Assembly: GCF_026343945.1 (NCBI RefSeq)
Contig: NZ_JAPKNJ010000001.1
Location: 1,302,001-1,366,000 of the forward strand
Reading direction: 5' to 3'
Length of the DNA: 64,000 bases
Source of the DNA: Kaistia algarum
GTDB taxonomy: Bacteria; Pseudomonadota; Alphaproteobacteria; Rhizobiales; Kaistiaceae
Shown: one piece after another, positions 1 through 64,000 of the stretch
How positions within the stretch are numbered: the first letter of the stretch is position 1
Layout of the letters: every line of letters begins with the position of its first letter
The notes under the pieces: model-generated
Told to the model about the DNA's origin: nothing
What the model saw: only the letters and a program-made list of their open reading frames with translations
The model's database searches: none
Made by a program: the position numbers and the translations under genes

Positions 1-363
1 GGAATCGAGTACGCCATCGATGAACACGAACTTGGTGTTTGGATAGGCGGCGGCAGTCTTCTGCAGCGCGTCGACCAGTTCCCAGCCCATCACGAAGACG
101 AGGTCGTAGGAACCGTCCTTGGCGACGTTGTTGAACTGCTCCTCATAGTCGAGCGCGCGGTTGCCGGTGTCGATCAGCTTGACCTTCACGCCGAGATCCT
201 TCTCGGCCTTCTTCAAGCCGTCGACGATGGCGACGCCGAAGCCTTGCGCGAAATAGCCGGAGATCGCGGCGATGGAGACTTCCTTGGCGGAAGCGGCGGT
301 CGCCACCAACGCGAAGGCCGAGGCGCCGCAAAGGGCGATGAGACGACGGGACCAGCTGGACAT
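1..363 (-). CDS. BMP-family ABC transporter substrate-binding protein, 5' part only
   Basis: The reading frame starts at the ATG at 363 and stays open to the window edge, giving 121 codons of an exported binding protein. The first ~22 residues are a signal peptide (basic SSWSRR start, hydrophobic core, cut near ATAASA/KEV). The mature part carries features of the BMP/PnrA family: a helix like GFGVAIVDGLKKAEKDLG, then YDLVFVMGW and YPNTKFVFIDG, which match the 'unread ligand' beta-alpha units of nucleoside- or sugar-type BMP proteins. It is transcribed away from the sugar operon starting at 854, and the two share a mirrored promoter region (464-806). The transporter's ATPase and permeases would lie off the left edge. 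The family is clear, the ligand is not. Confidence 0.8.
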   Translation of the reverse strand, partial: MSSWSRRLIALCGASAFALVATAASAKEVSIAAISGYFAQGFGVAIVDGLKKAEKDLGVKVKLIDTGNRALDYEEQFNNVAKDGSYDLVFVMGWELVDALQKTAAAYPNTKFVFIDGVLDS

Positions 364-853
364 GATGACCTAAACCCCTGGAGTTTGGAGAACTACGATC
401 CTGAACGATGCGTCCATTTCCGATCGCCCGGTCGGCTGAGTTCCCTGCGCCGTATTCCGGATATCGTTGATGGTCATACAATCCTGCGCGAGTTTTAGCG
501 TTTGTCAATCGGGTAGGCATGCCTGGAATCCGAACATTGACTGCTCGGCTGTTAGGCATTCTCCGGCCGGCGGCGCTTCCTGACTAATATCGATCAACGG
601 CTTGCCCGGCTCTTCTGAACGAAGATGGCGGGAACGAGGAACGTAGCGTTAGCCTTGGCTTGCCGTCTTTCGCCGCCCTTGTCGCAAAACGATCGATCCT
701 GAGCGGGTTTTGGCCGGAATTGCGCGAAATCTGCTGAATCTAAGTGCATGCCTACCCGATTGACAAAAATCAAATCCGGCGCACAGGATTGTATGACCAT
801 CAACGAGTTTGATCTTGGACGTGGTCTCGATTTGGCGAGGAACGGAGAGTCAG
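364..853. promoter_or_regulatory. Divergent promoter region with a mirrored promoter/operator copy
   Basis: 490 bases without a gene lie between the minus-strand binding protein and the plus-strand operon. Two blocks occur in inverted orientation. 501-522 is the exact reverse complement of 746-767 (22 bases, containing TTGACA reading outward on each side), and 464-489 matches the reverse complement of 781-806 with one difference. Each copy therefore reads TTGACA, a 16-18 base spacer, then CAGGATTGTATGACCAT. The inner TTGTATGACCA fits the FadR-subfamily operator pattern TNGTNNNACNA. I infer that the same sigma-70 promoter and the same repressor control both directions. No other gene is seen here. 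Confidence 0.6.
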
Positions 854-2203
854 ATGCCAATCCAGCAGGGAACGATGAAACCAGCACGCCGCCCGGTTCG
901 GGCGAGCCTCGCCGCCGGCCTAGTTGGCCTCGGCCTCCTCGCCGCGCCGCTGTCGGCCTTCGCCGACGGCATCACGCTCAAGGTGTTCGGAGGCTCGACC
1001 CTTGATCAGCTCGCCCCGCGCCAGGCGCCGGATGAGCAGAAGAAGATCCAGAAGGAGGTTTTCGACGGCTTCCTGAAGGCCTATCCGGAAGTGACCGCGA
1101 TCGAATGGGACGCGCAGGGTCCGCAGGGCGACGCGATCCAGCGGCTGATGACGGCACGCCTCGCCGACCAGGAGATGGACCTCATCGCCTGCCCGGCTTT
1201 CTACACCAACGGTGCCTATGTCCGCCGCAAGCTGGTCATGCCGATCACCGACAAGATCAAGCCGTTCCAGGACCGCATCGACGCGGCGGCGCTTGGTGCC
1301 TTCACGATCAGCGGCGAGGTCTATGGCGTTCCGATCTCGACGCTTTCGACGTCGACGATCTACTACAATGTCGACATGTTCAATAAGCTCGGCATACCGG
1401 TTCCGACGACCTATGAGGAGCTGAAAGCGGCCGTGCCGAAGCTTCAGGCGGCCGGCGTGATCCCGCTGCTGCATCAGGGCTCGAACACGGTCATGTGGCC
1501 GATGTGGTATTTCGAGACACTGTCGCAGACGACAGGCGATGCCGTCGCCAAGACGGTCAAGAACCTCGACGGCACGGCGAAGTTCACCGATGCGACGGAT
1601 GTCGAGGCTTTCAAGCTGATCAAGCAATGGGTGGATGACGGCGTCCTGTCGAAGGATTCGCTCGCCGTCGACATGGACGGGATGCGTGCCGCCTTCGCGG
1701 CCGGCAAGAGCGCCATGTATTATGGCGGCACCTGGGAAATCCCGTCGCTGCAGTCGAGCGTCAAGGACTTCAAATGGGGCGTCTTCCCCTTCCCGAAGAT
1801 GGCCGGAACCCCTGGCAATCCCGGACATGGTGGCGGTGCTGACAACGGCATCTGCGTCTCCTCCTCGATCAAGCCGGAGAAGCTCGACGCCGCGGTCAAG
1901 TTCATCGAGTACCTGACCCGCCCCGAAGTCGCGACGCTCTATCTCGCTCCCGAGCAGCCGATCGCCGCGTCGATCAAGGGCGTGCCGCAGATCGAGGATG
2001 CCTATGCGGTCGAACTTCGCAAGGATGCCTTCCCGGCGACGATCAAGTTCCTCGACTGGATCTGGCCGTCGGAAGTCGCCACCGCCACCGCCTCGGCGAT
2101 TGCCGGTGTCGTCGGCGGCACTTTGACCCCGGAGGAGGCCGCTGCCTCGGTGCAGACCGCCTTTGACGAGGTCAAGGCGTCGGGCCAGTGGCCGCCCAAG
2201 TAA
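854..2203 (+). CDS. Family 1 extracellular carbohydrate-binding protein (CUT1 ABC transporter)
   Basis: 449 residues, the usual size for a MalE/UgpB-like periplasmic binding protein. A signal peptide with basic MKPARRPVR, hydrophobic core and AFA/DG-type cleavage site is followed by a long two-lobed domain with the typical DMFNKLGIPVPTTYEELKAA and GKSAMYYGGTW segments. I chose ATG 854 because GGAGAG lies 4 bases upstream; ATG 875 is in frame and also possible, whereas the frame upstream of 854 would need a TTG at 809. It heads an operon with two CUT1 permeases (3251, 4213) and sugar-modifying enzymes and is followed by a 12-bp hairpin at 2215-2244. The sugar is unknown; family confidence is high. 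Confidence 0.85.
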   Translation: MPIQQGTMKPARRPVRASLAAGLVGLGLLAAPLSAFADGITLKVFGGSTLDQLAPRQAPDEQKKIQKEVFDGFLKAYPEVTAIEWDAQGPQGDAIQRLMTARLADQEMDLIACPAFYTNGAYVRRKLVMPITDKIKPFQDRIDAAALGAFTISGEVYGVPISTLSTSTIYYNVDMFNKLGIPVPTTYEELKAAVPKLQAAGVIPLLHQGSNTVMWPMWYFETLSQTTGDAVAKTVKNLDGTAKFTDATDVEAFKLIKQWVDDGVLSKDSLAVDMDGMRAAFAAGKSAMYYGGTWEIPSLQSSVKDFKWGVFPFPKMAGTPGNPGHGGGADNGICVSSSIKPEKLDAAVKFIEYLTRPEVATLYLAPEQPIAASIKGVPQIEDAYAVELRKDAFPATIKFLDWIWPSEVATATASAIAGVVGGTLTPEEAAASVQTAFDEVKASGQWPPK

Positions 2204-2214
2204 TCCTCTGAAAC

Positions 2215-2244
2215 ATGCCGCCGCCCTTTGCCGGGCGGCGGCAT
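2215..2244 (+). terminator. Strong hairpin after the binding-protein gene
   Basis: Bases 2215-2226 pair perfectly with 2233-2244 (12 bp, GC-rich, 6-base loop). There is no long T-run, so it is more likely an mRNA-stabilising or partially terminating hairpin than a full terminator, since the operon continues. Confidence 0.6.
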
Positions 2245-2303
2245 CGCCCCTTCGATCTCTCCCGAGGCCTTCGCAGTGCGAGGCCGCAAGACCGGTACCT
2301 GCC

Positions 2304-3236
2304 ATGACCACGCCCCGCTCCGAGCGCCAGCGCTTCTCGATCGGCTATCATCTGAACAGCTGGGACCTGACCGGTCAGCCGCTGACGCCGGCGATCCAGT
2401 TCCTCGCCGAACAGGGCTTCGGCTGGTTCGAGATCCTCGCCTTCACCAGCCTGTCCGATCAGTATGCGCGCAAATACATGCAGCTCGGCAACCAGGCGCC
2501 GATGGGCGTCACTACCGACACCGACATTCTGCGCCGCTATGCGCTGCTGTCCGAAGGCCAGAGCGAATACGGCATCAAGCTCTCGTCGTTTTACGTCAAT
2601 GCGATCTTCACCAACCCGGTCGCCTGGCCCTATGAGCGCGACGTTCTCGTGGCGCTGGCCCGCATGCTGAAGGGCTTCGGCTCGCCGGTGCTGGTGCTCG
2701 GCGGCGGCCCGTCGGAAGGCATTGCCGGGCCGCACACGGCCGAGGATTACAAGGCCTTCTGCCGTTCGCTGGAGGATATCGGCCGGCGCACGCAGGATCT
2801 CGGTATCGAGACGGTCTACCATCCCCATCTCGACACTTTCGTCGAGCGGCGCGACCAGCTCGACCGGATGATGGACGAACTCGATACGCGCGTTGCCGGC
2901 CTCTGCATCGACCCGGCGCATCTGGTTCACACCAACTCCGACCCCGTAGACGCGCTGAAGACCTATATTTCGGCCGTGCGCTATATGCATTTCAAGGATT
3001 CGCACGTCGATCCGGCCCTCAAGGGCTATGACCGCTATGCGGCCTTCTGCGAACTCGGCGCCGGCGTCGTCGACCTCGCTGCGCTTGTCGATGTGCTCCT
3101 GGACAATGACTATGCGGGCCTCGCCATCATCGAACTCGACGCCTCGCAGAAGACAGCCGAACAATCGGCGCTGGAGAGCATCGCCTATATCCGCGATACG
3201 CTCGGCCTCGTGCTGACGCCGGCCAAGGCCGGCTGA
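2304..3236 (+). CDS. Sugar phosphate isomerase/epimerase (TIM barrel)
   Basis: 310 residues of the xylose-isomerase-like TIM-barrel family (AP endonuclease 2 fold). Visible landmarks are GWFEILAF near the N-terminus, the metal-binding region ETVYHPHLDTFV, GLCIDPAHLVHTNSDP, and YMHFKDSH with a late Glu in AIIELDAS; these supply the Glu/Asp/His ligands of the divalent metal site in this family. Members interconvert keto-sugars or act on inositol-derived compounds. The start is ATG 2304; the open frame upstream lacks a signal or family sequence. It sits between the binding protein and permeases of a CUT1 operon, implying that the imported sugar is isomerised first. The substrate cannot be read from the sequence. 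Confidence 0.75.
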   Translation: MTTPRSERQRFSIGYHLNSWDLTGQPLTPAIQFLAEQGFGWFEILAFTSLSDQYARKYMQLGNQAPMGVTTDTDILRRYALLSEGQSEYGIKLSSFYVNAIFTNPVAWPYERDVLVALARMLKGFGSPVLVLGGGPSEGIAGPHTAEDYKAFCRSLEDIGRRTQDLGIETVYHPHLDTFVERRDQLDRMMDELDTRVAGLCIDPAHLVHTNSDPVDALKTYISAVRYMHFKDSHVDPALKGYDRYAAFCELGAGVVDLAALVDVLLDNDYAGLAIIELDASQKTAEQSALESIAYIRDTLGLVLTPAKAG

Positions 3237-3250
3237 GCGGACGATACGCG

Positions 3251-4213
3251 ATGGTGACCGCCGCCAGCAGCGTTGCAGAGAGCACGGCTTCCCTCCCGGG
3301 CCGCGCTCCACGCCGGCTCGGGGCGCCTCGGCGCCCCGAGACCGGAGACGGCACCGTCGCGTTCTGGATGATCCTGCCGGCCGCGATCCTCTTCGCGCTC
3401 TTCTACATCTGGCCCTTCCTGAACGGCTTCTGGCTGAGCCTCACCAACTGGGACGGGTTTTCGCCTCCCCGCTTCGCAGGTCTCGCCAATTATTTCCGCC
3501 TGGCGCATGATCCGATCTTCCTCGGCGCGCTCCGGAATAATCTGATCTTCGTGCTGTCAGTGCTGGTGCTGAAGAATGTGCTGGGTCTCGCCCTGGCGCT
3601 GCTTCTGAACCGGGCCCTGTTCGGCCGCGCGTTCTTCCGTGCCGCCGCGTTCATTCCTGTCACCATGTCCTTCGTCGCAGTCGGGCTGCTATGGTCGTGG
3701 ATCTACAACCCGGTCTTCGGCCTGCTGAACGCCGGACTCGATGCGGTCGGGCTCGGCATGCTGAAGCAATCCTGGCTCGGCAACGCGCATATCGCGCTCT
3801 ATTCCGTGATCGCCGTGGACGTGTGGAAATGGCTCGGCTTCCACGCCGTCATCTATCTCGCCGGTCTCCAGACGATTCCCGCCGAGCTTTATGAGAGCGC
3901 GACCATGGATGGTGCCAGCCGCGGCAGCCGCTTCTGGCATATCACCCTGCCGCTCATCATGCCGATCGTGTTCATCAACACGATTCTCGGCCTCTCCGGC
4001 GCGTTCGTGCGCAACTTCGACATCGTCTATGTGCTGACAAAGGGCGGGCCGAACCACGCGACCGAAGTCGCTCTCACCTACATGATGACCAAGGCCTTCC
4101 AGGATGGGCAGATGAGCTATGCCTCCGCCATGGGCTATGTGCTCTTCGTTATCGTCGGTCTCGCCTGCGCCCTGCTGCTCGCGCTGATGCGCCGTTCGAG
4201 GCTCGAGGTCTGA
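3251..4213 (+). CDS. CUT1 sugar ABC transporter permease (MalF-like)
   Basis: 320 residues, six predicted membrane helices. The diagnostic cytoplasmic EAA loop is present as ELYESATMDGASRGSRF followed by ITLPLIMP, which couples to the ATPase. An unusually arginine/proline-rich cytoplasmic tail of about 35 residues precedes the first helix (AFWMILPAAILFALFYIWPF); this tail is encoded by a perfect 10-bp palindrome (3317-3340). The next permease gene starts within the stop codon (TGATG). The operon has no ATPase gene, so an ATPase from elsewhere must energise it, possibly one of those at 33238-35465. Confidence 0.85.
   Translation: MVTAASSVAESTASLPGRAPRRLGAPRRPETGDGTVAFWMILPAAILFALFYIWPFLNGFWLSLTNWDGFSPPRFAGLANYFRLAHDPIFLGALRNNLIFVLSVLVLKNVLGLALALLLNRALFGRAFFRAAAFIPVTMSFVAVGLLWSWIYNPVFGLLNAGLDAVGLGMLKQSWLGNAHIALYSVIAVDVWKWLGFHAVIYLAGLQTIPAELYESATMDGASRGSRFWHITLPLIMPIVFINTILGLSGAFVRNFDIVYVLTKGGPNHATEVALTYMMTKAFQDGQMSYASAMGYVLFVIVGLACALLLALMRRSRLEV
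3317..3340. repeat. Perfect palindrome inside the permease N-terminal coding sequence
   Basis: 3317-3326 is the exact reverse complement of 3331-3340 with a CTCG loop. It encodes the low-complexity LGAPRRPE stretch of the permease tail, resembling a REP-type element accommodated in frame. Confidence 0.55.
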
Positions 4214-5121
4214 TGAGCGCGAAGGCAGAGGCACCCTTCATGGTTCCGAGAGGGCCGGCGCGGCGCGGCTTCTCCGAGACGATCGGCGAACTCGGCTGGC
4301 GCGGCGTTCTCGAATTTGCCGGCATCTATCTCGCGCTCGCCGTCGTGCTGCTGCAGACGGTCTATCCCCTGCTCTGGGTTCTGTTCGGCTCGCTCAAGAC
4401 GAAGACCGACCTCATCAATAATGTCTGGGGTCCGCCGTCCGAACTTGTCTTCCAAAACTATGCCGACGCCTGGCGGATCGCCGGCATCGGCTCGCGGATC
4501 GTCAACAGCGTCTCGATCACTGCCGCCGCGCTGGCGATCCTCGTCGCGGCGGCCACACCCTGCGCCTATGCGCTGGCGCGGCTCAAATTCCGAGGCCGCG
4601 GCGTGCTTCTTGCGATCACGGTGGCCTCCATGCTCGTGCCGCCGCAGGTGATGGCCATTCCGCTGTTCCTGACGGCACGCGACCTCGGCCTGATCAATAA
4701 CCGCCTCGGCCTCGCGATCATCTACGCCGCGACGTCGCTGCCGCTCTCGGTCTTCATCCTGCGCTCGTTCTTCCTGACGCTCCCGGCGGACCTGGAGGAC
4801 GCCGCGCGGGTCGACGGCGCCAGCCGCCTCGTCATCCTGACGCGGATCATGTTGCCGCTGATCAAACCAGGCGTGGCGCTGGTTGCGATCTTCGCCTTCA
4901 TCGAGATCTGGAACGACTTCTTCCTCGCCTTCCTGCTGCTCCGGAAGCCCGAGTTGCAGACGATCCCGCTGGGGCTCGTCAGCTTTTTCCAGCAATATGA
5001 TTCGCTCTGGAACCTCTATTTCGCGACGTTGATGATCACGACGCTGCCCGTGATCATCATCTTCCTCCTGATGCAGCGACAGTTTATCGCCGGGCTGACG
5101 GCCGGCGCGGTAAAGGGTTGA
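4213..5121 (+). CDS. CUT1 sugar ABC transporter permease (MalG-like)
   Basis: 302 residues with six hydrophobic helices and the second permease type's features: EAA loop DLEDAARVDGASRLVILTRI followed by MLPLIKPG, and the C-terminal QRQFIAGLTAGAVKG ending that is typical of MalG-like proteins. It overlaps the preceding permease stop by one base, so the two are translationally coupled and presumably form the heterodimeric membrane channel. The following gene begins one base after the stop. No regulator or ATPase is present in this operon. Confidence 0.87.
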   Translation: MSAKAEAPFMVPRGPARRGFSETIGELGWRGVLEFAGIYLALAVVLLQTVYPLLWVLFGSLKTKTDLINNVWGPPSELVFQNYADAWRIAGIGSRIVNSVSITAAALAILVAAATPCAYALARLKFRGRGVLLAITVASMLVPPQVMAIPLFLTARDLGLINNRLGLAIIYAATSLPLSVFILRSFFLTLPADLEDAARVDGASRLVILTRIMLPLIKPGVALVAIFAFIEIWNDFFLAFLLLRKPELQTIPLGLVSFFQQYDSLWNLYFATLMITTLPVIIIFLLMQRQFIAGLTAGAVKG

Positions 5122-5122
5122 T

Positions 5123-6190
5123 ATGTCTGACAAAGTCATTGGCGTTGGCGTCATCGGCTGCGGCGAGATCGCCCAGCTCATGCACCTTCCCTTCATCGAG
5201 GAATTGCCGGCCTTCCGTGTCGCGGCCCTGTGCGATATCTCGGCCGGCGTCCTGGAAAAGCTCGGCACGCAATATGCCGTCACGGCACTCTATTCCGACT
5301 ACCGCGCCCTGCTCGCCGACCCCAATGTCGAAGCCGTCGTGATCTGTACCTATGATCATGGCGAGATCGTCACGGCGGCGCTGGCAGCCGGTAAGCATGT
5401 CCTGGTCGAGAAGCCGCTGGCCTTTACGCCGGAGGAAGCGCAGCCGCTGGTCGAGCAGGCGGAGGCAAGCGGTCTCGTCGCGCTGGTCGGCTACATGAAG
5501 CTCTACGACCCCGGCTATGAGACCGGCCTGAAGAAGATCGCCGCGATCGGGAAGCCGCGCTCGATCCATATCCACGATTTCGCCGGGCGGTTCGATCGAT
5601 ATGGCGCGCTCTATACGCAGCATCGCGCCAGCGACGTTCCGGCCGACGTCATGGCCACCGCTCGCGCCGCTGCGGCATCGCGCATCGACGCGGCGCTCGG
5701 CCCCGATCACGCAGCCTATCGCGATCATTACCTGCTGCTCCTGATGCTCGGCAGCCACGATCTCGCCGTGCTGCGCGGGGCGTTCGGCACCGACGCGCAG
5801 GTCGCCTATGCGCGGACGGTCGGCAGCGACCAGATCCTCGCCTTGCTCGAATTTCCGGGCGGCGTCCCGTGCTACCTCGATATCGGTGTCGCGAAGTATG
5901 AATGGTGGGACGAGTTCCTGCATGTCCATGGCGATACGGACGAGGTGCGCATCACCTTCCAGAACCCGTACTGGAAGCACGCATCGGCGTTCGTCACCGT
6001 CAAGGAAGCCGTCGGCGAGGCGCCCGTCGAGACGGTGCTGCCCGGCCTGCCCGACACCGCGTTCCGTCGCGAATGGCTGCACTTCGCCGACTGCATCCTG
6101 AACGGCGCCACGCCGCGCACGCCGCTCTCGGGCGGCCTCGCCGATCTCGATCTGGCCGTCGCCATCATCAAGGCCCTGCCGGCGAAATGA
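5123..6190 (+). CDS. Gfo/Idh/MocA-family oxidoreductase
   Basis: 355 residues. An N-terminal Rossmann fold is marked by GVGVIGCGEIAQ and the acidic end of strand 2 in VAALCDIS, followed by the family's EKP motif (HVLVEKPLAF, about residue 95) whose Lys is catalytic. The C-terminal alpha/beta domain includes DEFLHVHGDTDEV. Members oxidise or reduce sugars, sugar acids or inositols with a bound NAD(P)(H). It starts one base after the permease stop, so it is co-translated with the transporter and likely acts on the imported compound. The exact reaction cannot be told. Confidence 0.8.
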   Translation: MSDKVIGVGVIGCGEIAQLMHLPFIEELPAFRVAALCDISAGVLEKLGTQYAVTALYSDYRALLADPNVEAVVICTYDHGEIVTAALAAGKHVLVEKPLAFTPEEAQPLVEQAEASGLVALVGYMKLYDPGYETGLKKIAAIGKPRSIHIHDFAGRFDRYGALYTQHRASDVPADVMATARAAAASRIDAALGPDHAAYRDHYLLLLMLGSHDLAVLRGAFGTDAQVAYARTVGSDQILALLEFPGGVPCYLDIGVAKYEWWDEFLHVHGDTDEVRITFQNPYWKHASAFVTVKEAVGEAPVETVLPGLPDTAFRREWLHFADCILNGATPRTPLSGGLADLDLAVAIIKALPAK

Positions 6191-6280
6191 GTGCCTGGGG
6201 GCCAGGATCGGAAAAGAACCGGTATCGAGCCAGCGCATGACGGAAAATGATCGGACCGATGGTCCGGAACGGAGGACGGG

Positions 6281-7114
6281 ATGATCGTTGCGGTAACCGG
6301 ATCGAGCGGGCTTCTGGGACGCAGCGTCGTCGACGCCCTGATGGCGGCGGGCCACACGGTTCGCGGCATCGACAGCGTTCCTGCGACGACGACGGTCAGC
6401 TCGCATCTCACTGTGGACCTCGCGGATTTCGGCGAGGCGGTGCTGGCGCTGAAGGGGGCGGATGTCGTCGTCCATGTCGCCGCCATTCCCAGGCCGACCG
6501 GGCGGACCGCGACCGATGTCTTTTCGACCAACATGGCGTTGGCCTTCAACGTGGTCGAAGCCTCGGTCGTCCTGGGCATCCGCCGGCTGGTTTATGCCTC
6601 GTCCTTCAGCGTGCTCGGCTTCCCCTTCTTCGTGAAGCCCGTCGAACTCAGCTATCTGCCCATCGACGAGGCTCATCCGAACGCGCCTCAGGACGCCTAT
6701 GCGCTTTCGAAAACGCTGGGCGAGGATGTAGTGGAAGCGGCCGTGCGGCGCGGCGCTCTCGACGCGGTCAGCCTGCGCATGCCCTGGATCCAGACCGCCG
6801 CGACCTTCATGAAGGAGGTCGGACCCCGACGGGCGAGCGCCGACTCCGGCCGCGATCTCTGGAGCTATATTGACGGGCGCGACGCGGCAGCCGGGTTCCT
6901 GGCGGCGGTCGAGGCCAATACCACCGGGCACCACCGGCTCTTCCTCTCGGCGCCCGACACCTATAGCGAAACGCCGACGCTCGATCTGATCCGAACGGCC
7001 TTTGGCGATCTCCCGCTGAAGCGCGACGTCACTGGCTTCGAGGCGGTCATCGACACCAGCGCGGCGCGGCGCGTCCTCGGCTTCGTTCCGAAACACTCCT
7101 GGCGGGATTATTGA
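6281..7114 (+). CDS. NAD(P)-dependent epimerase/dehydratase (extended SDR)
   Basis: 277 residues. VAVTGSSGLLG is the glycine-rich cofactor motif of extended short-chain dehydrogenases; VVVHVAAIPRP, LVYASSFSVLG and DAYALSKTLGE supply the conserved Ser/Tyr/Lys catalytic set (YxxxK). GGAGG at 6271-6275 supports the ATG at 6281. Extended SDRs act on nucleotide sugars or on aldonate/uronate-type substrates; uronate dehydrogenases have about this length and are found in similar operons, but the assignment is open. The next gene's upstream region overlaps its stop. Confidence 0.75.
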   Translation: MIVAVTGSSGLLGRSVVDALMAAGHTVRGIDSVPATTTVSSHLTVDLADFGEAVLALKGADVVVHVAAIPRPTGRTATDVFSTNMALAFNVVEASVVLGIRRLVYASSFSVLGFPFFVKPVELSYLPIDEAHPNAPQDAYALSKTLGEDVVEAAVRRGALDAVSLRMPWIQTAATFMKEVGPRRASADSGRDLWSYIDGRDAAAGFLAAVEANTTGHHRLFLSAPDTYSETPTLDLIRTAFGDLPLKRDVTGFEAVIDTSAARRVLGFVPKHSWRDY

Positions 7115-7116
7115 TC

Positions 7117-7938
7117 ATGTCGGAAGAGCGGTTTGCAGGGAAAGTCGTGCTGGTCACGGGCGGTGCCGGCGCGATCGGCTCAGCTGCCTGCCGCCGGTTC
7201 GCCAGCGAAGGCGCGTCGATCGCCGTGGTCGATCGCGATCCCGGACGAACCGACGCCTTCGTGAAGGCGCTGCGCGATGCCGGATACAACGCGATCGGCA
7301 TTGTCGCTGACGTCGCCAACCCGGCGGATGCTGAACGGGCCGTGGCCGAGACCATCGAAAGGCTATGTCGCATCGACATCATCTTCAACAACGCCGGCAT
7401 CGCCGGCAAGGTCGCGCCCGTCCATGAACTTACGATCGAAGACTGGGACAATATCGTCCGCATCAATTTGCGCGGCGTATTCCTGATCCAGCGCTTCGGC
7501 CTCAGGGCGATGATCGATGCCGGCATACGCGGCTCGATCGTCAACATGGCCTCGTCCATGGCGGGGTGGGACGTGCTGGCCGGCGGCGCCGGTTATGCGG
7601 CGACCAAACACGCCATCCTCGGACTCACCAAGATCGCCGCCTTCGACGTCGCCCGCTACGGCATTCGCGTCAATGCGGTCTGCCCGGGCGTGATCGAGAC
7701 CACGCTCGGCGTTCCCGCCGAGGACCAGGCGAGCTATCGCAGCGGCATCGACCGCTTCGCCAATCGCATCCCGCTGCGCCGGATCGGCCAGCCGGAGGAT
7801 GTCGCGGCCGTGGTCGCTTTCCTCGCCTCGGACGATGCCCGCCATGTCACCGGCGTCGGCTGGCTGATCGATGGCGGCCAAACCATGCAGAGCTGGGCCA
7901 ACGCGCCCGACGCGGAGGCCTATCCACTGGTGCGGTAG
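7117..7938 (+). CDS. Short-chain dehydrogenase/reductase
   Basis: 273 residues of classical SDR type. VVLVTGGAGAIG is the nucleotide-binding motif, IIFNNAGIAG the structural NNAG motif, and the catalytic Ser and YAATK lie in NMASSMAG and GGAGYAATKHAILG. The C-terminus ends GWLIDGGQTMQSW as in family members. I placed the start at ATG 7117, two codons inside the open frame, with GGCGGG upstream. It is the last gene of the operon that starts at 854, so a dehydrogenation step on the sugar taken up by this system is likely. It is followed by a bidirectional terminator. Confidence 0.8.
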   Translation: MSEERFAGKVVLVTGGAGAIGSAACRRFASEGASIAVVDRDPGRTDAFVKALRDAGYNAIGIVADVANPADAERAVAETIERLCRIDIIFNNAGIAGKVAPVHELTIEDWDNIVRINLRGVFLIQRFGLRAMIDAGIRGSIVNMASSMAGWDVLAGGAGYAATKHAILGLTKIAAFDVARYGIRVNAVCPGVIETTLGVPAEDQASYRSGIDRFANRIPLRRIGQPEDVAAVVAFLASDDARHVTGVGWLIDGGQTMQSWANAPDAEAYPLVR

Positions 7939-7948
7939 GCTGATGGCG

Positions 7949-7980
7949 CGGCCTCGCCCCTCTGGCGGTGGGCGAGGCCG
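7949..7980. terminator. Bidirectional terminator hairpin between convergent genes
   Basis: 7949-7959 and 7970-7980 are perfect reverse complements (11 bp) separated by a 10-base loop, lying between the convergent dehydrogenase and aldo/keto reductase genes. Confidence 0.7.
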
Positions 7981-7986
7981 GTCGCT

Positions 7987-8976
7987 TTACTGCCGCAGCG
8001 TATGAGCCTCGAACTCGGCCCAGGCGGCGTCCGGAATGCTTTCGCCGAGCAGATCGAGATTGCGCTCCAGGCTCGACGGCTTCGCCGTCCCGATCAGAAC
8101 CGAAGCGACACTCTCGCTCTTCAGCGGGAATTCCATCGCGGCAGCCCCGAGCGAGACGCCGTATTTCTGCGCCACGGCCTCAAGGCCACGCACATGCTCA
8201 AGTACCGTTTCGGAGGCCGGCTCATAATTGAACGGCGCGCCGGGCTTGGCCCCCATGGCGAGAATCCCGGAGTTGAACACGCCGCCCACGATCAGCGACG
8301 TACCGGTCTCGGCGCAGCGGGCCAGCAATTCCTTCTCGGCAGTACGGTCGAGCAGCGTATAGCGGCCGGCAAGCAGGATGCAGTCGATCGGCGTGCGCGC
8401 CATCGTCTCCAGGCAGACTTCGACTTCGTTGACGCCGAGACCTACGGCGCGGATGACGCCGGCGCTCTTCAATTCGTCGAGCGCCTTCATGCCGCCATCC
8501 ATCAGATCGCGGAAATGACGGGCATTGCCTTCGACGCCATGCTCCAGCACGCCGATATCATGAACGAAGACGATCTCGACCTTGTTGAGCCCGAGACGCG
8601 CCAGGCTGAACTCGAGCGAGCGCATGACGCCGTCGTAAGAATAGTCGTAGTCGGCGCGGAAAGGCAGCGGATCGACGAAACCGTAATCGGGGACCTCGTT
8701 CGCGGGCACCGGCTTGAGCAGGCGTCCGACCTTGGTCGAAACGACATAGGAGCCCGCCGGCTTGTGCTGCAGGAAGTCGCCGAGACGGCGCTCCGACAGG
8801 CCGTGGCCATAGCGTGGCGCCGTATCGAAATAGCGGATGCCCGCGTCCCAGGCCAATGCCAGCGTCGCTTCCGCGTCCTCGCGCGCGACCGCGCGATAGA
8901 GATTGCCGATTCCGGCGCAGCCGAAGGAGATCGTGGTGACGCCAAGTCCCGTGTGGCCGATCTTGCGTGTCTGCAT
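7987..8976 (-). CDS. Aldo/keto reductase (D-threo-aldose / L-fucose dehydrogenase type)
   Basis: 329 residues starting at ATG 8976, with GGGAAG about 9 bases upstream. The AKR catalytic tetrad can be placed: Asp51 and Tyr56 in YFDTAPRYGHG, Lys82 in VSTKVG, His139 in VFVHDIG. The GLSERRLG segment after the Tyr and overall length match the bacterial aldose 1-dehydrogenase/pyridoxal dehydrogenase branch, which oxidises L-fucose, L-galactose or D-arabinose. It is a single-gene unit, convergent with the sugar operon and divergent from the CUT2 operon at 9243, so its partner pathway is uncertain. Confidence 0.8.
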   Translation of the reverse strand: MQTRKIGHTGLGVTTISFGCAGIGNLYRAVAREDAEATLALAWDAGIRYFDTAPRYGHGLSERRLGDFLQHKPAGSYVVSTKVGRLLKPVPANEVPDYGFVDPLPFRADYDYSYDGVMRSLEFSLARLGLNKVEIVFVHDIGVLEHGVEGNARHFRDLMDGGMKALDELKSAGVIRAVGLGVNEVEVCLETMARTPIDCILLAGRYTLLDRTAEKELLARCAETGTSLIVGGVFNSGILAMGAKPGAPFNYEPASETVLEHVRGLEAVAQKYGVSLGAAAMEFPLKSESVASVLIGTAKPSSLERNLDLLGESIPDAAWAEFEAHTLRQ

Positions 8977-9088
8977 AGTCTCAAGCTTCCCGATGATAAC
9001 GCCCGCGGCCAACCTGCCGCTCCTCGCCCGTCGCGGCCGCCCGACCGGAAGTCGTTCCCGACACCCGACCCAACGGGTTAGAACATTC

Positions 9089-9104
9089 GACCTGAAATCA
9101 GGTC
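9089..9104. promoter_or_regulatory. Perfect palindrome, candidate operator
   Basis: GACCTGA at 9089-9095 and TCAGGTC at 9098-9104 are perfect arms around AA. The site lies in the 266-base space between the divergent aldo/keto reductase and the CUT2 binding-protein gene, 139 bases before the latter. A dimeric repressor site is inferred; no cognate regulator is encoded nearby. Confidence 0.45.
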
Positions 9105-9242
9105 TACTCTGGAACGAAATTCCTTATGCAATGGCTCGCGGCTGGATAGTTTCGAACACCTCGGACAACCTCATAGGCGAAGGCGCCCAAGCACCGCGGC
9201 TCTATGCGCCAGCCTGCTGCGCTCCGCAAGAAGGACAAGATA

Positions 9243-10283
9243 ATGAAGCGAACCTTTATCCAGCTCGCCCTCGCAGCGGGCCTTGCTGCGCTGGCCACGA
9301 GCGTATCCGCGGCGGGCATTGCCGGAGCGCCCGCGCCCTTCGACAAGGGTGGCGTCAAGATCGCCGTCATCAGCTTTCTCGGCTCGGGCGACTGGCTCCA
9401 GGCCTTCGAGGCCGGCGTGAAGCGTCAGGCCGACGCCCTCGGCATCGACGCCAATATTTCGCAAGCCCGCAACGACATCAACCAGGAACGCGAACTGATC
9501 CAGCAGGCGATCAATCTCGGCGTCCAGGGCATCATCATCAATAACGGCCAGCCCGAAGCGATCAAGGACGTGGCGCAGGCAGCGCTCGACGCCGGCATCC
9601 CGGTCGTCGCCTACGACACCAATCTCGACAATCCCAAGATCCCACAGGTCGAGCAGTCCGATGCCGACATGGCACGGCTCGTCCTCGATCAGGCGGTGAA
9701 GGACCAGGGCGAGGCCTTTGATGGCGGCGTCGTCTATGTCGCCGGCTTCGCGCCTCTCGATCGCCGCTATGCCGTCTGGAAGGACTTCGGCAAGAAGTAT
9801 CCGGGCATCAAGGAAGCCGCGACCTGGGGCGTCGTCAACGACACGGTCGCGGCCTCCGTCGCCGACCAGACCAAGGCAGTGCTGCGCGCCAATCCCAGCA
9901 TTTCGGTCGTGTTCACGCCCTGGGACGAGTTCGCGCGCGGCGTAAAGCTCGCGATCGACGAACTGGGCGTCGCCGACAAGGTCAAGATCTACGGCGTCGA
10001 TATCTCGACCTCGGACATCCAGGCGATCATCGAGCCGGGCAGCCCCTGGGTCGCGACCGCGGCCACGAATCCCGCCGTCGTCGGCGAGGCTTCCGTTCGC
10101 GCGCTGGCCCAGCTCATCGCGGGTCAGGATCCAGGCCACAGCGTGGTGATCCAGCCGGCGCTGGTCACGCAGAAGGACCTCCTCGACAACAACATCAAGA
10201 CGATCGAGGAACTGCAGGCGAAGTTCCCGGCCTTCCAGGACAGCGACGCTGCCAAGGCGCCGTGGATTCCGGAAGCGAAGTAA
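9243..10283 (+). CDS. CUT2-type periplasmic sugar-binding protein
   Basis: 346 residues with an RTFIQLALAAG signal peptide cut near VSAAG. The rest is a type I periplasmic binding fold of the RbsB class: GDWLQAFEAGVKRQADALGI, INLGVQGIIINNGQPE, GIPVVAYDTNLDN and VVFTPWDEFARGVKLAIDE. ATG 9243 is preceded by AAGGA; the longer open frame to 9204 has no signal peptide logic. It heads the operon with an LVIVD protein, ATPase and permease, and is a close paralogue of the protein at 16314-17357, sharing the mature N-terminus GIAGAPAPFDKGGVK. Given the neighbouring mtn genes a ribose-like thio-sugar or nucleoside is a reasonable but untested ligand. Confidence 0.85.
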   Translation: MKRTFIQLALAAGLAALATSVSAAGIAGAPAPFDKGGVKIAVISFLGSGDWLQAFEAGVKRQADALGIDANISQARNDINQERELIQQAINLGVQGIIINNGQPEAIKDVAQAALDAGIPVVAYDTNLDNPKIPQVEQSDADMARLVLDQAVKDQGEAFDGGVVYVAGFAPLDRRYAVWKDFGKKYPGIKEAATWGVVNDTVAASVADQTKAVLRANPSISVVFTPWDEFARGVKLAIDELGVADKVKIYGVDISTSDIQAIIEPGSPWVATAATNPAVVGEASVRALAQLIAGQDPGHSVVIQPALVTQKDLLDNNIKTIEELQAKFPAFQDSDAAKAPWIPEAK

Positions 10284-10316
10284 GGCAAGACGACCAGCAC
10301 CAAAACCCGCAAGGCG

Positions 10317-10399
10317 GTCATCCCCGGGCTAGACCCGGGGATCCAGCATTTTCGGGCCGCCGCGGAAGGCTGGGTTGCCGGGTCGAGCCCGGCAATGAC
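10317..10399. repeat. Compound palindromic repeat (rhizobial REP/RPE type)
   Basis: Two hairpins in tandem: 10321-10328 with 10334-10341 (TCCCCGGG arms) and 10375-10382 with 10388-10395 (TTGCCGGG arms), bordered by GTCAT and ATGAC. This arrangement is typical of dispersed intergenic palindromes in Hyphomicrobiales. It sits between the binding-protein gene and the rest of its operon. Confidence 0.75.
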
Positions 10400-10437
10400 A
10401 GAGAATGCAACACCGCCGAGAAGCCTCAGAGACCTCC

Positions 10438-11691
10438 ATGACCCTGCCCGCTCCCGACTTCGCCCGCAACATGCGCCTGATCGGCCATTCCGATCAGGGC
10501 GGACGGCCGGATGCGCTCCAGGTCATGGTGCATCGAGGCTACGCCTATGTCGCGCACCCGTGGTCGCAGGGCTTCTCGATCATCGACGTGCGCGATCCGA
10601 AGAACCCCGGCGAGACGGTGTTCGTGCCGGCGCCGCCCAACACCTGGAACATCCATCTCCAGACGCATGACGACCTGCTCCTCGTCATCCATGCGCGCGA
10701 CCTCTTCGCCGATGCCGCCTTCGCGGTGGACGAGAAGGTCTATTATACGAAGTCCGTCGGCGAGACCGTCGGCACGGCCGCGGGCGGCCGGGCTGCGCGC
10801 AACTGGTCGGCCGGCGTCGCGATCTACGATATCGCCAACCCCACGACGCCGCGCCGGATCGGCTTCTTCCCCGTCGAAGGCGTCGGCGTCCATCGCATCT
10901 GGTATGTCGGCGGGCGCTACGCCTATGTCTCGGCGCTGATCGACGGCTATAGCGACTATATCTTTCTCATCATCGACCTCGCCGACCCGACAAAGCCAGT
11001 CGAGGCGGGACGCTGGTGGATCCCCGGCATGCATCTGGCCGGCGGCGAGACGGCGAACTGGCCGGACGGCCGGCGCTATGCGCTGCACCACGCGCTGGTC
11101 GAGGGCGACACGGCCTATGCCTGCTGGCGCGACGGCGGTCTGACGATCCTCGATATCAAGGACCGCACGGCGCCGAAGCTCGTCACGCACCGCAACTGGT
11201 CGCCGCCCTATGGCGGCGGCACGCATTCGGCCCTGCCGCTGCCCAAACGCGATCTTCTGGTCGTTGCCGACGAAGCGGTGCTCGATAATGAAGAGGACGG
11301 GCGCAAGCTCACCTGGATCTTCGACATCCGCGAGCCGTCCAACCCGGTCTCGATCGCGACGCTGCCAGTTCCCGGCGAGGCCGACTACGCCGCGAAGGGT
11401 GGCCATTTCGGCCCGCATAATCTGCATGAAAACCGGCCGGGCAGCTTCCAGTCCGACACGCTGATCTTCGCGACCTGGCAAAATGCTGGCGTGCGCGCCT
11501 TCGACATCTCCGATCCCTACCGGCCAAAGGAGACCGGGGCGCTGGTTCCCGCCGGTCCGGCGCGCATGGTCGACAGGCGGCAGGGGCGCCCGCCCGTGAT
11601 CCAGTCCGCCGATCTCTTCGTCGACGCCAACGGCATTATCTATTCGACAGATTACAATGCGGGGCTGTCGATCATCGAATATGGCGGCTAA
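10438..11691 (+). CDS. LVIVD-repeat beta-propeller protein of unknown function
   Basis: 417 residues without a signal peptide, so probably cytoplasmic. Repeated blade-like units such as YAYVAHPWSQGFSIIDVRDP, AGVAIYDIANPTTPRRIG, YIFLIIDLADPTKPVE, GGLTILDIKDRTAPKLV and AGVRAFDISDPYRPKE mark an LVIVD beta-propeller of about six or seven blades. Conserved-looking His clusters (ALHHALVEG, GTHSALPLP, GGHFGPHNLHE) could be a metal site; that is inference. The gene lies inside a CUT2 transport operon between binding protein and ATPase, so a lactonase-, isomerase- or regulator-like role on the imported compound is possible, but no function can be assigned. Confidence 0.7.
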   Translation: MTLPAPDFARNMRLIGHSDQGGRPDALQVMVHRGYAYVAHPWSQGFSIIDVRDPKNPGETVFVPAPPNTWNIHLQTHDDLLLVIHARDLFADAAFAVDEKVYYTKSVGETVGTAAGGRAARNWSAGVAIYDIANPTTPRRIGFFPVEGVGVHRIWYVGGRYAYVSALIDGYSDYIFLIIDLADPTKPVEAGRWWIPGMHLAGGETANWPDGRRYALHHALVEGDTAYACWRDGGLTILDIKDRTAPKLVTHRNWSPPYGGGTHSALPLPKRDLLVVADEAVLDNEEDGRKLTWIFDIREPSNPVSIATLPVPGEADYAAKGGHFGPHNLHENRPGSFQSDTLIFATWQNAGVRAFDISDPYRPKETGALVPAGPARMVDRRQGRPPVIQSADLFVDANGIIYSTDYNAGLSIIEYGG

Positions 11692-11748
11692 GAGAAGCCG
11701 CGCGGCCATCGCCGCCGATAGAAAGACACTGCGGAAACCGATACGGCC

Positions 11749-13278
11749 TTGACCACACCATCCTCTCCCGTCGCGATATCCGTCTCCGGCATCGAGAAAT
11801 CCTTTGGTCCGACGCGGGCGCTCGCCGGCGCGGATCTTTCCGTTGCCGCCGGTGAGATTGTGGCGCTCATGGGGGCGAATGGCGCCGGCAAGTCGACGCT
11901 GGTCAAGATCATCTCCGGAACCTACCTGCCCGATGCCGGAACCGTGACGCTGGCCGGGCGGACCGTCGCCTTCGCCTCGCCGCGCGAGGCCAAGGCGGCC
12001 GGGGTCGCGACCGTGCACCAGGCGACGGACCAGGCCGGCGCCGCCGGGCTCACGGTTGCCGAGAATCTGCTGCTGGACGAACTCTGCGGCTCTGGCTCGC
12101 TATTCGTCTCCGGCCGTTCGATCAAGCGCCGCGCGGCCGAGATTGCCGGCCTCATCGATCTTCACCTGCCGATGGACCGCGACTTCCTCGATCTACGGCC
12201 TGCCGAACGCCAGCTCATCGCCATCGCGCGCGCCGTCGCCGCCAAGGCCTCGGTCCTGATCCTCGACGAGCCGACCTCCAGCCTTTCCACGGAGGAGGCA
12301 GAGCGGCTGTTTGCCCTCTTGAGAAGGCTACGAGCGCAAGGCATGGCGATCCTCTATATCTCGCACCGGCTGGGCGATCTGGCGGCCATCGCGGATCGCG
12401 CCGTTGTGCTACGTGGCGGCCGCATCGTCGGCGCCTTTCCGCGGCCCATCGACCTCGCCGCTGCCGTCGCCGCCATGATCGGCCGTCCGCTCGAGGCTGC
12501 CGCCCATAGCGGGGAACCATCCTCTGCCCCGATCCTCGCATCGCTTCGAGGGGCGCAGCTCATTCCAGGTGCGCTGCCCTTCGATCTAGACCTGCGCTCC
12601 GGCGAGGTGGTGGCGATCACGGGAACGCTGGGTTCGGGCAAGAGCCGCCTGCTCCGCGTCCTTTTCGGACTCGAAAGCCTCGCCGCCGGCAGCGTCACGA
12701 TTGACGGGAAGGACTGGGTTTCGAGCGGACCGGGACATTCGATCGCGAGCGGCGTCTTCATGGTCGCTGAGGATCGCTGGCAGTCTTCGCTGCTGCCGCC
12801 CGAAACGCCCGGCGCCTCGATTGCCGGCACGATCGCGCTGCCGCATCTGCCGCGCTGGTTCCCGGCCGGAATTCTCAACGCGACGCGCGAACGCCTTGCC
12901 GCGACCGAGGCCATCCGCCGCCTCGGCATCAAGGCGCGCGGCCCCGACGATACGCTCGACCAGCTCTCGGGCGGCAACCAGCAGAAGGTCGTGCTCGCCA
13001 GATGGCAGGCGGCGCCGTGCCGTCTGCTGTTGCTCGACGAGCCCTTCCAGGGCGTCGATGTCGGCGCCCGTGAGGACCTGATCGCGGCGATCCGCGGCAG
13101 TCAGGCCGGCTCCGCAACCCTGATTGCGACCTCCGACACCGAAGAAGCGCTGGAGGTTGCCGATCGCATCCTCGTCATGCGCGATCACACCCTTATCGCG
13201 GCCGATGGCAGCCAAGGCTCGCTGGCAGCCGTCATTGGCGGCGTCGAAAGCGCCGAGACCGGAAAGATCCGTCCATGA
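11749..13278 (+). CDS. CUT2 sugar ABC transporter ATP-binding protein (two domains)
   Basis: 509 residues with two fused ATPase domains as in RbsA/MglA. Domain 1: Walker A GANGAGKST (residues 42-50), degenerate signature LRPAERQ, Walker B VLILDEPTSSLS. Domain 2: degenerate Walker A GTLGSGKS, good signature LSGGNQQK and Walker B LLLLDEPFQGVD. The start is a TTG at 11749; a stop lies in frame at 11719 and no ATG or GTG occurs between, so TTG is the only start upstream of the Walker A motif. It overlaps the permease gene by ATGA. It energises uptake together with the permease at 13275. Confidence 0.88.
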   Translation: MTTPSSPVAISVSGIEKSFGPTRALAGADLSVAAGEIVALMGANGAGKSTLVKIISGTYLPDAGTVTLAGRTVAFASPREAKAAGVATVHQATDQAGAAGLTVAENLLLDELCGSGSLFVSGRSIKRRAAEIAGLIDLHLPMDRDFLDLRPAERQLIAIARAVAAKASVLILDEPTSSLSTEEAERLFALLRRLRAQGMAILYISHRLGDLAAIADRAVVLRGGRIVGAFPRPIDLAAAVAAMIGRPLEAAAHSGEPSSAPILASLRGAQLIPGALPFDLDLRSGEVVAITGTLGSGKSRLLRVLFGLESLAAGSVTIDGKDWVSSGPGHSIASGVFMVAEDRWQSSLLPPETPGASIAGTIALPHLPRWFPAGILNATRERLAATEAIRRLGIKARGPDDTLDQLSGGNQQKVVLARWQAAPCRLLLLDEPFQGVDVGAREDLIAAIRGSQAGSATLIATSDTEEALEVADRILVMRDHTLIAADGSQGSLAAVIGGVESAETGKIRP

Positions 13279-14294
13279 GTGCATCCGCCAACCCGACGCC
13301 GCAGCGGCCGGCTTCCAGCTTCGCCGAGATCGCGCGACGCTATGCGCTGTTCGTGCTGCTCGCCCTGATGCTGGTCGGCTTCTGGCGAGCCCAGCCGGCC
13401 TTCATCAATTCGGCCAATCTGTTTTCGATCCTGCAGGCGGTCTCCGTCGTCGCCATCCTTGGCGTCGGTGTCTCGATTACCATGTCCGCCGGCGGCTTCG
13501 ATCTTTCCGTCGGCAGCATCGCCGCGTCATCCGTGATGGCCGCGAGCTATGCCATGGTCGTGCTGCAGATGAACGCGACCGAGACGTTCCTGCTGGTGCT
13601 GGCCATGGGCGCACTGATCGGCCTCGCCAACGGTCTGCTTATCGTCAAGGTCGGCGTGCCGGACCTGCTTGCGACGCTGGCAACGATGTTCCTGCTGGCC
13701 GGCCTTCAGCTCATCCCGACCGGCGGCCGCTCGATTACAGCCGGCATGGCGCTGCCGGACGGCTCGACGGCCAAGGGCGCCTATGACCCCGCCTTTCTCA
13801 TCCTCGGCCGCTCGCGCCTTTTCGACGTGGTGCCGTTGCCGGTGGTCGTCATGGCGGTCGTCGCCGTGCTCGCCTGGTTCCTGATGGAGCGGACGCGCTT
13901 CGGGCGCGTCTTCTATGCGATCGGCGGCAATGAGACGGCAGCCCATCTCGCTGGCGCGCCGACCAAGGCCTATCGCCTCTGGGCCTACATCATCTCCGGC
14001 ACGCTGGCCTCACTCGGCGGTTTGATCATCGCCTCGCGAGTTGGCCGCGGCGACGTCTCGGCAGGCAATTCACTGCTGCTCGACGCCGTCGCAGCCTCGC
14101 TGATCGGCTTCGCCGTGCTCGACAAGCGCCGCCCGCATGTCCTCGGCACCGTACTCGGCGCGATCTTCGTCGGCGTGCTGCTGAACGGCCTCACCATGCT
14201 CAACGCGCCCTATTACACGCAGGACTTCGTCAAGGGCGCCGTGCTGGTCGGCGCGCTGGCGCTGACATTTGGATTGGGGAAAAGGAAGCGGTGA
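13275..14294 (+). CDS. CUT2 sugar ABC transporter permease (RbsC-like)
   Basis: 339 residues, about eight to ten hydrophobic helices. Family landmarks are ILGVGVSITMSAGGFDLSVGS, the stretch following GLANGLLIVKVGVPDLLATL and the cytoplasmic AIGGNETAAHLAGAPTKAYR, which corresponds to the conserved GGN.AARLSGI segment of ribose-type permeases. Four-base ATGA overlap with the ATPase gene shows translational coupling. The operon ends here; the next gene (vapC) is convergent and begins directly after the stop, without a visible terminator between. Confidence 0.87.
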   Translation: MSASANPTPQRPASSFAEIARRYALFVLLALMLVGFWRAQPAFINSANLFSILQAVSVVAILGVGVSITMSAGGFDLSVGSIAASSVMAASYAMVVLQMNATETFLLVLAMGALIGLANGLLIVKVGVPDLLATLATMFLLAGLQLIPTGGRSITAGMALPDGSTAKGAYDPAFLILGRSRLFDVVPLPVVVMAVVAVLAWFLMERTRFGRVFYAIGGNETAAHLAGAPTKAYRLWAYIISGTLASLGGLIIASRVGRGDVSAGNSLLLDAVAASLIGFAVLDKRRPHVLGTVLGAIFVGVLLNGLTMLNAPYYTQDFVKGAVLVGALALTFGLGKRKR

Positions 14295-14684
14295 TCAGTC
14301 CCAGATGCGTTCGACATCGAAAAGATCGAGCGCCGGATCGGCGGACAGGATAGGTAGTCCGTTCGACTGACTTTGCGCCGCCAGCAAGCGATCAAAGGGG
14401 TCGCGATGGCTGAGGGGAAGCAGCCCGGCTGCCTGAGCATCGCGGAGAGTGATAGCGAGGGAAAGAAGTCCTGCGGACCGGCATTGCGCTTCGAAAGCCG
14501 TGGCAAGCTCGCCGACTTCAGGCCATTTTCCGATGTTGAACTTCAGAGCGATCTCATACGCCGATACCGGACTGACGAAAATGTCGTTCTCGTCGCCTGC
14601 GATCGCGTCGATCACGCGCTGCGGAAGCCGCACTCGGTCATTGAATAGCCAGACAAGCGTGTGGGTGTCCGCAAGATAGTTCAA
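14295..14684 (-). CDS. vapC: VapC-type PIN-domain ribonuclease toxin
   Basis: 129 residues. PIN-domain acidic residues are in place: LADTHTLVWLF (first Asp), SAYEIALKF (Glu), HRDPFDRLLAAQ (Asp pair) and LSADP. This matches VapC toxins, which cleave RNA with Mg2+ and are neutralised by the adjacent antitoxin. I chose the TTG at 14684, giving the family start MNYLADTH; it overlaps the antitoxin stop as TTGA. A TTG four codons earlier is also open. The module is wedged between a transport operon and mtnK. Confidence 0.85.
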   Translation of the reverse strand: MNYLADTHTLVWLFNDRVRLPQRVIDAIAGDENDIFVSPVSAYEIALKFNIGKWPEVGELATAFEAQCRSAGLLSLAITLRDAQAAGLLPLSHRDPFDRLLAAQSQSNGLPILSADPALDLFDVERIWD

Positions 14685-14899
14685 TCGCCATACCAACGAT
14701 CGAGTTCTTCAGGGTCGAGCGGCGCCAGCGCCCGCTCAAGGGAAAGATCGATCTTTCCCTTGAGGGATCCGAAAGCCTTGCGCCGCAAGGCCGCCCTTTC
14801 CCGCCGCGCCTGAGGGTCATCGTCCGAGGGAAGCCCCGGCCATTCATGGGGCGCACTCGTTCCGGAAGGCTTGTGGTTCATCGCTGCGCCGATCTTCAT
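14681..14899 (-). CDS. vapB: VapB-like antitoxin
   Basis: 72 residues, strongly charged, immediately upstream of vapC with a four-base overlap. The C-terminal half, with RRKAFGSLKGKIDLSLERA and APLDPEELDRWYG, resembles DUF2281-type antitoxin tails in which a FGSxKGKI segment binds the toxin. ATG 14881 (MNHKPSG) is an alternative start. Identification rests mostly on pairing and size. Confidence 0.65.
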   Translation of the reverse strand: MKIGAAMNHKPSGTSAPHEWPGLPSDDDPQARRERAALRRKAFGSLKGKIDLSLERALAPLDPEELDRWYGD

Positions 14900-14947
14900 C
14901 GAAGCCTATCTCGTCTTCTCCGATCATATAGGCTTCGATCAGCCAGC

Positions 14948-16207
14948 TCAAACCGCCCGCGCCGCCGCAACGATATCCTCTGCCGTCCGGAAGCTTGCCG
15001 GCTCCAGCAGAAACTGCCGCGCCAGGCGGATCGATTTCGTCTCAAGCGGTGCGCGCTTGGCCGGGTCGGCGATCGTTTCGAAATCGGCGTTATGGGCGAA
15101 GCCGAGGATTCGGCGGATGGTCTTGACGCCGGCGTAGGCGACGGCGTCGGCAAAGACGCGGTCCAGGAACTTCGTGCGCGCCGCATCCAGCGCGGCGGCA
15201 TCGCCGGCGCCGAACATCGCCGGAGGATAGGCATCGCCGCGAGCCTTCGTCTCCCAGAGCGAGCGGAAGCGCGTGGCGAAGGCATTCCAGAAGACCGGCA
15301 CCTGGTCCAGCACCCAGTCCGCCTGCTCGCGCCGATCGTCAGCAGCCGTTGCATGGCCGGGTTGGGCAAAGAAGTTCATCACCAGATTGGCAAGAAAAGC
15401 GCCGACGTCAAAGCCGATCGGGCCGAGGATGGCGAATTCCGGATCCATGACGCGGGTATCCGTCTCGGTGACCATGACCGAGCCGGTGTGGAGGTCGCCG
15501 TGGATGAGCGCCTGCCCTTCCGTCAGGAAGCGCCAGCCCCAGTCGGCGACCGTTGTCTTGAGCGCGGAATCGGCGCGGAATTCGCGGGCGAGATCGTCCA
15601 GCGCTGGGCTCGTCCAGCGGTTTCGCGGCGAATTGCCGAGCGGATCCGTGAAGACCACCTCGGCGGTGATGCGCAGCAGCGAGGTATTCCGGGCAAAGAC
15701 CGAGGACCATTCGGCCTTTTCCTCGATGGTGGCGCCGAGGTCCGACGTCGCGAAGATGGCGCGCGCGGCATAGTCGCCGACATCGGCGGCAACCTTGGGA
15801 TAGCGCCTGCCCTCGATCAAGCCACGCCGAAGGATGATATGCGGCGAGAGCTTTTCCATGACGATGGCGTAGAGCGCCGGCTCGTAATGATAGAATCGCG
15901 GTGTCAGCCCTTCGACGGAAGACGCGACGGCGCGGTAGTAGGCCTGCTCGAAGAACGCGCGATCGAGCGGCAGCGGCCAGCTTTCGCCCGCGGCGCGCAC
16001 ATAAGGCAGCGCCTGTTTCAGACAGACCGAGCCCTCGGGACCATCGATGAGAAAGACAAGGTTGAGGTTGCCGTCGCCGACTTCGACGACACGCCAGTCC
16101 GCCGGCTTGCCGCCAAGACGCGTGCGGATATCCGGGAGGCTATCCAGGAAAGCGCAGACGGAATCCTCGTTGAACGAATAGTAGCCGGGCGGCGTATCGA
16201 GGGGCAT
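14948..16207 (-). CDS. mtnK: S-methyl-5-thioribose kinase
   Basis: 419 residues, the normal MtnK length. EVGDGNLNLVFLID is the nucleotide-binding GDGNLN loop of MTR kinases, ALIHGDLHTGSVMV contains the catalytic Asp of the kinase-like fold, and VMDPEFAILGPIGFDVG the metal-binding DPE motif. It phosphorylates 5-methylthioribose to the 1-phosphate in methionine salvage. The ATG at 16207 gives the usual N-terminus; the frame is open further to 16300 across a terminator and is not believed. mtnA is not adjacent. The related 5-deoxyribose kinase of the DHAP shunt is an alternative, but mtnB-mtnD nearby favour methylthioribose. Confidence 0.85.
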   Translation of the reverse strand: MPLDTPPGYYSFNEDSVCAFLDSLPDIRTRLGGKPADWRVVEVGDGNLNLVFLIDGPEGSVCLKQALPYVRAAGESWPLPLDRAFFEQAYYRAVASSVEGLTPRFYHYEPALYAIVMEKLSPHIILRRGLIEGRRYPKVAADVGDYAARAIFATSDLGATIEEKAEWSSVFARNTSLLRITAEVVFTDPLGNSPRNRWTSPALDDLAREFRADSALKTTVADWGWRFLTEGQALIHGDLHTGSVMVTETDTRVMDPEFAILGPIGFDVGAFLANLVMNFFAQPGHATAADDRREQADWVLDQVPVFWNAFATRFRSLWETKARGDAYPPAMFGAGDAAALDAARTKFLDRVFADAVAYAGVKTIRRILGFAHNADFETIADPAKRAPLETKSIRLARQFLLEPASFRTAEDIVAAARAV

Positions 16208-16263
16208 GACGGACTCGCGGCGTTTCAAGCTTCTCATGGGGCGTTGGCCTAACCCCATACGAC

Positions 16264-16297
16264 AAAAGCCCCTCCCCGACCAACGGGGAGGGGCTTT
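16264..16297 (-). terminator. Rho-independent terminator after the second binding-protein gene
   Basis: AAAGCCCCTCCCCG at 16264-16277 pairs with 16284-16297 (14 bp), 17 bases beyond the stop of the minus-strand gene at 16314, with a short T-run on that strand. It separates this gene from mtnK, which must then be read through or have its own promoter. Confidence 0.8.
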
Positions 16298-16313
16298 CAA
16301 TAGTAGTCGTGGT

Positions 16314-17357
16314 TCAGTTCGCCGGGATCCAGGGCGCCGTCGCCGCGTCGCTCTTGCCGAAGGCCGGGAGCTTGGCGTTCAGATCCTCGACTGTCCTGAT
16401 CGCATTGTCGCGCAGATCCTTCTGCGTGATCAGGACGGGCTTGACGACGATGCTGTGGCCCGGATCTTCGCCGGCGATCAGCTTGGCCACGGCGCGAACC
16501 GACACCGCACCGACGACGGCCGGGTTGGTTGCGGCGGTGGCGACCCAGGGGCTGCCCTCGGCAGCGATCTCGGTGATGTCCGCCGTCGATACGTCGGCCG
16601 AATAGATCTTCACCTTGTCGGAGATGCCGGCCTCGTCCGTCGCGAGCTTCACGCCGCGGGCAAACTCGTCATAGGGGGCAAACACGACAGTGATGTCGGG
16701 ATTGGCCTGGAACGCGGCCTTGGTCTGGTCGGCGGTCGACGTCGCGGTCGTGTCGTTCACCGCGCCCCAGCGCGCCTTCTCGACGATGCCGGGATTGGCC
16801 TTCTTGACCTCGTCCCAGATCTCGTTGCGGCGATCGAGCGGCGCGAAGCCGGCGACATAGACATAGCCGGCATTGAACGCGGTGCCGTTATCGGCAAGCG
16901 CCTGGCCGAGCGCGGCCTTGGCCAGTTCATGGTCGGACTGCTCGACCTGCGGAATCTTCGGATTGTCGAGATTGACGTCGAAGGCGACGACCTTGATGCC
17001 GGCGTCGAGCGCCTTCTGCGCGACGTCCTTCAGCGCTTCGGGCTGGCCATGGTCGATGATGATGCCCTGGACGCCGAGATTGATCGCCTGCTCGACCTGC
17101 TCGCGCTGCGCGGCAGCGTCCTGGCGGCCGGAGAAGATCTGGAGGTCGATGCCGAGCGCCTTGGCCTGAGCCTGCGCGCCCGACTGATAGGCCTGGAAGA
17201 AATCGCCGCCCGAGATGAAGGTAACGAGCGCGACCTTGACGCCGCCCTTGTCGAAGGGGGCCGGAGCGCCGGCGATGCCGTCGGCATGGGCGACCGCGCC
17301 GAGCAGCGAGCCGGCGAGCAGGCCCGCGCCGACGAGCCGAAGAATGGAACGCTTCAT
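16314..17357 (-). CDS. Second CUT2-type periplasmic binding protein, without its own transporter
   Basis: 347 residues, signal peptide MKRSILRLVGAGLLAGSLL ending near VAHADG, then the RbsB-like fold. It is a clear paralogue of the 9243-10283 protein: same mature start GIAGAPAPFDKGGVK, same VYVAGFAPLDRR, DEFARGVKLA and SPWVATAATNPAVVG segments and the same C-terminus. GGGAGAGA 7 bases before ATG 17357 is a strong ribosome site. No ATPase or permease accompanies it; it is monocistronic, ended by a terminator, and divergent from mtnB. I infer that it feeds the transporter at 11749-14294 with a related ligand. Confidence 0.83.
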   Translation of the reverse strand: MKRSILRLVGAGLLAGSLLGAVAHADGIAGAPAPFDKGGVKVALVTFISGGDFFQAYQSGAQAQAKALGIDLQIFSGRQDAAAQREQVEQAINLGVQGIIIDHGQPEALKDVAQKALDAGIKVVAFDVNLDNPKIPQVEQSDHELAKAALGQALADNGTAFNAGYVYVAGFAPLDRRNEIWDEVKKANPGIVEKARWGAVNDTTATSTADQTKAAFQANPDITVVFAPYDEFARGVKLATDEAGISDKVKIYSADVSTADITEIAAEGSPWVATAATNPAVVGAVSVRAVAKLIAGEDPGHSIVVKPVLITQKDLRDNAIRTVEDLNAKLPAFGKSDAATAPWIPAN

Positions 17358-17613
17358 GTATGTCTCTCCCGATGGTCGTTTCTTTTGGGGCTCGCCGTCG
17401 AGGGCGCGCCGCTTGCGCTCAACGAACAGCCCAAAAGGGGTGAACTGGCAATCATTTTTTGATACAGCGGCAGAATGGTGCCGCGAAACGAAGGATTTTC
17501 TATTTGCGGCGCGAGAATTGGCAAATTCCGCCTCGGATAGGCGGGGGTTGCGGCGTTAGCTGAGGAAATAACGTGGCCGCCGTCAGGCGGCACCGTTGCT
17601 GTGGAGGTTTTGC
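17358..17613. promoter_or_regulatory. Divergent mtnB / binding-protein promoter region with dyads
   Basis: 256 bases. GAATTGGCAAATTC at 17515-17528 is a 14-base dyad with 12 matching positions, a likely repressor site. Two small hairpins follow in the mtnB leader: 17528-17533 with 17539-17544, and GCCGCC at 17576-17581 with GGCGGC at 17586-17591 around GTCA, ending 11 bases before the GGAGG ribosome site of mtnB. A leader-type control is possible; I cannot match it to a known SAM-sensing riboswitch. Confidence 0.4.
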
Positions 17614-18264
17614 ATGGCCAGCACCGTGCTTCTGGCGAGCGGATCAGGCGACGAGGCGCGCGCGGTTGCCGAGGTGATCGCAGCCGGCCGGAGCGCGGCG
17701 TCGCGGCATTGGGTGCCTGCGACCTCCGGGAATTTCTCGGTCCGGATCGATGCTGAGCGGATCGCCATTACGCGCTCAGGCGTCGACAAGGGCGCCCTCC
17801 AGAGCGCCGACATCCTGATCCAGCCCCTGAACACGCCGCTACTGCCGCGCTCATCGGCCGAAGCCCCGCTTCATGTTGCGCTCTATCGCCAGCATCCCGA
17901 GATCGGCGCTATCTTCCATGCGCACAGCCCGGCGGCGACGGTGCTTTCGCGCCTCGCCGAACCGGCGGGCCGTATCCTCCTGACGGGCTGGGAACTGCAG
18001 AAAGCGCTGAGCGGCGTGCGGACGCACGAAGCCATTGTGGAAGTTCCGGTCTTCGCCAATGAGCAGGACACGGATGCACTGGCGACGCGGGTGGAGGCGC
18101 GCATGGCCGAGACCGGCTCCGCCTTCCATCCGGCGCCCGGATACCTACTTTCGGGACATGGCCTCTATGCCTGGGGCGGCACGTCCGCCGACGCGGCTCG
18201 CCATCTCGAAGCCCTGGAAGCCCTGTTCGAATTTGAACTTTCCTACCGGAGATTCACGCCATGA
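17614..18264 (+). CDS. mtnB: Methylthioribulose-1-phosphate dehydratase
   Basis: 216 residues of the class II aldolase/adducin fold. ATSGNFSVR is the phosphate-binding loop, the zinc ligands are His102 and His104 (IFHAHSP) and His182 (LLSGHGLYAWGG), and Glu83 in SAEAPLH is the expected catalytic residue. MtnB dehydrates methylthioribulose 1-phosphate to the diketo compound. GGAGG at 17603-17607 supports ATG 17614 rather than the upstream frame. Its stop overlaps the mtnD start (ATGA), which makes the MtnB assignment much stronger than that of a fuculose- or deoxyribulose-phosphate aldolase. mtnC, which should act between the two enzymes, is not here. Confidence 0.88.
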   Translation: MASTVLLASGSGDEARAVAEVIAAGRSAASRHWVPATSGNFSVRIDAERIAITRSGVDKGALQSADILIQPLNTPLLPRSSAEAPLHVALYRQHPEIGAIFHAHSPAATVLSRLAEPAGRILLTGWELQKALSGVRTHEAIVEVPVFANEQDTDALATRVEARMAETGSAFHPAPGYLLSGHGLYAWGGTSADAARHLEALEALFEFELSYRRFTP

Positions 18265-18818
18265 CGACGCTGACCATCTATCCCGACACCAACCCGGACC
18301 ATCCCGACGTCGTCACGTCGGATCCGGCCGAGATCACCAAGCTGCTGAACTCGGTCGGCGTCGCCTTCGAGCGCTGGAAGGCCAGCGTCGAGCTGCCCGA
18401 GAACGCCACGCCGGATCAGGTCATCGCCGCCTACAAGCCCGAGGTGGACCGCCTTTCAGCCGCTGCCGGCTACCAGACAGTCGATGTCATCCGCATCACC
18501 CCCGACAATCCCAACAAGGATGCGCTGCGCGCCAAGTTCCTGGACGAGCACACCCATGACGAGGACGAAGTCCGCTTCTTCGTCGAGGGGTCCGGCGCGT
18601 TCTACCTGCATCTCGCCGACAAGGTCTATCAGGTCGTCTGCACGCGCGACGACCTCTTGTCGGTGCCGGCTGGCACGCTGCACTGGTTCGACATGGGCCC
18701 GGAGCCGCGTTTCACCTGCATCCGCCTGTTCATCACGCCGGACGGCTGGGTGGCGAAGTTCACCGGCGACAAGATCTCATCGCTGATCCCGCGCTTCGGC
18801 GAACAGATCGCGGCATAA
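18261..18818 (+). CDS. mtnD: Acireductone dioxygenase
   Basis: 185 residues, cupin fold. The metal ligands His97, His99, Glu103 and His141 (DEHTHDEDEVR and GTLHWFDMG) sit one residue from the positions known in the Klebsiella enzyme. With Fe2+ it converts acireductone to the keto-acid of methionine and formate; with Ni2+ the same protein gives methylthiopropionate, CO and formate. It is coupled to mtnB by overlap. The presence of nickel genes 3 kb downstream makes metal identity a real question. Confidence in the family is very high. Confidence 0.93.
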   Translation: MTTLTIYPDTNPDHPDVVTSDPAEITKLLNSVGVAFERWKASVELPENATPDQVIAAYKPEVDRLSAAAGYQTVDVIRITPDNPNKDALRAKFLDEHTHDEDEVRFFVEGSGAFYLHLADKVYQVVCTRDDLLSVPAGTLHWFDMGPEPRFTCIRLFITPDGWVAKFTGDKISSLIPRFGEQIAA

Positions 18819-18861
18819 GGCGCGACGCACCCGCCAGAAGCGTCGGCGCCGATGGGCAAGC

Positions 18862-18897
18862 CCCTCACCCCAACCCTCTCCCGCTAGCGGGTGAGGG
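18862..18897. repeat. Intergenic palindrome after mtnD
   Basis: CCCTCACCC (18862-18870) pairs with GGGTGAGGG (18889-18897) and encloses the palindrome CCGCTAGCGG (18881-18890). It resembles the common CCCTCTCCC-type dispersed element also seen at 30895-30918. The rest of the 224-base mtnD-deaminase gap shows no gene. Confidence 0.6.
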
Positions 18898-19042
18898 AGG
18901 GACCTGCTTCTCTTTCCCGCGCGCATCGGTTCCGCGTTTCCTCGCGAAACCGCACATCGCACCGTCGCTTGCCGCCAATCTCGGCTTGCGCCTTCGCCAA
19001 TCCATTGCAAATCTGGCCGCCTTTCGAAGAAGGCCGGATTTC

Positions 19043-20386
19043 ATGGTTAGACAGCTCCTCCACAGCGCTACCCTCCTCACCGTCGACGACAGCGACCGCG
19101 TCATTGATGATGGCTGGCTGATCATCGAGGACGGACGTATCGCCGAAATCGGGGGCGGAACGCGAAAGCCAGGGCCAAGTGGTTTCGACGAGGTGATCGA
19201 TCTTTCCGGGCATCTGCTTATGCCCGGGCTCGTCAATGCCCATACCCATAGCGCGATGATCCTCTTCCGCGGACACGCCGAAGGCCAGAGCCTCCTCACC
19301 ATGGAGGGCTGGTACAATGCGATCCGCGAGCCGGAACTCGCCATGATCGCCGAGGACATGGCGCCGGCCGTCGCGCTCTCGTGCGCCGAAATGGCGCTTT
19401 CCGGCACCACTACCTTCTGCGACCAGTATTTCTTCGCCGAGGAGATTGCGGCGGCCGCGGCGAGGGCGGGGCTCCGCGCCGTCATTGCCTATGGCATCGT
19501 TCAGCTCGGGGACGAGGTGCGCGGCACCGAAGAGCTCGCCAAGGCCTCGGCCTTTGTCGAGGGCCAGCGCTCTGCCGACGGCCGCGTCATTCCCTGGTTC
19601 GGGCCGCATGCCCCTTATGTCGACAATTCCGAGGCGCTGCTCACCGAGGAGGTGAAGGTCGCCAACCGGCTCGGCTGCGGCATCCACCTGCATATGGCCT
19701 GCGGACCGGAGGACAATGAACTGACGCTGGCGCGCTACGGCACCACCGCGTCCGTCGCGCTGGAGAAGGCCGGCTTCTTCAATGGCCGCATCCACGCGGC
19801 CCATTGCCTCGATTTGTCAGCCGAGGATATCGCGGTTTTTGCCCGCGCCGAAGCCGCCTCGGTCGCTCACTGCGCCTCGGCAGGACTCCGCTCCGGACGC
19901 GAGGCGATCTGCCCCGTTGTGCCGCTTCGAGAGGCCGGCGTCACCGTCGCGCTGGGGACCGACAATGTCGCCGCCAACAATGCCTATGACATGATCGCCG
20001 AGATGCGTGTCGCCGGTCTCGTCGCTTCGCATCGCGAGGGCCGAGCGCAGCCGATTTCGTCGCGCGAACTGGTTCGCATGGCGACGATCGAAGGGGCGAA
20101 GGCCCTCGGCCTCGAGCATGAGATCGGCAGCCTGGAAGCGGGCAAGGCGGCGGATCTGGTGGCCATCGACATTTCTGGGCCCGGCTACTCCAACACGCCG
20201 GATGCAGCGACGCTACTCATCTATTCGGGCTCCGGCCGCGATGTCCGCCATGTCTGGGTCGCAGGAGAGCGACTGGTACGCGATCGCCGACTGACCCGGC
20301 GCGCGTTCGCCGAAATCCGCGCCGATTACGACGCCTCCTATCGAATCTTCTGGCAGCGCGTTCAAGCTGCGAAGGAGGCCGCGTGA
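19043..20386 (+). CDS. Amidohydrolase of the MTA/SAH deaminase family
   Basis: 447 residues. An N-terminal composite domain precedes the metallo-barrel. Metal ligands are His67/His69 (LVNAHTHSAM), a His in GIHLHMACG, a His in AAHCLDLS and an Asp in ALGTDNVAANNAYDM; the last segment resembles the GTDGAASNN signature of 5'-methylthioadenosine/S-adenosylhomocysteine deaminases (COG0402). The predicted reaction is hydrolytic deamination of MTA to methylthioinosine. Other COG0402 enzymes (guanine, chlorohydrolase type) cannot be excluded by reading. ATG 19043 fits the family N-terminus. The next gene's start overlaps the stop. Location after mtnB-mtnD strongly supports a methylthio-nucleoside. Confidence 0.75.
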   Translation: MVRQLLHSATLLTVDDSDRVIDDGWLIIEDGRIAEIGGGTRKPGPSGFDEVIDLSGHLLMPGLVNAHTHSAMILFRGHAEGQSLLTMEGWYNAIREPELAMIAEDMAPAVALSCAEMALSGTTTFCDQYFFAEEIAAAAARAGLRAVIAYGIVQLGDEVRGTEELAKASAFVEGQRSADGRVIPWFGPHAPYVDNSEALLTEEVKVANRLGCGIHLHMACGPEDNELTLARYGTTASVALEKAGFFNGRIHAAHCLDLSAEDIAVFARAEAASVAHCASAGLRSGREAICPVVPLREAGVTVALGTDNVAANNAYDMIAEMRVAGLVASHREGRAQPISSRELVRMATIEGAKALGLEHEIGSLEAGKAADLVAIDISGPGYSNTPDAATLLIYSGSGRDVRHVWVAGERLVRDRRLTRRAFAEIRADYDASYRIFWQRVQAAKEAA

Positions 20387-21342
20387 TGGCCGCCCGCAAA
20401 CTCCTCGTCGACACGGATGGCGGCACCGACGATGCCATGGCGCTGGCGCTGCTCGCCGCAGGCGGCCGGGCGCCGGACTTCGTCACCACGGTCTTCGGCA
20501 ATGTAGCGCTGAAGCAGGCCACGGCGAACATATTGGCGACGCTGGCGGTATTCGGCATCGCAGCCCCGGTTCATGCTGGCGCCGATCGGCCGCTGATCGG
20601 CGCTGCGATCGATGCGAGCGACGTGCATGGCGAAGATGGGCTCGGCGGCGCGCCCCGACCCGCGCGAACTGCCAACATTGCGTCGGAGAATGGCGTCGAT
20701 TTCCTGCGGGCGACGCTGCGTGATGCAGCCAAGAGCGAACCGATCGACATCCTCGCGCTCGGGCCGCTCACCAATCTCGCCTTGGCGCTCCGGACGGAGC
20801 CAGCGCTCGTCGGCGGCATTGCCAGCCTGGTGATCATGGGCGGGACATCGCGCGGGCGCGGCAATGTCACGGGCGCGGCGGAATTCAACATCCTCGCCGA
20901 TCCGGAGGCAGCTGCGATCGTGCTGTCACTGCCGCTATCGACGGTATTGGTGCCCTGGGAGCCGTGCGTCGACGCGACGCTCACCGGCGCGGAACTCGAC
21001 GCGATGTTCGCCCGCGCTAAGCGCGGCGAGCGTTACGAGTTCCTCAAAGCGCTGGTCGACCAGTTGCGCCGCGTCACGATGGCCTATGGCAGCCCGGACG
21101 GCTTCGCGCCGCCCGATCCGCTCGCTGCCGCGATACTGCTCGACCCTGCGATCGCCACGACGATCATCAAGGCCGGCGTCACCGTCGAATGCGGCGGCAC
21201 GTTCGCGCGCGGCGCCACGATCTTCGATGAACCACCACGATGGGGATTGCCACCGATCGAGACGGTCGACGGCATAGACGTGCCGCGATTCAAGGCGATG
21301 TTCGCCTATGCGGTAGAGGTGCTCTGCGCCGACCGGCAATGA
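20386..21342 (+). CDS. Nucleoside hydrolase (inosine-uridine type fold)
   Basis: 318 residues. DTDGGTDDA at the N-terminus gives the Ca2+ ligands Asp9, Asp11, Asp15 and Asp16 of nucleoside hydrolases; LALGPLTNLALAL, VIMGGTSRGRGN and AAEFNILADPEAA are further family blocks. The late metal Asp is Asp244 in APPDPLAAA, but the preceding residue, His in typical inosine-uridine hydrolases, is Pro243. AAGGAGG at 20372-20378 selects ATG 20386; a GTG at 20383 is the alternative. It would cleave the N-glycosidic bond of the deaminase product, giving hypoxanthine and a free (methylthio)ribose, the substrate of MtnK. Substrate is inferred from context. Confidence 0.78.
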   Translation: MAARKLLVDTDGGTDDAMALALLAAGGRAPDFVTTVFGNVALKQATANILATLAVFGIAAPVHAGADRPLIGAAIDASDVHGEDGLGGAPRPARTANIASENGVDFLRATLRDAAKSEPIDILALGPLTNLALALRTEPALVGGIASLVIMGGTSRGRGNVTGAAEFNILADPEAAAIVLSLPLSTVLVPWEPCVDATLTGAELDAMFARAKRGERYEFLKALVDQLRRVTMAYGSPDGFAPPDPLAAAILLDPAIATTIIKAGVTVECGGTFARGATIFDEPPRWGLPPIETVDGIDVPRFKAMFAYAVEVLCADRQ

Positions 21343-21349
21343 ACCCGCC

Positions 21350-21370
21350 GCCGCAGGGCGCCCCTGCGCC
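21350..21370. terminator. Hairpin between convergent genes
   Basis: CGCAGGG at 21352-21358 pairs with CCCTGCG at 21362-21368 in the 31-base gap between the nucleoside hydrolase and the hupE-like gene. Confidence 0.5.
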
Positions 21371-21373
21371 GGA

Positions 21374-21976
21374 TCAGAGAAATCCGGTCAGGATGCCGAC
21401 GCCAGCAATCGCTGCCAGACCGCCGGCCGTACGCATGACGACAGGACCGTACTTTTCGCTGATCTTCCCGATCCCGAAGCCGACGGCGATGCCGGCGATG
21501 TGGAGCAGCGCTGTCGCGAGCATGAAGCCGGCAGCATAGGCGAGACCGCCAGCATCTTCCGGCATCTCCGCGCCATGAGCGTGTCCGTGGAAGATCGCGA
21601 AGAGCCCCACGAGACCCATAGCCGCCGCGATGGGCGCCTTGACGCCAAGGGCGACAATGGCTCCCAGCACGATGACCGAAAGCGCGATGCCTACCTCGAC
21701 AAAGGGAACGTTCACCCCGGCGATGCCCAGCGCGCCGCCGATCGCCATGACGACGACGAAGGTCGTGGGAACGGCCCAAAGTGCCCGTCCTCCCAGTTGC
21801 CAGGCAAAGATACCAACCATCACCATTGCCAGGATGTGGTCGAGACCATTGATCGGGTGCGAAAACCCATGAATGAAACCGCTGGTCTCGCCGACACCCG
21901 TGTGAGCGAAGGCCAGTGACGGGACAAGCAGCAGCGGCGCCGCCACGGCGAGCTTGCGAGCGATTGAACGGACCAT
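21374..21976 (-). CDS. hupE: HupE/UreJ-type nickel permease
   Basis: 200 residues with a cleavable signal peptide (cut after LAFA, leaving His25 as the first mature residue) and six further helices. The family's nickel motif HX5DH is present as His40 to Asp46-His47 in GFSHPINGLDHILAM, plus His36 and a second cluster FHGHAHGAE. Such proteins import Ni2+ for hydrogenase or urease. The GGGGAAG before ATG 21976 decides the start; the upstream frame is noise. It is transcribed behind nikR on the same strand, 85 bases apart, so it is a likely NikR target. No hydrogenase or urease gene is in the window. Confidence 0.85.
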   Translation of the reverse strand: MVRSIARKLAVAAPLLLVPSLAFAHTGVGETSGFIHGFSHPINGLDHILAMVMVGIFAWQLGGRALWAVPTTFVVVMAIGGALGIAGVNVPFVEVGIALSVIVLGAIVALGVKAPIAAAMGLVGLFAIFHGHAHGAEMPEDAGGLAYAAGFMLATALLHIAGIAVGFGIGKISEKYGPVVMRTAGGLAAIAGVGILTGFL

Positions 21977-22061
21977 GACGACTTCCCCTTCCGGCCCGAC
22001 AACCGGACCTTTCCACTGATTTGTGGCACAGCCGTCTTTAAGAGGAAACCGGAAAATCCTC

Positions 22062-22529
22062 TTACGATTTCGGCTCCGTCTTACCGGGCACATCATCATG
22101 ACCGTGCGAATGCGAATGATGTCCGCCCGGTTCGATCGGGACGATGTGGACATGGCCGAAACGGACCCCGCGCTGCGTCGTAACGCCGTCGGCGACCGCG
22201 CGCACGATGTCGATCGGGCCTTTCAGGATCGCGACCTCCAGGCAATCCTGGTGGCTGATATGAACGTGGAGGGTCGATACCGACAAATCGTGATGATGAT
22301 GCTGCGTCTCCGTCAGGCGGCGGGCGAGATCGCGGGTTTCGTGGTCATAGACGTAGGAAAGCGCAGCGAAACACTCTCCCTTGCTGTCCGTCTCGGCCGC
22401 CTTGTGCATCGACGAATCGCGGATCAGGTCGCGCAGCGCCTCGGATCGGCTGGTGTAACCGCGACGGGTGCAGAGCTGGTCGACGGTTGCCAGAAGTTCG
22501 TCGTCGAGGCTGATGGTTATGCGCTGCAA
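22062..22529 (-). CDS. nikR: Nickel-responsive transcriptional regulator NikR
   Basis: 155 residues. N-terminal ribbon-helix-helix (QRITISLDDELLATVDQL, SRSEALRDLIRD) and C-terminal ACT-like nickel domain with the four ligands His77, His88, His90 and Cys96 in TQHHHHDLS and LHVHISHQDC, each one residue from the E. coli positions. The start is a TTG at 22529 with AGGGAGAG upstream; the frame to 22676 has no homology. A His-rich tail (HHSHSHGHDD) extends past the usual end, adding possible metal-binding capacity. It represses nickel uptake when Ni2+ is sufficient, presumably hupE just downstream. Confidence 0.93.
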   Translation of the reverse strand: MQRITISLDDELLATVDQLCTRRGYTSRSEALRDLIRDSSMHKAAETDSKGECFAALSYVYDHETRDLARRLTETQHHHHDLSVSTLHVHISHQDCLEVAILKGPIDIVRAVADGVTTQRGVRFGHVHIVPIEPGGHHSHSHGHDDVPGKTEPKS

Positions 22530-22845
22530 GACGGGCTCTCCCTGGCTGATTGCCCCGACATTATTCGAGTTTCCGGGCGAGCGGCAGATCGCGCGCTGCA
22601 ACAGGTGTCGGCGCTGCCGGGTGCGAGGGTCCGGCAGCAAACACAGGCCGCTCGCCCGTGGCGTGAAAAAGCCCAAGGAATACCCGCCTGGGGAACAGTT
22701 TTTGAGCTTGCACTAAAACTAAGCGCCCATAGGATGAGCAGGTCTATCCGGGAGCCCCGTCTTCACGATGCGGCGCCTCTTGTGGATTATTCGAGAATGT
22801 GGCGTCGTTCGAACGTCACAGCCAATCGGCAGGGAGACCAGTTCG
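22530..22845. promoter_or_regulatory. Divergent nikR / nucleoside-transporter promoter region
   Basis: 316 bases without a gene. It holds the structured element at 22574-22658 and, nearer the transporter, an A/T-richer stretch around 22700-22735 (TTTTTGAGCTTGCAC then TAGGAT) that could be a plus-strand promoter. No NikR-type GTATGA/TCATAC pair is visible. Confidence 0.4.
22574..22658. other. Three-helix structured element, possible leader RNA or mosaic repeat
   Basis: 22574-22584 pairs perfectly with 22648-22658 (11 bp). Inside are a short hairpin (22584-22587 with 22596-22599) and a longer one (GCTGCCGG 22613-22620 with 22631-22638, extendable by GTGT 22605-22608 with ACAC 22641-22644). The result is a three-way junction on either strand. 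It would lie 45 bases before nikR or 188 bases before the transporter gene. It does not match a riboswitch I know. Confidence 0.45.
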
Positions 22846-23904
22846 ATGAAGAAGGTTTTGAAGGCGCTGACCCATGGAGCGGCGGCGCTGACGGTGGTTG
22901 CGGGCGTCGGTATGGCCGTTGCCCCGGCAAACGCCGAGACCAAATATACCAAGGAGAACCCGCTCAAGGTCGCGCTCGTGCTGAACGGCACGCTGGGCGA
23001 CAAGGCGTTCTTCGATTCGGCGCAGGACGGTATGAACCGCGCCATGAAGGACCTTCCGGTCACGGTGAAGACGATCGAGGCTGGCTACAATCGCGCCAGC
23101 TGGGAGCCGGCCTTGGCCGATGCCGCCGAAGGCGACTATGATCTGGTGATCGCCGGCACGTTCGACATGGCCGACCCGATGGCCGAAGTGGCCCCCGAGC
23201 ATCCCGACAAGAAGTTCGTCTATTTCGACAACGTCATGGACTATTCGAAGGGCTTCGAGAACGTGCTGTCGGTCCAGTACCGCACGTCGACGGCCGCCTA
23301 TCTGGCCGGCTACGCAGCCGCCAGCGTCTCGAAGACCGGCACGCTCGGCCAGATCCTCGGCACCGAAGGCTCCGTCATCCTCGAATTCGTCGTCGGCTTC
23401 GAGCAGGGCGCCAAGGCGGCCAAGCCGGACATCAAGCTGCTGCGCGCGACCGTCAATTCGGCCAATCCTTTCAGCGACCCGGCCAAGGGCAAGGAACTCG
23501 CTCTCGCCCAGATCCAGCAGGGCGCTGACGTGATCTTCCCGATCGCCGGCGGAACCGGCATCGGCGCGCTCCAGGCAGCGCGCGACTCCAAGGTCATGGC
23601 CATCGGCGTCGACGCCGACCAGGCGACGATCTTCTCGGCCACCGACATGGCCCAGGCCGATGTCATCATCACCTCGGTCGAGAAGCGCGTCGGCGACTCG
23701 CTCTACGTCATCCTGAAGCAGGCCGTTGACGGCACGGCCAAGTATGGCACCGCTTCGACCCTCGGCCTGCAGGAAGGTTCGACGGGTATCTCGAAGAACA
23801 AGTGGTACGAAGGCTTCGTCCCGGCCGACGTCCGCGCCAAGATCGATCAGGCGGAGAAGGACATCATCGCAGGCACGATCAAGGTCGACACGACCATGCA
23901 GTAA
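22846..23904 (+). CDS. BMP-family ABC transporter substrate-binding protein (nucleoside-like)
   Basis: 352 residues. Signal peptide from MKKVLKALTHG to about APANAE, without a lipobox cysteine. Family signatures include VALVLNGTLGDKAFFDSAQDG, DLVIAGTFDMADPMAEVAPEHPDKKFVYFD, YRTSTAAYLAGYAAAS, and IFPIAGGTGIGALQAA. BMP proteins mostly bind purine nucleosides (PnrA type) but some bind sugars or autoinducer-like molecules. AGGGAGA before ATG 22846 supports the start. Its own ATPase and two permeases follow after a strong hairpin. The nucleoside hydrolase and deaminase just upstream fit a nucleoside ligand. Confidence 0.87.
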   Translation: MKKVLKALTHGAAALTVVAGVGMAVAPANAETKYTKENPLKVALVLNGTLGDKAFFDSAQDGMNRAMKDLPVTVKTIEAGYNRASWEPALADAAEGDYDLVIAGTFDMADPMAEVAPEHPDKKFVYFDNVMDYSKGFENVLSVQYRTSTAAYLAGYAAASVSKTGTLGQILGTEGSVILEFVVGFEQGAKAAKPDIKLLRATVNSANPFSDPAKGKELALAQIQQGADVIFPIAGGTGIGALQAARDSKVMAIGVDADQATIFSATDMAQADVIITSVEKRVGDSLYVILKQAVDGTAKYGTASTLGLQEGSTGISKNKWYEGFVPADVRAKIDQAEKDIIAGTIKVDTTMQ

Positions 23905-23911
23905 GGCCTTT

Positions 23912-23950
23912 CGCCGCCCCGCCAGCGATTGCCGGCGGGGCGGCGATTTT
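23912..23950 (+). terminator. Terminator-like hairpin between binding protein and ATPase genes
   Basis: 23912-23923 pairs perfectly with 23934-23945 (12 bp, GC-rich, 10-base loop), followed by ATTTT. Partial termination here would lower expression of the ATPase and permeases relative to the binding protein. Confidence 0.75.
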
Positions 23951-24006
23951 CATGTTCGCCGCCCGTCCGTACCGGGCCTGCGTCTAAATCAACCATCCCG
24001 GCAGAC

Positions 24007-25557
24007 ATGACTCCTTTTCTCCAAGCGATTGGCATCGATAAGACGTATCCGGGCGGCGTTCATGCCAACCAGAGCATCGACCTCTCGGTAGCGCACAGCA
24101 CCGTCCATGCCGTCGTCGGCGAGAATGGTGCCGGCAAGTCGACCCTCATGAAGATCCTTTTCGGCGTCGAACAGCCGAATGCCGGCGAGATACTCCTCGA
24201 CGGCAAGCCGATCGTCCTCCATTCGCCGCGAGCCGCGATTTCCGCCGGCATCGGCATGGTGTTCCAGCACTTTTCGCTCGTCCCGTCCTTCACCGTCGCC
24301 GAAAATGTCGTCCTTGGCGTGGAGCCCCGGTCCGGCCTGAAACTCGATCGCAAGCGCGCCTCCGACACGGTGCGCGAACTTGCCGAACGCTTTCGCCTCC
24401 CCGTCGATGTCGATGCCCCGGTCGAGCAATTGCCTGTCGGGCAGCAGCAGCGGGTCGAGATCCTCAAGGCGCTGTATCGCGACGCCCGACTGCTGATCCT
24501 CGACGAGCCGACGGCCGTGCTGGCGCCGCAGGAGGTCGTCGAGCTGTTCGCCGCGGTTCGCTCGCTCACCTCGCAGGGCCGAACCATTCTCTTCATCGCC
24601 CACAAGCTGCCGGAAGTGCTGGAGATCTCCGATACGATCTCCGTGATGCGCGGCGGAAAGATGGTGGGCACCGTGGCGGCCAAGGATGCGACGGAGAAGA
24701 GCCTCGCCCGCATGATGGTCGGCCGCGATGTCGCGCTGAAGATCAACCGCGCGGCGCCGGGCGCCGAGCATACGCATCTGTGCCGCATCTCCGAGCTGAC
24801 CGTCAAAAACGACCATGGCCTCAACGCGGTCTCGGACGTCAATCTCGTGCTGCGCACCGGCGAGATCGTCGGCATTGCCGGCGTCGAGGGCAACGGGCAG
24901 AGCGAGCTCTTCGACGCGATCGGCGGGCTGAGGCCGATTGCGGCCGGTTCGGTCGAACTGGGCAAGACGGACATCACGAATGTCAGCGTTCTCGAGCGGC
25001 GCGCCGCCGGCATGGCCAATATTCCCGAAGACCGCATCGCAACCGGCAGCGCCGGCGGTGCGACGGTCGCGGAGAACATCGTCGCGACGGAGCTGACCGA
25101 CAAGCGCTTCGTGCGCAACGGCCTGCTCGATCTGAAGAGCATCCGCGCCCATGCGGTCAAGCTGATCGAGAAGTTCAGCGTCCGTGTCCAGGGGCCAGAA
25201 TCAGCCATCGGGACGCTTTCCGGCGGCAACATGCAGAAGGTGGTCGTCGCGCGCGAATTGTCGTCGGAACCCAGCCTGCTGCTCGTCTCGCACCCGACAC
25301 GAGGCGTCGATCTCGGCGCCACCGAATTCATCTGGCAGAACATCGCCAAAGCGCGTGACGCCGGTGCCGCAGTCCTGCTGACATCGGCCGACCTTTCCGA
25401 GATTCTCGCCTTGGCGGATCGGATGATCGTTCTTTATCGCGGCCGCATCGTCGCCGCCTTCGTCAATACGGAAGAGGTCACTCCGGAAGTGCTGGGTAGC
25501 TACATGCTGGGATTTGCCGAACAACCGGCCGAAGAACGCAACGCGGCACTCGCATGA
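24007..25557 (+). CDS. BMP-type ABC transporter ATP-binding protein (two domains)
   Basis: 516 residues with two fused ATPase domains. Domain 1: GENGAGKS (residues 38-45), signature-like LPVGQQQR, Walker B LLILDEPTAVL. Domain 2: degenerate Walker A VEGNGQSE, canonical LSGGNMQK, and a Walker B in which the usual Asp-Glu is replaced (LLLVSHPTRGVD). Such a weakened second site is normal for ATPases of this nucleoside/sugar class, as is the QPTRGVD-like ending. ATG 24007 has only a weak ribosome site. It overlaps the permease gene by ATGA. Confidence 0.88.
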   Translation: MTPFLQAIGIDKTYPGGVHANQSIDLSVAHSTVHAVVGENGAGKSTLMKILFGVEQPNAGEILLDGKPIVLHSPRAAISAGIGMVFQHFSLVPSFTVAENVVLGVEPRSGLKLDRKRASDTVRELAERFRLPVDVDAPVEQLPVGQQQRVEILKALYRDARLLILDEPTAVLAPQEVVELFAAVRSLTSQGRTILFIAHKLPEVLEISDTISVMRGGKMVGTVAAKDATEKSLARMMVGRDVALKINRAAPGAEHTHLCRISELTVKNDHGLNAVSDVNLVLRTGEIVGIAGVEGNGQSELFDAIGGLRPIAAGSVELGKTDITNVSVLERRAAGMANIPEDRIATGSAGGATVAENIVATELTDKRFVRNGLLDLKSIRAHAVKLIEKFSVRVQGPESAIGTLSGGNMQKVVVARELSSEPSLLLVSHPTRGVDLGATEFIWQNIAKARDAGAAVLLTSADLSEILALADRMIVLYRGRIVAAFVNTEEVTPEVLGSYMLGFAEQPAEERNAALA

Positions 25558-26627
25558 CACAGGGCCGACTGATCCTTTCCGAGACCGGCCGCATCGTCAT
25601 GGCCGCGATCTTCGCGCTGGTGGTCACGCTGATCATCATCTTCTTCGCCTCCAAGACGCCCTGGGCGACCTTCGAGACGTTCATCACGTCGCCGCTTTCG
25701 AGCAAACGCACGATCGGCATCTGGATCGATGATTCCGCCAAGCTGGCGCTCGCCGGCCTCGCCTTCAGCCTCGTCTTCCAGGCCCGCCAGTTTGCTCTCG
25801 GCGTCCAGGGCCAGGTGTATATTGGCGGACTGTTCGCGACGCTCGTGGCGTTCTCGCCGGTCGGCACGACCTGGATTGCCCTTCCGGCCGGCATCCTCGC
25901 CGCCATGATCGGCGGCGCGATCATGGGTTTCATCCCGGGCTATGCGAAGTCGAAACTCGGCGCGAACGAGATCGTGTCGTCGCTGATGCTCAACTACATC
26001 GCCTATGACGTCTGCAACTACATCCTGCGGGTCTATCTCGCCTCGCTGGAGAGCGGGCTGACGACCTCCGCATCGTTCCCACCGCAGTCGATCTATCCGG
26101 CCTTCATCCCGCGCACCCGCGTCGATCTCGGCCTCGTCATCGCGCTGGTCACGACGCTCGTCGTCTGGTTCCTGCTCTATCGCACCGCCTGGGGCCTCAA
26201 GCTGCGCCTCACCGGCCACAATGCCCGCTTCGCCGCCTATTCCGGCATCCGTTCGAGCTTCATCATGGTCAGCGCCATGACGGCGGCGGGCGCCATCGGC
26301 GGGCTCCTCGGCGCTGTGTTCGTGCAGGGCACGGCCTATGGCAAACTTTCGATCGGCTTCGAGGCCGGCATGGCTTTCGAAGGCATCCTCATCACGATCG
26401 TTGCCCGCAATCGGCCGCTCGCCATTCCCTTCGTGGCGCTCGGCTATGGCTATCTGCGCCAGGGCGCGGCGTTGATGAACTATCGCGCCGACGTGCCGGC
26501 CGAGGTCATCGGCATCGTGCAGGGCATCGTCATCCTGCTGGTCGCCTCCTCCTTCACGGTTCCCGGCAAGGCGATGCTCGCCCGCTTGATGGGTAACCGG
26601 ACTGCTGCATCGCGGGCTACATCATGA
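25554..26627 (+). CDS. BMP-type ABC transporter permease, first subunit
   Basis: 357 residues, about nine or ten helices. It has the features of NupP/YufP-like permeases: LALAGLAFSLVFQARQFALGVQGQVYIGG, GFIPGYAKSKLGANEIVSSLMLNYIA, and LKLRLTGHNARFAAYSGI, the cytoplasmic loop that contacts the ATPase. ATGA overlaps join it to the ATPase before it and to the second permease after it. It forms the membrane channel with the 26624 gene product for the ligand of the 22846 protein. Confidence 0.87.
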   Translation: MTQGRLILSETGRIVMAAIFALVVTLIIIFFASKTPWATFETFITSPLSSKRTIGIWIDDSAKLALAGLAFSLVFQARQFALGVQGQVYIGGLFATLVAFSPVGTTWIALPAGILAAMIGGAIMGFIPGYAKSKLGANEIVSSLMLNYIAYDVCNYILRVYLASLESGLTTSASFPPQSIYPAFIPRTRVDLGLVIALVTTLVVWFLLYRTAWGLKLRLTGHNARFAAYSGIRSSFIMVSAMTAAGAIGGLLGAVFVQGTAYGKLSIGFEAGMAFEGILITIVARNRPLAIPFVALGYGYLRQGAALMNYRADVPAEVIGIVQGIVILLVASSFTVPGKAMLARLMGNRTAASRATS

Positions 26628-27547
26628 ACGAGATCCTCGCCACGATCCTGTCCGCGACCTTCGTCGCGGCGGTCATCCGCACCACGACGCCGATTCTGTT
26701 CGCGTCGTTGGGCGGCCTGCTCTCCGATCTCGTCGGATCGCTCAATGTCGCGCTGGAAGGCATCATGCTGATCGGCGCGCTGACGGCTGTGATCGTCTCG
26801 GCCCATGCGCCCTGGTATATCGGCGTGCTGGCGGGCCTTGCCGCCGGCGGATTCCTGGGCGGGGTGATGGCGCTGTTCCATCTGCGCTTCAAGGCCGACA
26901 TCATCCTGGTCGGATTCGCGATCAATATCATTGCCGCGGGCGGCACCGTGACAGTGCTGAATTATGCGACCGGCGGCGACAAAGGCACGTCGATCAACAT
27001 CCCGTCCAAGGCTATCCCTGAGCTGGATCTGTCCTTTCTCGGCAATATTCCCGCTGTCGGACCGTTCCTCAGCGAGGTATTTTCGGGCCATTCCTACCTG
27101 ACCTGGCTCGCGGCCTTCATGGTCTATGCGATCTGGTATTTCCTCTACCGCACGCCCGAAGGCCTGCGCTTCCGCGCGGTTGGCGAATATCCTCCGGCCG
27201 CCGAAGCCGCGGGCATCGCGCCCAACCGGTTGCGCACTTATGGCCTGATCGCCTCGGGATGCCTCGCCGGACTCGGCGGCGCGCAGCTCGCCATGTTCTC
27301 CTTCGTCGGCTTCACGCGCGACATGACGGCAGGCCGCGGCTTCATCGCGCTTGGCGCGGTGCTGCTCGGTCGGCGCCACCCGATCGGCACCATGGTCGCG
27401 GCGGTGCTGTTCGGCTTCTTCGAGGCGCTCTCGATCGCGCTGCCGGGCATCCTGCAGTGGATGCCGGGTGAGTTGATCCACACGATCCCGTTCGTGGTCA
27501 CGGTGATCGCGCTGATGCTGTCGTCGAGACGGCGGCTGATCGCCTAG
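26624..27547 (+). CDS. BMP-type ABC transporter permease, second subunit
   Basis: 307 residues, matching NupQ/YufQ-like permeases. Landmarks: TTPILFASLGGLLSDLVG, the NVALEGIMLIGAL segment, LRFRAVGEYPPAAEAAGI (coupling loop) and GRGFIALGAVLLGRRHPIG. It starts within the stop of the first permease and is the last gene of the operon. A bulged hairpin follows before the convergent regulator gene. Confidence 0.87.
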   Translation: MNEILATILSATFVAAVIRTTTPILFASLGGLLSDLVGSLNVALEGIMLIGALTAVIVSAHAPWYIGVLAGLAAGGFLGGVMALFHLRFKADIILVGFAINIIAAGGTVTVLNYATGGDKGTSINIPSKAIPELDLSFLGNIPAVGPFLSEVFSGHSYLTWLAAFMVYAIWYFLYRTPEGLRFRAVGEYPPAAEAAGIAPNRLRTYGLIASGCLAGLGGAQLAMFSFVGFTRDMTAGRGFIALGAVLLGRRHPIGTMVAAVLFGFFEALSIALPGILQWMPGELIHTIPFVVTVIALMLSSRRRLIA

Positions 27548-27559
27548 GAACACGGGTTC

Positions 27560-27595
27560 GCCTGAGCCCTCCTGGCAGGGCGGGTTCAGGCTGAT
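27560..27595. terminator. Bulged hairpin between convergent genes
   Basis: GCCTGA plus GCCCT pair with AGGGC plus TCAGGC across a 4-base bulge in the 75-base gap between the permease and the FadR-type regulator. A bidirectional terminator is likely. Confidence 0.5.
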
Positions 27596-27622
27596 CCGGC
27601 ATTCTGTCGCTCTATAGTCGAG

Positions 27623-28366
27623 TCAGAAGATCCCGATCGTCCGCTGCAAGGCGTTGCCGAAATGGGCCTGCAGCGCCGTGTCGGCCGCCTCGGGGTCGCG
27701 CGCGATGCAGGCCTTCAGCAAATCCAGATGTTCGCGCAGCGTCCGAAGAGCGAGCGGTGCCGTGAGGGTCCGGTCGAGCCGGATCAGCTGGAGATAATTG
27801 TGGACGCGGCGATACGTCGATTCCACCAGCGGGTTGCCAAGGGCGGCAATGATCTCGAAGTGGAGAATCTCGTCAAGCGTCACCAGTTCTCGGACGATCT
27901 CAGCCGAGAACCCGTCCCGCTGCAGTGCCTCGATCGCGCGCTCATGCCGCGAGCGCAGAGCCTCCATCGACGATAAAGTGCCCGCTTCCGCATAGACGCG
28001 CACCGCTGGCCGCTCGAGAATGCTGCGGAACTGGTACGTGTTCTTGGCGAATTCGAAATCGGCCTTCAGGAAGCGGATTCCCGAGCGCGGGTGAATGGTC
28101 AGCAGCCCCTCCGTCTGGAGCACCCGCAGGGCATCGCGCAGCGGCGCCACCGGCACGCCGACCAGCCTCACAAGATCGTTCTGCGAGACATTGGCGCCCG
28201 CCGGCAGGCCGCGCGCGAACAGCAGCTCCAAAATCCGCCGATACGCGATTTCGCTCAGCGAGACCGCGCCGCCATCCGCTTCGCGCTCGCTGCCGTCCCG
28301 CAGTGCAGCAACGTCAATATCTTGCGGCTCGGTCCAATCTGATCTATCAGATCGCTTGTGTGGCAT
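27623..28366 (-). CDS. GntR-family transcriptional regulator, FadR (FCD) subfamily
   Basis: 247 residues. The winged helix occupies about residues 38-105 (SEIAYRRILELLFARGLPAG, QNDLVRLVGV, ALRVLQTEGLLTIHPRSGI) and the C-terminal helical FCD ligand domain follows (SILERPAVRVYAE, LDEILHFEIIAALGNPLV, REHLDLLKACIARDPEAADTA), with the His residues of a metal/ligand site. It is divergent, 38 bases away, from the enolase-superfamily gene that opens a sugar-acid operon, and so probably represses that operon until a sugar-acid intermediate appears. Confidence 0.85.
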   Translation of the reverse strand: MPHKRSDRSDWTEPQDIDVAALRDGSEREADGGAVSLSEIAYRRILELLFARGLPAGANVSQNDLVRLVGVPVAPLRDALRVLQTEGLLTIHPRSGIRFLKADFEFAKNTYQFRSILERPAVRVYAEAGTLSSMEALRSRHERAIEALQRDGFSAEIVRELVTLDEILHFEIIAALGNPLVESTYRRVHNYLQLIRLDRTLTAPLALRTLREHLDLLKACIARDPEAADTALQAHFGNALQRTIGIF

Positions 28367-28404
28367 ATCAACGCTCGAAATTGATCGATTAGGCGACTCA
28401 TATC

Positions 28405-29541
28405 ATGCGCATCGTGGAATATCGACTACACCGTTTCCAATTTGCTCGCGATCGCGTCATCGGCGACAGCCAGGTCCGCATCGAGCATGCCCATATGGCG
28501 ACACTGGAACTGGTGACGGATACCGGGCTGGTCGGCCTTGGCTTCATCCCTTCGCTGTTCAACGCCCTCCCCTCGCTGGCAGAGATCGACAGGATCTTCC
28601 GCGTTGAGGTCTGGCCGAGCCTTGAGGGTCAGGCCCCCGCGGCACTCGTTCATCGGGTTCGTCGTCCGCGCGGCGGCAATATCCGTAGCACATCGCTTCC
28701 CTTCGGCGAGGGCATCGACCAAGCGCTTTGGGACCTGACGGCGAAGCAGGTGAACCTGCCGCTCTGGAAGCTGCTCGGGGCCACCCGCAATCGCGTGAAG
28801 GCCTATGCCAGCGGGCTCGACTATCATCTCTCGGACGACGATTTCTGCGCCCTGTTCGAGCATGCGCGCTCGATCGGCTACTCCGCCTTCAAGATCAAGG
28901 TCGGGCATCCGGATATCGAGCGCGACCTGCACCGGCTGGAACTCCTGACCAAGACGGTCGGAAAGGCCGAGGCGATCATGATCGACGCCAATGAGGGCTG
29001 GTCGCCGCAGGACGCGGTGCGGCGCCTCAACATCATCAACAAGGCCGGCTACGACATCCTCTGGATCGAGGATCCGATCCTTCGCTACGATTTCGAAGGG
29101 TTGAAGATGATCCGCGCCGGCTGCCCGTTCACGCTGGTCAATTCGGGCGAATATTTCGGCGCGTCGGACAAGCTGCGGCTCATCGAGGCGCGCGGTACCG
29201 ACATGATCAACGTTCATGGGTACATCACCGAGGTGATGCGCATCGGCTGGATCGCGGCCGAGCAGGGCATTCCGGTGAGCCTTGGCAACTCCTTCCTCGA
29301 GATCGGCGTCAACATGGCTGTCGCCCTGCCCGAGGTCGAGTGGCTCGAATATTCCTTCCAGAATTTCGATCACCTCGTGGAGCAGCCGATCGAGATTCGC
29401 GATGGTTGGGCCTATGCGCCGGAGCGGCCCGGCCATGGACTGGTCCTTTCCGAGGCTGCCAAGCGCGAGCATGCCACACCGGACGTGATCGCTTCCGCCG
29501 ACCTGCCGCGCGCACCGTTGAACAAGAGGTTGCCACACTGA
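28405..29541 (+). CDS. Enolase-superfamily enzyme (mandelate racemase / sugar-acid dehydratase type)
   Basis: 378 residues. The capping domain is followed by a modified TIM barrel with the Lys163-x-Lys165 motif (FKIKVG) and Mg2+ ligands Asp194 (IDANEGW), Glu222 (WIEDPI) and Glu249 (NSGEYFG). The His expected in the seventh-strand His/Asp dyad of mandelate-racemase-type members is not evident (SLGNSFLEIG); instead His271 occurs in INVHGY. Aldonate dehydratases such as rhamnonate or fuconate dehydratase belong here. The operon goes on with CUT1 transport genes and a rhamnose-mutarotase-like gene, which suggests a 6-deoxy-sugar acid, but the substrate is open. Confidence 0.78.
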   Translation: MRIVEYRLHRFQFARDRVIGDSQVRIEHAHMATLELVTDTGLVGLGFIPSLFNALPSLAEIDRIFRVEVWPSLEGQAPAALVHRVRRPRGGNIRSTSLPFGEGIDQALWDLTAKQVNLPLWKLLGATRNRVKAYASGLDYHLSDDDFCALFEHARSIGYSAFKIKVGHPDIERDLHRLELLTKTVGKAEAIMIDANEGWSPQDAVRRLNIINKAGYDILWIEDPILRYDFEGLKMIRAGCPFTLVNSGEYFGASDKLRLIEARGTDMINVHGYITEVMRIGWIAAEQGIPVSLGNSFLEIGVNMAVALPEVEWLEYSFQNFDHLVEQPIEIRDGWAYAPERPGHGLVLSEAAKREHATPDVIASADLPRAPLNKRLPH

Positions 29542-29599
29542 GCCGGCCCGCGGCGGGGAGCCGCCGGCCGCAGAACCGATCTTTGCCAGGGAGGACATC

Positions 29600-30874
29600 T
29601 TGAGGAAATCCATCGTCAATATGCTGCGCGCGGGAACGATTCTCGCCGCCGCACTCGCCGGCGCTGCCGGCCTCGCCCATGCCGAGGACACCACGCTGAC
29701 CGTCTGGGACTTCAAGTCCGGCGATCCGGCGCTCGCCGATTATTTCAACGCGGTGAAGAGCGACTTCGAGAGCGCCCATCCCGGCGTCACGATCCAATAT
29801 GTGATGCAGCCTCACGATCAGTACTACACGCTGCTCGGCACGGCGCTCGCCGCCAAGCAAGGCCCCGATGTCGTGATGGTGCATGGCGGATCGCAGGCCA
29901 AGGAGCGCACCGATGCGCTCGTCAAGCTCGACGAGGCCGTGGCGCCGATCAAGAACGACGTCGCCGGCTGGGCCGAATTCACCGGCAAGGATGGTGGCCT
30001 CTATGCCGTCCCGCTGTCGATCCAGGGCTTCGTCGTCTATTACAACAAGGACCTCTACACGAAGGCGGGCCTCGATCCGGAAAACCCGCCGAAGAGCTGG
30101 GCCGAACTTTCGGCGGCCGCCGATGCCTTGAAGAAGGCCGGCGTCACGCCTTTCGCGCTCGGCAACAAGGAGGGCTTCGGCGCCGACTTCTTCCTTTCCT
30201 CGGTCGCCGCGAACGGACTGACGGCCGACCAGGCCGCCGCCTGGGAAAAGGGCGAGCTCAAATGGTCGAGCCCGGAGATCAAGGCCATCGTCCAGGCCTG
30301 GGTCGATACGGCCAAGAATGGCTGGTACCCCGAGGGCGCCAATTCGACGGCCATGTTCATGGACGAGTATGAGACGTTCGAGCGTGGCGAGAACGCCAAT
30401 GTCGTCGGCCTGATCTCGGACGTGGCACATTGGAAGGAGTTCGGCGGCTTCCTCGGCGACGACAAGGTCGGCGCCTTCATCATGCCGCCGCTCGGCACGG
30501 CCAGCGGCGCGCTGAAGATGCCCTTTGCCGGCGGCATCGGCTATGGCGTCACCAAGTTCTCGCCGCATCAGGATCTCGCGATCGAGTTCGTGACGAGCGT
30601 CGCCAGCGCGCCGCACATGCAGACCTTCTTCGAGACGGCGGGCGCCATTCCGTCCAATACCAAGGTCGACACCTCGAAGGTCGCGAGCCCGTCGGCCAAG
30701 CTGGTGCTCGGCTGGCTTGGCGACGGCCCGGCCATCGTCGCCCACAACAGCCTGCCGTCGGCCGTCGAAGAGGAGTGGCATCGCCAGAGCCAGCTGTTGC
30801 TGACCGGCGAGACGACCGTCGACGAGGCCGTCGCCAAACTGGACGCCGCCCAGGCGCAGGCGAACAAGAAGTAA
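29600..30874 (+). CDS. Family 1 extracellular carbohydrate-binding protein (CUT1)
   Basis: 424 residues, signal peptide ending near GLAHAEDT. Binding-protein landmarks include LTVWDFKSGDPALADYFNAV, GTALAAKQGPDVVMVHGG, AVPLSIQGFVVYYNKDLY, and GGIGYGVTKFSPHQDLAIEF. Start is a TTG at 29600 with AGGGAGG upstream; the ATG at 29621 would shorten the signal peptide's basic end. It sits between the enolase-family gene and two permeases and is followed by a 10-bp hairpin. There is no ATPase in this operon. Confidence 0.85.
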   Translation: MRKSIVNMLRAGTILAAALAGAAGLAHAEDTTLTVWDFKSGDPALADYFNAVKSDFESAHPGVTIQYVMQPHDQYYTLLGTALAAKQGPDVVMVHGGSQAKERTDALVKLDEAVAPIKNDVAGWAEFTGKDGGLYAVPLSIQGFVVYYNKDLYTKAGLDPENPPKSWAELSAAADALKKAGVTPFALGNKEGFGADFFLSSVAANGLTADQAAAWEKGELKWSSPEIKAIVQAWVDTAKNGWYPEGANSTAMFMDEYETFERGENANVVGLISDVAHWKEFGGFLGDDKVGAFIMPPLGTASGALKMPFAGGIGYGVTKFSPHQDLAIEFVTSVASAPHMQTFFETAGAIPSNTKVDTSKVASPSAKLVLGWLGDGPAIVAHNSLPSAVEEEWHRQSQLLLTGETTVDEAVAKLDAAQAQANKK

Positions 30875-30894
30875 CGGCCGCGGCCACCGCCCCG

Positions 30895-30918
30895 CCCTCT
30901 CCCGTACGCGGGAGAGGG
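30895..30918 (+). terminator. Hairpin after the binding-protein gene
   Basis: CCCTCTCCCG (30895-30904) pairs with CGGGAGAGGG (30909-30918) around a TACG loop, between binding-protein and permease genes. It belongs to a widespread palindrome type and lacks a T-run, so partial termination or message stabilisation is more likely than full stop. Confidence 0.65.
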
Positions 30919-30967
30919 TCTTCGTTGCCGATACCCAAGCGTCGCGTGCCTTAAAGAGACGATCCGC

Positions 30968-31873
30968 ATGACCGCCAGCACGACTTCCCCCGCGACGCGC
31001 CGCTCCCGCCTCGGCAACCGGCCGGAACGGCTCGCGCTGCTGTTCGTCCTGCCGGCGCTCGCCCTCGTCGTCGTGTTTCGCGTCGTCCCGCTCGTCTGGG
31101 GCCTCGGCTATTCCTTCACCAATTATGACGGCATCAACCCGCCGAGCTTCATCGGGATCGACAACTACCTGCGCCTGACGCAGGACCCGACCTTCATCGA
31201 CAGCCTGGTCAACATGCTGATCCTGATCGCGACGCTGCCGATCTGGATTGCCCTGCCCCTCGTGCTCGCCATCCTGATCCATCAGGGCGTGCCGGGCGGG
31301 AAGCTCTTCCGCGCCGTCTATTTCTTCCCGGCCGTGCTGTCGTCGGTGATCATCGGCGCGATCTTCAACATGATCCTGCGCTATGACGGCTCGCTCAACG
31401 CCATGCTGAAGGCCTTCGGCTTTTCCGCCATCGACTGGCTCGGCAATTCGAACACCGCGCTGTTCAGCCTCATCGCCGTGCAGCTGTGGTCGACCTTCGG
31501 CATGGGCGTGCTGATCTTCCTCGCCGGCCTCTCGACGGTGCCATCCGACATGCTGGAGGCCGCGAAGCTCGACGGCGCCAAGCTTCTGCAAACCTGGTGG
31601 TATGTCGTGATCCCGTCGCTGCGGCCCATCATCGAATTCGCCGCCGTCGTGACGACCATCGGCATGCTGACCTCGATGTTCGGCCTCATCTATGTGCTGA
31701 CCGCCGGCGGTCCCGGCACGGCGACGACGCTGCCCGAATATCTGATCTGGCTCGAGCAGGGCAAGCTCAACAGCCCGGGCTATGCCAGCGCGATCTCGAT
31801 GGTGCTGTTCCTGTTGATGGGCGGGCTCGCCGCCATCCAGATCCGCATCATGTCGCGCAACGCCAATCTCTGA
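30968..31873 (+). CDS. CUT1 sugar ABC transporter permease (MalF-like)
   Basis: 301 residues and six helices. It starts RLALLFVLPALALVVVFRVV after a short basic tail, and has the EAA loop DMLEAAKLDGAKLLQTWWYV followed by IPSLRPI. YVLTAGGPGTATT near the C-terminus is a common MalF-type segment. It pairs with the MalG-like protein encoded 20 bases downstream, serving the binding protein at 29600. Confidence 0.86.
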   Translation: MTASTTSPATRRSRLGNRPERLALLFVLPALALVVVFRVVPLVWGLGYSFTNYDGINPPSFIGIDNYLRLTQDPTFIDSLVNMLILIATLPIWIALPLVLAILIHQGVPGGKLFRAVYFFPAVLSSVIIGAIFNMILRYDGSLNAMLKAFGFSAIDWLGNSNTALFSLIAVQLWSTFGMGVLIFLAGLSTVPSDMLEAAKLDGAKLLQTWWYVVIPSLRPIIEFAAVVTTIGMLTSMFGLIYVLTAGGPGTATTLPEYLIWLEQGKLNSPGYASAISMVLFLLMGGLAAIQIRIMSRNANL

Positions 31874-31893
31874 ATCCGGGACCGGAGCCGCCC

Positions 31894-32727
31894 ATGTCCG
31901 CTGTCGAGACCCGCGAGAAGCGCATCCTCTGGATCATCGCCGTGCCGATGGCGCTGCTGGCGCTCTCGGCCGTCTATCCCGTGTTCTTCGCGATCAATGC
32001 GGCGCTGAAGACGCGCAAGGACTATGTCCTCAACCGTTTCGGCGTCACGCTCGACCCGACCTTCGCCAACTTCCCGCAGGCATGGATCCAGTCGCACCTT
32101 TCCGAATATTTCCTGAACTCCGTCGCGGTCACCGCCGGCGCCGTGCTGCTGCTGCTCGTCGTATCGTCGCTGTCCGGCTTCGCGCTCGCCGTGCTGCGCT
32201 TCCGCGGCTCGAAGCTGGTCTTCACCATCATCCTCATCTCGCTGATGATCCCGGTACAGGTCGTGCTCGTGCCCTTCTACCGAACGATGATCGCGCTCGA
32301 TCTCGTCAATACGCGCATCGGCCTGATCCTGGCCTATACGGCGTTCTTCCTGCCCTTCAGCGTCTATCTGATGACCGCCTTCTATGCGCGGTTGCCGCGC
32401 GAACTTTATGAGGCGGCGCAGATAGACGGCGCCAGCCTGCTGCAGATCTGGTGGAGCATCATGCTGCCGCTGGGCAAACCCGCCCTGATTACGCTCGGCA
32501 TCCTGAACACGCTCTATTGCTGGAACGACGTACTGATCTCGCTGCTCGTGCTCCAGGACAAGCGCACGCTGATGGTCGGCATCGCGGCGCTGCGCGGCCA
32601 ATACACGACCAATGTGCCGCTGCTGGCCGCCGGCATCGTCCTGGCAGCGGCGCCGATCGTGCTGATCTACGTCGTCTTCCAGCGCCAGATCGTCAGCGGC
32701 ATCGCGGTTGGCGCCGTAAAGGGTTGA
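31894..32727 (+). CDS. CUT1 sugar ABC transporter permease (MalG-like)
   Basis: 277 residues. EAA loop ELYEAAQIDGASLLQIWWSI followed by MLPLGKPA, and the characteristic C-terminal FQRQIVSGIAVGAVKG. The much longer open frame from 31486 is only an antisense-free run-on; GGAG six bases before ATG 31894 gives the correct start with the usual cytoplasmic tail and first helix. It is followed after two bases by the mutarotase gene. Confidence 0.87.
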   Translation: MSAVETREKRILWIIAVPMALLALSAVYPVFFAINAALKTRKDYVLNRFGVTLDPTFANFPQAWIQSHLSEYFLNSVAVTAGAVLLLLVVSSLSGFALAVLRFRGSKLVFTIILISLMIPVQVVLVPFYRTMIALDLVNTRIGLILAYTAFFLPFSVYLMTAFYARLPRELYEAAQIDGASLLQIWWSIMLPLGKPALITLGILNTLYCWNDVLISLLVLQDKRTLMVGIAALRGQYTTNVPLLAAGIVLAAAPIVLIYVVFQRQIVSGIAVGAVKG

Positions 32728-32729
32728 AC

Positions 32730-33059
32730 ATGCAGCGCATGGGAATGGCGATCGGCGTCAAGCCAGAACGAATAGCCGAATATAAGCGCCTGCATGCGAG
32801 CGGCTCGGCGGAAGTCAACGCCCTGCTCTCCGCCTGCGGCGTGAGGAATTATTCGATCTATCTGCGCGAGCCCGAAAACCTGCTCTTCGGCTATTGGGAG
32901 TATCACGGCGACGACTGGCCGGCCGACGCGGCCCGCCTCGACAAGGAACCATCGATCCGCGCATGGCTTGCGCAGACCGACCCCTGCCAGCAACCACTCG
33001 CCTCGGCGAAGGCGGGCGAGTGGTGGTCGATGATGGAAGAAGTCTTCCACCTGGACTGA
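32730..33059 (+). CDS. rhaM: L-rhamnose mutarotase family protein
   Basis: 109 residues, the family size (COG3254). The ferredoxin-like dimeric barrel is recognised by MGMAIGVKPERIAEYKRLH at the start, a central NYSIYLREPENLLFGYWEY and the C-terminal GEWWSMMEEVFHLD. It interconverts anomers of L-rhamnose or L-fucose. It starts two bases after the permease stop, so it processes the sugar taken up by this transporter; together with the enolase-type gene this hints at a 6-deoxyhexose or its acid. Family secure, sugar inferred. Confidence 0.82.
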   Translation: MQRMGMAIGVKPERIAEYKRLHASGSAEVNALLSACGVRNYSIYLREPENLLFGYWEYHGDDWPADAARLDKEPSIRAWLAQTDPCQQPLASAKAGEWWSMMEEVFHLD

Positions 33060-33117
33060 AGCGGATCACATCCTGTCGGAAGCGGCATCGAATGCCAACC
33101 CTCCGAAGCAACGCTCG

Positions 33118-33145
33118 GTCAACCCGGGCTCTTAACCCGGGATGA
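33118..33145. repeat. Intergenic palindrome (REP/RPE type)
   Basis: CCCGGG at 33123-33128 and 33136-33141 flanked by GTCA and ATGAC, the same style as 10317-10399. It lies in the 178-base gap between convergent operons and may end transcription from both sides. Nothing else is seen in the gap. Confidence 0.6.
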
Positions 33146-33237
33146 CGGCAGGGCCCACCGTACCTGGCATGTTTCCATCAAGGCATGAACCTTTTTAGCC
33201 CGGGCCGCCCCCCCTTCGAGAAGGATCCGGAAGCGCC

Positions 33238-34347
33238 CTATTCCGCCGCCTCCAGCACGGCCTCGTCGATATCGACAAGGCTTTTCTGCGACACCGGGTC
33301 AAAGGCGTGGACGCGATCCTGATCGAAGGCGAAGCGCATGGACGCGTCGATTTCGGTACCGATCGATGCCGGCAGCGTCGCCTTGAACAGGCAGTCGCCC
33401 GCCTTCAGCGTCACGATCTTCTCGACGCCGTGGTTCTCTACACCCCAGATGCGCGCAGCGATCGGTCCATCGGCCGCAAGGTGGATATCCTCAGCTCGAA
33501 CGCCAAGAACGATGCGGCCCTTGGCGCCGGCAAACCGACGCCTCGCGGCATCGGTCAACGGGAATTCCAGATCCGCAGAAGGGATCCGTACGCGGCCATC
33601 GCCGATGTCGGCCTCGATCAGGTTCATGGCCGGCGAACCGACGAAGCTCGCGACGAACATGTCGCGGGGGTGGTGGTAGATATCGTGAGGAGAGCCCACC
33701 TGGACGAGATTGCCGCCGTTCAGCACGCCGACCTTGTCGCCCATCGACATGGCCTCGATTTGGTCATGCGTGACGAACAGGAAGGTGGCGCCAAGCTTGA
33801 CCTGCAAATCCTTGAGTTCGGACCGCAGCGCCTCGCGCAGCTTGGCATCCAAATTGGAAAGCGGCTCGTCCATGAGGAAGATGCGCGGAGAACGCACGAT
33901 GGCGCGGCCGATCGAAACGCGCTGCATCTCGCCACCCGAGAGGCGATCAACCTTGCGGTCGAGCAGATGGCCGATACGCAGCGTCTTCGACGCCTTGGCG
34001 ACGCGTTCGTCGATTTCCGGCTGTGGCAGGCGGCGGACCTTGGATTTCAGCGGAAATTCGAGGTTTTGCCTCACAGTATAGCGTGGATAGAGCGAATATT
34101 GCTGCAGCACCAGTGCGACATCGCGCTCGGCCGCCCCCCAGTCGGCGACATCGACGCCGTCGATCTCGATCGTGCCTTGTGTCGGCTTGTCGAGCCCGGC
34201 GATGAGGCGCAGCGTCGTCGTCTTGCCGGCACCGGTCGGTCCCAGCAGGACGAAGAACTCACCATTGCGGATCTCGAGGTCGAAGCCCTTCAGCGCCTCA
34301 TGTGAGCCGAAGGTCTTGCTGATCCCCTTAAGGCGGACATGGGCCAT
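33238..34347 (-). CDS. CUT1 ABC transporter ATP-binding protein (second of two)
   Basis: 369 residues. ATPase domain with Walker A GPTGAGKTT (from residue 36), Q-loop LQQYSLYP, signature LSGGEMQR, Walker B IFLMDEPLSNLDAKL and switch His in VTHDQIEAM, then an OB-fold regulatory tail (from about 240; GVRAEDIHLA) as in MalK/UgpC. It is the last gene of a six-gene minus-strand operon with another full ATPase two bases upstream. Two different ATPases in one CUT1 system suggest a heterodimer, as described for the rhizobial glycerol transporter with GlpS and GlpT. Either might also serve the ATPase-less operons at 854 and 28405. Confidence 0.88.
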   Translation of the reverse strand: MAHVRLKGISKTFGSHEALKGFDLEIRNGEFFVLLGPTGAGKTTTLRLIAGLDKPTQGTIEIDGVDVADWGAAERDVALVLQQYSLYPRYTVRQNLEFPLKSKVRRLPQPEIDERVAKASKTLRIGHLLDRKVDRLSGGEMQRVSIGRAIVRSPRIFLMDEPLSNLDAKLREALRSELKDLQVKLGATFLFVTHDQIEAMSMGDKVGVLNGGNLVQVGSPHDIYHHPRDMFVASFVGSPAMNLIEADIGDGRVRIPSADLEFPLTDAARRRFAGAKGRIVLGVRAEDIHLAADGPIAARIWGVENHGVEKIVTLKAGDCLFKATLPASIGTEIDASMRFAFDQDRVHAFDPVSQKSLVDIDEAVLEAAE

Positions 34348-34349
34348 GC

Positions 34350-35465
34350 TTAAACCTCCGCGCGGATGCCGAGCGAGCGCCCGGACTTCGTGTCAAAGAA
34401 GTGCGTCTGCGTCTCGTCGAGGCGGGCGAAGACGACATCTCCGGGCTTGCGGACGAAACCGGAACTGGTTCGCGCCCGCAGCATCTCGTCGCCGACCTTG
34501 AGATCGACGATGTCGTAGGCGCCGAGCGGTTCGATCAGATGCGCCTCCAGCGGGACAAACCCGTCTCTGTCCTCATGTGCGACGATGACCCCCTCCGGTC
34601 TGATTCCGAGCGACAGCGAGCTCAACGGGCCGGCCACCTTGCTCAGCCGGCTCTCCATCTCCGGCGTGATCCGGAAAGCCGACTTGGCGTCGCCAAGTCG
34701 CACCGAAGCCTGGCCGCCTTCGGCCGCGAGCGTTGCCTTGGCGATGTTCATCACCGGGCTGCCGATGAACTGGGCGACGAAGAGATTGGCTGGATTGCGA
34801 TAGACATCCATTGGCGTTCCAACCTGCTGCAGAATGCCCTCGCTCATCACAACGATACGGTCGGCAAGCGACATTGCTTCGACCTGATCATGCGTCACAT
34901 AAACGGAAGTCGCCTTGTTCTCGATATGGAGGCGCTTCAGTTCCGTCCGCATGTCCTCGCGCAATTTCGCGTCGAGGGCGCCGATGGGCTCATCCATCAG
35001 GATCGCCTTCGGCCGCCGCACGAGGGCCCGTCCGATCGCCACGCGCTGCATGTCGCCACCCGAGAGGGCCGAGGGACGCTTGTCCAGGAAATGCGTCATG
35101 TCGAGCGAACGGGCGACGTCGCGCACCTGCCGGTCGACGTTCGCCCGTTTTTCGCCCGCCGCCCGCAACGGAAACGCGATATTCTCGTAGACCGTCAAAT
35201 GCGGATAGAGCGCATAGAGCTGGAAGACGAAGGCGATATCGCGGTTCGAGGCCTCCAAATCTTGGACGGGCCGGCCGTCGATGCGGATTTCGCCGGAGGT
35301 GATGTCCTCCAGCCCGGCGATCGCGCGCAGCGTCGTCGTCTTGCCACAGCCCGACGGGCCGAGCAGCACAACGAATTCGCGGTCGGCGATCGTCAGGTTC
35401 ATGTCGCGGATGACCTGAACGCTGCCGAAGAACTTCTGAACGTCTTTTAGAACGATCTCGGCCAC
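34350..35465 (-). CDS. CUT1 ABC transporter ATP-binding protein (first of two)
   Basis: 371 residues. Walker A GPSGCGKTT (from residue 36), FVFQLYALYPHLTV Q-loop, signature LSGGDMQR, Walker B AILMDEPIGALDAKL, switch VTHDQVEAM, and a MalK-like regulatory tail beginning near IRPEGVIVAH. The start is GTG at 35465 with AAGGAGGG upstream, lying within the 3' end of the small membrane-protein gene. It is followed after two bases by the second ATPase gene. See that entry for the likely heterodimer. Confidence 0.88.
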   Translation of the reverse strand: MAEIVLKDVQKFFGSVQVIRDMNLTIADREFVVLLGPSGCGKTTTLRAIAGLEDITSGEIRIDGRPVQDLEASNRDIAFVFQLYALYPHLTVYENIAFPLRAAGEKRANVDRQVRDVARSLDMTHFLDKRPSALSGGDMQRVAIGRALVRRPKAILMDEPIGALDAKLREDMRTELKRLHIENKATSVYVTHDQVEAMSLADRIVVMSEGILQQVGTPMDVYRNPANLFVAQFIGSPVMNIAKATLAAEGGQASVRLGDAKSAFRITPEMESRLSKVAGPLSSLSLGIRPEGVIVAHEDRDGFVPLEAHLIEPLGAYDIVDLKVGDEMLRARTSSGFVRKPGDVVFARLDETQTHFFDTKSGRSLGIRAEV

Positions 35466-35467
35466 GC

Positions 35468-35659
35468 TCAGCCCTCCTTCTTCTCGGGTCGGGGCACATG
35501 GGCGGCAATGTTGAAGCCGATCAGCCCCACGAGGGTGATGGTGACGCCCCAGGCATGCAGCCCCTGGTGCCAGGGCTGGCAGAGCGCGACGATCCCGGCG
35601 ATCATCAGGAACATCGAGGCCGGCTCGATATACTTTGCGCTAAGTTCGCGAAAGCTCAT
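35468..35659 (-). CDS. Small membrane protein of a CUT1 transporter operon
   Basis: 63 residues, two hydrophobic helices (about residues 14-28 and 36-52: MFLMIAGIVALCQPW, WGVTITLVGLIGFNIAAHV) and a basic/acidic C-terminus. The ATG at 35659 gives MSFRELSAKYIEPASM. It lies between permease and ATPase genes of the operon, 11 bases after the permease. Rhizobial glycerol-type ABC operons carry an additional small membrane-protein gene (glpU) at a comparable place, so it may be a subunit or stabiliser of the transporter. No biochemical role can be read. Confidence 0.65.
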   Translation of the reverse strand: MSFRELSAKYIEPASMFLMIAGIVALCQPWHQGLHAWGVTITLVGLIGFNIAAHVPRPEKKEG

Positions 35660-35670
35660 GGTCGTCCTCC

Positions 35671-36627
35671 CTATTTGCGGATCGCGCCGAATGTGACGCC
35701 GCGCAGCAGATGTCCCCGGAGTGCGAAGGTAAAGATCGCCACCGGCAGCAGGAACAGGAAGGTTCCGGCCGCGATCACGGTCCAATCCGGCAGGCCGGAG
35801 CCAAGCTGCGAAGGGATGAAGGGCGGAGCGGTCTGGGCGCGCCGGTTGGTCATGACGAGGGCGAAGGCATATTCGTTCCAGGCGGTGATGAAGCAGAACA
35901 CCGCCGTCGCCGCGATGCCGGTCGCCGCCTCGGGGAGCACGATCTTGAAGAACGCCTCCATTCGCGTGTAGCCGTCGACGAGCGCGGCCTCCTCATATTC
36001 CTTCGGTATCTCGTCCATGAAGCCCTTCATGAGCCAGACCGAGAAGGAGAGGTTGAAGGCGATGTAGAGGATGATCAGTCCGATATGCGTGTCAGTCAGC
36101 CCCACCGCCCGATACATGAGGAACATCGGGATCGCGACGACGATGGGCGGGAGCATGCGTGTCGACAATATGAAGAAGAGCAGATCCGCCTCGCCTTTGA
36201 CGCGGAAGCGCGAGAAGCCGTAGGCGGTGAACGTTCCCATCCCGACAGCCAGAACGGTTGACGTGATGGCGACGATCAAGCTGTTCATGAAGCGACTGGG
36301 ATAGGCCGAGAGTTGGACGGTATCACCCGTCCGCAGCACGCGTTCGCCATTGTCGTAAATGCGTTTTTCCCACCAGGGAGCCGCCGCATAGGTTTCCGCA
36401 TCGACCGGCGTTTTCAACTGCACGCGCTTGACGAACAGCTTGATGAACGAGGTGATCTCAGGCTGGAACAAAACGGTCGGCGGCACGGTGGTCGCCAGCG
36501 CTCGCGGCTTGAAGGCGGTCGATGCGATCCAGTAGATCGGCGCCAGGAAGATCAGCGTTGCGATCAATACCCCGACGACGGCAAGGCGATTGACGACGGC
36601 TTGGCTTGAAGACTTGACGGCCGCCAT
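35671..36627 (-). CDS. CUT1 ABC transporter permease (MalG-like)
   Basis: 318 residues. The EAA loop is EYEEAALVDGYTRMEAFFKI followed by VLPEAATG; the C-terminus LRGHLLRGVTFGAIRK is MalG-like. Between helix 1 and helix 2 is a longer periplasmic stretch (about 65 residues, VQLKTPVDAETYAAAPWWE region) than in the other MalG-type proteins here, which is also seen in polyol/glycerol-type permeases. It begins one base after the stop of the partner permease. Confidence 0.86.
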   Translation of the reverse strand: MAAVKSSSQAVVNRLAVVGVLIATLIFLAPIYWIASTAFKPRALATTVPPTVLFQPEITSFIKLFVKRVQLKTPVDAETYAAAPWWEKRIYDNGERVLRTGDTVQLSAYPSRFMNSLIVAITSTVLAVGMGTFTAYGFSRFRVKGEADLLFFILSTRMLPPIVVAIPMFLMYRAVGLTDTHIGLIILYIAFNLSFSVWLMKGFMDEIPKEYEEAALVDGYTRMEAFFKIVLPEAATGIAATAVFCFITAWNEYAFALVMTNRRAQTAPPFIPSQLGSGLPDWTVIAAGTFLFLLPVAIFTFALRGHLLRGVTFGAIRK

Positions 36628-36628
36628 G

Positions 36629-37534
36629 TCAGCGCTCCTTCACCTTGTTGAGGTACTTGACGTAGATGTTGGTGATCGCCAGCACCATGATGAGGACGAT
36701 GTAGGCCAGCGCGCAGGACTTGCCTGTGTCCCATTGCTGGAAGGCCTGCTTGTAAAGACGGATCGCAATCACTTCCGTCGTCGGCTGAGTCGACATGATG
36801 TAGGCGATGTCGAAGGTCTTGAACGCTTCCATGGTCCGGAAGATCAGCGCGATCAAAAGTAATGGCAGGACCAGCGGCAGCGTGATGCGCGTAAAGGTGT
36901 ACCAAGTGCTGGCGCGATCGATCGCGGCCGCCTCGTAGAGATATTTCGGCACGGCCGAAAGACCCGCCAGCGATAGCAGCATGACGAAAGGCGCCCACAT
37001 CCAGATGTCGGTGATGGCGATCGCGAAGAGCGCGGCGTCGGGATTGGACAGCCAGGCGAAGTCGCCAAGGCCCAGGGCGTAGTTGATGATACCCCAGGAC
37101 GGATCATAGAGCAGCTTCCAGAACAGACCGACCACGGCAGCCGACATCATCATCGGCAGAAGCAGCAAGGTCGTCACCAGGCCCTTCATCGGGAAGGTTC
37201 GGTTGAGCAGCATGGCGAGGCCGAAGCCAACGATCATCTGCCCGCTTACCGAGACGATTACATACTTGGCCGTGATCGAGAAATTCGACCAGATCTTCTC
37301 GTCGGAGAGCAGATCACGATAGTTCTTGAGCCCGATGAAATTCGCCGGCGCGTTGGCCGAGGCGCTGAAATCGGTGAACGAATAGCCCAGCGAATAGATC
37401 AGCGGAAATATGTTGAAGACAATCAGGAACGCGACCGTCGGAATGATGAAGAGATTTCGGATTCCAAGGTCGCTCAGGCCGCTCCGTCTGATCGGTCGCG
37501 ACGTCGAATCATAGTTGGTTGCAAGACTGGTCAC
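36629..37534 (-). CDS. CUT1 ABC transporter permease (MalF-like)
   Basis: 301 residues and six helices. GTG 37534 is chosen because GGGAGG lies six bases before it; the open frame extends to 37576 through a terminator and is not credible there. EAA loop YLYEAAAIDRASTWYTFTRI then TLPLVLPL, with Arg where Gly is normal (IDR instead of VDG). FIIPTVAFLIVFNIFPLIYSL is helix 1. It forms the channel with the 35671 product. Confidence 0.85.
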   Translation of the reverse strand: MTSLATNYDSTSRPIRRSGLSDLGIRNLFIIPTVAFLIVFNIFPLIYSLGYSFTDFSASANAPANFIGLKNYRDLLSDEKIWSNFSITAKYVIVSVSGQMIVGFGLAMLLNRTFPMKGLVTTLLLLPMMMSAAVVGLFWKLLYDPSWGIINYALGLGDFAWLSNPDAALFAIAITDIWMWAPFVMLLSLAGLSAVPKYLYEAAAIDRASTWYTFTRITLPLVLPLLLIALIFRTMEAFKTFDIAYIMSTQPTTEVIAIRLYKQAFQQWDTGKSCALAYIVLIMVLAITNIYVKYLNKVKER

Positions 37535-37558
37535 GCACCGCCTCCCGGAGCCAATTTC

Positions 37559-37589
37559 CAAAAAATCCGGGGGCACGAAGCCCCCGGAT
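37559..37589 (-). terminator. Rho-independent terminator between binding-protein and permease genes
   Basis: ATCCGGGGGC (37565-37574) pairs with 37580-37589 (10 bp, 5-base loop) and on the minus strand is followed by six Ts (37560-37565 as A-run). It lies 16 bases after the binding-protein stop, so downstream genes are reached only by read-through. Confidence 0.85.
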
Positions 37590-37604
37590 CCGGATGCTCA
37601 GCGA

Positions 37605-38918
37605 CTAGTTGTTGTAGCGATTGTACTTGTTGAACGTCGCCGTCCAGTCCTTTACGGTCGCATCAAGGGCTTCCTGCGCAGTACCCTTGTTGCCAACGAC
37701 GTAGGGATAGACGTTCTGGTTCAACTGATCGAGGATCTCGGCATATTCGGGCGTCGCCCAGAAATCCTTGACCATGAACATCGTGTCGTAGAACGCCTTG
37801 TTGTACGGCGTGGCGTTCTGGAACTCAGGCGACTTCAGCACGGCCTGGCTGGCCGTGTATCCGCCAAGTTCGGCCCAGCGCTTCTGGGTCGAGTCCTTGA
37901 TGAACCATTCCAGGAACTTCATCGACGCTTCCTGCTTCTTCGAATAGGAAACGACCGAAATGCCCTGGCCGCCGAGCGCCGCAAAGCGCTGACCGCCCGG
38001 TCCCGCCGGATTGGCGAAGAAGCCTGTGACGTCCGCATTGGGATTGGTGGTCTTGTTCACCAAGGGCGGGAAGAACGCGAAGAAGTTCATGCTCATCGCG
38101 GCCAGGCCTTCGGTGATGGCCTGGTTGTCCTCGATGAAGAACGTCTTGCCCCAGCCCGGAGGCGTGTACTTGTACAATTCCTTGTACATTTCGAGGCCGG
38201 CGACCGCTTCCTTCGAATTGGTGATGCCGTCCACCTTGTAGGTGGAGTAGTCGCCGAGTTCGCCGCCATAGGAGAAGATGGCGCTCTCGACGCCCATCGC
38301 CATCGCATCATACGAGTTGTCGGTGTAGATGGCGATGCCGTACCGCTTCTGGTCGGGACGATGGAAGAACTCGGCGATATCGCGCAGCTGGGCATAGGTC
38401 TGGGGAATGTCGAGCTCGTAGCCATACTTGGCCTTGAACGCTTCCTTTTCCTTCGGATCTTCGAACCAATCCTTTCGATAGGCCCAGCCGACGGCGTCGC
38501 CTTCAAGCGGAACAGCCCAATATTTGCCGCTTCCGCCAGGATACTCAGCATAATACTTGACGGTGGCGGGAGCCATCACGTCGTTGAGCTTGTTCTTAAC
38601 GAAGAAATCCGTCAGGTCCACATAGTGGCCTTGCGTGGCCCCGGCACCGAGCCACTGGCTGTCGCCGACGACCATGTCGTAGGCATCGCCCTTGGCATTG
38701 AATTCGGTGAAAGCCTTGGTCTGGAAATCGGACCAGGGCGTCGTTTCGACCGTGATCGTATCGCCGGATTCCTTCGCATACTCGTTGACGAGTTCCTGCA
38801 GATAGTTTGCCGGATCCCATTCCGCCCAGAAGATCGTCAGATCTTCGGCGCTCGCGCTCGCTATGCCAGCCAGCGTGAACGCCGCGCCGGCCAGAAGCAC
38901 CTTCAGGCTCTTCTTCAT
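37605..38918 (-). CDS. Extracellular solute-binding protein (CUT1; polyol/sugar)
   Basis: 437 residues. Signal peptide MKKSLKVLLAGAAFTLAGI with cut at ASA/ED. Two-lobed fold with LTIFWAEWDPANYLQELVNEY, YDMVVGDSQWLG, YWAVPLEGDAVGWAYRKDWF and MNFFAFFPPLVNK. GGGAGGAGA precedes ATG 38918. It is first in the operon whose remaining genes follow a terminator. Size and the transporter's two ATPases plus tiny membrane protein recall glycerol- or polyol-type systems; the operon nearby (39893-46495) would metabolise the ligand. Confidence 0.84.
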   Translation of the reverse strand: MKKSLKVLLAGAAFTLAGIASASAEDLTIFWAEWDPANYLQELVNEYAKESGDTITVETTPWSDFQTKAFTEFNAKGDAYDMVVGDSQWLGAGATQGHYVDLTDFFVKNKLNDVMAPATVKYYAEYPGGSGKYWAVPLEGDAVGWAYRKDWFEDPKEKEAFKAKYGYELDIPQTYAQLRDIAEFFHRPDQKRYGIAIYTDNSYDAMAMGVESAIFSYGGELGDYSTYKVDGITNSKEAVAGLEMYKELYKYTPPGWGKTFFIEDNQAITEGLAAMSMNFFAFFPPLVNKTTNPNADVTGFFANPAGPGGQRFAALGGQGISVVSYSKKQEASMKFLEWFIKDSTQKRWAELGGYTASQAVLKSPEFQNATPYNKAFYDTMFMVKDFWATPEYAEILDQLNQNVYPYVVGNKGTAQEALDATVKDWTATFNKYNRYNN

Positions 38919-38992
38919 GGAAACGTCTCCTCCCTTTTCCTCTGCTGTCCTTATTCTTCAGGGGTCGACAGCTTGCCTCGCCGTAGTTGCGG

Positions 38993-39697
38993 CTAGGCCC
39001 CCTTCTTGCGCGTCTTCCCTTCTCCCTTGCCCGGCTTTGCGGCGCCCTTGCCAACGGGGGTCTCTCCCTCCCCCGCCTCTTCGAGCGCCGTCCGGATCAG
39101 GGCGGATGCCGCCCAACTCGCTACATGCTCGGCCTCTTTCGCGTCGAGGCCCCAGATGTCCTTCAGGATAATGATCGCCTCGATGCCGAACAGCAGCGAG
39201 AGCGCCTGCGTCACGCGATCCGTCGCCTCCTTGCCGATCGCATCGGAAAGCGGATCCACCGCCGCCTTCAGGAGGCCCCGGCGATTGCCCCGCACGACGC
39301 GAGGCTCAACGCCGAGCGTTCCGGCCTGTCGGCGCTGCCACTGATCGAGCGCCAGAAGGAGCGCCGCCCGGTGGGTCGCCTCATAGGCCTGCATCCGATG
39401 GTAGGCGAAGCTGAAGAGTTCGGCCACCCGCTTTTCCGGATCGGCTTCGCCGCTCGACCAGTCGAGGATCGGCCCCAGCGCATCATCGACGGCGGCCTGG
39501 ATCATGGCCGCCTGACTTGGAAAATAACGATAAGCGGTTGCGCGCGAGACCTGCGCGGCCTCCGCCACTTCGCTCACCGACGGCGATCCTCCGCTCTGCA
39601 TCAGGCGAATGGCAGTATCCAGCATCAGTCGCTTCATGCGGCCGCGCGGCCCCTTCTCCATCGCTGTCGGAAGCTGTGCTTGACCTGAGACTGCCAT
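38993..39697 (-). CDS. TetR-family transcriptional regulator
   Basis: 234 residues. Helix-turn-helix at about residues 35-65: SPSVSEVAEAAQVSRATAYRYFPSQAAMI is the usual TetR DNA-binding helix pair. The C-terminal ligand domain is helical and ends in a Lys-rich tail (GKGAAKPGKGEGKTRKKG). ATG 39697 gives the proper length; the open frame up to 40060 overlaps the divergent operon's gene. A dyad GATACGCATGTCTC (39706-39719) just upstream is a candidate autoregulatory operator. It probably controls both the 39893 operon and the transporter behind it on the same strand. Confidence 0.85.
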   Translation of the reverse strand: MAVSGQAQLPTAMEKGPRGRMKRLMLDTAIRLMQSGGSPSVSEVAEAAQVSRATAYRYFPSQAAMIQAAVDDALGPILDWSSGEADPEKRVAELFSFAYHRMQAYEATHRAALLLALDQWQRRQAGTLGVEPRVVRGNRRGLLKAAVDPLSDAIGKEATDRVTQALSLLFGIEAIIILKDIWGLDAKEAEHVASWAASALIRTALEEAGEGETPVGKGAAKPGKGEGKTRKKGA

Positions 39698-39705
39698 GCC
39701 AATAC

Positions 39706-39719
39706 GATACGCATGTCTC
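39706..39719. promoter_or_regulatory. Candidate TetR operator dyad
   Basis: GATACGCATGTCTC has GAnAC and GTnTC arms around GCAT, nine bases upstream of the tetR start and in front of the divergent catabolic operon. Weak but well placed. Confidence 0.35.
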
Positions 39720-39892
39720 AGAATAAAAATCAAACGATGAATTTGCCTTTTGGCCGCCAGGGAGGGCGGCCGGAAGACCGGAAAGCCCCGAAAAGAGCGG
39801 ATTCTTCGGCGGAAGCGCCTTGCTTCCGTCGACCCTTTCGCTTGGCCTTTCAGGACCCGCCAATGTCCCCGCGCCCTCACTCCGAGGTCAGG

Positions 39893-41086
39893 ATGAAGTT
39901 CACCTACGTCGTCGGCACAGCGGATACCAAAGGCGAGGAACTGGCGTTCCTGCGCGACCAGATCCTGACCTCGGGCCAGCCTGTGCGCCTCGTCGATGTC
40001 GGCACGCGCGCGCCGTCCTGCGCCGTCGACATAGCGGCGGCGGAAGTTGCCGCCTGGCACCCGGAAGGTGCCGCGGCGGTGCTTTCGGGCGACGACCGCG
40101 GCGTCGCCGTCGCCGCCATGGGCGAGGCCTTTTCCAGGTTTGTTGGCTCGCGCAGCGACATCGGTGGCGTCATCGGCATCGGCGGCGGCGGCGGCACTTC
40201 GATCGTGACGACCGGCATGAGGCAGCTGCCGATCGGCGTGCCGAAGCTCATGGTATCCACGCTCGCCGCCGGGGATGTGGGGCCCTTCATCGGCGTTTCC
40301 GACATCGTGATGATGCCGGCGGTCACGGATCTCGCCGGATTGAACCGCATCAGCCGCCTAGTATTGCAGAATGCCGCCCACGCCATGATCGGCATGGTGC
40401 GTTATCCCATGGTCGAGACGAGCGGCAAGCCTGCGATCGGGTTGACCATGTTCGGCGTCACGACACCCTGCGTAACGCGCGTTGCGGATCAACTTCGCGC
40501 CGACTTTGACTGCCTGATCTTCCATGCCACAGGGACGGGCGGCAGTGCGATGGAAAAGCTGGCCGACAGCGGCATGCTGGTCGGCATGATCGATGCGACG
40601 ACGACCGAGATCGCGGACCATTTATTCGGCGGCGTATTATCGGCGGGACCGGACCGCCTTGGCGCGGCAATCCGCACGCGGCTTCCCTATGTCGGCTCCG
40701 TCGGCGCGCTCGACATGGTCAATTTCTGGGCCTTCGATACGGTGCCGGAGCGCTACCGAGGCCGCAATCTCTATAAGCACAATCCGAACATCACGCTGAT
40801 GCGCACCACCGCCGAAGAGAACCGGCAGATGGGCGTCTATCTGGCGGAACGGCTCAACCACTGCGAGGGCGAGGTCCGCTTTCTGATTCCTGAAAAGGGC
40901 GTCTCTGCCCTCGACGCCCCGGGCAAGCCATTTCACGACCCCGAGGCCGACGCCGCCCTGTTCGAGGCGCTGGAGGCTGGTTTCATTTCCACCGCGTCAC
41001 GGCGTCTAGAGCGCCTGCCGTTCCACATCAACGATCCCGATTTCGCGGACGCGCTCGTCAAGAGCTTCCGCGAAATCACTGCATGA
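39893..41086 (+). CDS. UPF0261 (Tm-1-like) protein
   Basis: 397 residues. [20 protein letters not shown] and [21 protein letters not shown] are the hallmark segments of the UPF0261 family, whose fold binds ATP-like ligands and which forms the N-terminal half of the tomato Tm-1 resistance protein. Later blocks: [30 protein letters not shown] and [18 protein letters not shown] five bases before ATG 39893 decides the start; earlier in-frame starts lack family sequence. It overlaps the PEP-hydrolase-family gene. It opens a catabolic operon, but its reaction is not established. Confidence 0.82.
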
Positions 41087-41100
41087 GAGAAAGGAAAGCG

Positions 41101-41931
41101 ATGCCGCTTATCCCCCGCCGCGAGATCCTCGCAAAGTTTCAGGACATGGTGGCACGCCGTGTACCCATCATCGGCGGCGGTGCCGGCACCGGTCTCTCAG
41201 CCAAATGCGAGGAGGCTGGCGGCATCGACCTCATCATCATCTATAATTCCGGGCGCTATCGCATGGCCGGCCGCGGCTCGGCCGCTGGCCTGCTCGCCTA
41301 TGGCAACGCCAACGAGATCGTCAAGGATATGGCGCACGAGGTTCTGCCCGTGGTGCGGCACACCCCGGTGCTCGCGGGCGTCAACGGCACCGACCCCTTC
41401 GTGCTGATGCCGCATTTCCTGGCCGAGCTGAAGGCGATGGGGTTTTCGGGCGTGCAGAACTTCCCGACCATCGGCCTCTTCGATGGCGTCATGCGTCAGA
41501 GCTTCGAGGAGACCGGCATGGGCTTCTCGCTCGAAGTCGACATGATACATCAGGCCCACGAACTCGACCTCCTGACGACGCCCTATGTGTTCAATCCGGC
41601 AGAGTCCCGCGCCATGGCGGAGGCCGGCGCCGACATCATCGTCGCCCATATGGGCGTCACCACCGGCGGCTCGATCGGGGCGACCTCGGCAAAGTCGCTC
41701 GAATCGTGCGTCGGCGAGATCGACGCGATCGCCGAGGCGGCGCTGAAGGTGCGTTCCGACATCGTCGTGCTGTGCCATGGCGGGCCGATCGCCCTGCCCG
41801 AGGACGCGGAGTTCATCCTGCGCCGCACGGCAAATTGCCACGGCTTCTATGGCGCCTCGAGCATGGAGCGCATTCCGGTCGAGACAGCACTGACGGAACA
41901 GACGCGTCGGTTCAAGGGGCTGAGCTTCTGA
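41101..41931 (+). CDS. Phosphoenolpyruvate hydrolase family TIM-barrel protein
   Basis: 276 residues. [51 protein letters not shown] and the [15 protein letters not shown] segment identify the PEP-hydrolase-family TIM barrel (PF09370), which corresponds to the C-terminal half of plant Tm-1. AAGGA five bases upstream selects ATG 41101; an ATG at 41083 overlapping the previous stop is also in frame. Consistently paired with UPF0261 genes in bacteria. Function unknown, likely acting on a phosphorylated or keto-acid intermediate. Confidence 0.83.
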
Positions 41932-42019
41932 AGCAAGCGAGAACGGCCGCCCACCTGCTGGAGGGTGGCCGACCCTGGCCTTGCGAGGGGGCCGGGCCAT
42001 GACAAGGGAGGAAATATCG

Positions 42020-42421
42020 ATGTCTGGCAAATTCGTGCTGGCGAAAGATACGCCGCAGGAGGCCAATGACTGGGGCAAGCTTCAGTGGATCAGTAACCCG
42101 CCGACCACCGGCGCCGGGCAGATCACCGTCATCAGCGTGACGCTCGCCCCGGGGAAGGGCCATGATTTCCACAAGCATCCGGATCAGGAGGAAGTGATCC
42201 ACGTGGTCGCCGGTTCGGTCGAGCAATGGGTCGACCGCGAGAAGAAGATCCTCGGGCCTGGCGATTCCGCCTTCATCCCGGCCGACATGGTGCACGCCTC
42301 GTTCAATGTCGGCAGCGGCGAAGCGCGCATCGTCGCGATCCTCGGTCCTTGCATCGGCACCATCGGCTACGAGGTCGTCGATGTGTCGGGCGAGGCGCCA
42401 TGGGCGGGGCTGCGAGGATAG
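42020..42421 (+). CDS. Single-domain cupin protein
   Basis: 133 residues. The two cupin motifs are clear: GHDFHKHPDQEEVIHVVAGSV with His/His/Glu ligands and GDSAFIPADMVHASFNVG with the last His. A small metal-binding beta-barrel, perhaps a sugar isomerase or lyase. AAGGGAGG nine bases before ATG 42020 sets the start, although ATG 41999 is in frame. It follows the Tm-1-like pair and precedes a TIM-barrel isomerase in the same operon. Confidence 0.8.
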   Translation: MSGKFVLAKDTPQEANDWGKLQWISNPPTTGAGQITVISVTLAPGKGHDFHKHPDQEEVIHVVAGSVEQWVDREKKILGPGDSAFIPADMVHASFNVGSGEARIVAILGPCIGTIGYEVVDVSGEAPWAGLRG

Positions 42422-42556
42422 ACCTCCTCCCGCCTTGATAGGGACGACACCGAAGAACCAACGCGGCAGTGGAACCCGTAAGGGAAGCGTGTCAGTTTCT
42501 CCACAATGCCGAATGCACGGGACCCAAGTTCCGGCACCATGATCTGGGAGGATCCG

Positions 42557-43600
42557 ATGGCCAACAACTATCCGAAGCTGCACAATGCCGCCTGGCCGGG
42601 CGTCGTCGGCAAGGGGGGCGACAGCGAGCCGATCATTCCGCTCGACACGCTCCTGCGCCTCACCGCCAATGCCGAAGTCGACGGCGTCAAGTTCGACGGC
42701 ATCGATCTCTTCATCACCGCGCCACATTTCGACATCGACAGCGACAAGGATGCGGTCAAGCGCATGACCGATCACATCGCCAGCTATGGCCTGAAGGTCG
42801 GGTCCTTCGTCGCGCCGATCTGGGGCGGGGCGGGTGGCGGCTCGGCCATGGGCACCGCCGACGATCGCAAGCGCTTCGTCGAACAGGTGCGGAAGGCCTG
42901 CGCCATCGGCCAGCAGATGCGGGAACTCGGAATTCGCCCCAGCGGCGGCATCCGGATCGATTCCTCCGTCGGCGTCGAAGCCTGGGACAAGGATCCTCTC
43001 GGCAACACCAAGCTGATCGCCCAGACCTTTTCCGAGGCCGCGGACGTCGCCGAGGACTATGACGAATTTCTCGTCGCCGAGGGTGAGATCTGCTGGGGCG
43101 GCATGCATTCCTGGCGCGAAATGGTGAAGCTGCTCGAAATGGTCGACCGCCCCGGCGTCGTGGGCTACCAGGCCGACATGGCGCATTCGATGCTCTACAC
43201 ACTCGGCTACAATGCCGAGGCCGACCGTATCCTGCCGAAGGACTATGACTGGTCCGACAAGGCGACGCTGGACGCCGCCTATCGCAAGGTTGCCGACGCG
43301 CTCCGCCCTTGGACGATGGATTTCCACGTCGCGCAGAACGACGGCACCGTCTTCGGCTCGGGCGACCATGAGAAGACCGGCCGCCACTGCCAGGTCGATG
43401 ACCCGAACGGCCGGCTCGATATCGTCAAGCATGCCGGCTACTGGCTGCGCGACCGCGAAGGCAATCTGACCAAGCGCATGCGCCACCTTTCCTGGGATGG
43501 CTGCATGTTCCCGAATGCGGTCATGGAGGCGCAGGAGACCTGGAACAAGGTCCTCGGCTCGATGATCAAGGTTCGCGAGGCGCATGGCTGGACCGAATAG
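42557..43600 (+). CDS. Xylose-isomerase-like TIM-barrel protein
   Basis: 347 residues. [64 protein letters not shown] and a late [14 protein letters not shown] provide the metal-site Glu, Asp and His positions expected of sugar isomerases/epimerases, but the protein is longer than the common ~280-residue form. GGGAGGA before ATG 42557. Part of the 39893-46495 operon; it could isomerise or decarboxylate the sugar-derived keto acid. Substrate unknown. Confidence 0.75.
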
Positions 43601-43670
43601 TCTGCGTGAGGAGGGAGAGGCGGCCGCGGGCCGCCCTCCTTGCGGACAGCAAGAAACGACCGGAGGAAAC

Positions 43671-44816
43671 ATGACGAAGACGCTGAATGTGGGCATGGTC
43701 GGCTATGGCTTCATGGCACGCGCCCATTCCAATGCCTGGGGCAAGGTCGCGAACTTCTTCGATACCGGCTACCGGCCGGTATTGAAGGCGGTTGCGGCGC
43801 GCAACGGCGAGAAGGCCAAGGCCTTCGCCGAGCAATGGGGCTATGAGAGCGTCGAGACGGATTGGCGGCGCCTCATCGAGCGCGCCGATATCGACGTCAT
43901 CGACATCTGCACGCCGAACGACAGCCACGCCGAGATCGCGATCGCCGCCGCCAAGGCCGGCAAGATGGTGACCTGCGAGAAGCCGCTCGCCCGCACGGAG
44001 GCGGAAGCGCTGCCGATGGTCGAGGCGGTCGAGAAGGCCGGCGTCGCCAACATGGTCTGGTACAACTACCGCCGCATCCCGGCGGTGACGCTGATCAAGA
44101 CCATCGTCGAGCGCGGCATGCTCGGCCACATCTATCATTACCGCGCCAAGTTCCTGCAGGACTGGACGATCTCGCCGGACGTGCCGCAGGGCGGCGCCGG
44201 CACATGGCGGCTCGATGTGGATTCGGCCGGCTCGGGCGTCACGGGCGATCTGCTCGCGCACTGCCTCGATACCGCGATCTGGCTGAACGGCTCGATCACG
44301 AGCCTCACCGCCATGACCGAGACCTTCGTCAAGGAGCGCAAGGACGCGCTGACCGGGGCGACGAAGAAGGTCGGCATCGACGACGCGGCGGCGGTGATGA
44401 CGCGCTTTGCCAATGGCTCGCTCGGTACCTTCGAATCGACCCGCTACGCCCGCGGCCACAAGGCGGCCTATACGCTGGAGATCAATGGCGAGAACGGCTC
44501 GCTCGCCTGGGATCTCCACGATCTGAATCGCCTCGCCTGGTTCGACCACCGGACGCCCGGCGAATTCAGGGGCTGGACCTCGATCCTCGTCACCGATGGC
44601 GACCACCCCTATCTCGGCAAGTGGTGGGTGCCGGGCCTGATCATCGGCTACGAGCACTCCTTCGTGCACCAGGTCGCCGATTTCCTCGAAGGCCTCGCCT
44701 CCGGCAAGCCGGCCGCACCGACCTTCCGCGACGCACTGGAAACGGCCAAGGTCTGCGACGCGATCATCGCCTCGGGGCAGAGTGGCCAGTGGGTGGAGTT
44801 GGAGACCGCGACATGA
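43671..44816 (+). CDS. Gfo/Idh/MocA-family oxidoreductase
   Basis: 381 residues. [18 protein letters not shown] is the nucleotide-binding turn, [16 protein letters not shown] the EKP motif with the catalytic Lys, and [18 protein letters not shown] begins the C-terminal domain; a later [13 protein letters not shown] has the His/Asp expected in active-site helices. GGAGG precedes ATG 43671. The stop overlaps the start of the next isomerase gene (ATGA). Likely dehydrogenates a sugar or inositol-like intermediate of this operon. Confidence 0.82.
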
Positions 44817-45661
44817 AGTTCGGCTTCAACCTGCTACTCTGGACGAGCCATGTCCGCGAGGAGCATTGGCCGATCCTCGATAAATTGAAGGCCGCCGGCT
44901 ATGACGGCGTCGAGGTACCGATGTTCGAGGGCGAGCCGTCGCATTATGCGCGGCTCGGCAACCGGCTGCGCGATGCCGGGCTCGGCGCGACGGGGATCGG
45001 CGTCATGCCCGGTGGCGGACGCAGCGCGGTCTCGGCCGACCCGGCCGAGCGGGCCGGCGCGCTGGGTCACATCAAATGGCTGGTGGACTGCACAGCGGCC
45101 CTCGGCGGCGACCTTGCCGCCGGGCCGTTCCATCAGCCGCTCGGCGAGTTCACCGGCGCCGGCCCCACGGCGGACGAGAAAGCTCGCTGCGCCGAGGTGC
45201 ACAAGCCCGCCGCCCATTATGCCGCGACGGCCGGGATCGCGCTCTCCGTCGAGCCGCTCAACCGGTTCGAGTGCTATTTCCTCAACACGGCGCTCGCGGC
45301 CAAGGCGCTGGTCGACGCCGTCGGCGAGCCGAATTACGGCTTTCTCTACGATACGTTCCATTTCAACATCGAAGAGAAGAACCAGGCCCGCGCGATCCAC
45401 GCGACGGCCGGCGCCTTCAACCATTTCCACATCTCGGAGAACGACCGCGGCGTTCCGGGCACGGGGCCCATCGATTTCGCCTCGGTGTTCAAGGCGCTGA
45501 AGGCGACAGGCTATGATGGATGGATGACGGTCGAATCCTTCGGCTCGGCCCTGCCCGACCTCGCCGCGGCGACGCGCGTCTGGCGGCCGCTGTTCGACAA
45601 GCCGGAGGATGTGTATCTGGGCGCGATCAAGTTGATGAAGGAAGGCTGGGCGGCGGCGTAA
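44813..45661 (+). CDS. Sugar phosphate isomerase/epimerase (tagatose/psicose 3-epimerase type)
   Basis: 282 residues. [12 protein letters not shown] at the start, [29 protein letters not shown] (Glu ligand), [13 protein letters not shown] (Asp/His ligands), [15 protein letters not shown] (His, Arg) and MTVESFG (Glu) are exactly the metal-site blocks of D-tagatose/D-psicose 3-epimerase-like proteins. Translationally coupled to the Gfo/Idh gene before it. The pair of oxidoreductase and epimerase suggests 3-keto-sugar chemistry. Specific sugar not readable. Confidence 0.83.
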
Positions 45662-45757
45662 GGCGACCGTTTCCGCGAGACAATCCTGTCCGCCTGTGCT
45701 TGGCTCTCAACAAAGCAACGCCGGCGCATGAGACCGGCACGATCGGGAGGATGATCC

Positions 45758-46495
45758 ATGGGTGTCGTGCTGGTCACGGGAGCCTCGCGGAGTCTCGGCG
45801 CGGCGATGGCGAAAGCGCTCGGCGCGGCGGGGTGGAGCGTCGCGGTCAATTATGCCCATGACGATGCCGGCGCGGGCGCCGTGGTCGATGCCATCACTTC
45901 GGCCGGCGGCAAGGCGGCAGCGTTTAAGTTCGATGTGACCGACAAGGCGAGCGTGCGGCACGGCGTGCACGAGATTGAGGCGAAGCTCGGGCCGCTCGAC
46001 GTCATCGTCAATAACGCCACCGGTCCGCAGCCCTTCATCCCGATCGAGGAGCAGAGCTGGGACGACCATCTCGATCAGCTCCGCTTCTTCGTGAAGGCTC
46101 CGCTTCTGGTGACCCAGGAGGTGCTGCCGGCCTGGAAGGAACGCCGTTCCGGCAAGATCATCAATATCGGCTCGGAAGTGGTCGACATGGGCAATCCGGA
46201 ATTCGCCCATTACGTGGGAGCCAAGGCCGCGATGGTCGGGCTGACGCGCTCCTTCGCGTCTGAACTCGGCCCCTTCGGCATCACGGTCAATCTGGTGGCG
46301 CCGGGCTTCATCCCCGTCGCGCGCCATGACGATGTCAGCGAGGACGACCGCGAGGCCTATCGCCGCCTCGTGCCGCTCGGCTATCAGGGCAAGCCCGAGG
46401 ATCTGGCCGGCACGATCGTCTTCCTCGCCTCTCCGGCCGCTGATTTCATCACCGGCCAGACCATCGCCGTGAATGGCGGCCGCACCCTCGCCTGA
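45758..46495 (+). CDS. Short-chain dehydrogenase/reductase
   Basis: 245 residues. VVLVTGASRSLGAAMA is the cofactor motif, DVIVNNATGPQPF the NNA(G) motif (with Thr for Gly), INIGSEVVDM gives the Ser and YVGAKAAMVG the catalytic Tyr/Lys. GGTIVFLASPAADFITGQTIAVNGG-like ending (in blocks TIVFLASPAADF and TIAVNGGRTLA) is typical of 3-oxoacyl reductase-type SDRs. Last gene of the operon; a hairpin covers its end. Confidence 0.8.
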   Translation: MGVVLVTGASRSLGAAMAKALGAAGWSVAVNYAHDDAGAGAVVDAITSAGGKAAAFKFDVTDKASVRHGVHEIEAKLGPLDVIVNNATGPQPFIPIEEQSWDDHLDQLRFFVKAPLLVTQEVLPAWKERRSGKIINIGSEVVDMGNPEFAHYVGAKAAMVGLTRSFASELGPFGITVNLVAPGFIPVARHDDVSEDDREAYRRLVPLGYQGKPEDLAGTIVFLASPAADFITGQTIAVNGGRTLA

Positions 46496-46546
46496 AGCGG
46501 GCGAGGGTCCACGACCAAGCTTTGTCGCGGGAGCCCTGGGCTCCCG
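46484..46546. terminator. Two hairpins between convergent SDR and glgX genes
   Basis: ACCCTCGCC (46484-46492) pairs with GGCGAGGGT (46500-46508) across the SDR stop, and CGGGAGCCC pairs with GGGCTCCCG within 46528-46546. Together they can end transcription of both convergent operons. Confidence 0.6.
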
Positions 46547-46552
46547 TCCGCC

Positions 46553-48616
46553 TCATTTTCCGGCCTGCTCCCAGACGACCATCGAACGCGCCGGAACTTG
46601 CCAGACGCTCTTTTCCGGAATGGTCTCGCCTTCGGCGCGACCCGCCGTGTCGAGGACGCCGCGCCATTCGCCGCCCTGCTCGGGGACGGTGAAATCGACA
46701 TCGACATGCGACGCGTTGAGCATGACCAGCATGGTCGGCTCGCCCCGTTTCGCCGGCGCCAGGCGAACGGTCAGGCATTTGACGTGGGGATTGCTCCATT
46801 CCTCGTCGCTCATGCGCTGGCCGGAAGCGCTGAACCAGTTCACGTCACGCTGGCCTAGCTCTGTGCGTGCGCCGGTCAGGAATTCCGGCCGCGAGAAGGC
46901 GCTTCGGCTGGCACGCAGGGCAATGACCTTGGCGACGAACACGGTCAGGTCGGGATCCTCGTCGCTCCAGTCTACCCAGCCGATCTCATTATCCTGCGCA
47001 TAGGCATTGTTGTTGCCGCCCTGCGAATTTCCGATCTCGTCGCCGGCCAGCAGCATCGGGACGCCCTGCGACAGGATCAGGGTCGCGAGCAGGTTGCGCT
47101 TCTGTTGCCGGCGCAGAGACAGGATGCCTTCGTCTTCAGTCGGCCCTTCGGCGCCGCAGTTCCAGCTCTTGTTGTCGCTGTGGCCGTCCTGGTTGTCCTC
47201 GCCATTCGCCTCATTGTGCTTGTCGTTGTAGGAGACGAGATCGTTGAGTGTGAAGCCGTCATGGGCGGTGACGAAATTGACGCTCGACCAGGGCCGGCGC
47301 CGACCTTCATTGAAGAGGTCGCTGGAGGCGGCGAAGCGCGAGGCGAAGGCCGGCAGCAAGCCCTCGCCGCCGAGCCAGAATTCGCGCACCACATCGCGGT
47401 AATCACCGTTCCACTCGGAGAAGCCCGGCGGGAAATTGCCGAGCTGATAGCCGCCAGGTCCGACATCCCAGGGCTCGGCGATGAGCTTCAGCCGGCTCAG
47501 CACAGGATCCTGCAGCATCGTGTTGAAGAAGGCGTGGCGCGGATTGAACCCACCCGGTTCCCGGCCCAGCGTCAGCGCCAGATCGAACCGGAAGCCGTCG
47601 ACGCCATAGACATTGGCCCAGAGTCGCAGGCTGTCCATCACCATCTGCAGCACGCGCGGATGATTGGTATCCAGCGCGTTGCCGGTTCCGGTCAAATTGT
47701 CGTAGTAGCGCGGATCGTCCGGCATGAGACGATAGTAGGAGAGGTTGTCGATGCCCTTGAAGGACAGCGTCGGGCCGAGATGATTGCCTTCCGCAGTGTG
47801 GTTGTAGACGACATCGAGAATGACCTCGATCCCTGCATCATGCAGCGCGTCGACCGCCGCCGCGATCTCCGGCAGGCCGCCGCCATCGATGTAGCGGTTC
47901 TCCGGCGCGAAGAAGCCGATCGTGTTGTAGCCCCAGAAATTCGCGAGGCCGCGCTCGCCCAGGTGTCGATCCTGCACGAAGGCATGAATCGGCATGAACT
48001 CGACCGTGGTGATGCCGAGCTTGTGCAGATGGTCGATCGCGGCCGGGTGCGCGAAGGCAGCGAAGGTGCCCCGGATCTCATCCGGCAAGCCCTTCATGCG
48101 CATAGTCCAGCCACGCACATGGCTTTCATAGATCACGGTCTTCGGCCAGGGGACTACGGGCCGGGCGGTCTGGGTATAGGGCTCCGGCGAGACGATGCGG
48201 GCCTTGGGCAGGAAGGCAGCGCTATCGCGCTCGTCGCGCACGAGATCGGCCTCGCCCTCGGCACCAATCTGATAGCCATACAGCGCATCGTCCCACTGCA
48301 ACTCGCCGACGAGCTCGCGCGCATAGGGGTCGATCAGCAACTTCGCGTCATTGAAGCGATGGCCGTGGGCCGGGTCCCACGGACCCCGGACGCGGTAGCC
48401 ATAGAGATCGCCGGCCTTCACGCCCGCAACATGGCCATGCCAGACGCCATTGGTGCATTCCTCGAGCTCGATACGCTCTTCCTCCTTGGAGCCGTCGGCT
48501 GAAAAGAGGCAAAGGGTTACGCCTTCCGCATGGTCCGAGAAGATCGCAAAATTGCTGCCTTTCGCGTCCGGTGTTGCACCGAGCGGAAACGGGGATCCTT
48601 CACGCAAGCGGGTCAT
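46553..48616 (-). CDS. glgX: Glycogen debranching enzyme GlgX, copy 1
   Basis: 687 residues, slightly longer than the ~657-residue E. coli enzyme. N-terminal CBM48 (GSPFPLGATPDAKGSNFAIF), then the GH13 barrel with HVRGWTMRMKGLP, VVYNHTAEG, nucleophile Asp in DGFRFDLALTLG, acid Glu in LIAEPWDVGPGGY and third Asp in VTAHDGFTLNDLV. It removes short branches left by phosphorylase. Start overlaps the stop of glgA copy 1 (ATGA), so the pair is co-translated. A second copy (57922) lies in the plus-strand glycogen operon. Confidence 0.92.
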   Translation of the reverse strand: MTRLREGSPFPLGATPDAKGSNFAIFSDHAEGVTLCLFSADGSKEEERIELEECTNGVWHGHVAGVKAGDLYGYRVRGPWDPAHGHRFNDAKLLIDPYARELVGELQWDDALYGYQIGAEGEADLVRDERDSAAFLPKARIVSPEPYTQTARPVVPWPKTVIYESHVRGWTMRMKGLPDEIRGTFAAFAHPAAIDHLHKLGITTVEFMPIHAFVQDRHLGERGLANFWGYNTIGFFAPENRYIDGGGLPEIAAAVDALHDAGIEVILDVVYNHTAEGNHLGPTLSFKGIDNLSYYRLMPDDPRYYDNLTGTGNALDTNHPRVLQMVMDSLRLWANVYGVDGFRFDLALTLGREPGGFNPRHAFFNTMLQDPVLSRLKLIAEPWDVGPGGYQLGNFPPGFSEWNGDYRDVVREFWLGGEGLLPAFASRFAASSDLFNEGRRRPWSSVNFVTAHDGFTLNDLVSYNDKHNEANGEDNQDGHSDNKSWNCGAEGPTEDEGILSLRRQQKRNLLATLILSQGVPMLLAGDEIGNSQGGNNNAYAQDNEIGWVDWSDEDPDLTVFVAKVIALRASRSAFSRPEFLTGARTELGQRDVNWFSASGQRMSDEEWSNPHVKCLTVRLAPAKRGEPTMLVMLNASHVDVDFTVPEQGGEWRGVLDTAGRAEGETIPEKSVWQVPARSMVVWEQAGK

Positions 48617-50121
48617 CGTGCAGCCGTTCTCCGTTCACTCTCGCCGGCGAGAGCCAGCCTTGGGGGTATGGATGGTTCGGTTCGGCTCGGCGGCTTCGGA
48701 ACGTCGACGCCCGCCACTTCCGAATAGAGGCGGATATAATCGCGGGCCGGCCCCTCCCAATCGAAGCGGCGGCGCATGGCCGTGGAACGCATCGACGTCA
48801 GCTCATCCGGGGCGGCATAGACCTCGAAGGCGCGTCGGCATGAATCCAGGAAGGCTTGCCGCGAAAATTCGTGAAACAGAAAGCCCGTCTCGCCATCGTC
48901 GATCGTGTCGGCGAGGCCGCCGGTGGAATGGGCGATCGGCAGAGCCCCATAGCGCTGCGCCTGCATCTGCGTCAGACCGCAGGGCTCGAATCGAGATGGC
49001 ATCAGGAAGAAGTCGCTGGCCGCAACGACGCGATGCGCCATCGTATCGCTGAAGCCGGCAACGAGACCGATCGCGCCTCGATAGCGTCGGGAGAGATCCA
49101 GCAGCATGCGCTCAACATTCGGATCGCCGGTGCCGAGGATGGCGATCTGGCCGCCGCGCTCGACGAGTTCGCCGGCAATGTCGGCGACAAGGTCCAGGCC
49201 CTTCTGGTGGACGAGGCGCGAGACGATCCCGAACAGCGGCCCCTCCGACGGGGCCAGACAGAGCGAGAGGCCAACAAACGCCTTGTTTTCGGCCTTGCCG
49301 GACGGATCGTCTGCATCGAAGTTCTTCGGCAGATGCGGATCGGTCGCGGGGTCCCAATCGTCATCGAGCCCGTTGACGATCCCCGTCAGCCGTCCTTCCG
49401 ACGCGAGACCGCTCATCAAGCCCTGGAGTCCGGAGCCCAGCACTTCGCCGGTTATCTCGTCGGCATAGGTCGCGCTCACGGTTGTCACATGATGGGCGTA
49501 GGTTAGGCCCGCCTTCATGAACGAGATGTAGTTGTGAAACTCCACCCCGTCGGTACGGAACGCGTCGTGCGGAATAGCCAGAGCATCGAGCCGGTCGGCG
49601 GGAAAAATGCCCTGATGGGCCAGATTGTGGATCGTGAGGATCGACGGCACCTTCGATCCGGACCAGGCAAGATAGGCTGGCGCGAGCGCCGCCGCCCAGT
49701 CATGGACGTGGACGATGTCTGGCTTCCAGCCAATCCCGTCGACCCCCTTGGCGATTTCGGCCGCGGCCAGTCCGAGGCGCGCAAAGCGCAAATCATTGTC
49801 GCCCCAATCATAGCCCTCCGGCGTCGAATAAGGCGTTCCGGAGCGCTGGTAGAGCGAAGGCGCGAGGATCAGATAGACAGGAATTCCATCCGCCGTCCGC
49901 GTCTCGCCAATGAGGCAAGGCTCTATAGCCGACTGGCCCGGCAACGAGCCGACGACCGAAAGGACGCGCAGCTTGTCGAGCACGTTCTGGTAAGCCGGCA
50001 TCAGAATTCGAACGTCGACGCCCTGGCGGCGCAGCGCCCGCGGCAGCGCCGCCGAGACGTCCGCAAGACCGCCGGCCTTGGCGAAATCGGCAAACTCGCT
50101 CGTCACGAACAATATCTTCAT
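48613..50121 (-). CDS. glgA: Glycogen synthase GlgA, copy 1
   Basis: 502 residues, GT5 family. ADP-glucose-binding motif near the N-terminus is KAGGLADVSAALPRAL (KAGG in place of the usual KTGG), and the C-terminal catalytic block is [19 protein letters not shown] with the GT5 EPCG motif and STGGLADTI. It elongates alpha-1,4 chains. ATG 50121 follows a purine-rich AAGGGGG; the frame to 50217 is not supported. It forms a two-gene unit with glgX copy 1, divergent from glgP. The plus strand holds a second glgA (56451). Confidence 0.9.
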   Translation of the reverse strand: MKILFVTSEFADFAKAGGLADVSAALPRALRRQGVDVRILMPAYQNVLDKLRVLSVVGSLPGQSAIEPCLIGETRTADGIPVYLILAPSLYQRSGTPYSTPEGYDWGDNDLRFARLGLAAAEIAKGVDGIGWKPDIVHVHDWAAALAPAYLAWSGSKVPSILTIHNLAHQGIFPADRLDALAIPHDAFRTDGVEFHNYISFMKAGLTYAHHVTTVSATYADEITGEVLGSGLQGLMSGLASEGRLTGIVNGLDDDWDPATDPHLPKNFDADDPSGKAENKAFVGLSLCLAPSEGPLFGIVSRLVHQKGLDLVADIAGELVERGGQIAILGTGDPNVERMLLDLSRRYRGAIGLVAGFSDTMAHRVVAASDFFLMPSRFEPCGLTQMQAQRYGALPIAHSTGGLADTIDDGETGFLFHEFSRQAFLDSCRRAFEVYAAPDELTSMRSTAMRRRFDWEGPARDYIRLYSEVAGVDVPKPPSRTEPSIPPRLALAGESERRTAAR

Positions 50122-50403
50122 CGACTTCAGCCCCCTTGCGCTGGTTCGAGACCGGGCAACCATCAACGTGGCGGATTGGAACGCGACAAAGGAGCGCTGC
50201 GGGCTTCGGCAGCGCAAATCGCGGATGATCGATCAATGCACGAAGGTCGGTATGGTTGCGGTCGGCGACCGCAAACAAAAGCGGCCAATCCGTTGCCTCT
50301 CCTGCAACGGCACCCTTGTTGCATGGCGCAAAACGATGGCGGATTGCGACGATATGTCGGCCGGCTCGACCGGGACTAGGGTCCTGAGGGATGGGGTACT
50401 AAC
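50122..50403. promoter_or_regulatory. Divergent glgA / glgP promoter region
   Basis: 282 bases between divergent glycogen units. It contains a hairpin GCGCTGC...GCAGCGC around 50194-50215 and several A-tracts but no motif I can assign. No gene seen. Confidence 0.3.
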
Positions 50404-52911
<2,508 letters not shown>

Positions 52912-52932
52912 GGGTCGCGCCTGGGAGGCGCA

Positions 52933-55131
52933 ATGACAGACTGGCGGGCGGCTGAGGAAGATGTTCGCGATCTGGTCGCGGCACGACACGGGGACCCGTT
53001 CTCGTTTCTGGGGCAGCACGAAGTCGACGGACGAATCGTCGTTCGCGCCTTCGTGCCGAATGCCGCGACGGTTTCCGTCGAGGCCGAGGACGGAGCGGTA
53101 CTGGCCGCGCTGGAACGCCGGCCGGGAACGGATCTCTTCGAAGCGCCGATTCCGGGTCGGAAGACGCGATTCGCCTATCGCCTCCACGCCGCCAATGGCG
53201 AAGGCGAGTGGCGTTTTGCTGACCCCTATTCCTTCGGATCGGTCCTGGGACCTCTCGACGATTATCTCCTCGTCGAGGGAACCCACAAACAGCTCTACGA
53301 AAAGCTGGGTGCCCATCTCCTGTCCCATGGCGGGGTGGACGGCGTTCATTTCGCCGTCTGGGCGCCGGACGCGCAGCGCGTCTCCGTCGTCGGCGATTTC
53401 AACGACTGGGATGGTCGGCGGCACCAGATGCGCAAGCGCGTCGACAGCGGCCTTTGGGAGATCTTCGCGCCGGGCCTTGGCGAAGGCGTCATGTACAAAT
53501 ATGAGATCGTCGCGCCCGACGGCGTCGTGCTGCCGCTGAAGGCCGACCCGTTCGGCTTCGGCAGCGAGTTGCGCCCGTCGACGGCTTCGGTCGTGACGCG
53601 GACCGACCATTTCGAGTGGGATGACGCGGCCTATATCGCCCAGCGTGGCCAGGGCGACCCGCGCCGCAAGCCGATGTCCGTCTACGAGGTCCATCTCGCC
53701 TCATGGCGCAAGGACGAGGGATGGCGGTTCCTGACATATGACGAACTCGCCGACCAGCTCATCCCCTATGCGGTCGACATGGGCTTTACCCATCTCGAGC
53801 TGATGCCGATCTCGGAACATCCGCTCGATGCCTCCTGGGGTTACCAGCCGATCGGGCTGTTCTCTCCGACGCGGCGTCACGGCGATCCCGCCGGCTTTGC
53901 CCGATTCGTCGAGCGGGCCCATCAGGCGGGTCTCGGCGTCCTTCTCGACTGGGTGCCGGCGCATTTTCCGACCGATCCGCACGGCCTTGCCCATTTCGAC
54001 GGCCAGCCGCTTTACGAATATGCCGATCCGCGCCGCGGCTTCCATCCGGACTGGAACACGGCGATCTATGATTTCGGCCGCAAGGAAGTGTCGAACTTCC
54101 TGTCGGCGAGCGCGCTCTACTGGCTCGACCGCTTCCATGTCGACGGGCTGCGCGTCGATGCCGTCGCCTCGATGCTCTATCTCGACTATTCCCGCAAACC
54201 CGGCGAATGGCTGCCAAATCCGGACGGCTCCAACCAGAACCATGACGCCGTCGCCTTTCTGCAAAGCGTCAACCAGCTTGCCTATGGCGAACACGCCGGC
54301 AGCGTGACGATCGCGGAGGAATCGACGTCCTGGCCCGGCGTATCCCAGCCCGTCTATGCCGATGGCCTCGGCTTCGGCTTCAAGTGGAACATGGGCTGGA
54401 TGAATGACACGCTCGACTACATGTCGCTCGATCCCGTCTATCGCCGCTACCACCACAACAAGCTGACCTTCGGCCTGCTCTACGCCTTCTCCGAGAATTT
54501 CGTCCTGCCGATCAGCCACGACGAGGTCGTGCATGGCAAGGGAACGGTTCTTGGACGCATGCCGGGCGACGATTGGCAGCAATTTGCCAATGTTCGGGCC
54601 TATTACGGCTTCATGTGGGGACATCCCGGCAAGAAGCTGCTGTTCATGGGTCAGGAATTCGCGCAGCGCCGGGAATGGAATTTCGATGCCCCGCTCGATT
54701 GGTTCCTGCTCGATGCGCCATCCCATTCGGGCGTGCGCGATCTGGTGCGCGATCTGAACCGGGCCTATCGCGAGCGACCCGCGCTCCATGCGCGCGACTG
54801 CGAGAGCGAGGGCTTCCGCTGGGTGGTCGCTGATGACGGCGACCAGTCCGTGGTCGCCTTCCTGCGCTTCGGCGCGGCCGGCGATCCGCCCGTCTGCGTC
54901 GTCTGCAATTTCACCCCGGTGCCACGTTTCGGCTATCGGGTCGGCCTGCCGTTCGCCGGGCGTTGGCGCGAGGTGCTCAACACCGATTCGGCGACCTATG
55001 GCGGATCGGGAATGGGCAATCTCGGCGCAGTGCATGCCGGGGCGCTGCCCTCGCATGGCCAGCCGGCATCGGCCGACATCATCATACCGCCGCTTGCGAC
55101 CGTCTTCTTCGAATTTGACGTAGAGGGCTGA
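52933..55131 (+). CDS. glgB: 1,4-alpha-glucan branching enzyme
   Basis: 732 residues, GH13 subfamily 9. Two CBM48-like N-terminal parts (to about 225) precede the barrel. Catalytic residues: nucleophile Asp409 ([11 protein letters not shown]), Glu462 (TIAEEST), Asp530 ([12 protein letters not shown]). The segment [18 protein letters not shown] is typical of GlgB. Transfers 1,4-chains to make 1,6-branches. RBS GGGAGG before ATG 52933; 21 bases after glgP. Confidence 0.95.
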
Positions 55132-55188
55132 ATTCGCGGCGACCTTGAGCTAGCTTGAAAAAAGAGAAAAATCGGGAGGGGACGAGAG

Positions 55189-56454
55189 ATGGACAGGCCG
55201 TCGAGCAACGCACCGCTGGCACGCCATGCCATGGCATTCGTTCTGGCCGGCGGCAGAGGAAGCCGTCTGATGGAACTCACGGACCGGCGCGCCAAGCCGG
55301 CCGTCTATTTCGGCGGCAAGTCGCGCATCATCGACTTCGCCCTCTCCAACGCGCTGAACTCAGGCATAAGGCGCATCGGCGTGGCGACGCAGTATAAGGC
55401 GCACAGCCTCATCCGGCATCTGCAGCGCGGCTGGAACTTCTTCCGTCCCGAGCGCAACGAGATCTTCGACATATTCCCAGCGAGCCAGCGCGTCTCGGAG
55501 GATCTCTGGTATCTGGGAACCGCCGACGCGGTCTACCAGAACCTCGATATCCTGAAGGATTATGATTCCAAGTACTTCGTCGTCCTGGCCGGCGACCACA
55601 TCTACAAGATGGACTACGAGCAGATGCTGCAGCAGCACGTCGATTCGGGCGCCGACGTCACGATCGGCTGCCTCGAAGTGCCGCGCATGGAGGCCACCGG
55701 CTTCGGCGTCATGCACGTCGACGAGACCGATCGCATCATCGACTTTGTCGAGAAGCCGAAGGATCCGCCGGCGATGCCTGGCAAGCCCGACAAGGCGCTC
55801 GCCTCAATGGGCATCTATGTATTCGACACCAAGTTCCTGATGGCGGAGCTTGAGCGCGACGCGCACGATCCGAATTCGAGCCATGATTTCGGCAAGGACA
55901 TTATCCCGAACATCGTCAAGCACGGGAAGGCGGTCGCGCATCATTTCGAAAATTCCTGCGTGCGCTCGCGTGCGGAATCGATCTCCTATTGGCGCGACGT
56001 CGGCACGGTCGACGCCTATTGGGAGGCGAATATCGATTTGACCAGCGTTGTGCCGGATCTCGACCTCTTCGACCGCGACTGGCCAATCTGGACCTATGGC
56101 GAGGTAACGCCGCCAGCGAAGTTCGTCCACAATGAAGAGCATCGCCGCGGCTACGCCTTGTCCTCGCTGGTCTCGGGCGGCTGTATCGTCTCCGGCGCCT
56201 CGCTCAACCGGGCGCTTCTGTTCACTGGCGTTCGCTGCAATTCCTATTCGCATGTCGAGAGCAGTGTCGTGCTGCCCTATGCCGAGATCGGCCGCTCCGC
56301 GCGGCTGCAGAATGTCGTGGTCGATTCGCGGGTGCAGATCCCGGAAGGGCTCGTCGTCGGCGAGGATCCCGAACTTGACGCGCAGCGCTTCCGCCGCACG
56401 GAGAACGGCATCTGCCTGATCACACAGCCGATGATCGACGCGCTGAAATCATGA
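55189..56454 (+). CDS. glgC: Glucose-1-phosphate adenylyltransferase
   Basis: 421 residues, the family size. [27 protein letters not shown] is read in blocks as [10 protein letters not shown] and [12 protein letters not shown] (nucleotide and activator sites), [24 protein letters not shown] [14 protein letters not shown] (catalytic Asp), [13 protein letters not shown] and [15 protein letters not shown], and a left-handed helix domain at the C-terminus. It makes ADP-glucose, the committed step of glycogen synthesis, usually under allosteric control. Stop overlaps glgA copy 2 (ATGA). Confidence 0.95.
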
Positions 56455-57905
56455 CCGATCTCAAGGTTCTGTCGGTCGCCTCGGAGCTCTATCCCTTCGT
56501 CAAGACGGGCGGGCTAGCCGATGTCGTCGGCGCGCTGCCGGGCGCCCTTGCCGCCGAGGGCGTCGCGGTGACGACCCTGGTACCCGGCTATCCGGCAGTT
56601 CTCGCCGCGCTGGTCGAGCCCGAGATCGCTTATGTGTATCACTGGTTCTTCGGCGGCGACGCGCGGCTTCTACGCGGCAAGGCGGCGGGTCTGGACCTTC
56701 TCGTCCTCGACGCGCCGCATCTCTATGACCGGCCAGGCAACCCCTATATGGGCGGCGATGGCCGCGACTGGCCGGATAATCCGATCCGCTTCGCGGCGCT
56801 CTCGCGCATCGCCGCCGATCTGGGGCTCGGCTTCGTTCCGTCCTACAAGCCGGACATTGTCCACGCCCATGACTGGCCGACCAGTCTCGCCCCGGCCTAT
56901 CTGCGCTATTCCGGACGTCCGCATCCGCCGAGCGTCGTGACGATCCACAACATGGCGTTCCAGGGACAATATCCGCGCGAACTGCTGCCGGCCCTCGGCC
57001 TGCCGGATCATGCCTATTCGGTCGAGGGCGTCGAATATTTCGGCACGATCGGTTTCCTGAAGGCGGGCATCCAGCTCGCCGACCGCATCACCACCGTATC
57101 GCCGACCTATGCTACCGAAATCTGCACGGCGGAAGGCGGAATGGGTCTCGACGGACTACTGCGGGCGCGGGGCCCGGTGCTTTCCGGCATCCTGAACGGT
57201 ATCGACACAACGGTCTGGGATCCGGCAAGCGATCCGCTGATCGCCGCGCCGTTCGATGCGGCTCGCCCGGGCGATCGCACCCTCAACAAGCGCGCGTTGC
57301 AGGAGCGGCTCGGCCTCAATGTCGACCCCGATGCCCAGCTATTCGGTATCGTGAGCCGCCTGACCTGGCAGAAGGGCCTCGATCTCGTTCTCGACCGGCT
57401 CGGCACGCTGCTGTCGAGCGGCGCCCAGCTCGCCGTCCTCGGCTCCGGCGATCCGGGCCTTGCGGAGGGCTTCGGCCTGGCCGCGATCGGCAATCCCGGA
57501 CGCGTCGCCATTGCCCACGGCTATGACGAGGGCCTTGCGCATCTGATCCAGGCGGGCAGCGACGTCATCCTGGTGCCCTCGCGCTTCGAGCCCTGCGGCC
57601 TGACGCAGCTCTGCGCGCTTCGCTATGGCGCCATCCCGCTGGTGGGCCGTGTCGGCGGCCTCGCCGATACGATTATCGATGCCAATGATGTTGCGAGGGC
57701 CGCCGGCATCGGCACCGGAGTCCAGTTCGCTCCCGTGACCGGCGAGCGCTATGACGCCGCCCTGCTCCGTATGGCGGATCTCTGGCGCGACAAGCCCTAC
57801 TGGAAGAAGATGCAGAAGAACGCGATGAAGACGGATGTCTCCTGGCAGCGTCCGGCGGCCGCCTATGCCGCGCTCTATCGCTCGCTCGTCGCTGGCCGAA
57901 GCTGA
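56451..57905 (+). CDS. glgA: Glycogen synthase GlgA, copy 2
   Basis: 484 residues, GT5. It has the canonical N-terminal [16 protein letters not shown] motif, [34 protein letters not shown] and the C-terminal [19 protein letters not shown] block. Compared with copy 1 (KAGG) this one matches the standard ADP-glucose site. Overlap with glgC shows that synthesis of ADP-glucose and its use are coupled. The two copies are clearly diverged, so not a recent duplication. Confidence 0.94.
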
Positions 57906-57921
57906 ACCCAAAGGATCTTGC

Positions 57922-59979
57922 ATGACGACGCCGTCCGTTGCCGAAGGGTTTGCGGAACCACTCGGCGTGACGCCGACAGATAGCGGCGTCAATGTCGCGG
58001 TCTGGTCGTCCAATGCGACGGCGATCGATTTCTGCCTGTTCGACGAGAGCGGCAACCGCGAGATCCACCGCCTTCGCCTTCCGGCGCGAACCGGCGATGT
58101 ATTTCATGGCCACATCGAAGGCGTCGCCCTGGGCGCGCGCTATGGACTACGCGCCGATGGACCGTGGCGACCGGAGGACGGCCAGCGCTTCAACCCGGCC
58201 AAGCTGCTGGTGGACCCCTGCGCACTCGCGCTCGACCGTCCCTTCCATTTCCATGCCGCGCTCCTGGACGGGAGGCGCGATGGCGGGTCGGAGGCCGATA
58301 ATTTCGACAGCGCGCCCTTCGTGCCCAAGGCTATCGTCACGGCGCCCATCCCGCTCCCTCCGCCACGTCGCGACCCGCTCGGTCTGGACGGGCATGTGGT
58401 CTACGAACTCCATGTGCGCGGCTTCACCAAGCTGAACGCGGCGATACCCGAGAGCCTCCGCGGCACCTTCGCCGGGCTGGCCCATCCGGCCTCGATCGGT
58501 CATCTGAAGTCCCTCGGCGTCACCATGGTCGAGATCATGCCGGCAGCGGCCTGGCTCGACGAGCGCCATCTGCCGCCGCTCGGCCTCAGCAATTACTGGG
58601 GCTACAATCCAATCGCCTATAGCGCGCCCGATCCGCGTCTCGCGCCCGGCGGTTTCGCCGAGATTCGATCGGCGATCGATGCGCTGCATGAGGCCGGGAT
58701 CCAGGCGATTCTCGACGTCGTCTACAATCATTCCGGCGAGAGCGATCATCTCGGCCCGACAGTGTCAATGCGCGGCCTCGACAATGCCGGCTATTACCGC
58801 CTCGTCCCGGAAGATCGGCGCTATTACGTCAACGATGCCGGCTGCGGCAACATCCTGGCCGGGGACCGCCCGCATATCGTCCGCCTCGTTCTCGACAGCC
58901 TGCGCGTCTGGGCAGCAGCCGGCTTCGATGGCTTCCGCTTCGACCTCGCCACCACGCTCGCGCGCCGCGACATAGGCTTCGATCCGGCGGCGCCGATCCT
59001 CGTTGCCATCGATCAGGATCCGCTGCTGCGCAGCCTCGTCATGATCGCCGAACCCTGGGATATCGGCATGGGCGGCTACCAGCTCGGCGCCTTCCCGGCG
59101 CGCTGGGGCGAGTGGAACGACCATTATCGCGACACGGTGCGTCGTTTCTTCAAGGGCGAAGGCGGCCTGGTCGGCGATCTCGCGACGCGCGTCGCCGGCT
59201 CGGCCGATATCTTTGCCGGGCGGCGGAGGCGGCTTTCGGCGAGCGTCAATTTCGTCACCGCCCATGACGGCTTCACACTGGCCGATCTTGTCGCCTATGA
59301 GCGCAAGTCGAACTTCGCCAATGGCGAATCCAACCGCGATGGCACCGACGCCAACCATTCCTGGAACAATGGCACCGAGGGGCCAACGGACGATCCCGCC
59401 GTTTCGGAGCGCCGCGCCGCCGATGCCCGAGCGTTGATCGCCGCCCTCCTCTTCTCACGCGGAACGCCGATGCTCTCCATGGGCGACGAGGTCGGGCGCA
59501 GCCAAGCGGGCAACAACAACGCCTATGCACAGGATAGCGCCCTCGCCTGGCTCGACTGGACGAAGGCGGATGTGTCGATGCTCGACTTCACGCAGCGAGC
59601 CATTTCGCTGCGCAAGAATCACCCAGCCCTTCGCGATGGCCAGCCGCTCACGGGCCAGCCCCATGACGGACTGACCGAGCCGGACGTGGAATGGTTCGGC
59701 GCCGATGGGCGGCCGTTGGAGGGCGGCGCCTGGTGGGATGGCGACCGGCATGCGCTCGTCGCCGTGCTGGCCGCGCGCCAGGGCCGAGGCGTCGAGCGGC
59801 TCTGCCTCGTGTTCAAGGGCGGCGAGAACCTAACGGAAATCACGCTGCCACCGGCGAGCCATGGATGGCGCATGCTGCTCGATAGCGCCGGACCCGCCCC
59901 CGGCCGCGAGGGCACTTTCGCCTCGATCGCTGCCACGGGCCGAAGGACGGCGCTGCTGACCGACGGCCACGCCGAATAG
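57922..59979 (+). CDS. glgX: Glycogen debranching enzyme GlgX, copy 2
   Basis: 685 residues. CBM48 from about residue 14, then GH13: HVRGFTKLNAAIPES, VVYNHSGESDHLGPTVS, nucleophile in DGFRFDLATTLAR, Glu in MIAEPWDIGMGGYQ, and Asp in VTAHDGFTLADLV. AAAGGA upstream supports ATG 57922. It closes the operon glgP-B-C-A-X and differs from copy 1 in sequence and neighbours, suggesting separate duties such as trehalose- or branch-length-specific debranching; that is inference. Confidence 0.92.
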   Translation: MTTPSVAEGFAEPLGVTPTDSGVNVAVWSSNATAIDFCLFDESGNREIHRLRLPARTGDVFHGHIEGVALGARYGLRADGPWRPEDGQRFNPAKLLVDPCALALDRPFHFHAALLDGRRDGGSEADNFDSAPFVPKAIVTAPIPLPPPRRDPLGLDGHVVYELHVRGFTKLNAAIPESLRGTFAGLAHPASIGHLKSLGVTMVEIMPAAAWLDERHLPPLGLSNYWGYNPIAYSAPDPRLAPGGFAEIRSAIDALHEAGIQAILDVVYNHSGESDHLGPTVSMRGLDNAGYYRLVPEDRRYYVNDAGCGNILAGDRPHIVRLVLDSLRVWAAAGFDGFRFDLATTLARRDIGFDPAAPILVAIDQDPLLRSLVMIAEPWDIGMGGYQLGAFPARWGEWNDHYRDTVRRFFKGEGGLVGDLATRVAGSADIFAGRRRRLSASVNFVTAHDGFTLADLVAYERKSNFANGESNRDGTDANHSWNNGTEGPTDDPAVSERRAADARALIAALLFSRGTPMLSMGDEVGRSQAGNNNAYAQDSALAWLDWTKADVSMLDFTQRAISLRKNHPALRDGQPLTGQPHDGLTEPDVEWFGADGRPLEGGAWWDGDRHALVAVLAARQGRGVERLCLVFKGGENLTEITLPPASHGWRMLLDSAGPAPGREGTFASIAATGRRTALLTDGHAE

Positions 59980-60139
59980 GGCTTCGGCGCTTTTATCCGA
60001 TCAGTCCAATTTGCATAAAATTTTATCTATCCAGATCTTCAGCAATTTACCTTGTTTGGGCATTCGCGTGGCCGAACCGGACGCTTTTGTCTAAATTTAT
60101 ATTCAAAGATATTGGATAGACGACTGGGAGGCCGATGGC
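59980..60139. promoter_or_regulatory. A/T-rich boundary between glycogen and polysaccharide genes
   Basis: 160 bases, clearly richer in A/T than the surroundings (for example AAAATTTTATC and AAATTTATATTC near 60016 and 60091). No hairpin terminator is obvious after glgX; the region probably holds the promoter for the 60140 gene. Confidence 0.45.
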
Positions 60140-61078
60140 ATGGCGACGATCTTTCGCGACTGGACCGAGGGACATAGCAAGGGGTGGGGCGTCGAGCCGC
60201 TGAAGATCAGCCACAATCTGCACGAACATCCACTCTTCTCGAAGGAAGGGCTCGGCGAACTCATTCAGAGCTATCCGATCGAGCATTATTCGCTGATCCG
60301 CACCTCCTCCGTCGGTGAGACGAAGAAGGTCTGGCGGCGCGGCGAGGTCGGCGATCTGACCGGCCACGAAGTGATCGAGAAAATCGCAGCTGGCGGGCTC
60401 TGGCTGCAGCTGCGCGAATTGAAGAGCGTCGACCGGCGTTACGACGATCTGCTGCAGGAAATCTATGCCGAGGCGCGCGAGCGCGTGCCGGGCTTCGATT
60501 CCTTCGGCCATGAGATGGGCATCCTGATCTCCTCGCCGCATGCCAAGGCGCATTATCATGCCGATCTGCCCGGCCAGGCGCTCTGGCAGATCGCCGGATC
60601 GAAGCGCGTCTATCTCTATCCGGCCGAGGAGCCCTATCTGCCGCAGCCGGAACTCGAAAAGATCGCGCTGACCGGGCTGGAAGTCGGCCTTCGCTATGAG
60701 CCGGAATTCGATCGTCAGGCGCTGGTCTTCGATCTGAAGCCGGGCGAGATGCTGACTTGGGAATTGAACGCACCGCACCGCGTCGAGAACCATGGCGAAT
60801 TGTCGATCTCGATGACGACCGAGCACTGGACCGACGAAATCCGCCGCTCGCAGATGCTCACCGTGGCCAATGGCATTCTTCGCCAGCATTTCGGCATCGT
60901 GCCGAAGCGGCGCGCGCTGCACGGCCCGGCCTTCTGGGCCAAGGCGTCGCTGCAGGCCGGCTGGCGGCGCAGCCCCTGGTTCAAGCGCGAACGCCGCAAG
61001 ATGCTGCCAGTCGACTTCCGCCTCGGCCGCGGCGCGAACAATCCGATTGTCGACATTCCCGCCTACGTCGTCCGCTGA
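60140..61078 (+). CDS. Cupin/JmjC-like protein, possible Fe(II)/2-oxoglutarate oxygenase
   Basis: 312 residues, no signal peptide. A jelly-roll metal site is suggested by His138, His140 and Asp142 in KAHYHADLPG and a distal His213 in NAPHRVENHGE; the spacing (about 70 residues) fits the HxD...H facial triad of JmjC/cupin_8-type oxygenases. SKRVYLYPAEEPYL corresponds to the segment after strand two. GGGAG precedes ATG 60140. First gene of what looks like a polysaccharide locus; it may hydroxylate or otherwise modify a protein or glycan. No named function can be given. Confidence 0.6.
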   Translation: MATIFRDWTEGHSKGWGVEPLKISHNLHEHPLFSKEGLGELIQSYPIEHYSLIRTSSVGETKKVWRRGEVGDLTGHEVIEKIAAGGLWLQLRELKSVDRRYDDLLQEIYAEARERVPGFDSFGHEMGILISSPHAKAHYHADLPGQALWQIAGSKRVYLYPAEEPYLPQPELEKIALTGLEVGLRYEPEFDRQALVFDLKPGEMLTWELNAPHRVENHGELSISMTTEHWTDEIRRSQMLTVANGILRQHFGIVPKRRALHGPAFWAKASLQAGWRRSPWFKRERRKMLPVDFRLGRGANNPIVDIPAYVVR

Positions 61079-61102
61079 TCCGGCCGCTTGGGAGGTTCCG
61101 CC

Positions 61103-62224
61103 ATGGCGGCTGAAACAGGCGCATGGCGCATCACCGTGCACCATGATTGGCGCGAGGCCGCCGAACTCTGGCGGCCTCTTCTCGCTTTGCATCAGGCAAC
61201 TCCGTTCCAGACCGAGGCCTGGCTATCTCGCTGGTATGGCGAGGTCGCCCCGGCGAAAGGGGCGGAGCCGTTGCTCGTTCATGCCACGGACGCCTCCGGC
61301 GTCGCGGCGTTGGCGCTGCCGCTCATCCGCCTGCCCGGCCGGCTGCGCAGGATCGAATTCGCCGACCTCGGCATCACCGACTACAACGCGCCGCTGCTCG
61401 GACCGGCGGCCCCCCGCGATGCGGCTTCGGCGAAACGCCTCTGGGCCGCGGTCCGTGCCGCCCTGCCCGCTGCCGACCTTTTCCGCGCCGACAAGCTGCC
61501 GCTGACCATCGACGGCTCTTTCAATCCGCTCCTCCTCGCGCTCGGCGGCAGGGAGTCGAACCTCTTCGGCAACATCATCCGGATCGACACGGATTGGGAA
61601 GGTTGGCTGCGCGGGCTCGAAAAGCACAATCGCAAGGAACTCGGCCGCTTCTGGCGCGTCTTCACGCGTGACGAACGCGCCCGTTTCACCATCGCCGTGA
61701 GCCGCGACGAGGCGCTCCATCTCTACCGTCTCTTGGAGATCCAGCAGGGCGAGCGCATGCGCGAACTCGGCCAGCCCTATTTCCTCGACCAGCCGGACTT
61801 CTCGGCTTTCTACCGCGACCTCGTCGCTGCAGGGATCGAAGACGGCACGGCCTTCCTCTCCGCCCTCACCGCCGGCGATGAACTCGTCGCCGGACTGATC
61901 GGCGTTGCGAAGGGCGATCACTACGCCATGGTGCGGATCAGCACGGGAACAGGCGAATGGGCTAACTGTTCGCCCGGCCGACTCGTCATCGAACGCACTA
62001 TGGAGGCGCTGTTCCGCCGGGGCTTCCGCAGCTTTGATTTCACCATCGGCGACTATGCCTATAAGCGCGGCTTCGAAGTCGCCCGCATCCCGCTTGCCAT
62101 GGTCGAGGAACCGCTGTCGTGGCGGGCATGGCCCAGGGTCGGTTATTCCAGCGCCAAGACCTATGTGAAGCGCCACCCCGCGATTGCCCGCCTCGTCCGC
62201 CGGGCATTTCGCCGCGCCGCCTGA
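61103..62224 (+). CDS. CelD/BcsL-type acyltransferase (GNAT fold)
   Basis: 373 residues. The N-terminal region with PFQTEAWLSRWYGEV and the C-terminal GNAT part with LRGLEKHNRKELGRFWR, LVAGLIGVAKGDHYAMV, SPGRLVIERTMEALFRRG and FDFTIGDYAYKRGF are the features of CelD-type acetyltransferases, found in exopolysaccharide and cellulose loci where they acylate sugar precursors. GGGAGG seven bases before ATG 61103. Convergent with the flippase gene, 8 bases apart. Confidence 0.78.
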   Translation: MAAETGAWRITVHHDWREAAELWRPLLALHQATPFQTEAWLSRWYGEVAPAKGAEPLLVHATDASGVAALALPLIRLPGRLRRIEFADLGITDYNAPLLGPAAPRDAASAKRLWAAVRAALPAADLFRADKLPLTIDGSFNPLLLALGGRESNLFGNIIRIDTDWEGWLRGLEKHNRKELGRFWRVFTRDERARFTIAVSRDEALHLYRLLEIQQGERMRELGQPYFLDQPDFSAFYRDLVAAGIEDGTAFLSALTAGDELVAGLIGVAKGDHYAMVRISTGTGEWANCSPGRLVIERTMEALFRRGFRSFDFTIGDYAYKRGFEVARIPLAMVEEPLSWRAWPRVGYSSAKTYVKRHPAIARLVRRAFRRAA

Positions 62225-62232
62225 AGCGCCCG

Positions 62233-63675
62233 CTACACGGAAACGGCGCGGCCCGCGAGTCGGCGGCCGAGGATCGCCCGGACTTCGCCGGCATAGGCAA
62301 GTGCGATCGCCGCCGCATAAACCGCCATGCCGATCAGGATGGTCAGCACCAGCCCGACAATCGTCGTCGCGGCCGGCAGCAGCAGGAGGGCGCCGGTCAT
62401 CGCCGCCGTCGAGGCCAGCACCTTACCGAGGTCGAGCAGCGGTAGGGTGAAGTCCATCCGCCGGGCCAGAGCGAGGCTCACCAGGGTCGCCAGCGCCGAA
62501 CCGGTCGCATTGCCGATGACGCCGCCGACCGGTCCGTGGAAGACAAGTCCGATGACTGTGAAGGCGATCGTGGCGGCGATTTCGACGACGTCGACGATCG
62601 CGGCATAGCCAATCCGTCGCTCCAGCACGAAGAGCTGGTCGGTGACGTGGACATGCAGGAAGCGCAACGCGCCGGCCATCGCCGAAAGGCCGAGAATTGC
62701 CCGCGTCGTCTCCCGGTAGGGTTCGGCGATCAGAAGATCCGTCGCCGCCCCTCCCACGATCATAAGGCCCGCGACCGTCGGCGCCAGGACGCCAATCAGC
62801 AGCGCCGCATTGCTGGAGAGCTGCGCCATCGCCTCGCTGCGCCGACCGTCGTTCAGAAGGCGCGCGGCGATCGGGAAGGCCGCGGCGGCGACCAGCATGC
62901 TGCCAAACGAGGCGCAGCGCCGGCCGAGACCCCAGCCCACCGCCATCAGGCCGAAGGCCGCCGCGCCGGACATGTGTTCGACGATGTAGCGGAAATTGTT
63001 CTCGGCGACCCAGCCAAGCCCGAACAGCATCAGGATCGGCCCGCCATAGCTGACGGCATGGCGAATGAATTCGCCATGGATGCGCTTCGGGACGATGGAG
63101 ACGCCGATCATCGGCGCGGCGATCAACGTGGCGACCGCCTGCGCGATGCCATAGCCGAGCAGAAGCATTTCGGCCGTCGGGGCGACGGTTTCCAAGAGCA
63201 GGAGACCGAGGCCGAAGCCGAGCACCGGGCCGCCGACCTGAAGAACCGTATAGGCCAGGATGTTGGACTGCGCCCGCGCACGCTCCGAATAATGAGCGTT
63301 CGTGCCCCGGCTGGCGAAGAACAGCCCGACGATGCCGATGCTGGCGATCGAGAACGTGCCGGCTCCGAAGATCGCGACCGAACCGGCAGCGGCGAGGAGG
63401 CTCAGCGGCAGCGACAGCGCGACCACCGCCGCCTCGGTGTGGAGATAATCGGCGCGCTCGCGCTTGCCCCGCTCGAACGGCATGAAGCGCAGCGCATAGA
63501 TCGAGAACCAGGAGAGCGTCAGCAAATTGACGAATTCCTGCGTTGCCGTGACGAGGACGAAGGAACCCATCTCGTGCGGCGGCAACCAATAGGTCCACAC
63601 CACCATGGAGAGAAGCTGGAAGGCGGGCGAGAGAACCTGCGCCGGCAAATAGCGCAGCGTCTGGCGGATCAGCAT
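62233..63675 (-). CDS. Polysaccharide flippase (Wzx-like, MOP superfamily)
   Basis: 480 residues, about twelve to fourteen hydrophobic helices beginning with QTLRYLPAQVLSPAFQLLSMV. The pattern of paired helices, the GRRCASFGSMLVAAAAFPIAARLL mid-protein block and the length are those of lipid-linked oligosaccharide flippases. It overlaps by seven bases the 3' end of the membrane-protein gene running in from the right edge, so both belong to one minus-strand operon. Confidence 0.78.
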   Translation of the reverse strand: MLIRQTLRYLPAQVLSPAFQLLSMVVWTYWLPPHEMGSFVLVTATQEFVNLLTLSWFSIYALRFMPFERGKRERADYLHTEAAVVALSLPLSLLAAAGSVAIFGAGTFSIASIGIVGLFFASRGTNAHYSERARAQSNILAYTVLQVGGPVLGFGLGLLLLETVAPTAEMLLLGYGIAQAVATLIAAPMIGVSIVPKRIHGEFIRHAVSYGGPILMLFGLGWVAENNFRYIVEHMSGAAAFGLMAVGWGLGRRCASFGSMLVAAAAFPIAARLLNDGRRSEAMAQLSSNAALLIGVLAPTVAGLMIVGGAATDLLIAEPYRETTRAILGLSAMAGALRFLHVHVTDQLFVLERRIGYAAIVDVVEIAATIAFTVIGLVFHGPVGGVIGNATGSALATLVSLALARRMDFTLPLLDLGKVLASTAAMTGALLLLPAATTIVGLVLTILIGMAVYAAAIALAYAGEVRAILGRRLAGRAVSV

Positions 63676-64000
63676 GGTCGCAGCGCTCCCGGCGCGGATG
63701 GCAGGAAGCGCCGCCCAAGGAAGAGCAGCAGCATCGCCGTGATCATGGCGAGGTCGATCGTCTTGTTGGCGATGCCGGTCGAGGTCGACGAGACGGCGAA
63801 ATAATAGCCGAGCGGCAGCAGCGCCGAGATGCCGACGGCCCGTACGATCTCGGCCGAAAAGGCGAACAAGCCCAAGAAGAAGAGGATCGTGGTCACCGCG
63901 CCGTAATAGGCGAAGAAGGCGACTACGAAGCTCTCGATCGCGATAGCCAGATCGAGTCGTTGCTGATTGGCGGCGATGTGCTTGAGGTCGGGCGCGAAGA
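63669..64000 (-). CDS. Polytopic membrane protein, C-terminal part (O-antigen ligase/polymerase-like)
   Basis: About 110 C-terminal codons; the frame is open to the window edge. Three hydrophobic helices can be seen (AIAIESFVVAFFAYYGAVTT, ILFFLGLFAFSAEIVRAVG, KTIDLAMITAMLLLFLG) with a basic C-terminus. Its coupling to a flippase makes an O-antigen ligase or polysaccharide polymerase plausible, but the part seen is too short to name the family. Confidence 0.5.
   Translation of the reverse strand, partial: FAPDLKHIAANQQRLDLAIAIESFVVAFFAYYGAVTTILFFLGLFAFSAEIVRAVGISALLPLGYYFAVSSTSTGIANKTIDLAMITAMLLLFLGRRFLPSAPGALRPC

Follow-up and report, generated by a model that had tools for sequence, protein, structure and literature searches.

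Universal methionine salvage runs through MtnK or MtnP, MtnA, MtnB, MtnC and MtnD. In Pseudomonas aeruginosa, the excerpt of PMC6302742 describes a methylthioadenosine (MTA) deaminase together with a methylthioinosine phosphorylase. In clusters for the DHAP shunt and 5-deoxyribose salvage, the excerpts of PMC6079011 and PMC10986504 place a kinase beside a putative sugar transporter. Among the matches listed from the open-licence literature, we found no title on the locus described here or on a deaminase-hydrolase route to methylthioribose (MTR).

The locus lies in a window of 64,000 nucleotides (the whole stretch of DNA analysed) from Kaistia algarum. The original prediction joined its genes into one pathway, in which MTA is deaminated, the resulting methylthioinosine is hydrolysed to free MTR and MtnK phosphorylates the MTR. 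We propose instead that the genes probably form two units: unit 1 for import and salvage of MTR, and unit 2 containing an amidohydrolase and a nucleoside hydrolase. The features are as follows.

9243..10283, + strand: SBP1, CUT2 binding protein 1, MTR-type (PF13407; 4ry8 is the best PDB match)
10438..11691, + strand: LVIVD-repeat protein accompanying SBP1 (PF08309)
11749..13278, + strand: CUT2 transporter ATPase (PF00005, two stretches)
13275..14294, + strand: CUT2 transporter permease (PF02653)
14948..16207, - strand: mtnK, predicted 5-methylthioribose kinase (TIGR01767, 464 bits; PDB matches 2pyw and 2olc)
16314..17357, - strand: SBP2, CUT2 binding protein 2, MTR-type (PF13407; 4ry8, 230 bits)
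17358..17613, no strand: divergent SBP2/mtnB intergenic region with a conserved block (alignment of Kaistia-group sequences)
17614..18264, + strand: mtnB, predicted methylthioribulose-1-phosphate dehydratase (TIGR03328, 186.5 bits)
18261..18818, + strand: mtnD, predicted acireductone dioxygenase (PF03079)
18819..19042, + strand: intergenic stretch with a conserved block beside the amidohydrolase start; candidate own promoter (alignment)
19043..20386, + strand: TRZ/ATZ-type amidohydrolase without the HxxE glutamate, assigned to a nucleoside operon (PF01979; C220; context)
20386..21342, + strand: IU-type nucleoside hydrolase, assigned to a nucleoside operon (PF01156; pocket residues; context)
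22846..23904, + strand: BMP/PnrA-like binding protein of the nucleoside operon (PF02608, 195 bits; conserved beside the pair)
24007..27547, + strand: BMP transporter ATPase and two permeases (gene order conserved in orthologs)

The genes named in the original prediction (mtnK, mtnB, mtnD, the amidohydrolase, the nucleoside hydrolase, the CUT2 genes and two binding proteins) were all found as open frames with matches to the expected families. The scores of mtnK and mtnB exceed their cut-offs of 275 and 137 bits, respectively, and the family matches of mtnD, the amidohydrolase and the hydrolase are 124, 180 and 251 bits. The CUT2 components are one ATPase and one permease, and SBP1 and SBP2 are 65% identical. 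Three further features were absent from that prediction: the LVIVD-repeat protein between SBP1 and the CUT2 ATPase, a short frame that looks PIN-like by eye, and, downstream of the amidohydrolase/hydrolase pair, the BMP-type transporter (22846-27547). The transporter is separated from the pair by genes that look HupE-like and NikR-like by eye.

Outside the Kaistia group, we compared the surroundings of the pair in 44 ortholog loci; 29 of them had been fetched with 5 kb or more on each side, and the other 15 with one flank shorter than 5 kb. The hydrolase adjoins the amidohydrolase in 39 of the 44 and a BMP-type transporter protein is present in 41. In contrast, mtnK, mtnA, mtnB, mtnC, mtnD, mtnP, SBP1 and SBP2 were found in none of the 44 within the fetched DNA (E ≤ 1e-10). 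The idea that the pair belongs to an mtn operon shared by different lineages was therefore rejected. In one genome (G223), the pair lies on contig C21 and the transporter-mtnK-mtnA locus on a separate contig, C22. In the Kaistia window, the BMP/PnrA-type importer has a Bmp binding protein (PF02608), an ATPase and two permeases. In 43 loci, the cluster neighbours were adenine-deaminase-like (34), cytidine-deaminase-like (30), guanine deaminase (9) and ribokinase (8); these names come from one representative of each family, and the adenine-deaminase, cytidine-deaminase and creatininase representatives score below the NCBIfam cut-offs. Thus, the pair seems to belong to a separate operon for nucleoside uptake and not to a new sulfur-salvage route. 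In unit 2, the BMP transporter would import a nucleoside, the amidohydrolase would modify it and the nucleoside hydrolase would split the modified nucleoside into base and ribose.

The amidohydrolase had been labelled MTA/SAH-deaminase-like. As far as overall similarity goes this label stands, since the closest PDB chains are 4gbd, 4dyk and 4f0r, but the HxxE glutamate of the family is absent. The metal ligands HxH, H, H and D are present (H67, H69, H217, H254 and D307), and no aligned ortholog residue differs from them, one truncated row being gapped at H254 and D307. The position of the HxxE glutamate, after strand 5, is occupied by C220. This glutamate is absent in all 58 ortholog rows (C in 38, A in 20), which include six contigs in duplicate and represent 52 distinct loci, whereas it is kept in 16 of 17 non-ortholog rows, the seventeenth being gapped. 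E223, a candidate stand-in for the missing glutamate, is invariant across the 58 rows. In a protein database search, for which 120 of 4,703 matches were listed, the motif HMA[C/A/V/T]GxE fits 119 of these 120 proteins and one does not fit. Several of the 120 carry the name 5-methylthioadenosine/S-adenosylhomocysteine deaminase. Because a residue common to more distant members of the family is missing, this name is unsafe for the group. The Kaistia protein also scores below the NCBIfam equivalog cut-offs (310.7 of 540 bits for PRK09045 and 171 of 779 bits for PRK15493).

The partner hydrolases show a similar combination of kept and lost residues. The pocket of IU-type hydrolases is formed by Asp10, Asp14, Asp15, Asn39 and Asp242, and His241 is the leaving-group acid. 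Equivalents of the five pocket residues are kept in 47 of 47 partner hydrolases, a set from which duplicates and sequences shorter than 200 residues had been removed, and the ribonucleoside pocket is intact. The His241 equivalent is absent from all 47 (V in 40, A in 5, P in 2). Because a trypanosomal nucleoside hydrolase takes a 5′-fluoro-5′-deoxy nucleoside, according to the excerpt of PMC7408626, a 5′-methylthio substrate is not impossible.

These losses bring in a second reading of the pair, namely that it degrades a non-standard nucleoside whose base leaves without ordinary acid catalysis, a proton-transfer residue having been lost in both enzymes together. We regard this as possible but rather doubtful. 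It agrees with the loss of the glutamate (58 of 58) and of the His241 equivalent (47 of 47) while the metal and ribose residues are kept, and with the dedicated BMP transporter. AtzC is an amidohydrolase that likewise has no glutamate there: in the excerpt of PMC4577212, the His219Ala variant, altered at the glutamate-equivalent place, keeps about two thirds of the wild-type kcat, and the His249Ala variant is dead. However, the relatives cluster ordinary nucleoside-use genes around the pair (43 loci), and these genes therefore point to common nucleosides as the substrate; furthermore, the role of His241 is one that we presume. Tentatively, then, the amidohydrolase might represent a separate subfamily working without HxxE and, with the acid-less hydrolase and the BMP importer, form an undescribed pathway for a non-standard nucleoside in Kaistia, Devosia and related bacteria. 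We consider this unusual pair the more interesting question.

Unit 1 was approached through its binding proteins. The nearest PDB relative of both SBP1 and SBP2 is 4RY8, titled 5-methylthioribose binding protein, and their similarity to it exceeds that to other sugar-binding proteins in the PDB comparison. Of 297 genomes sampled from the order, 46 have relatives of the CUT2 transporter. We fetched 30 stretches, covering 31 of 54 SBP-relative matches spread over the 46 genomes. In 22 of the 30, one of them from Kaistia itself, mtnK lies near the SBP-related transporter genes, and mtnA is present in 21. The LVIVD-repeat protein is kept in all six genomes of the genus with SBP1 in the order draw; a seventh (G278) has neither. 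Sequence comparison thus supports the part of the original prediction in which an imported methylthio-sugar feeds MtnK, and we assign unit 1 to MTR import on these grounds. MTR is a likely substrate for a sugar transporter that is found, as relatives, in the 46 genomes.

In unit 1, external MTR, possibly also 5-deoxyribose, would be bound by SBP1 and SBP2 and brought in by the CUT2 transporter. MtnK would phosphorylate it and MtnA, encoded elsewhere, would isomerise the product. Then MtnB would dehydrate, MtnC, also encoded elsewhere, would process and MtnD would oxidise to give a methionine precursor. The cell's own MTA would enter salvage at MTR-1-phosphate by the MtnP route. We infer the ligands and activities of all locus proteins from their sequences.

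It is unlikely that the CUT2 transporter chiefly imports 5-deoxyribose or another pentose, with MtnK serving a DHAP-shunt-like pathway. A class II aldolase does occur in 12 of the 30 stretches with SBP relatives; in one genome (G243, locus L136), an SBP1-like gene and the LVIVD gene lie next to genes that look sugar-acid-type by eye, with no mtnK there; and the Kaistia genome encodes an aldolase relative (L015, 45% identity) away from the locus. However, each of the eight Kaistia-group genomes compared has both mtnB and mtnD in the locus, and the closest solved relative is the one titled as an MTR-binding protein. The Kaistia locus has no class II aldolase of the Ald2 kind next to mtnK, its sole gene of the Aldolase_II family being the one that scores as mtnB. 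These data suggest that the importer-kinase core, which in Kaistia would feed the dehydratase and the dioxygenase of methionine salvage, is shared with genomes in which it would feed an aldolase.

The remaining salvage genes are encoded in the genome. The inventory gave one mtnA, two mtnC, two mtnK over the cut-off, one mtnB over the cut-off and one mtnD; the mtnB of the locus is the sole gene above the TIGR03328 cut-off and its mtnD the sole PF03079 match. Therefore, all genes of MTR-kinase methionine salvage (mtnK, mtnA, mtnB, mtnC and mtnD) are encoded. The locus does not contain mtnA; mtnA and mtnC lie away from it. The genome search that the original prediction had proposed also yielded MtnP, encoded elsewhere (499 bits against a cut-off of 437), and no MtnN was seen, because of the other three PNP_UDP_1 matches (four in all) two are related to uridine phosphorylase and stay below the cut-off, and the third is an AMP nucleosidase. 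An MtnN-type nucleosidase was accordingly rejected. The original prediction had set a separate complete MtnN/MtnP route and missing co-regulation against itself; the first half, a separate complete route by MtnP, is present, and a hydrolytic route as the sole opener of MTA was not borne out. Two PF00962-type adenosine deaminases are also encoded elsewhere in the genome.

The two units have separate conserved upstream blocks. The SBP2/mtnB block was aligned in eight Kaistia-group sequences, and this region contains a single promoter-like match, located at 17524-17495 of the minus strand (expected number, 0.2). When the genome was searched with a 21-base pattern taken from the block, GGAACGAAGGATTTTCNNTTT, allowing up to three mismatches, the block itself was the only match, and the mirror control gave 0. 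Because the pattern is unique in the genome, no regulon could be built. The block upstream of the amidohydrolase was aligned in the six Kaistia-group loci with a short gap after mtnD. Its conservation makes an own promoter of the pair a candidate; a consensus scan of 17300-19100 gave no sigma-70 match before the amidohydrolase. At the gathering threshold, no known RNA element was found in the window.

Within the Kaistia group, the pair is downstream of mtnD in seven of the eight genomes compared and within 353 bp in six (gaps of 132-353 bp, versus 3,774 bp in K. hirudinis). In the genome G244, unit 1 is present and no amidohydrolase ortholog was found (E ≤ 1e-90); the genes after mtnD look LacI- and GATase1-like by eye, two types that are also found in the nucleoside cluster of relatives. 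A different purine-type cluster lies directly upstream of SBP1 there, with a BMP-like transporter, an amidohydrolase with intact HLAE, and guanine-deaminase-like and adenine-deaminase-like genes (similarity or by eye). Since the pair lies downstream elsewhere, the MTR locus of this genus has purine-type genes both before and after it. We infer that units 1 and 2 came to adjoin in the Kaistia lineage and would be without functional coupling; the adjacency kept in most genomes of the group could mean a functional tie.

The deaminase-then-hydrolase route to free MTR for MtnK is highly improbable: the pair adjoins mtnD in six Kaistia-group loci, the amidohydrolase resembles MTA deaminases overall, MtnN was not seen and the reaction order is chemically possible, but mtn genes accompany the orthologs in 0 of 44 outside loci, MtnP is present, the HxxE glutamate is missing in 58 of 58 rows, the ribonucleoside pocket is intact in 47 of 47 hydrolases and the two units have upstream blocks of their own.

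We therefore compare two units with described systems. For unit 1, the Kaistia genome holds mtnK, mtnP, mtnA, mtnB, mtnC and mtnD of universal methionine salvage, but spread over at least three places, and the MTR-specific part lies with a CUT2 importer and two binding proteins. Tlet_1677 (PDB 4RY8) matches both binding proteins over nearly their full length, with 35% identity to SBP1 in the structural alignment. The kinase lies beside a sugar transporter as in the DHAP shunt and 5-deoxyribose clusters of the PMC6079011 and PMC10986504 excerpts, but the Kaistia locus has mtnB and mtnD instead of the aldolase. For unit 2, the amidohydrolase shares its fold and metal ligands with the P. aeruginosa MTA deaminase; in contrast to that system, it is without the HxxE glutamate, its partner is a nucleoside hydrolase and not a phosphorylase, and no mtn context of the pair was found outside Kaistia. 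The hydrolases share the calcium- and ribose-binding residues of the inosine-uridine nucleoside hydrolases (1MAS) and differ from 1MAS in having V, A or P at the position of His241.

All genes named in the original prediction were found where it had placed them (contig C1, 1302001-1366000; genome 5.26 Mb), as open frames with family matches. Features discussed by window position are as follows.
9243..10283, plus strand: SBP1, CUT2 binding protein
10438-11691: LVIVD-repeat protein
14295-14696, minus strand: PIN-like small frame (by eye), between permease and mtnK
16314..17357, minus strand: SBP2, CUT2 binding protein
17358-17613: SBP2/mtnB gap; the arms GGATTTTC ... GGGAAATTCC resemble an inverted repeat (by eye)
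21374-22529: HupE/UreJ-like and NikR-like genes (by eye), between nucleoside hydrolase and BMP transporter

In the methylthioribose (MTR) locus, profile searches place MtnK, MtnB and MtnD clearly in their families. The only mtnD of the genome and the one mtnB over the cut-off lie here. In contig C1, mtnA and one mtnC are neighbors at a distance of about 340 kb, and MtnP is encoded on a different contig. The pathway from MTR onward is complete only with genes outside this locus. A second mtnK (393 bits) and a second mtnC (201 bits) lie in a row elsewhere in the genome (L018 11067-16466; C2 about 477,070-482,470), preceded by two genes that by eye resemble permeases and by a binding-protein-like gene without an NCBIfam match at 1e-25; this row is possibly a second import operon for MTR or a 5-deoxy-sugar.

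We read the amidohydrolase, nucleoside hydrolase and BMP transporter as a separate nucleoside operon. In the Kaistia group (same-genus genomes, including Kaistia soli, K. dalseonensis and K. hirudinis, plus records labelled Mesorhizobium sp. BR1-1-16 and Bosea MAG), 132-353 bp separate mtnD from the amidohydrolase in six loci; in K. hirudinis, which has the closest named amidohydrolase (90% identical), 3,774 bp and other genes (by eye) intervene. When the six short gaps were aligned, the mtnD side was unconserved and the block before the amidohydrolase was conserved. The SBP2/mtnB gap holds a conserved block of a different kind in eight Kaistia-group loci, from which a 21-base pattern is unique in the genome. 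The PIN-like frame was found in some Kaistia loci (49-93% identity) but not in others. Kaistia-group genome G244 possesses the MTR locus; it yielded no amidohydrolase ortholog (E ≤ 1e-90), and the nucleoside hydrolase was not seen in stretches fetched around that locus. However, the mtnD-amidohydrolase adjacency is retained in most Kaistia-group genomes, and G244 carries another purine-type cluster on the opposite side of its MTR locus, both of which speak against two units. A functional link between them is possible but unproven. The G244 cluster (L204, L135), directly upstream of SBP1, comprises a BMP-like transporter, an amidohydrolase with HLAE, guanine- and adenine-deaminase-like genes and a Rieske-like frame (partly by eye); LacI and GATase1-like genes (by eye) lie 3′ of mtnD.

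Among 64 loci from a scan of named genomes, 49 amidohydrolases matched at 69-90% identity, the next at 41% or less, with nothing between. Of the 44 loci outside the Kaistia group (69-76% identical), 39 carry the nucleoside hydrolase no more than 200 bases downstream and 41 have a BMP binding protein; three of the five loci without the hydrolase (L068, L082, L088) lack it despite long flanks. Gene calling across 43 of the outside loci gave adenine-deaminase-like (34), LacI regulator (34), creatininase-like (30), cytidine-deaminase-like (30), GATase1-like (27), guanine deaminase (9) and ribokinase (8) neighbors. This looks like a nucleoside-use cluster. The HupE/UreJ-like and NikR-like genes were not found at that site in several relatives. 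Genome G223 has both kinds of locus, each on its own contig. The fetched DNA of the 44 outside loci yielded neither an mtn gene nor a CUT2 binding protein of the SBP1/SBP2 kind (E ≤ 1e-10), an absence that applies only over the distances covered because both flanks reached at least 5 kb in just 29 (at least 9 kb in 22). The proposal that deamination and hydrolysis of methylthioadenosine supply MtnK with free MTR is not supported. The boldest reading remaining is that the nucleoside operon has a substrate requiring neither usual proton donor.

The importer-to-MtnK part fared better. The best PDB match of SBP1 and SBP2 was 4ry8 (203 and 230 bits, against 134 bits for the next chain), entitled '5-methylthioribose transporter solute binding protein TLET_1677'. 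SBP1 relatives occurred in 46 of 297 genomes drawn from the order (E ≤ 1e-70), and we fetched 30 stretches around SBP relatives, covering 31 of 54 matches. mtnK was present in 22 (one from G244) and mtnA in 21, usually directed away from ATPase-permease-SBP; eight had neither. These matches and the neighboring mtnK support, at the sequence level, uptake of MTR by the importer, which would feed MtnK. Because genome G243 (L136) has SBP1 with an LVIVD gene and no mtnK, SBP1 and SBP2 could bind different ligands. The LVIVD-repeat protein, in which no clear signal peptide was visible by eye and which weakly resembles SBP56, has relatives in 29 of the 297 genomes (E ≤ 1e-60). Of 18 loci examined, 11 have a sugar-type ABC ATPase belonging to a single family near the LVIVD gene, and in five a binding-protein-like gene of one family (by eye) directly precedes the LVIVD gene; the protein may be an ABC importer accessory. 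A class II aldolase lies inside 12 of the 30 SBP-relative stretches, and mtnB and mtnD occur only in that of G244. Thus, the Kaistia group seems to join an importer and kinase of this type to the dehydratase and the dioxygenase in place of an aldolase.
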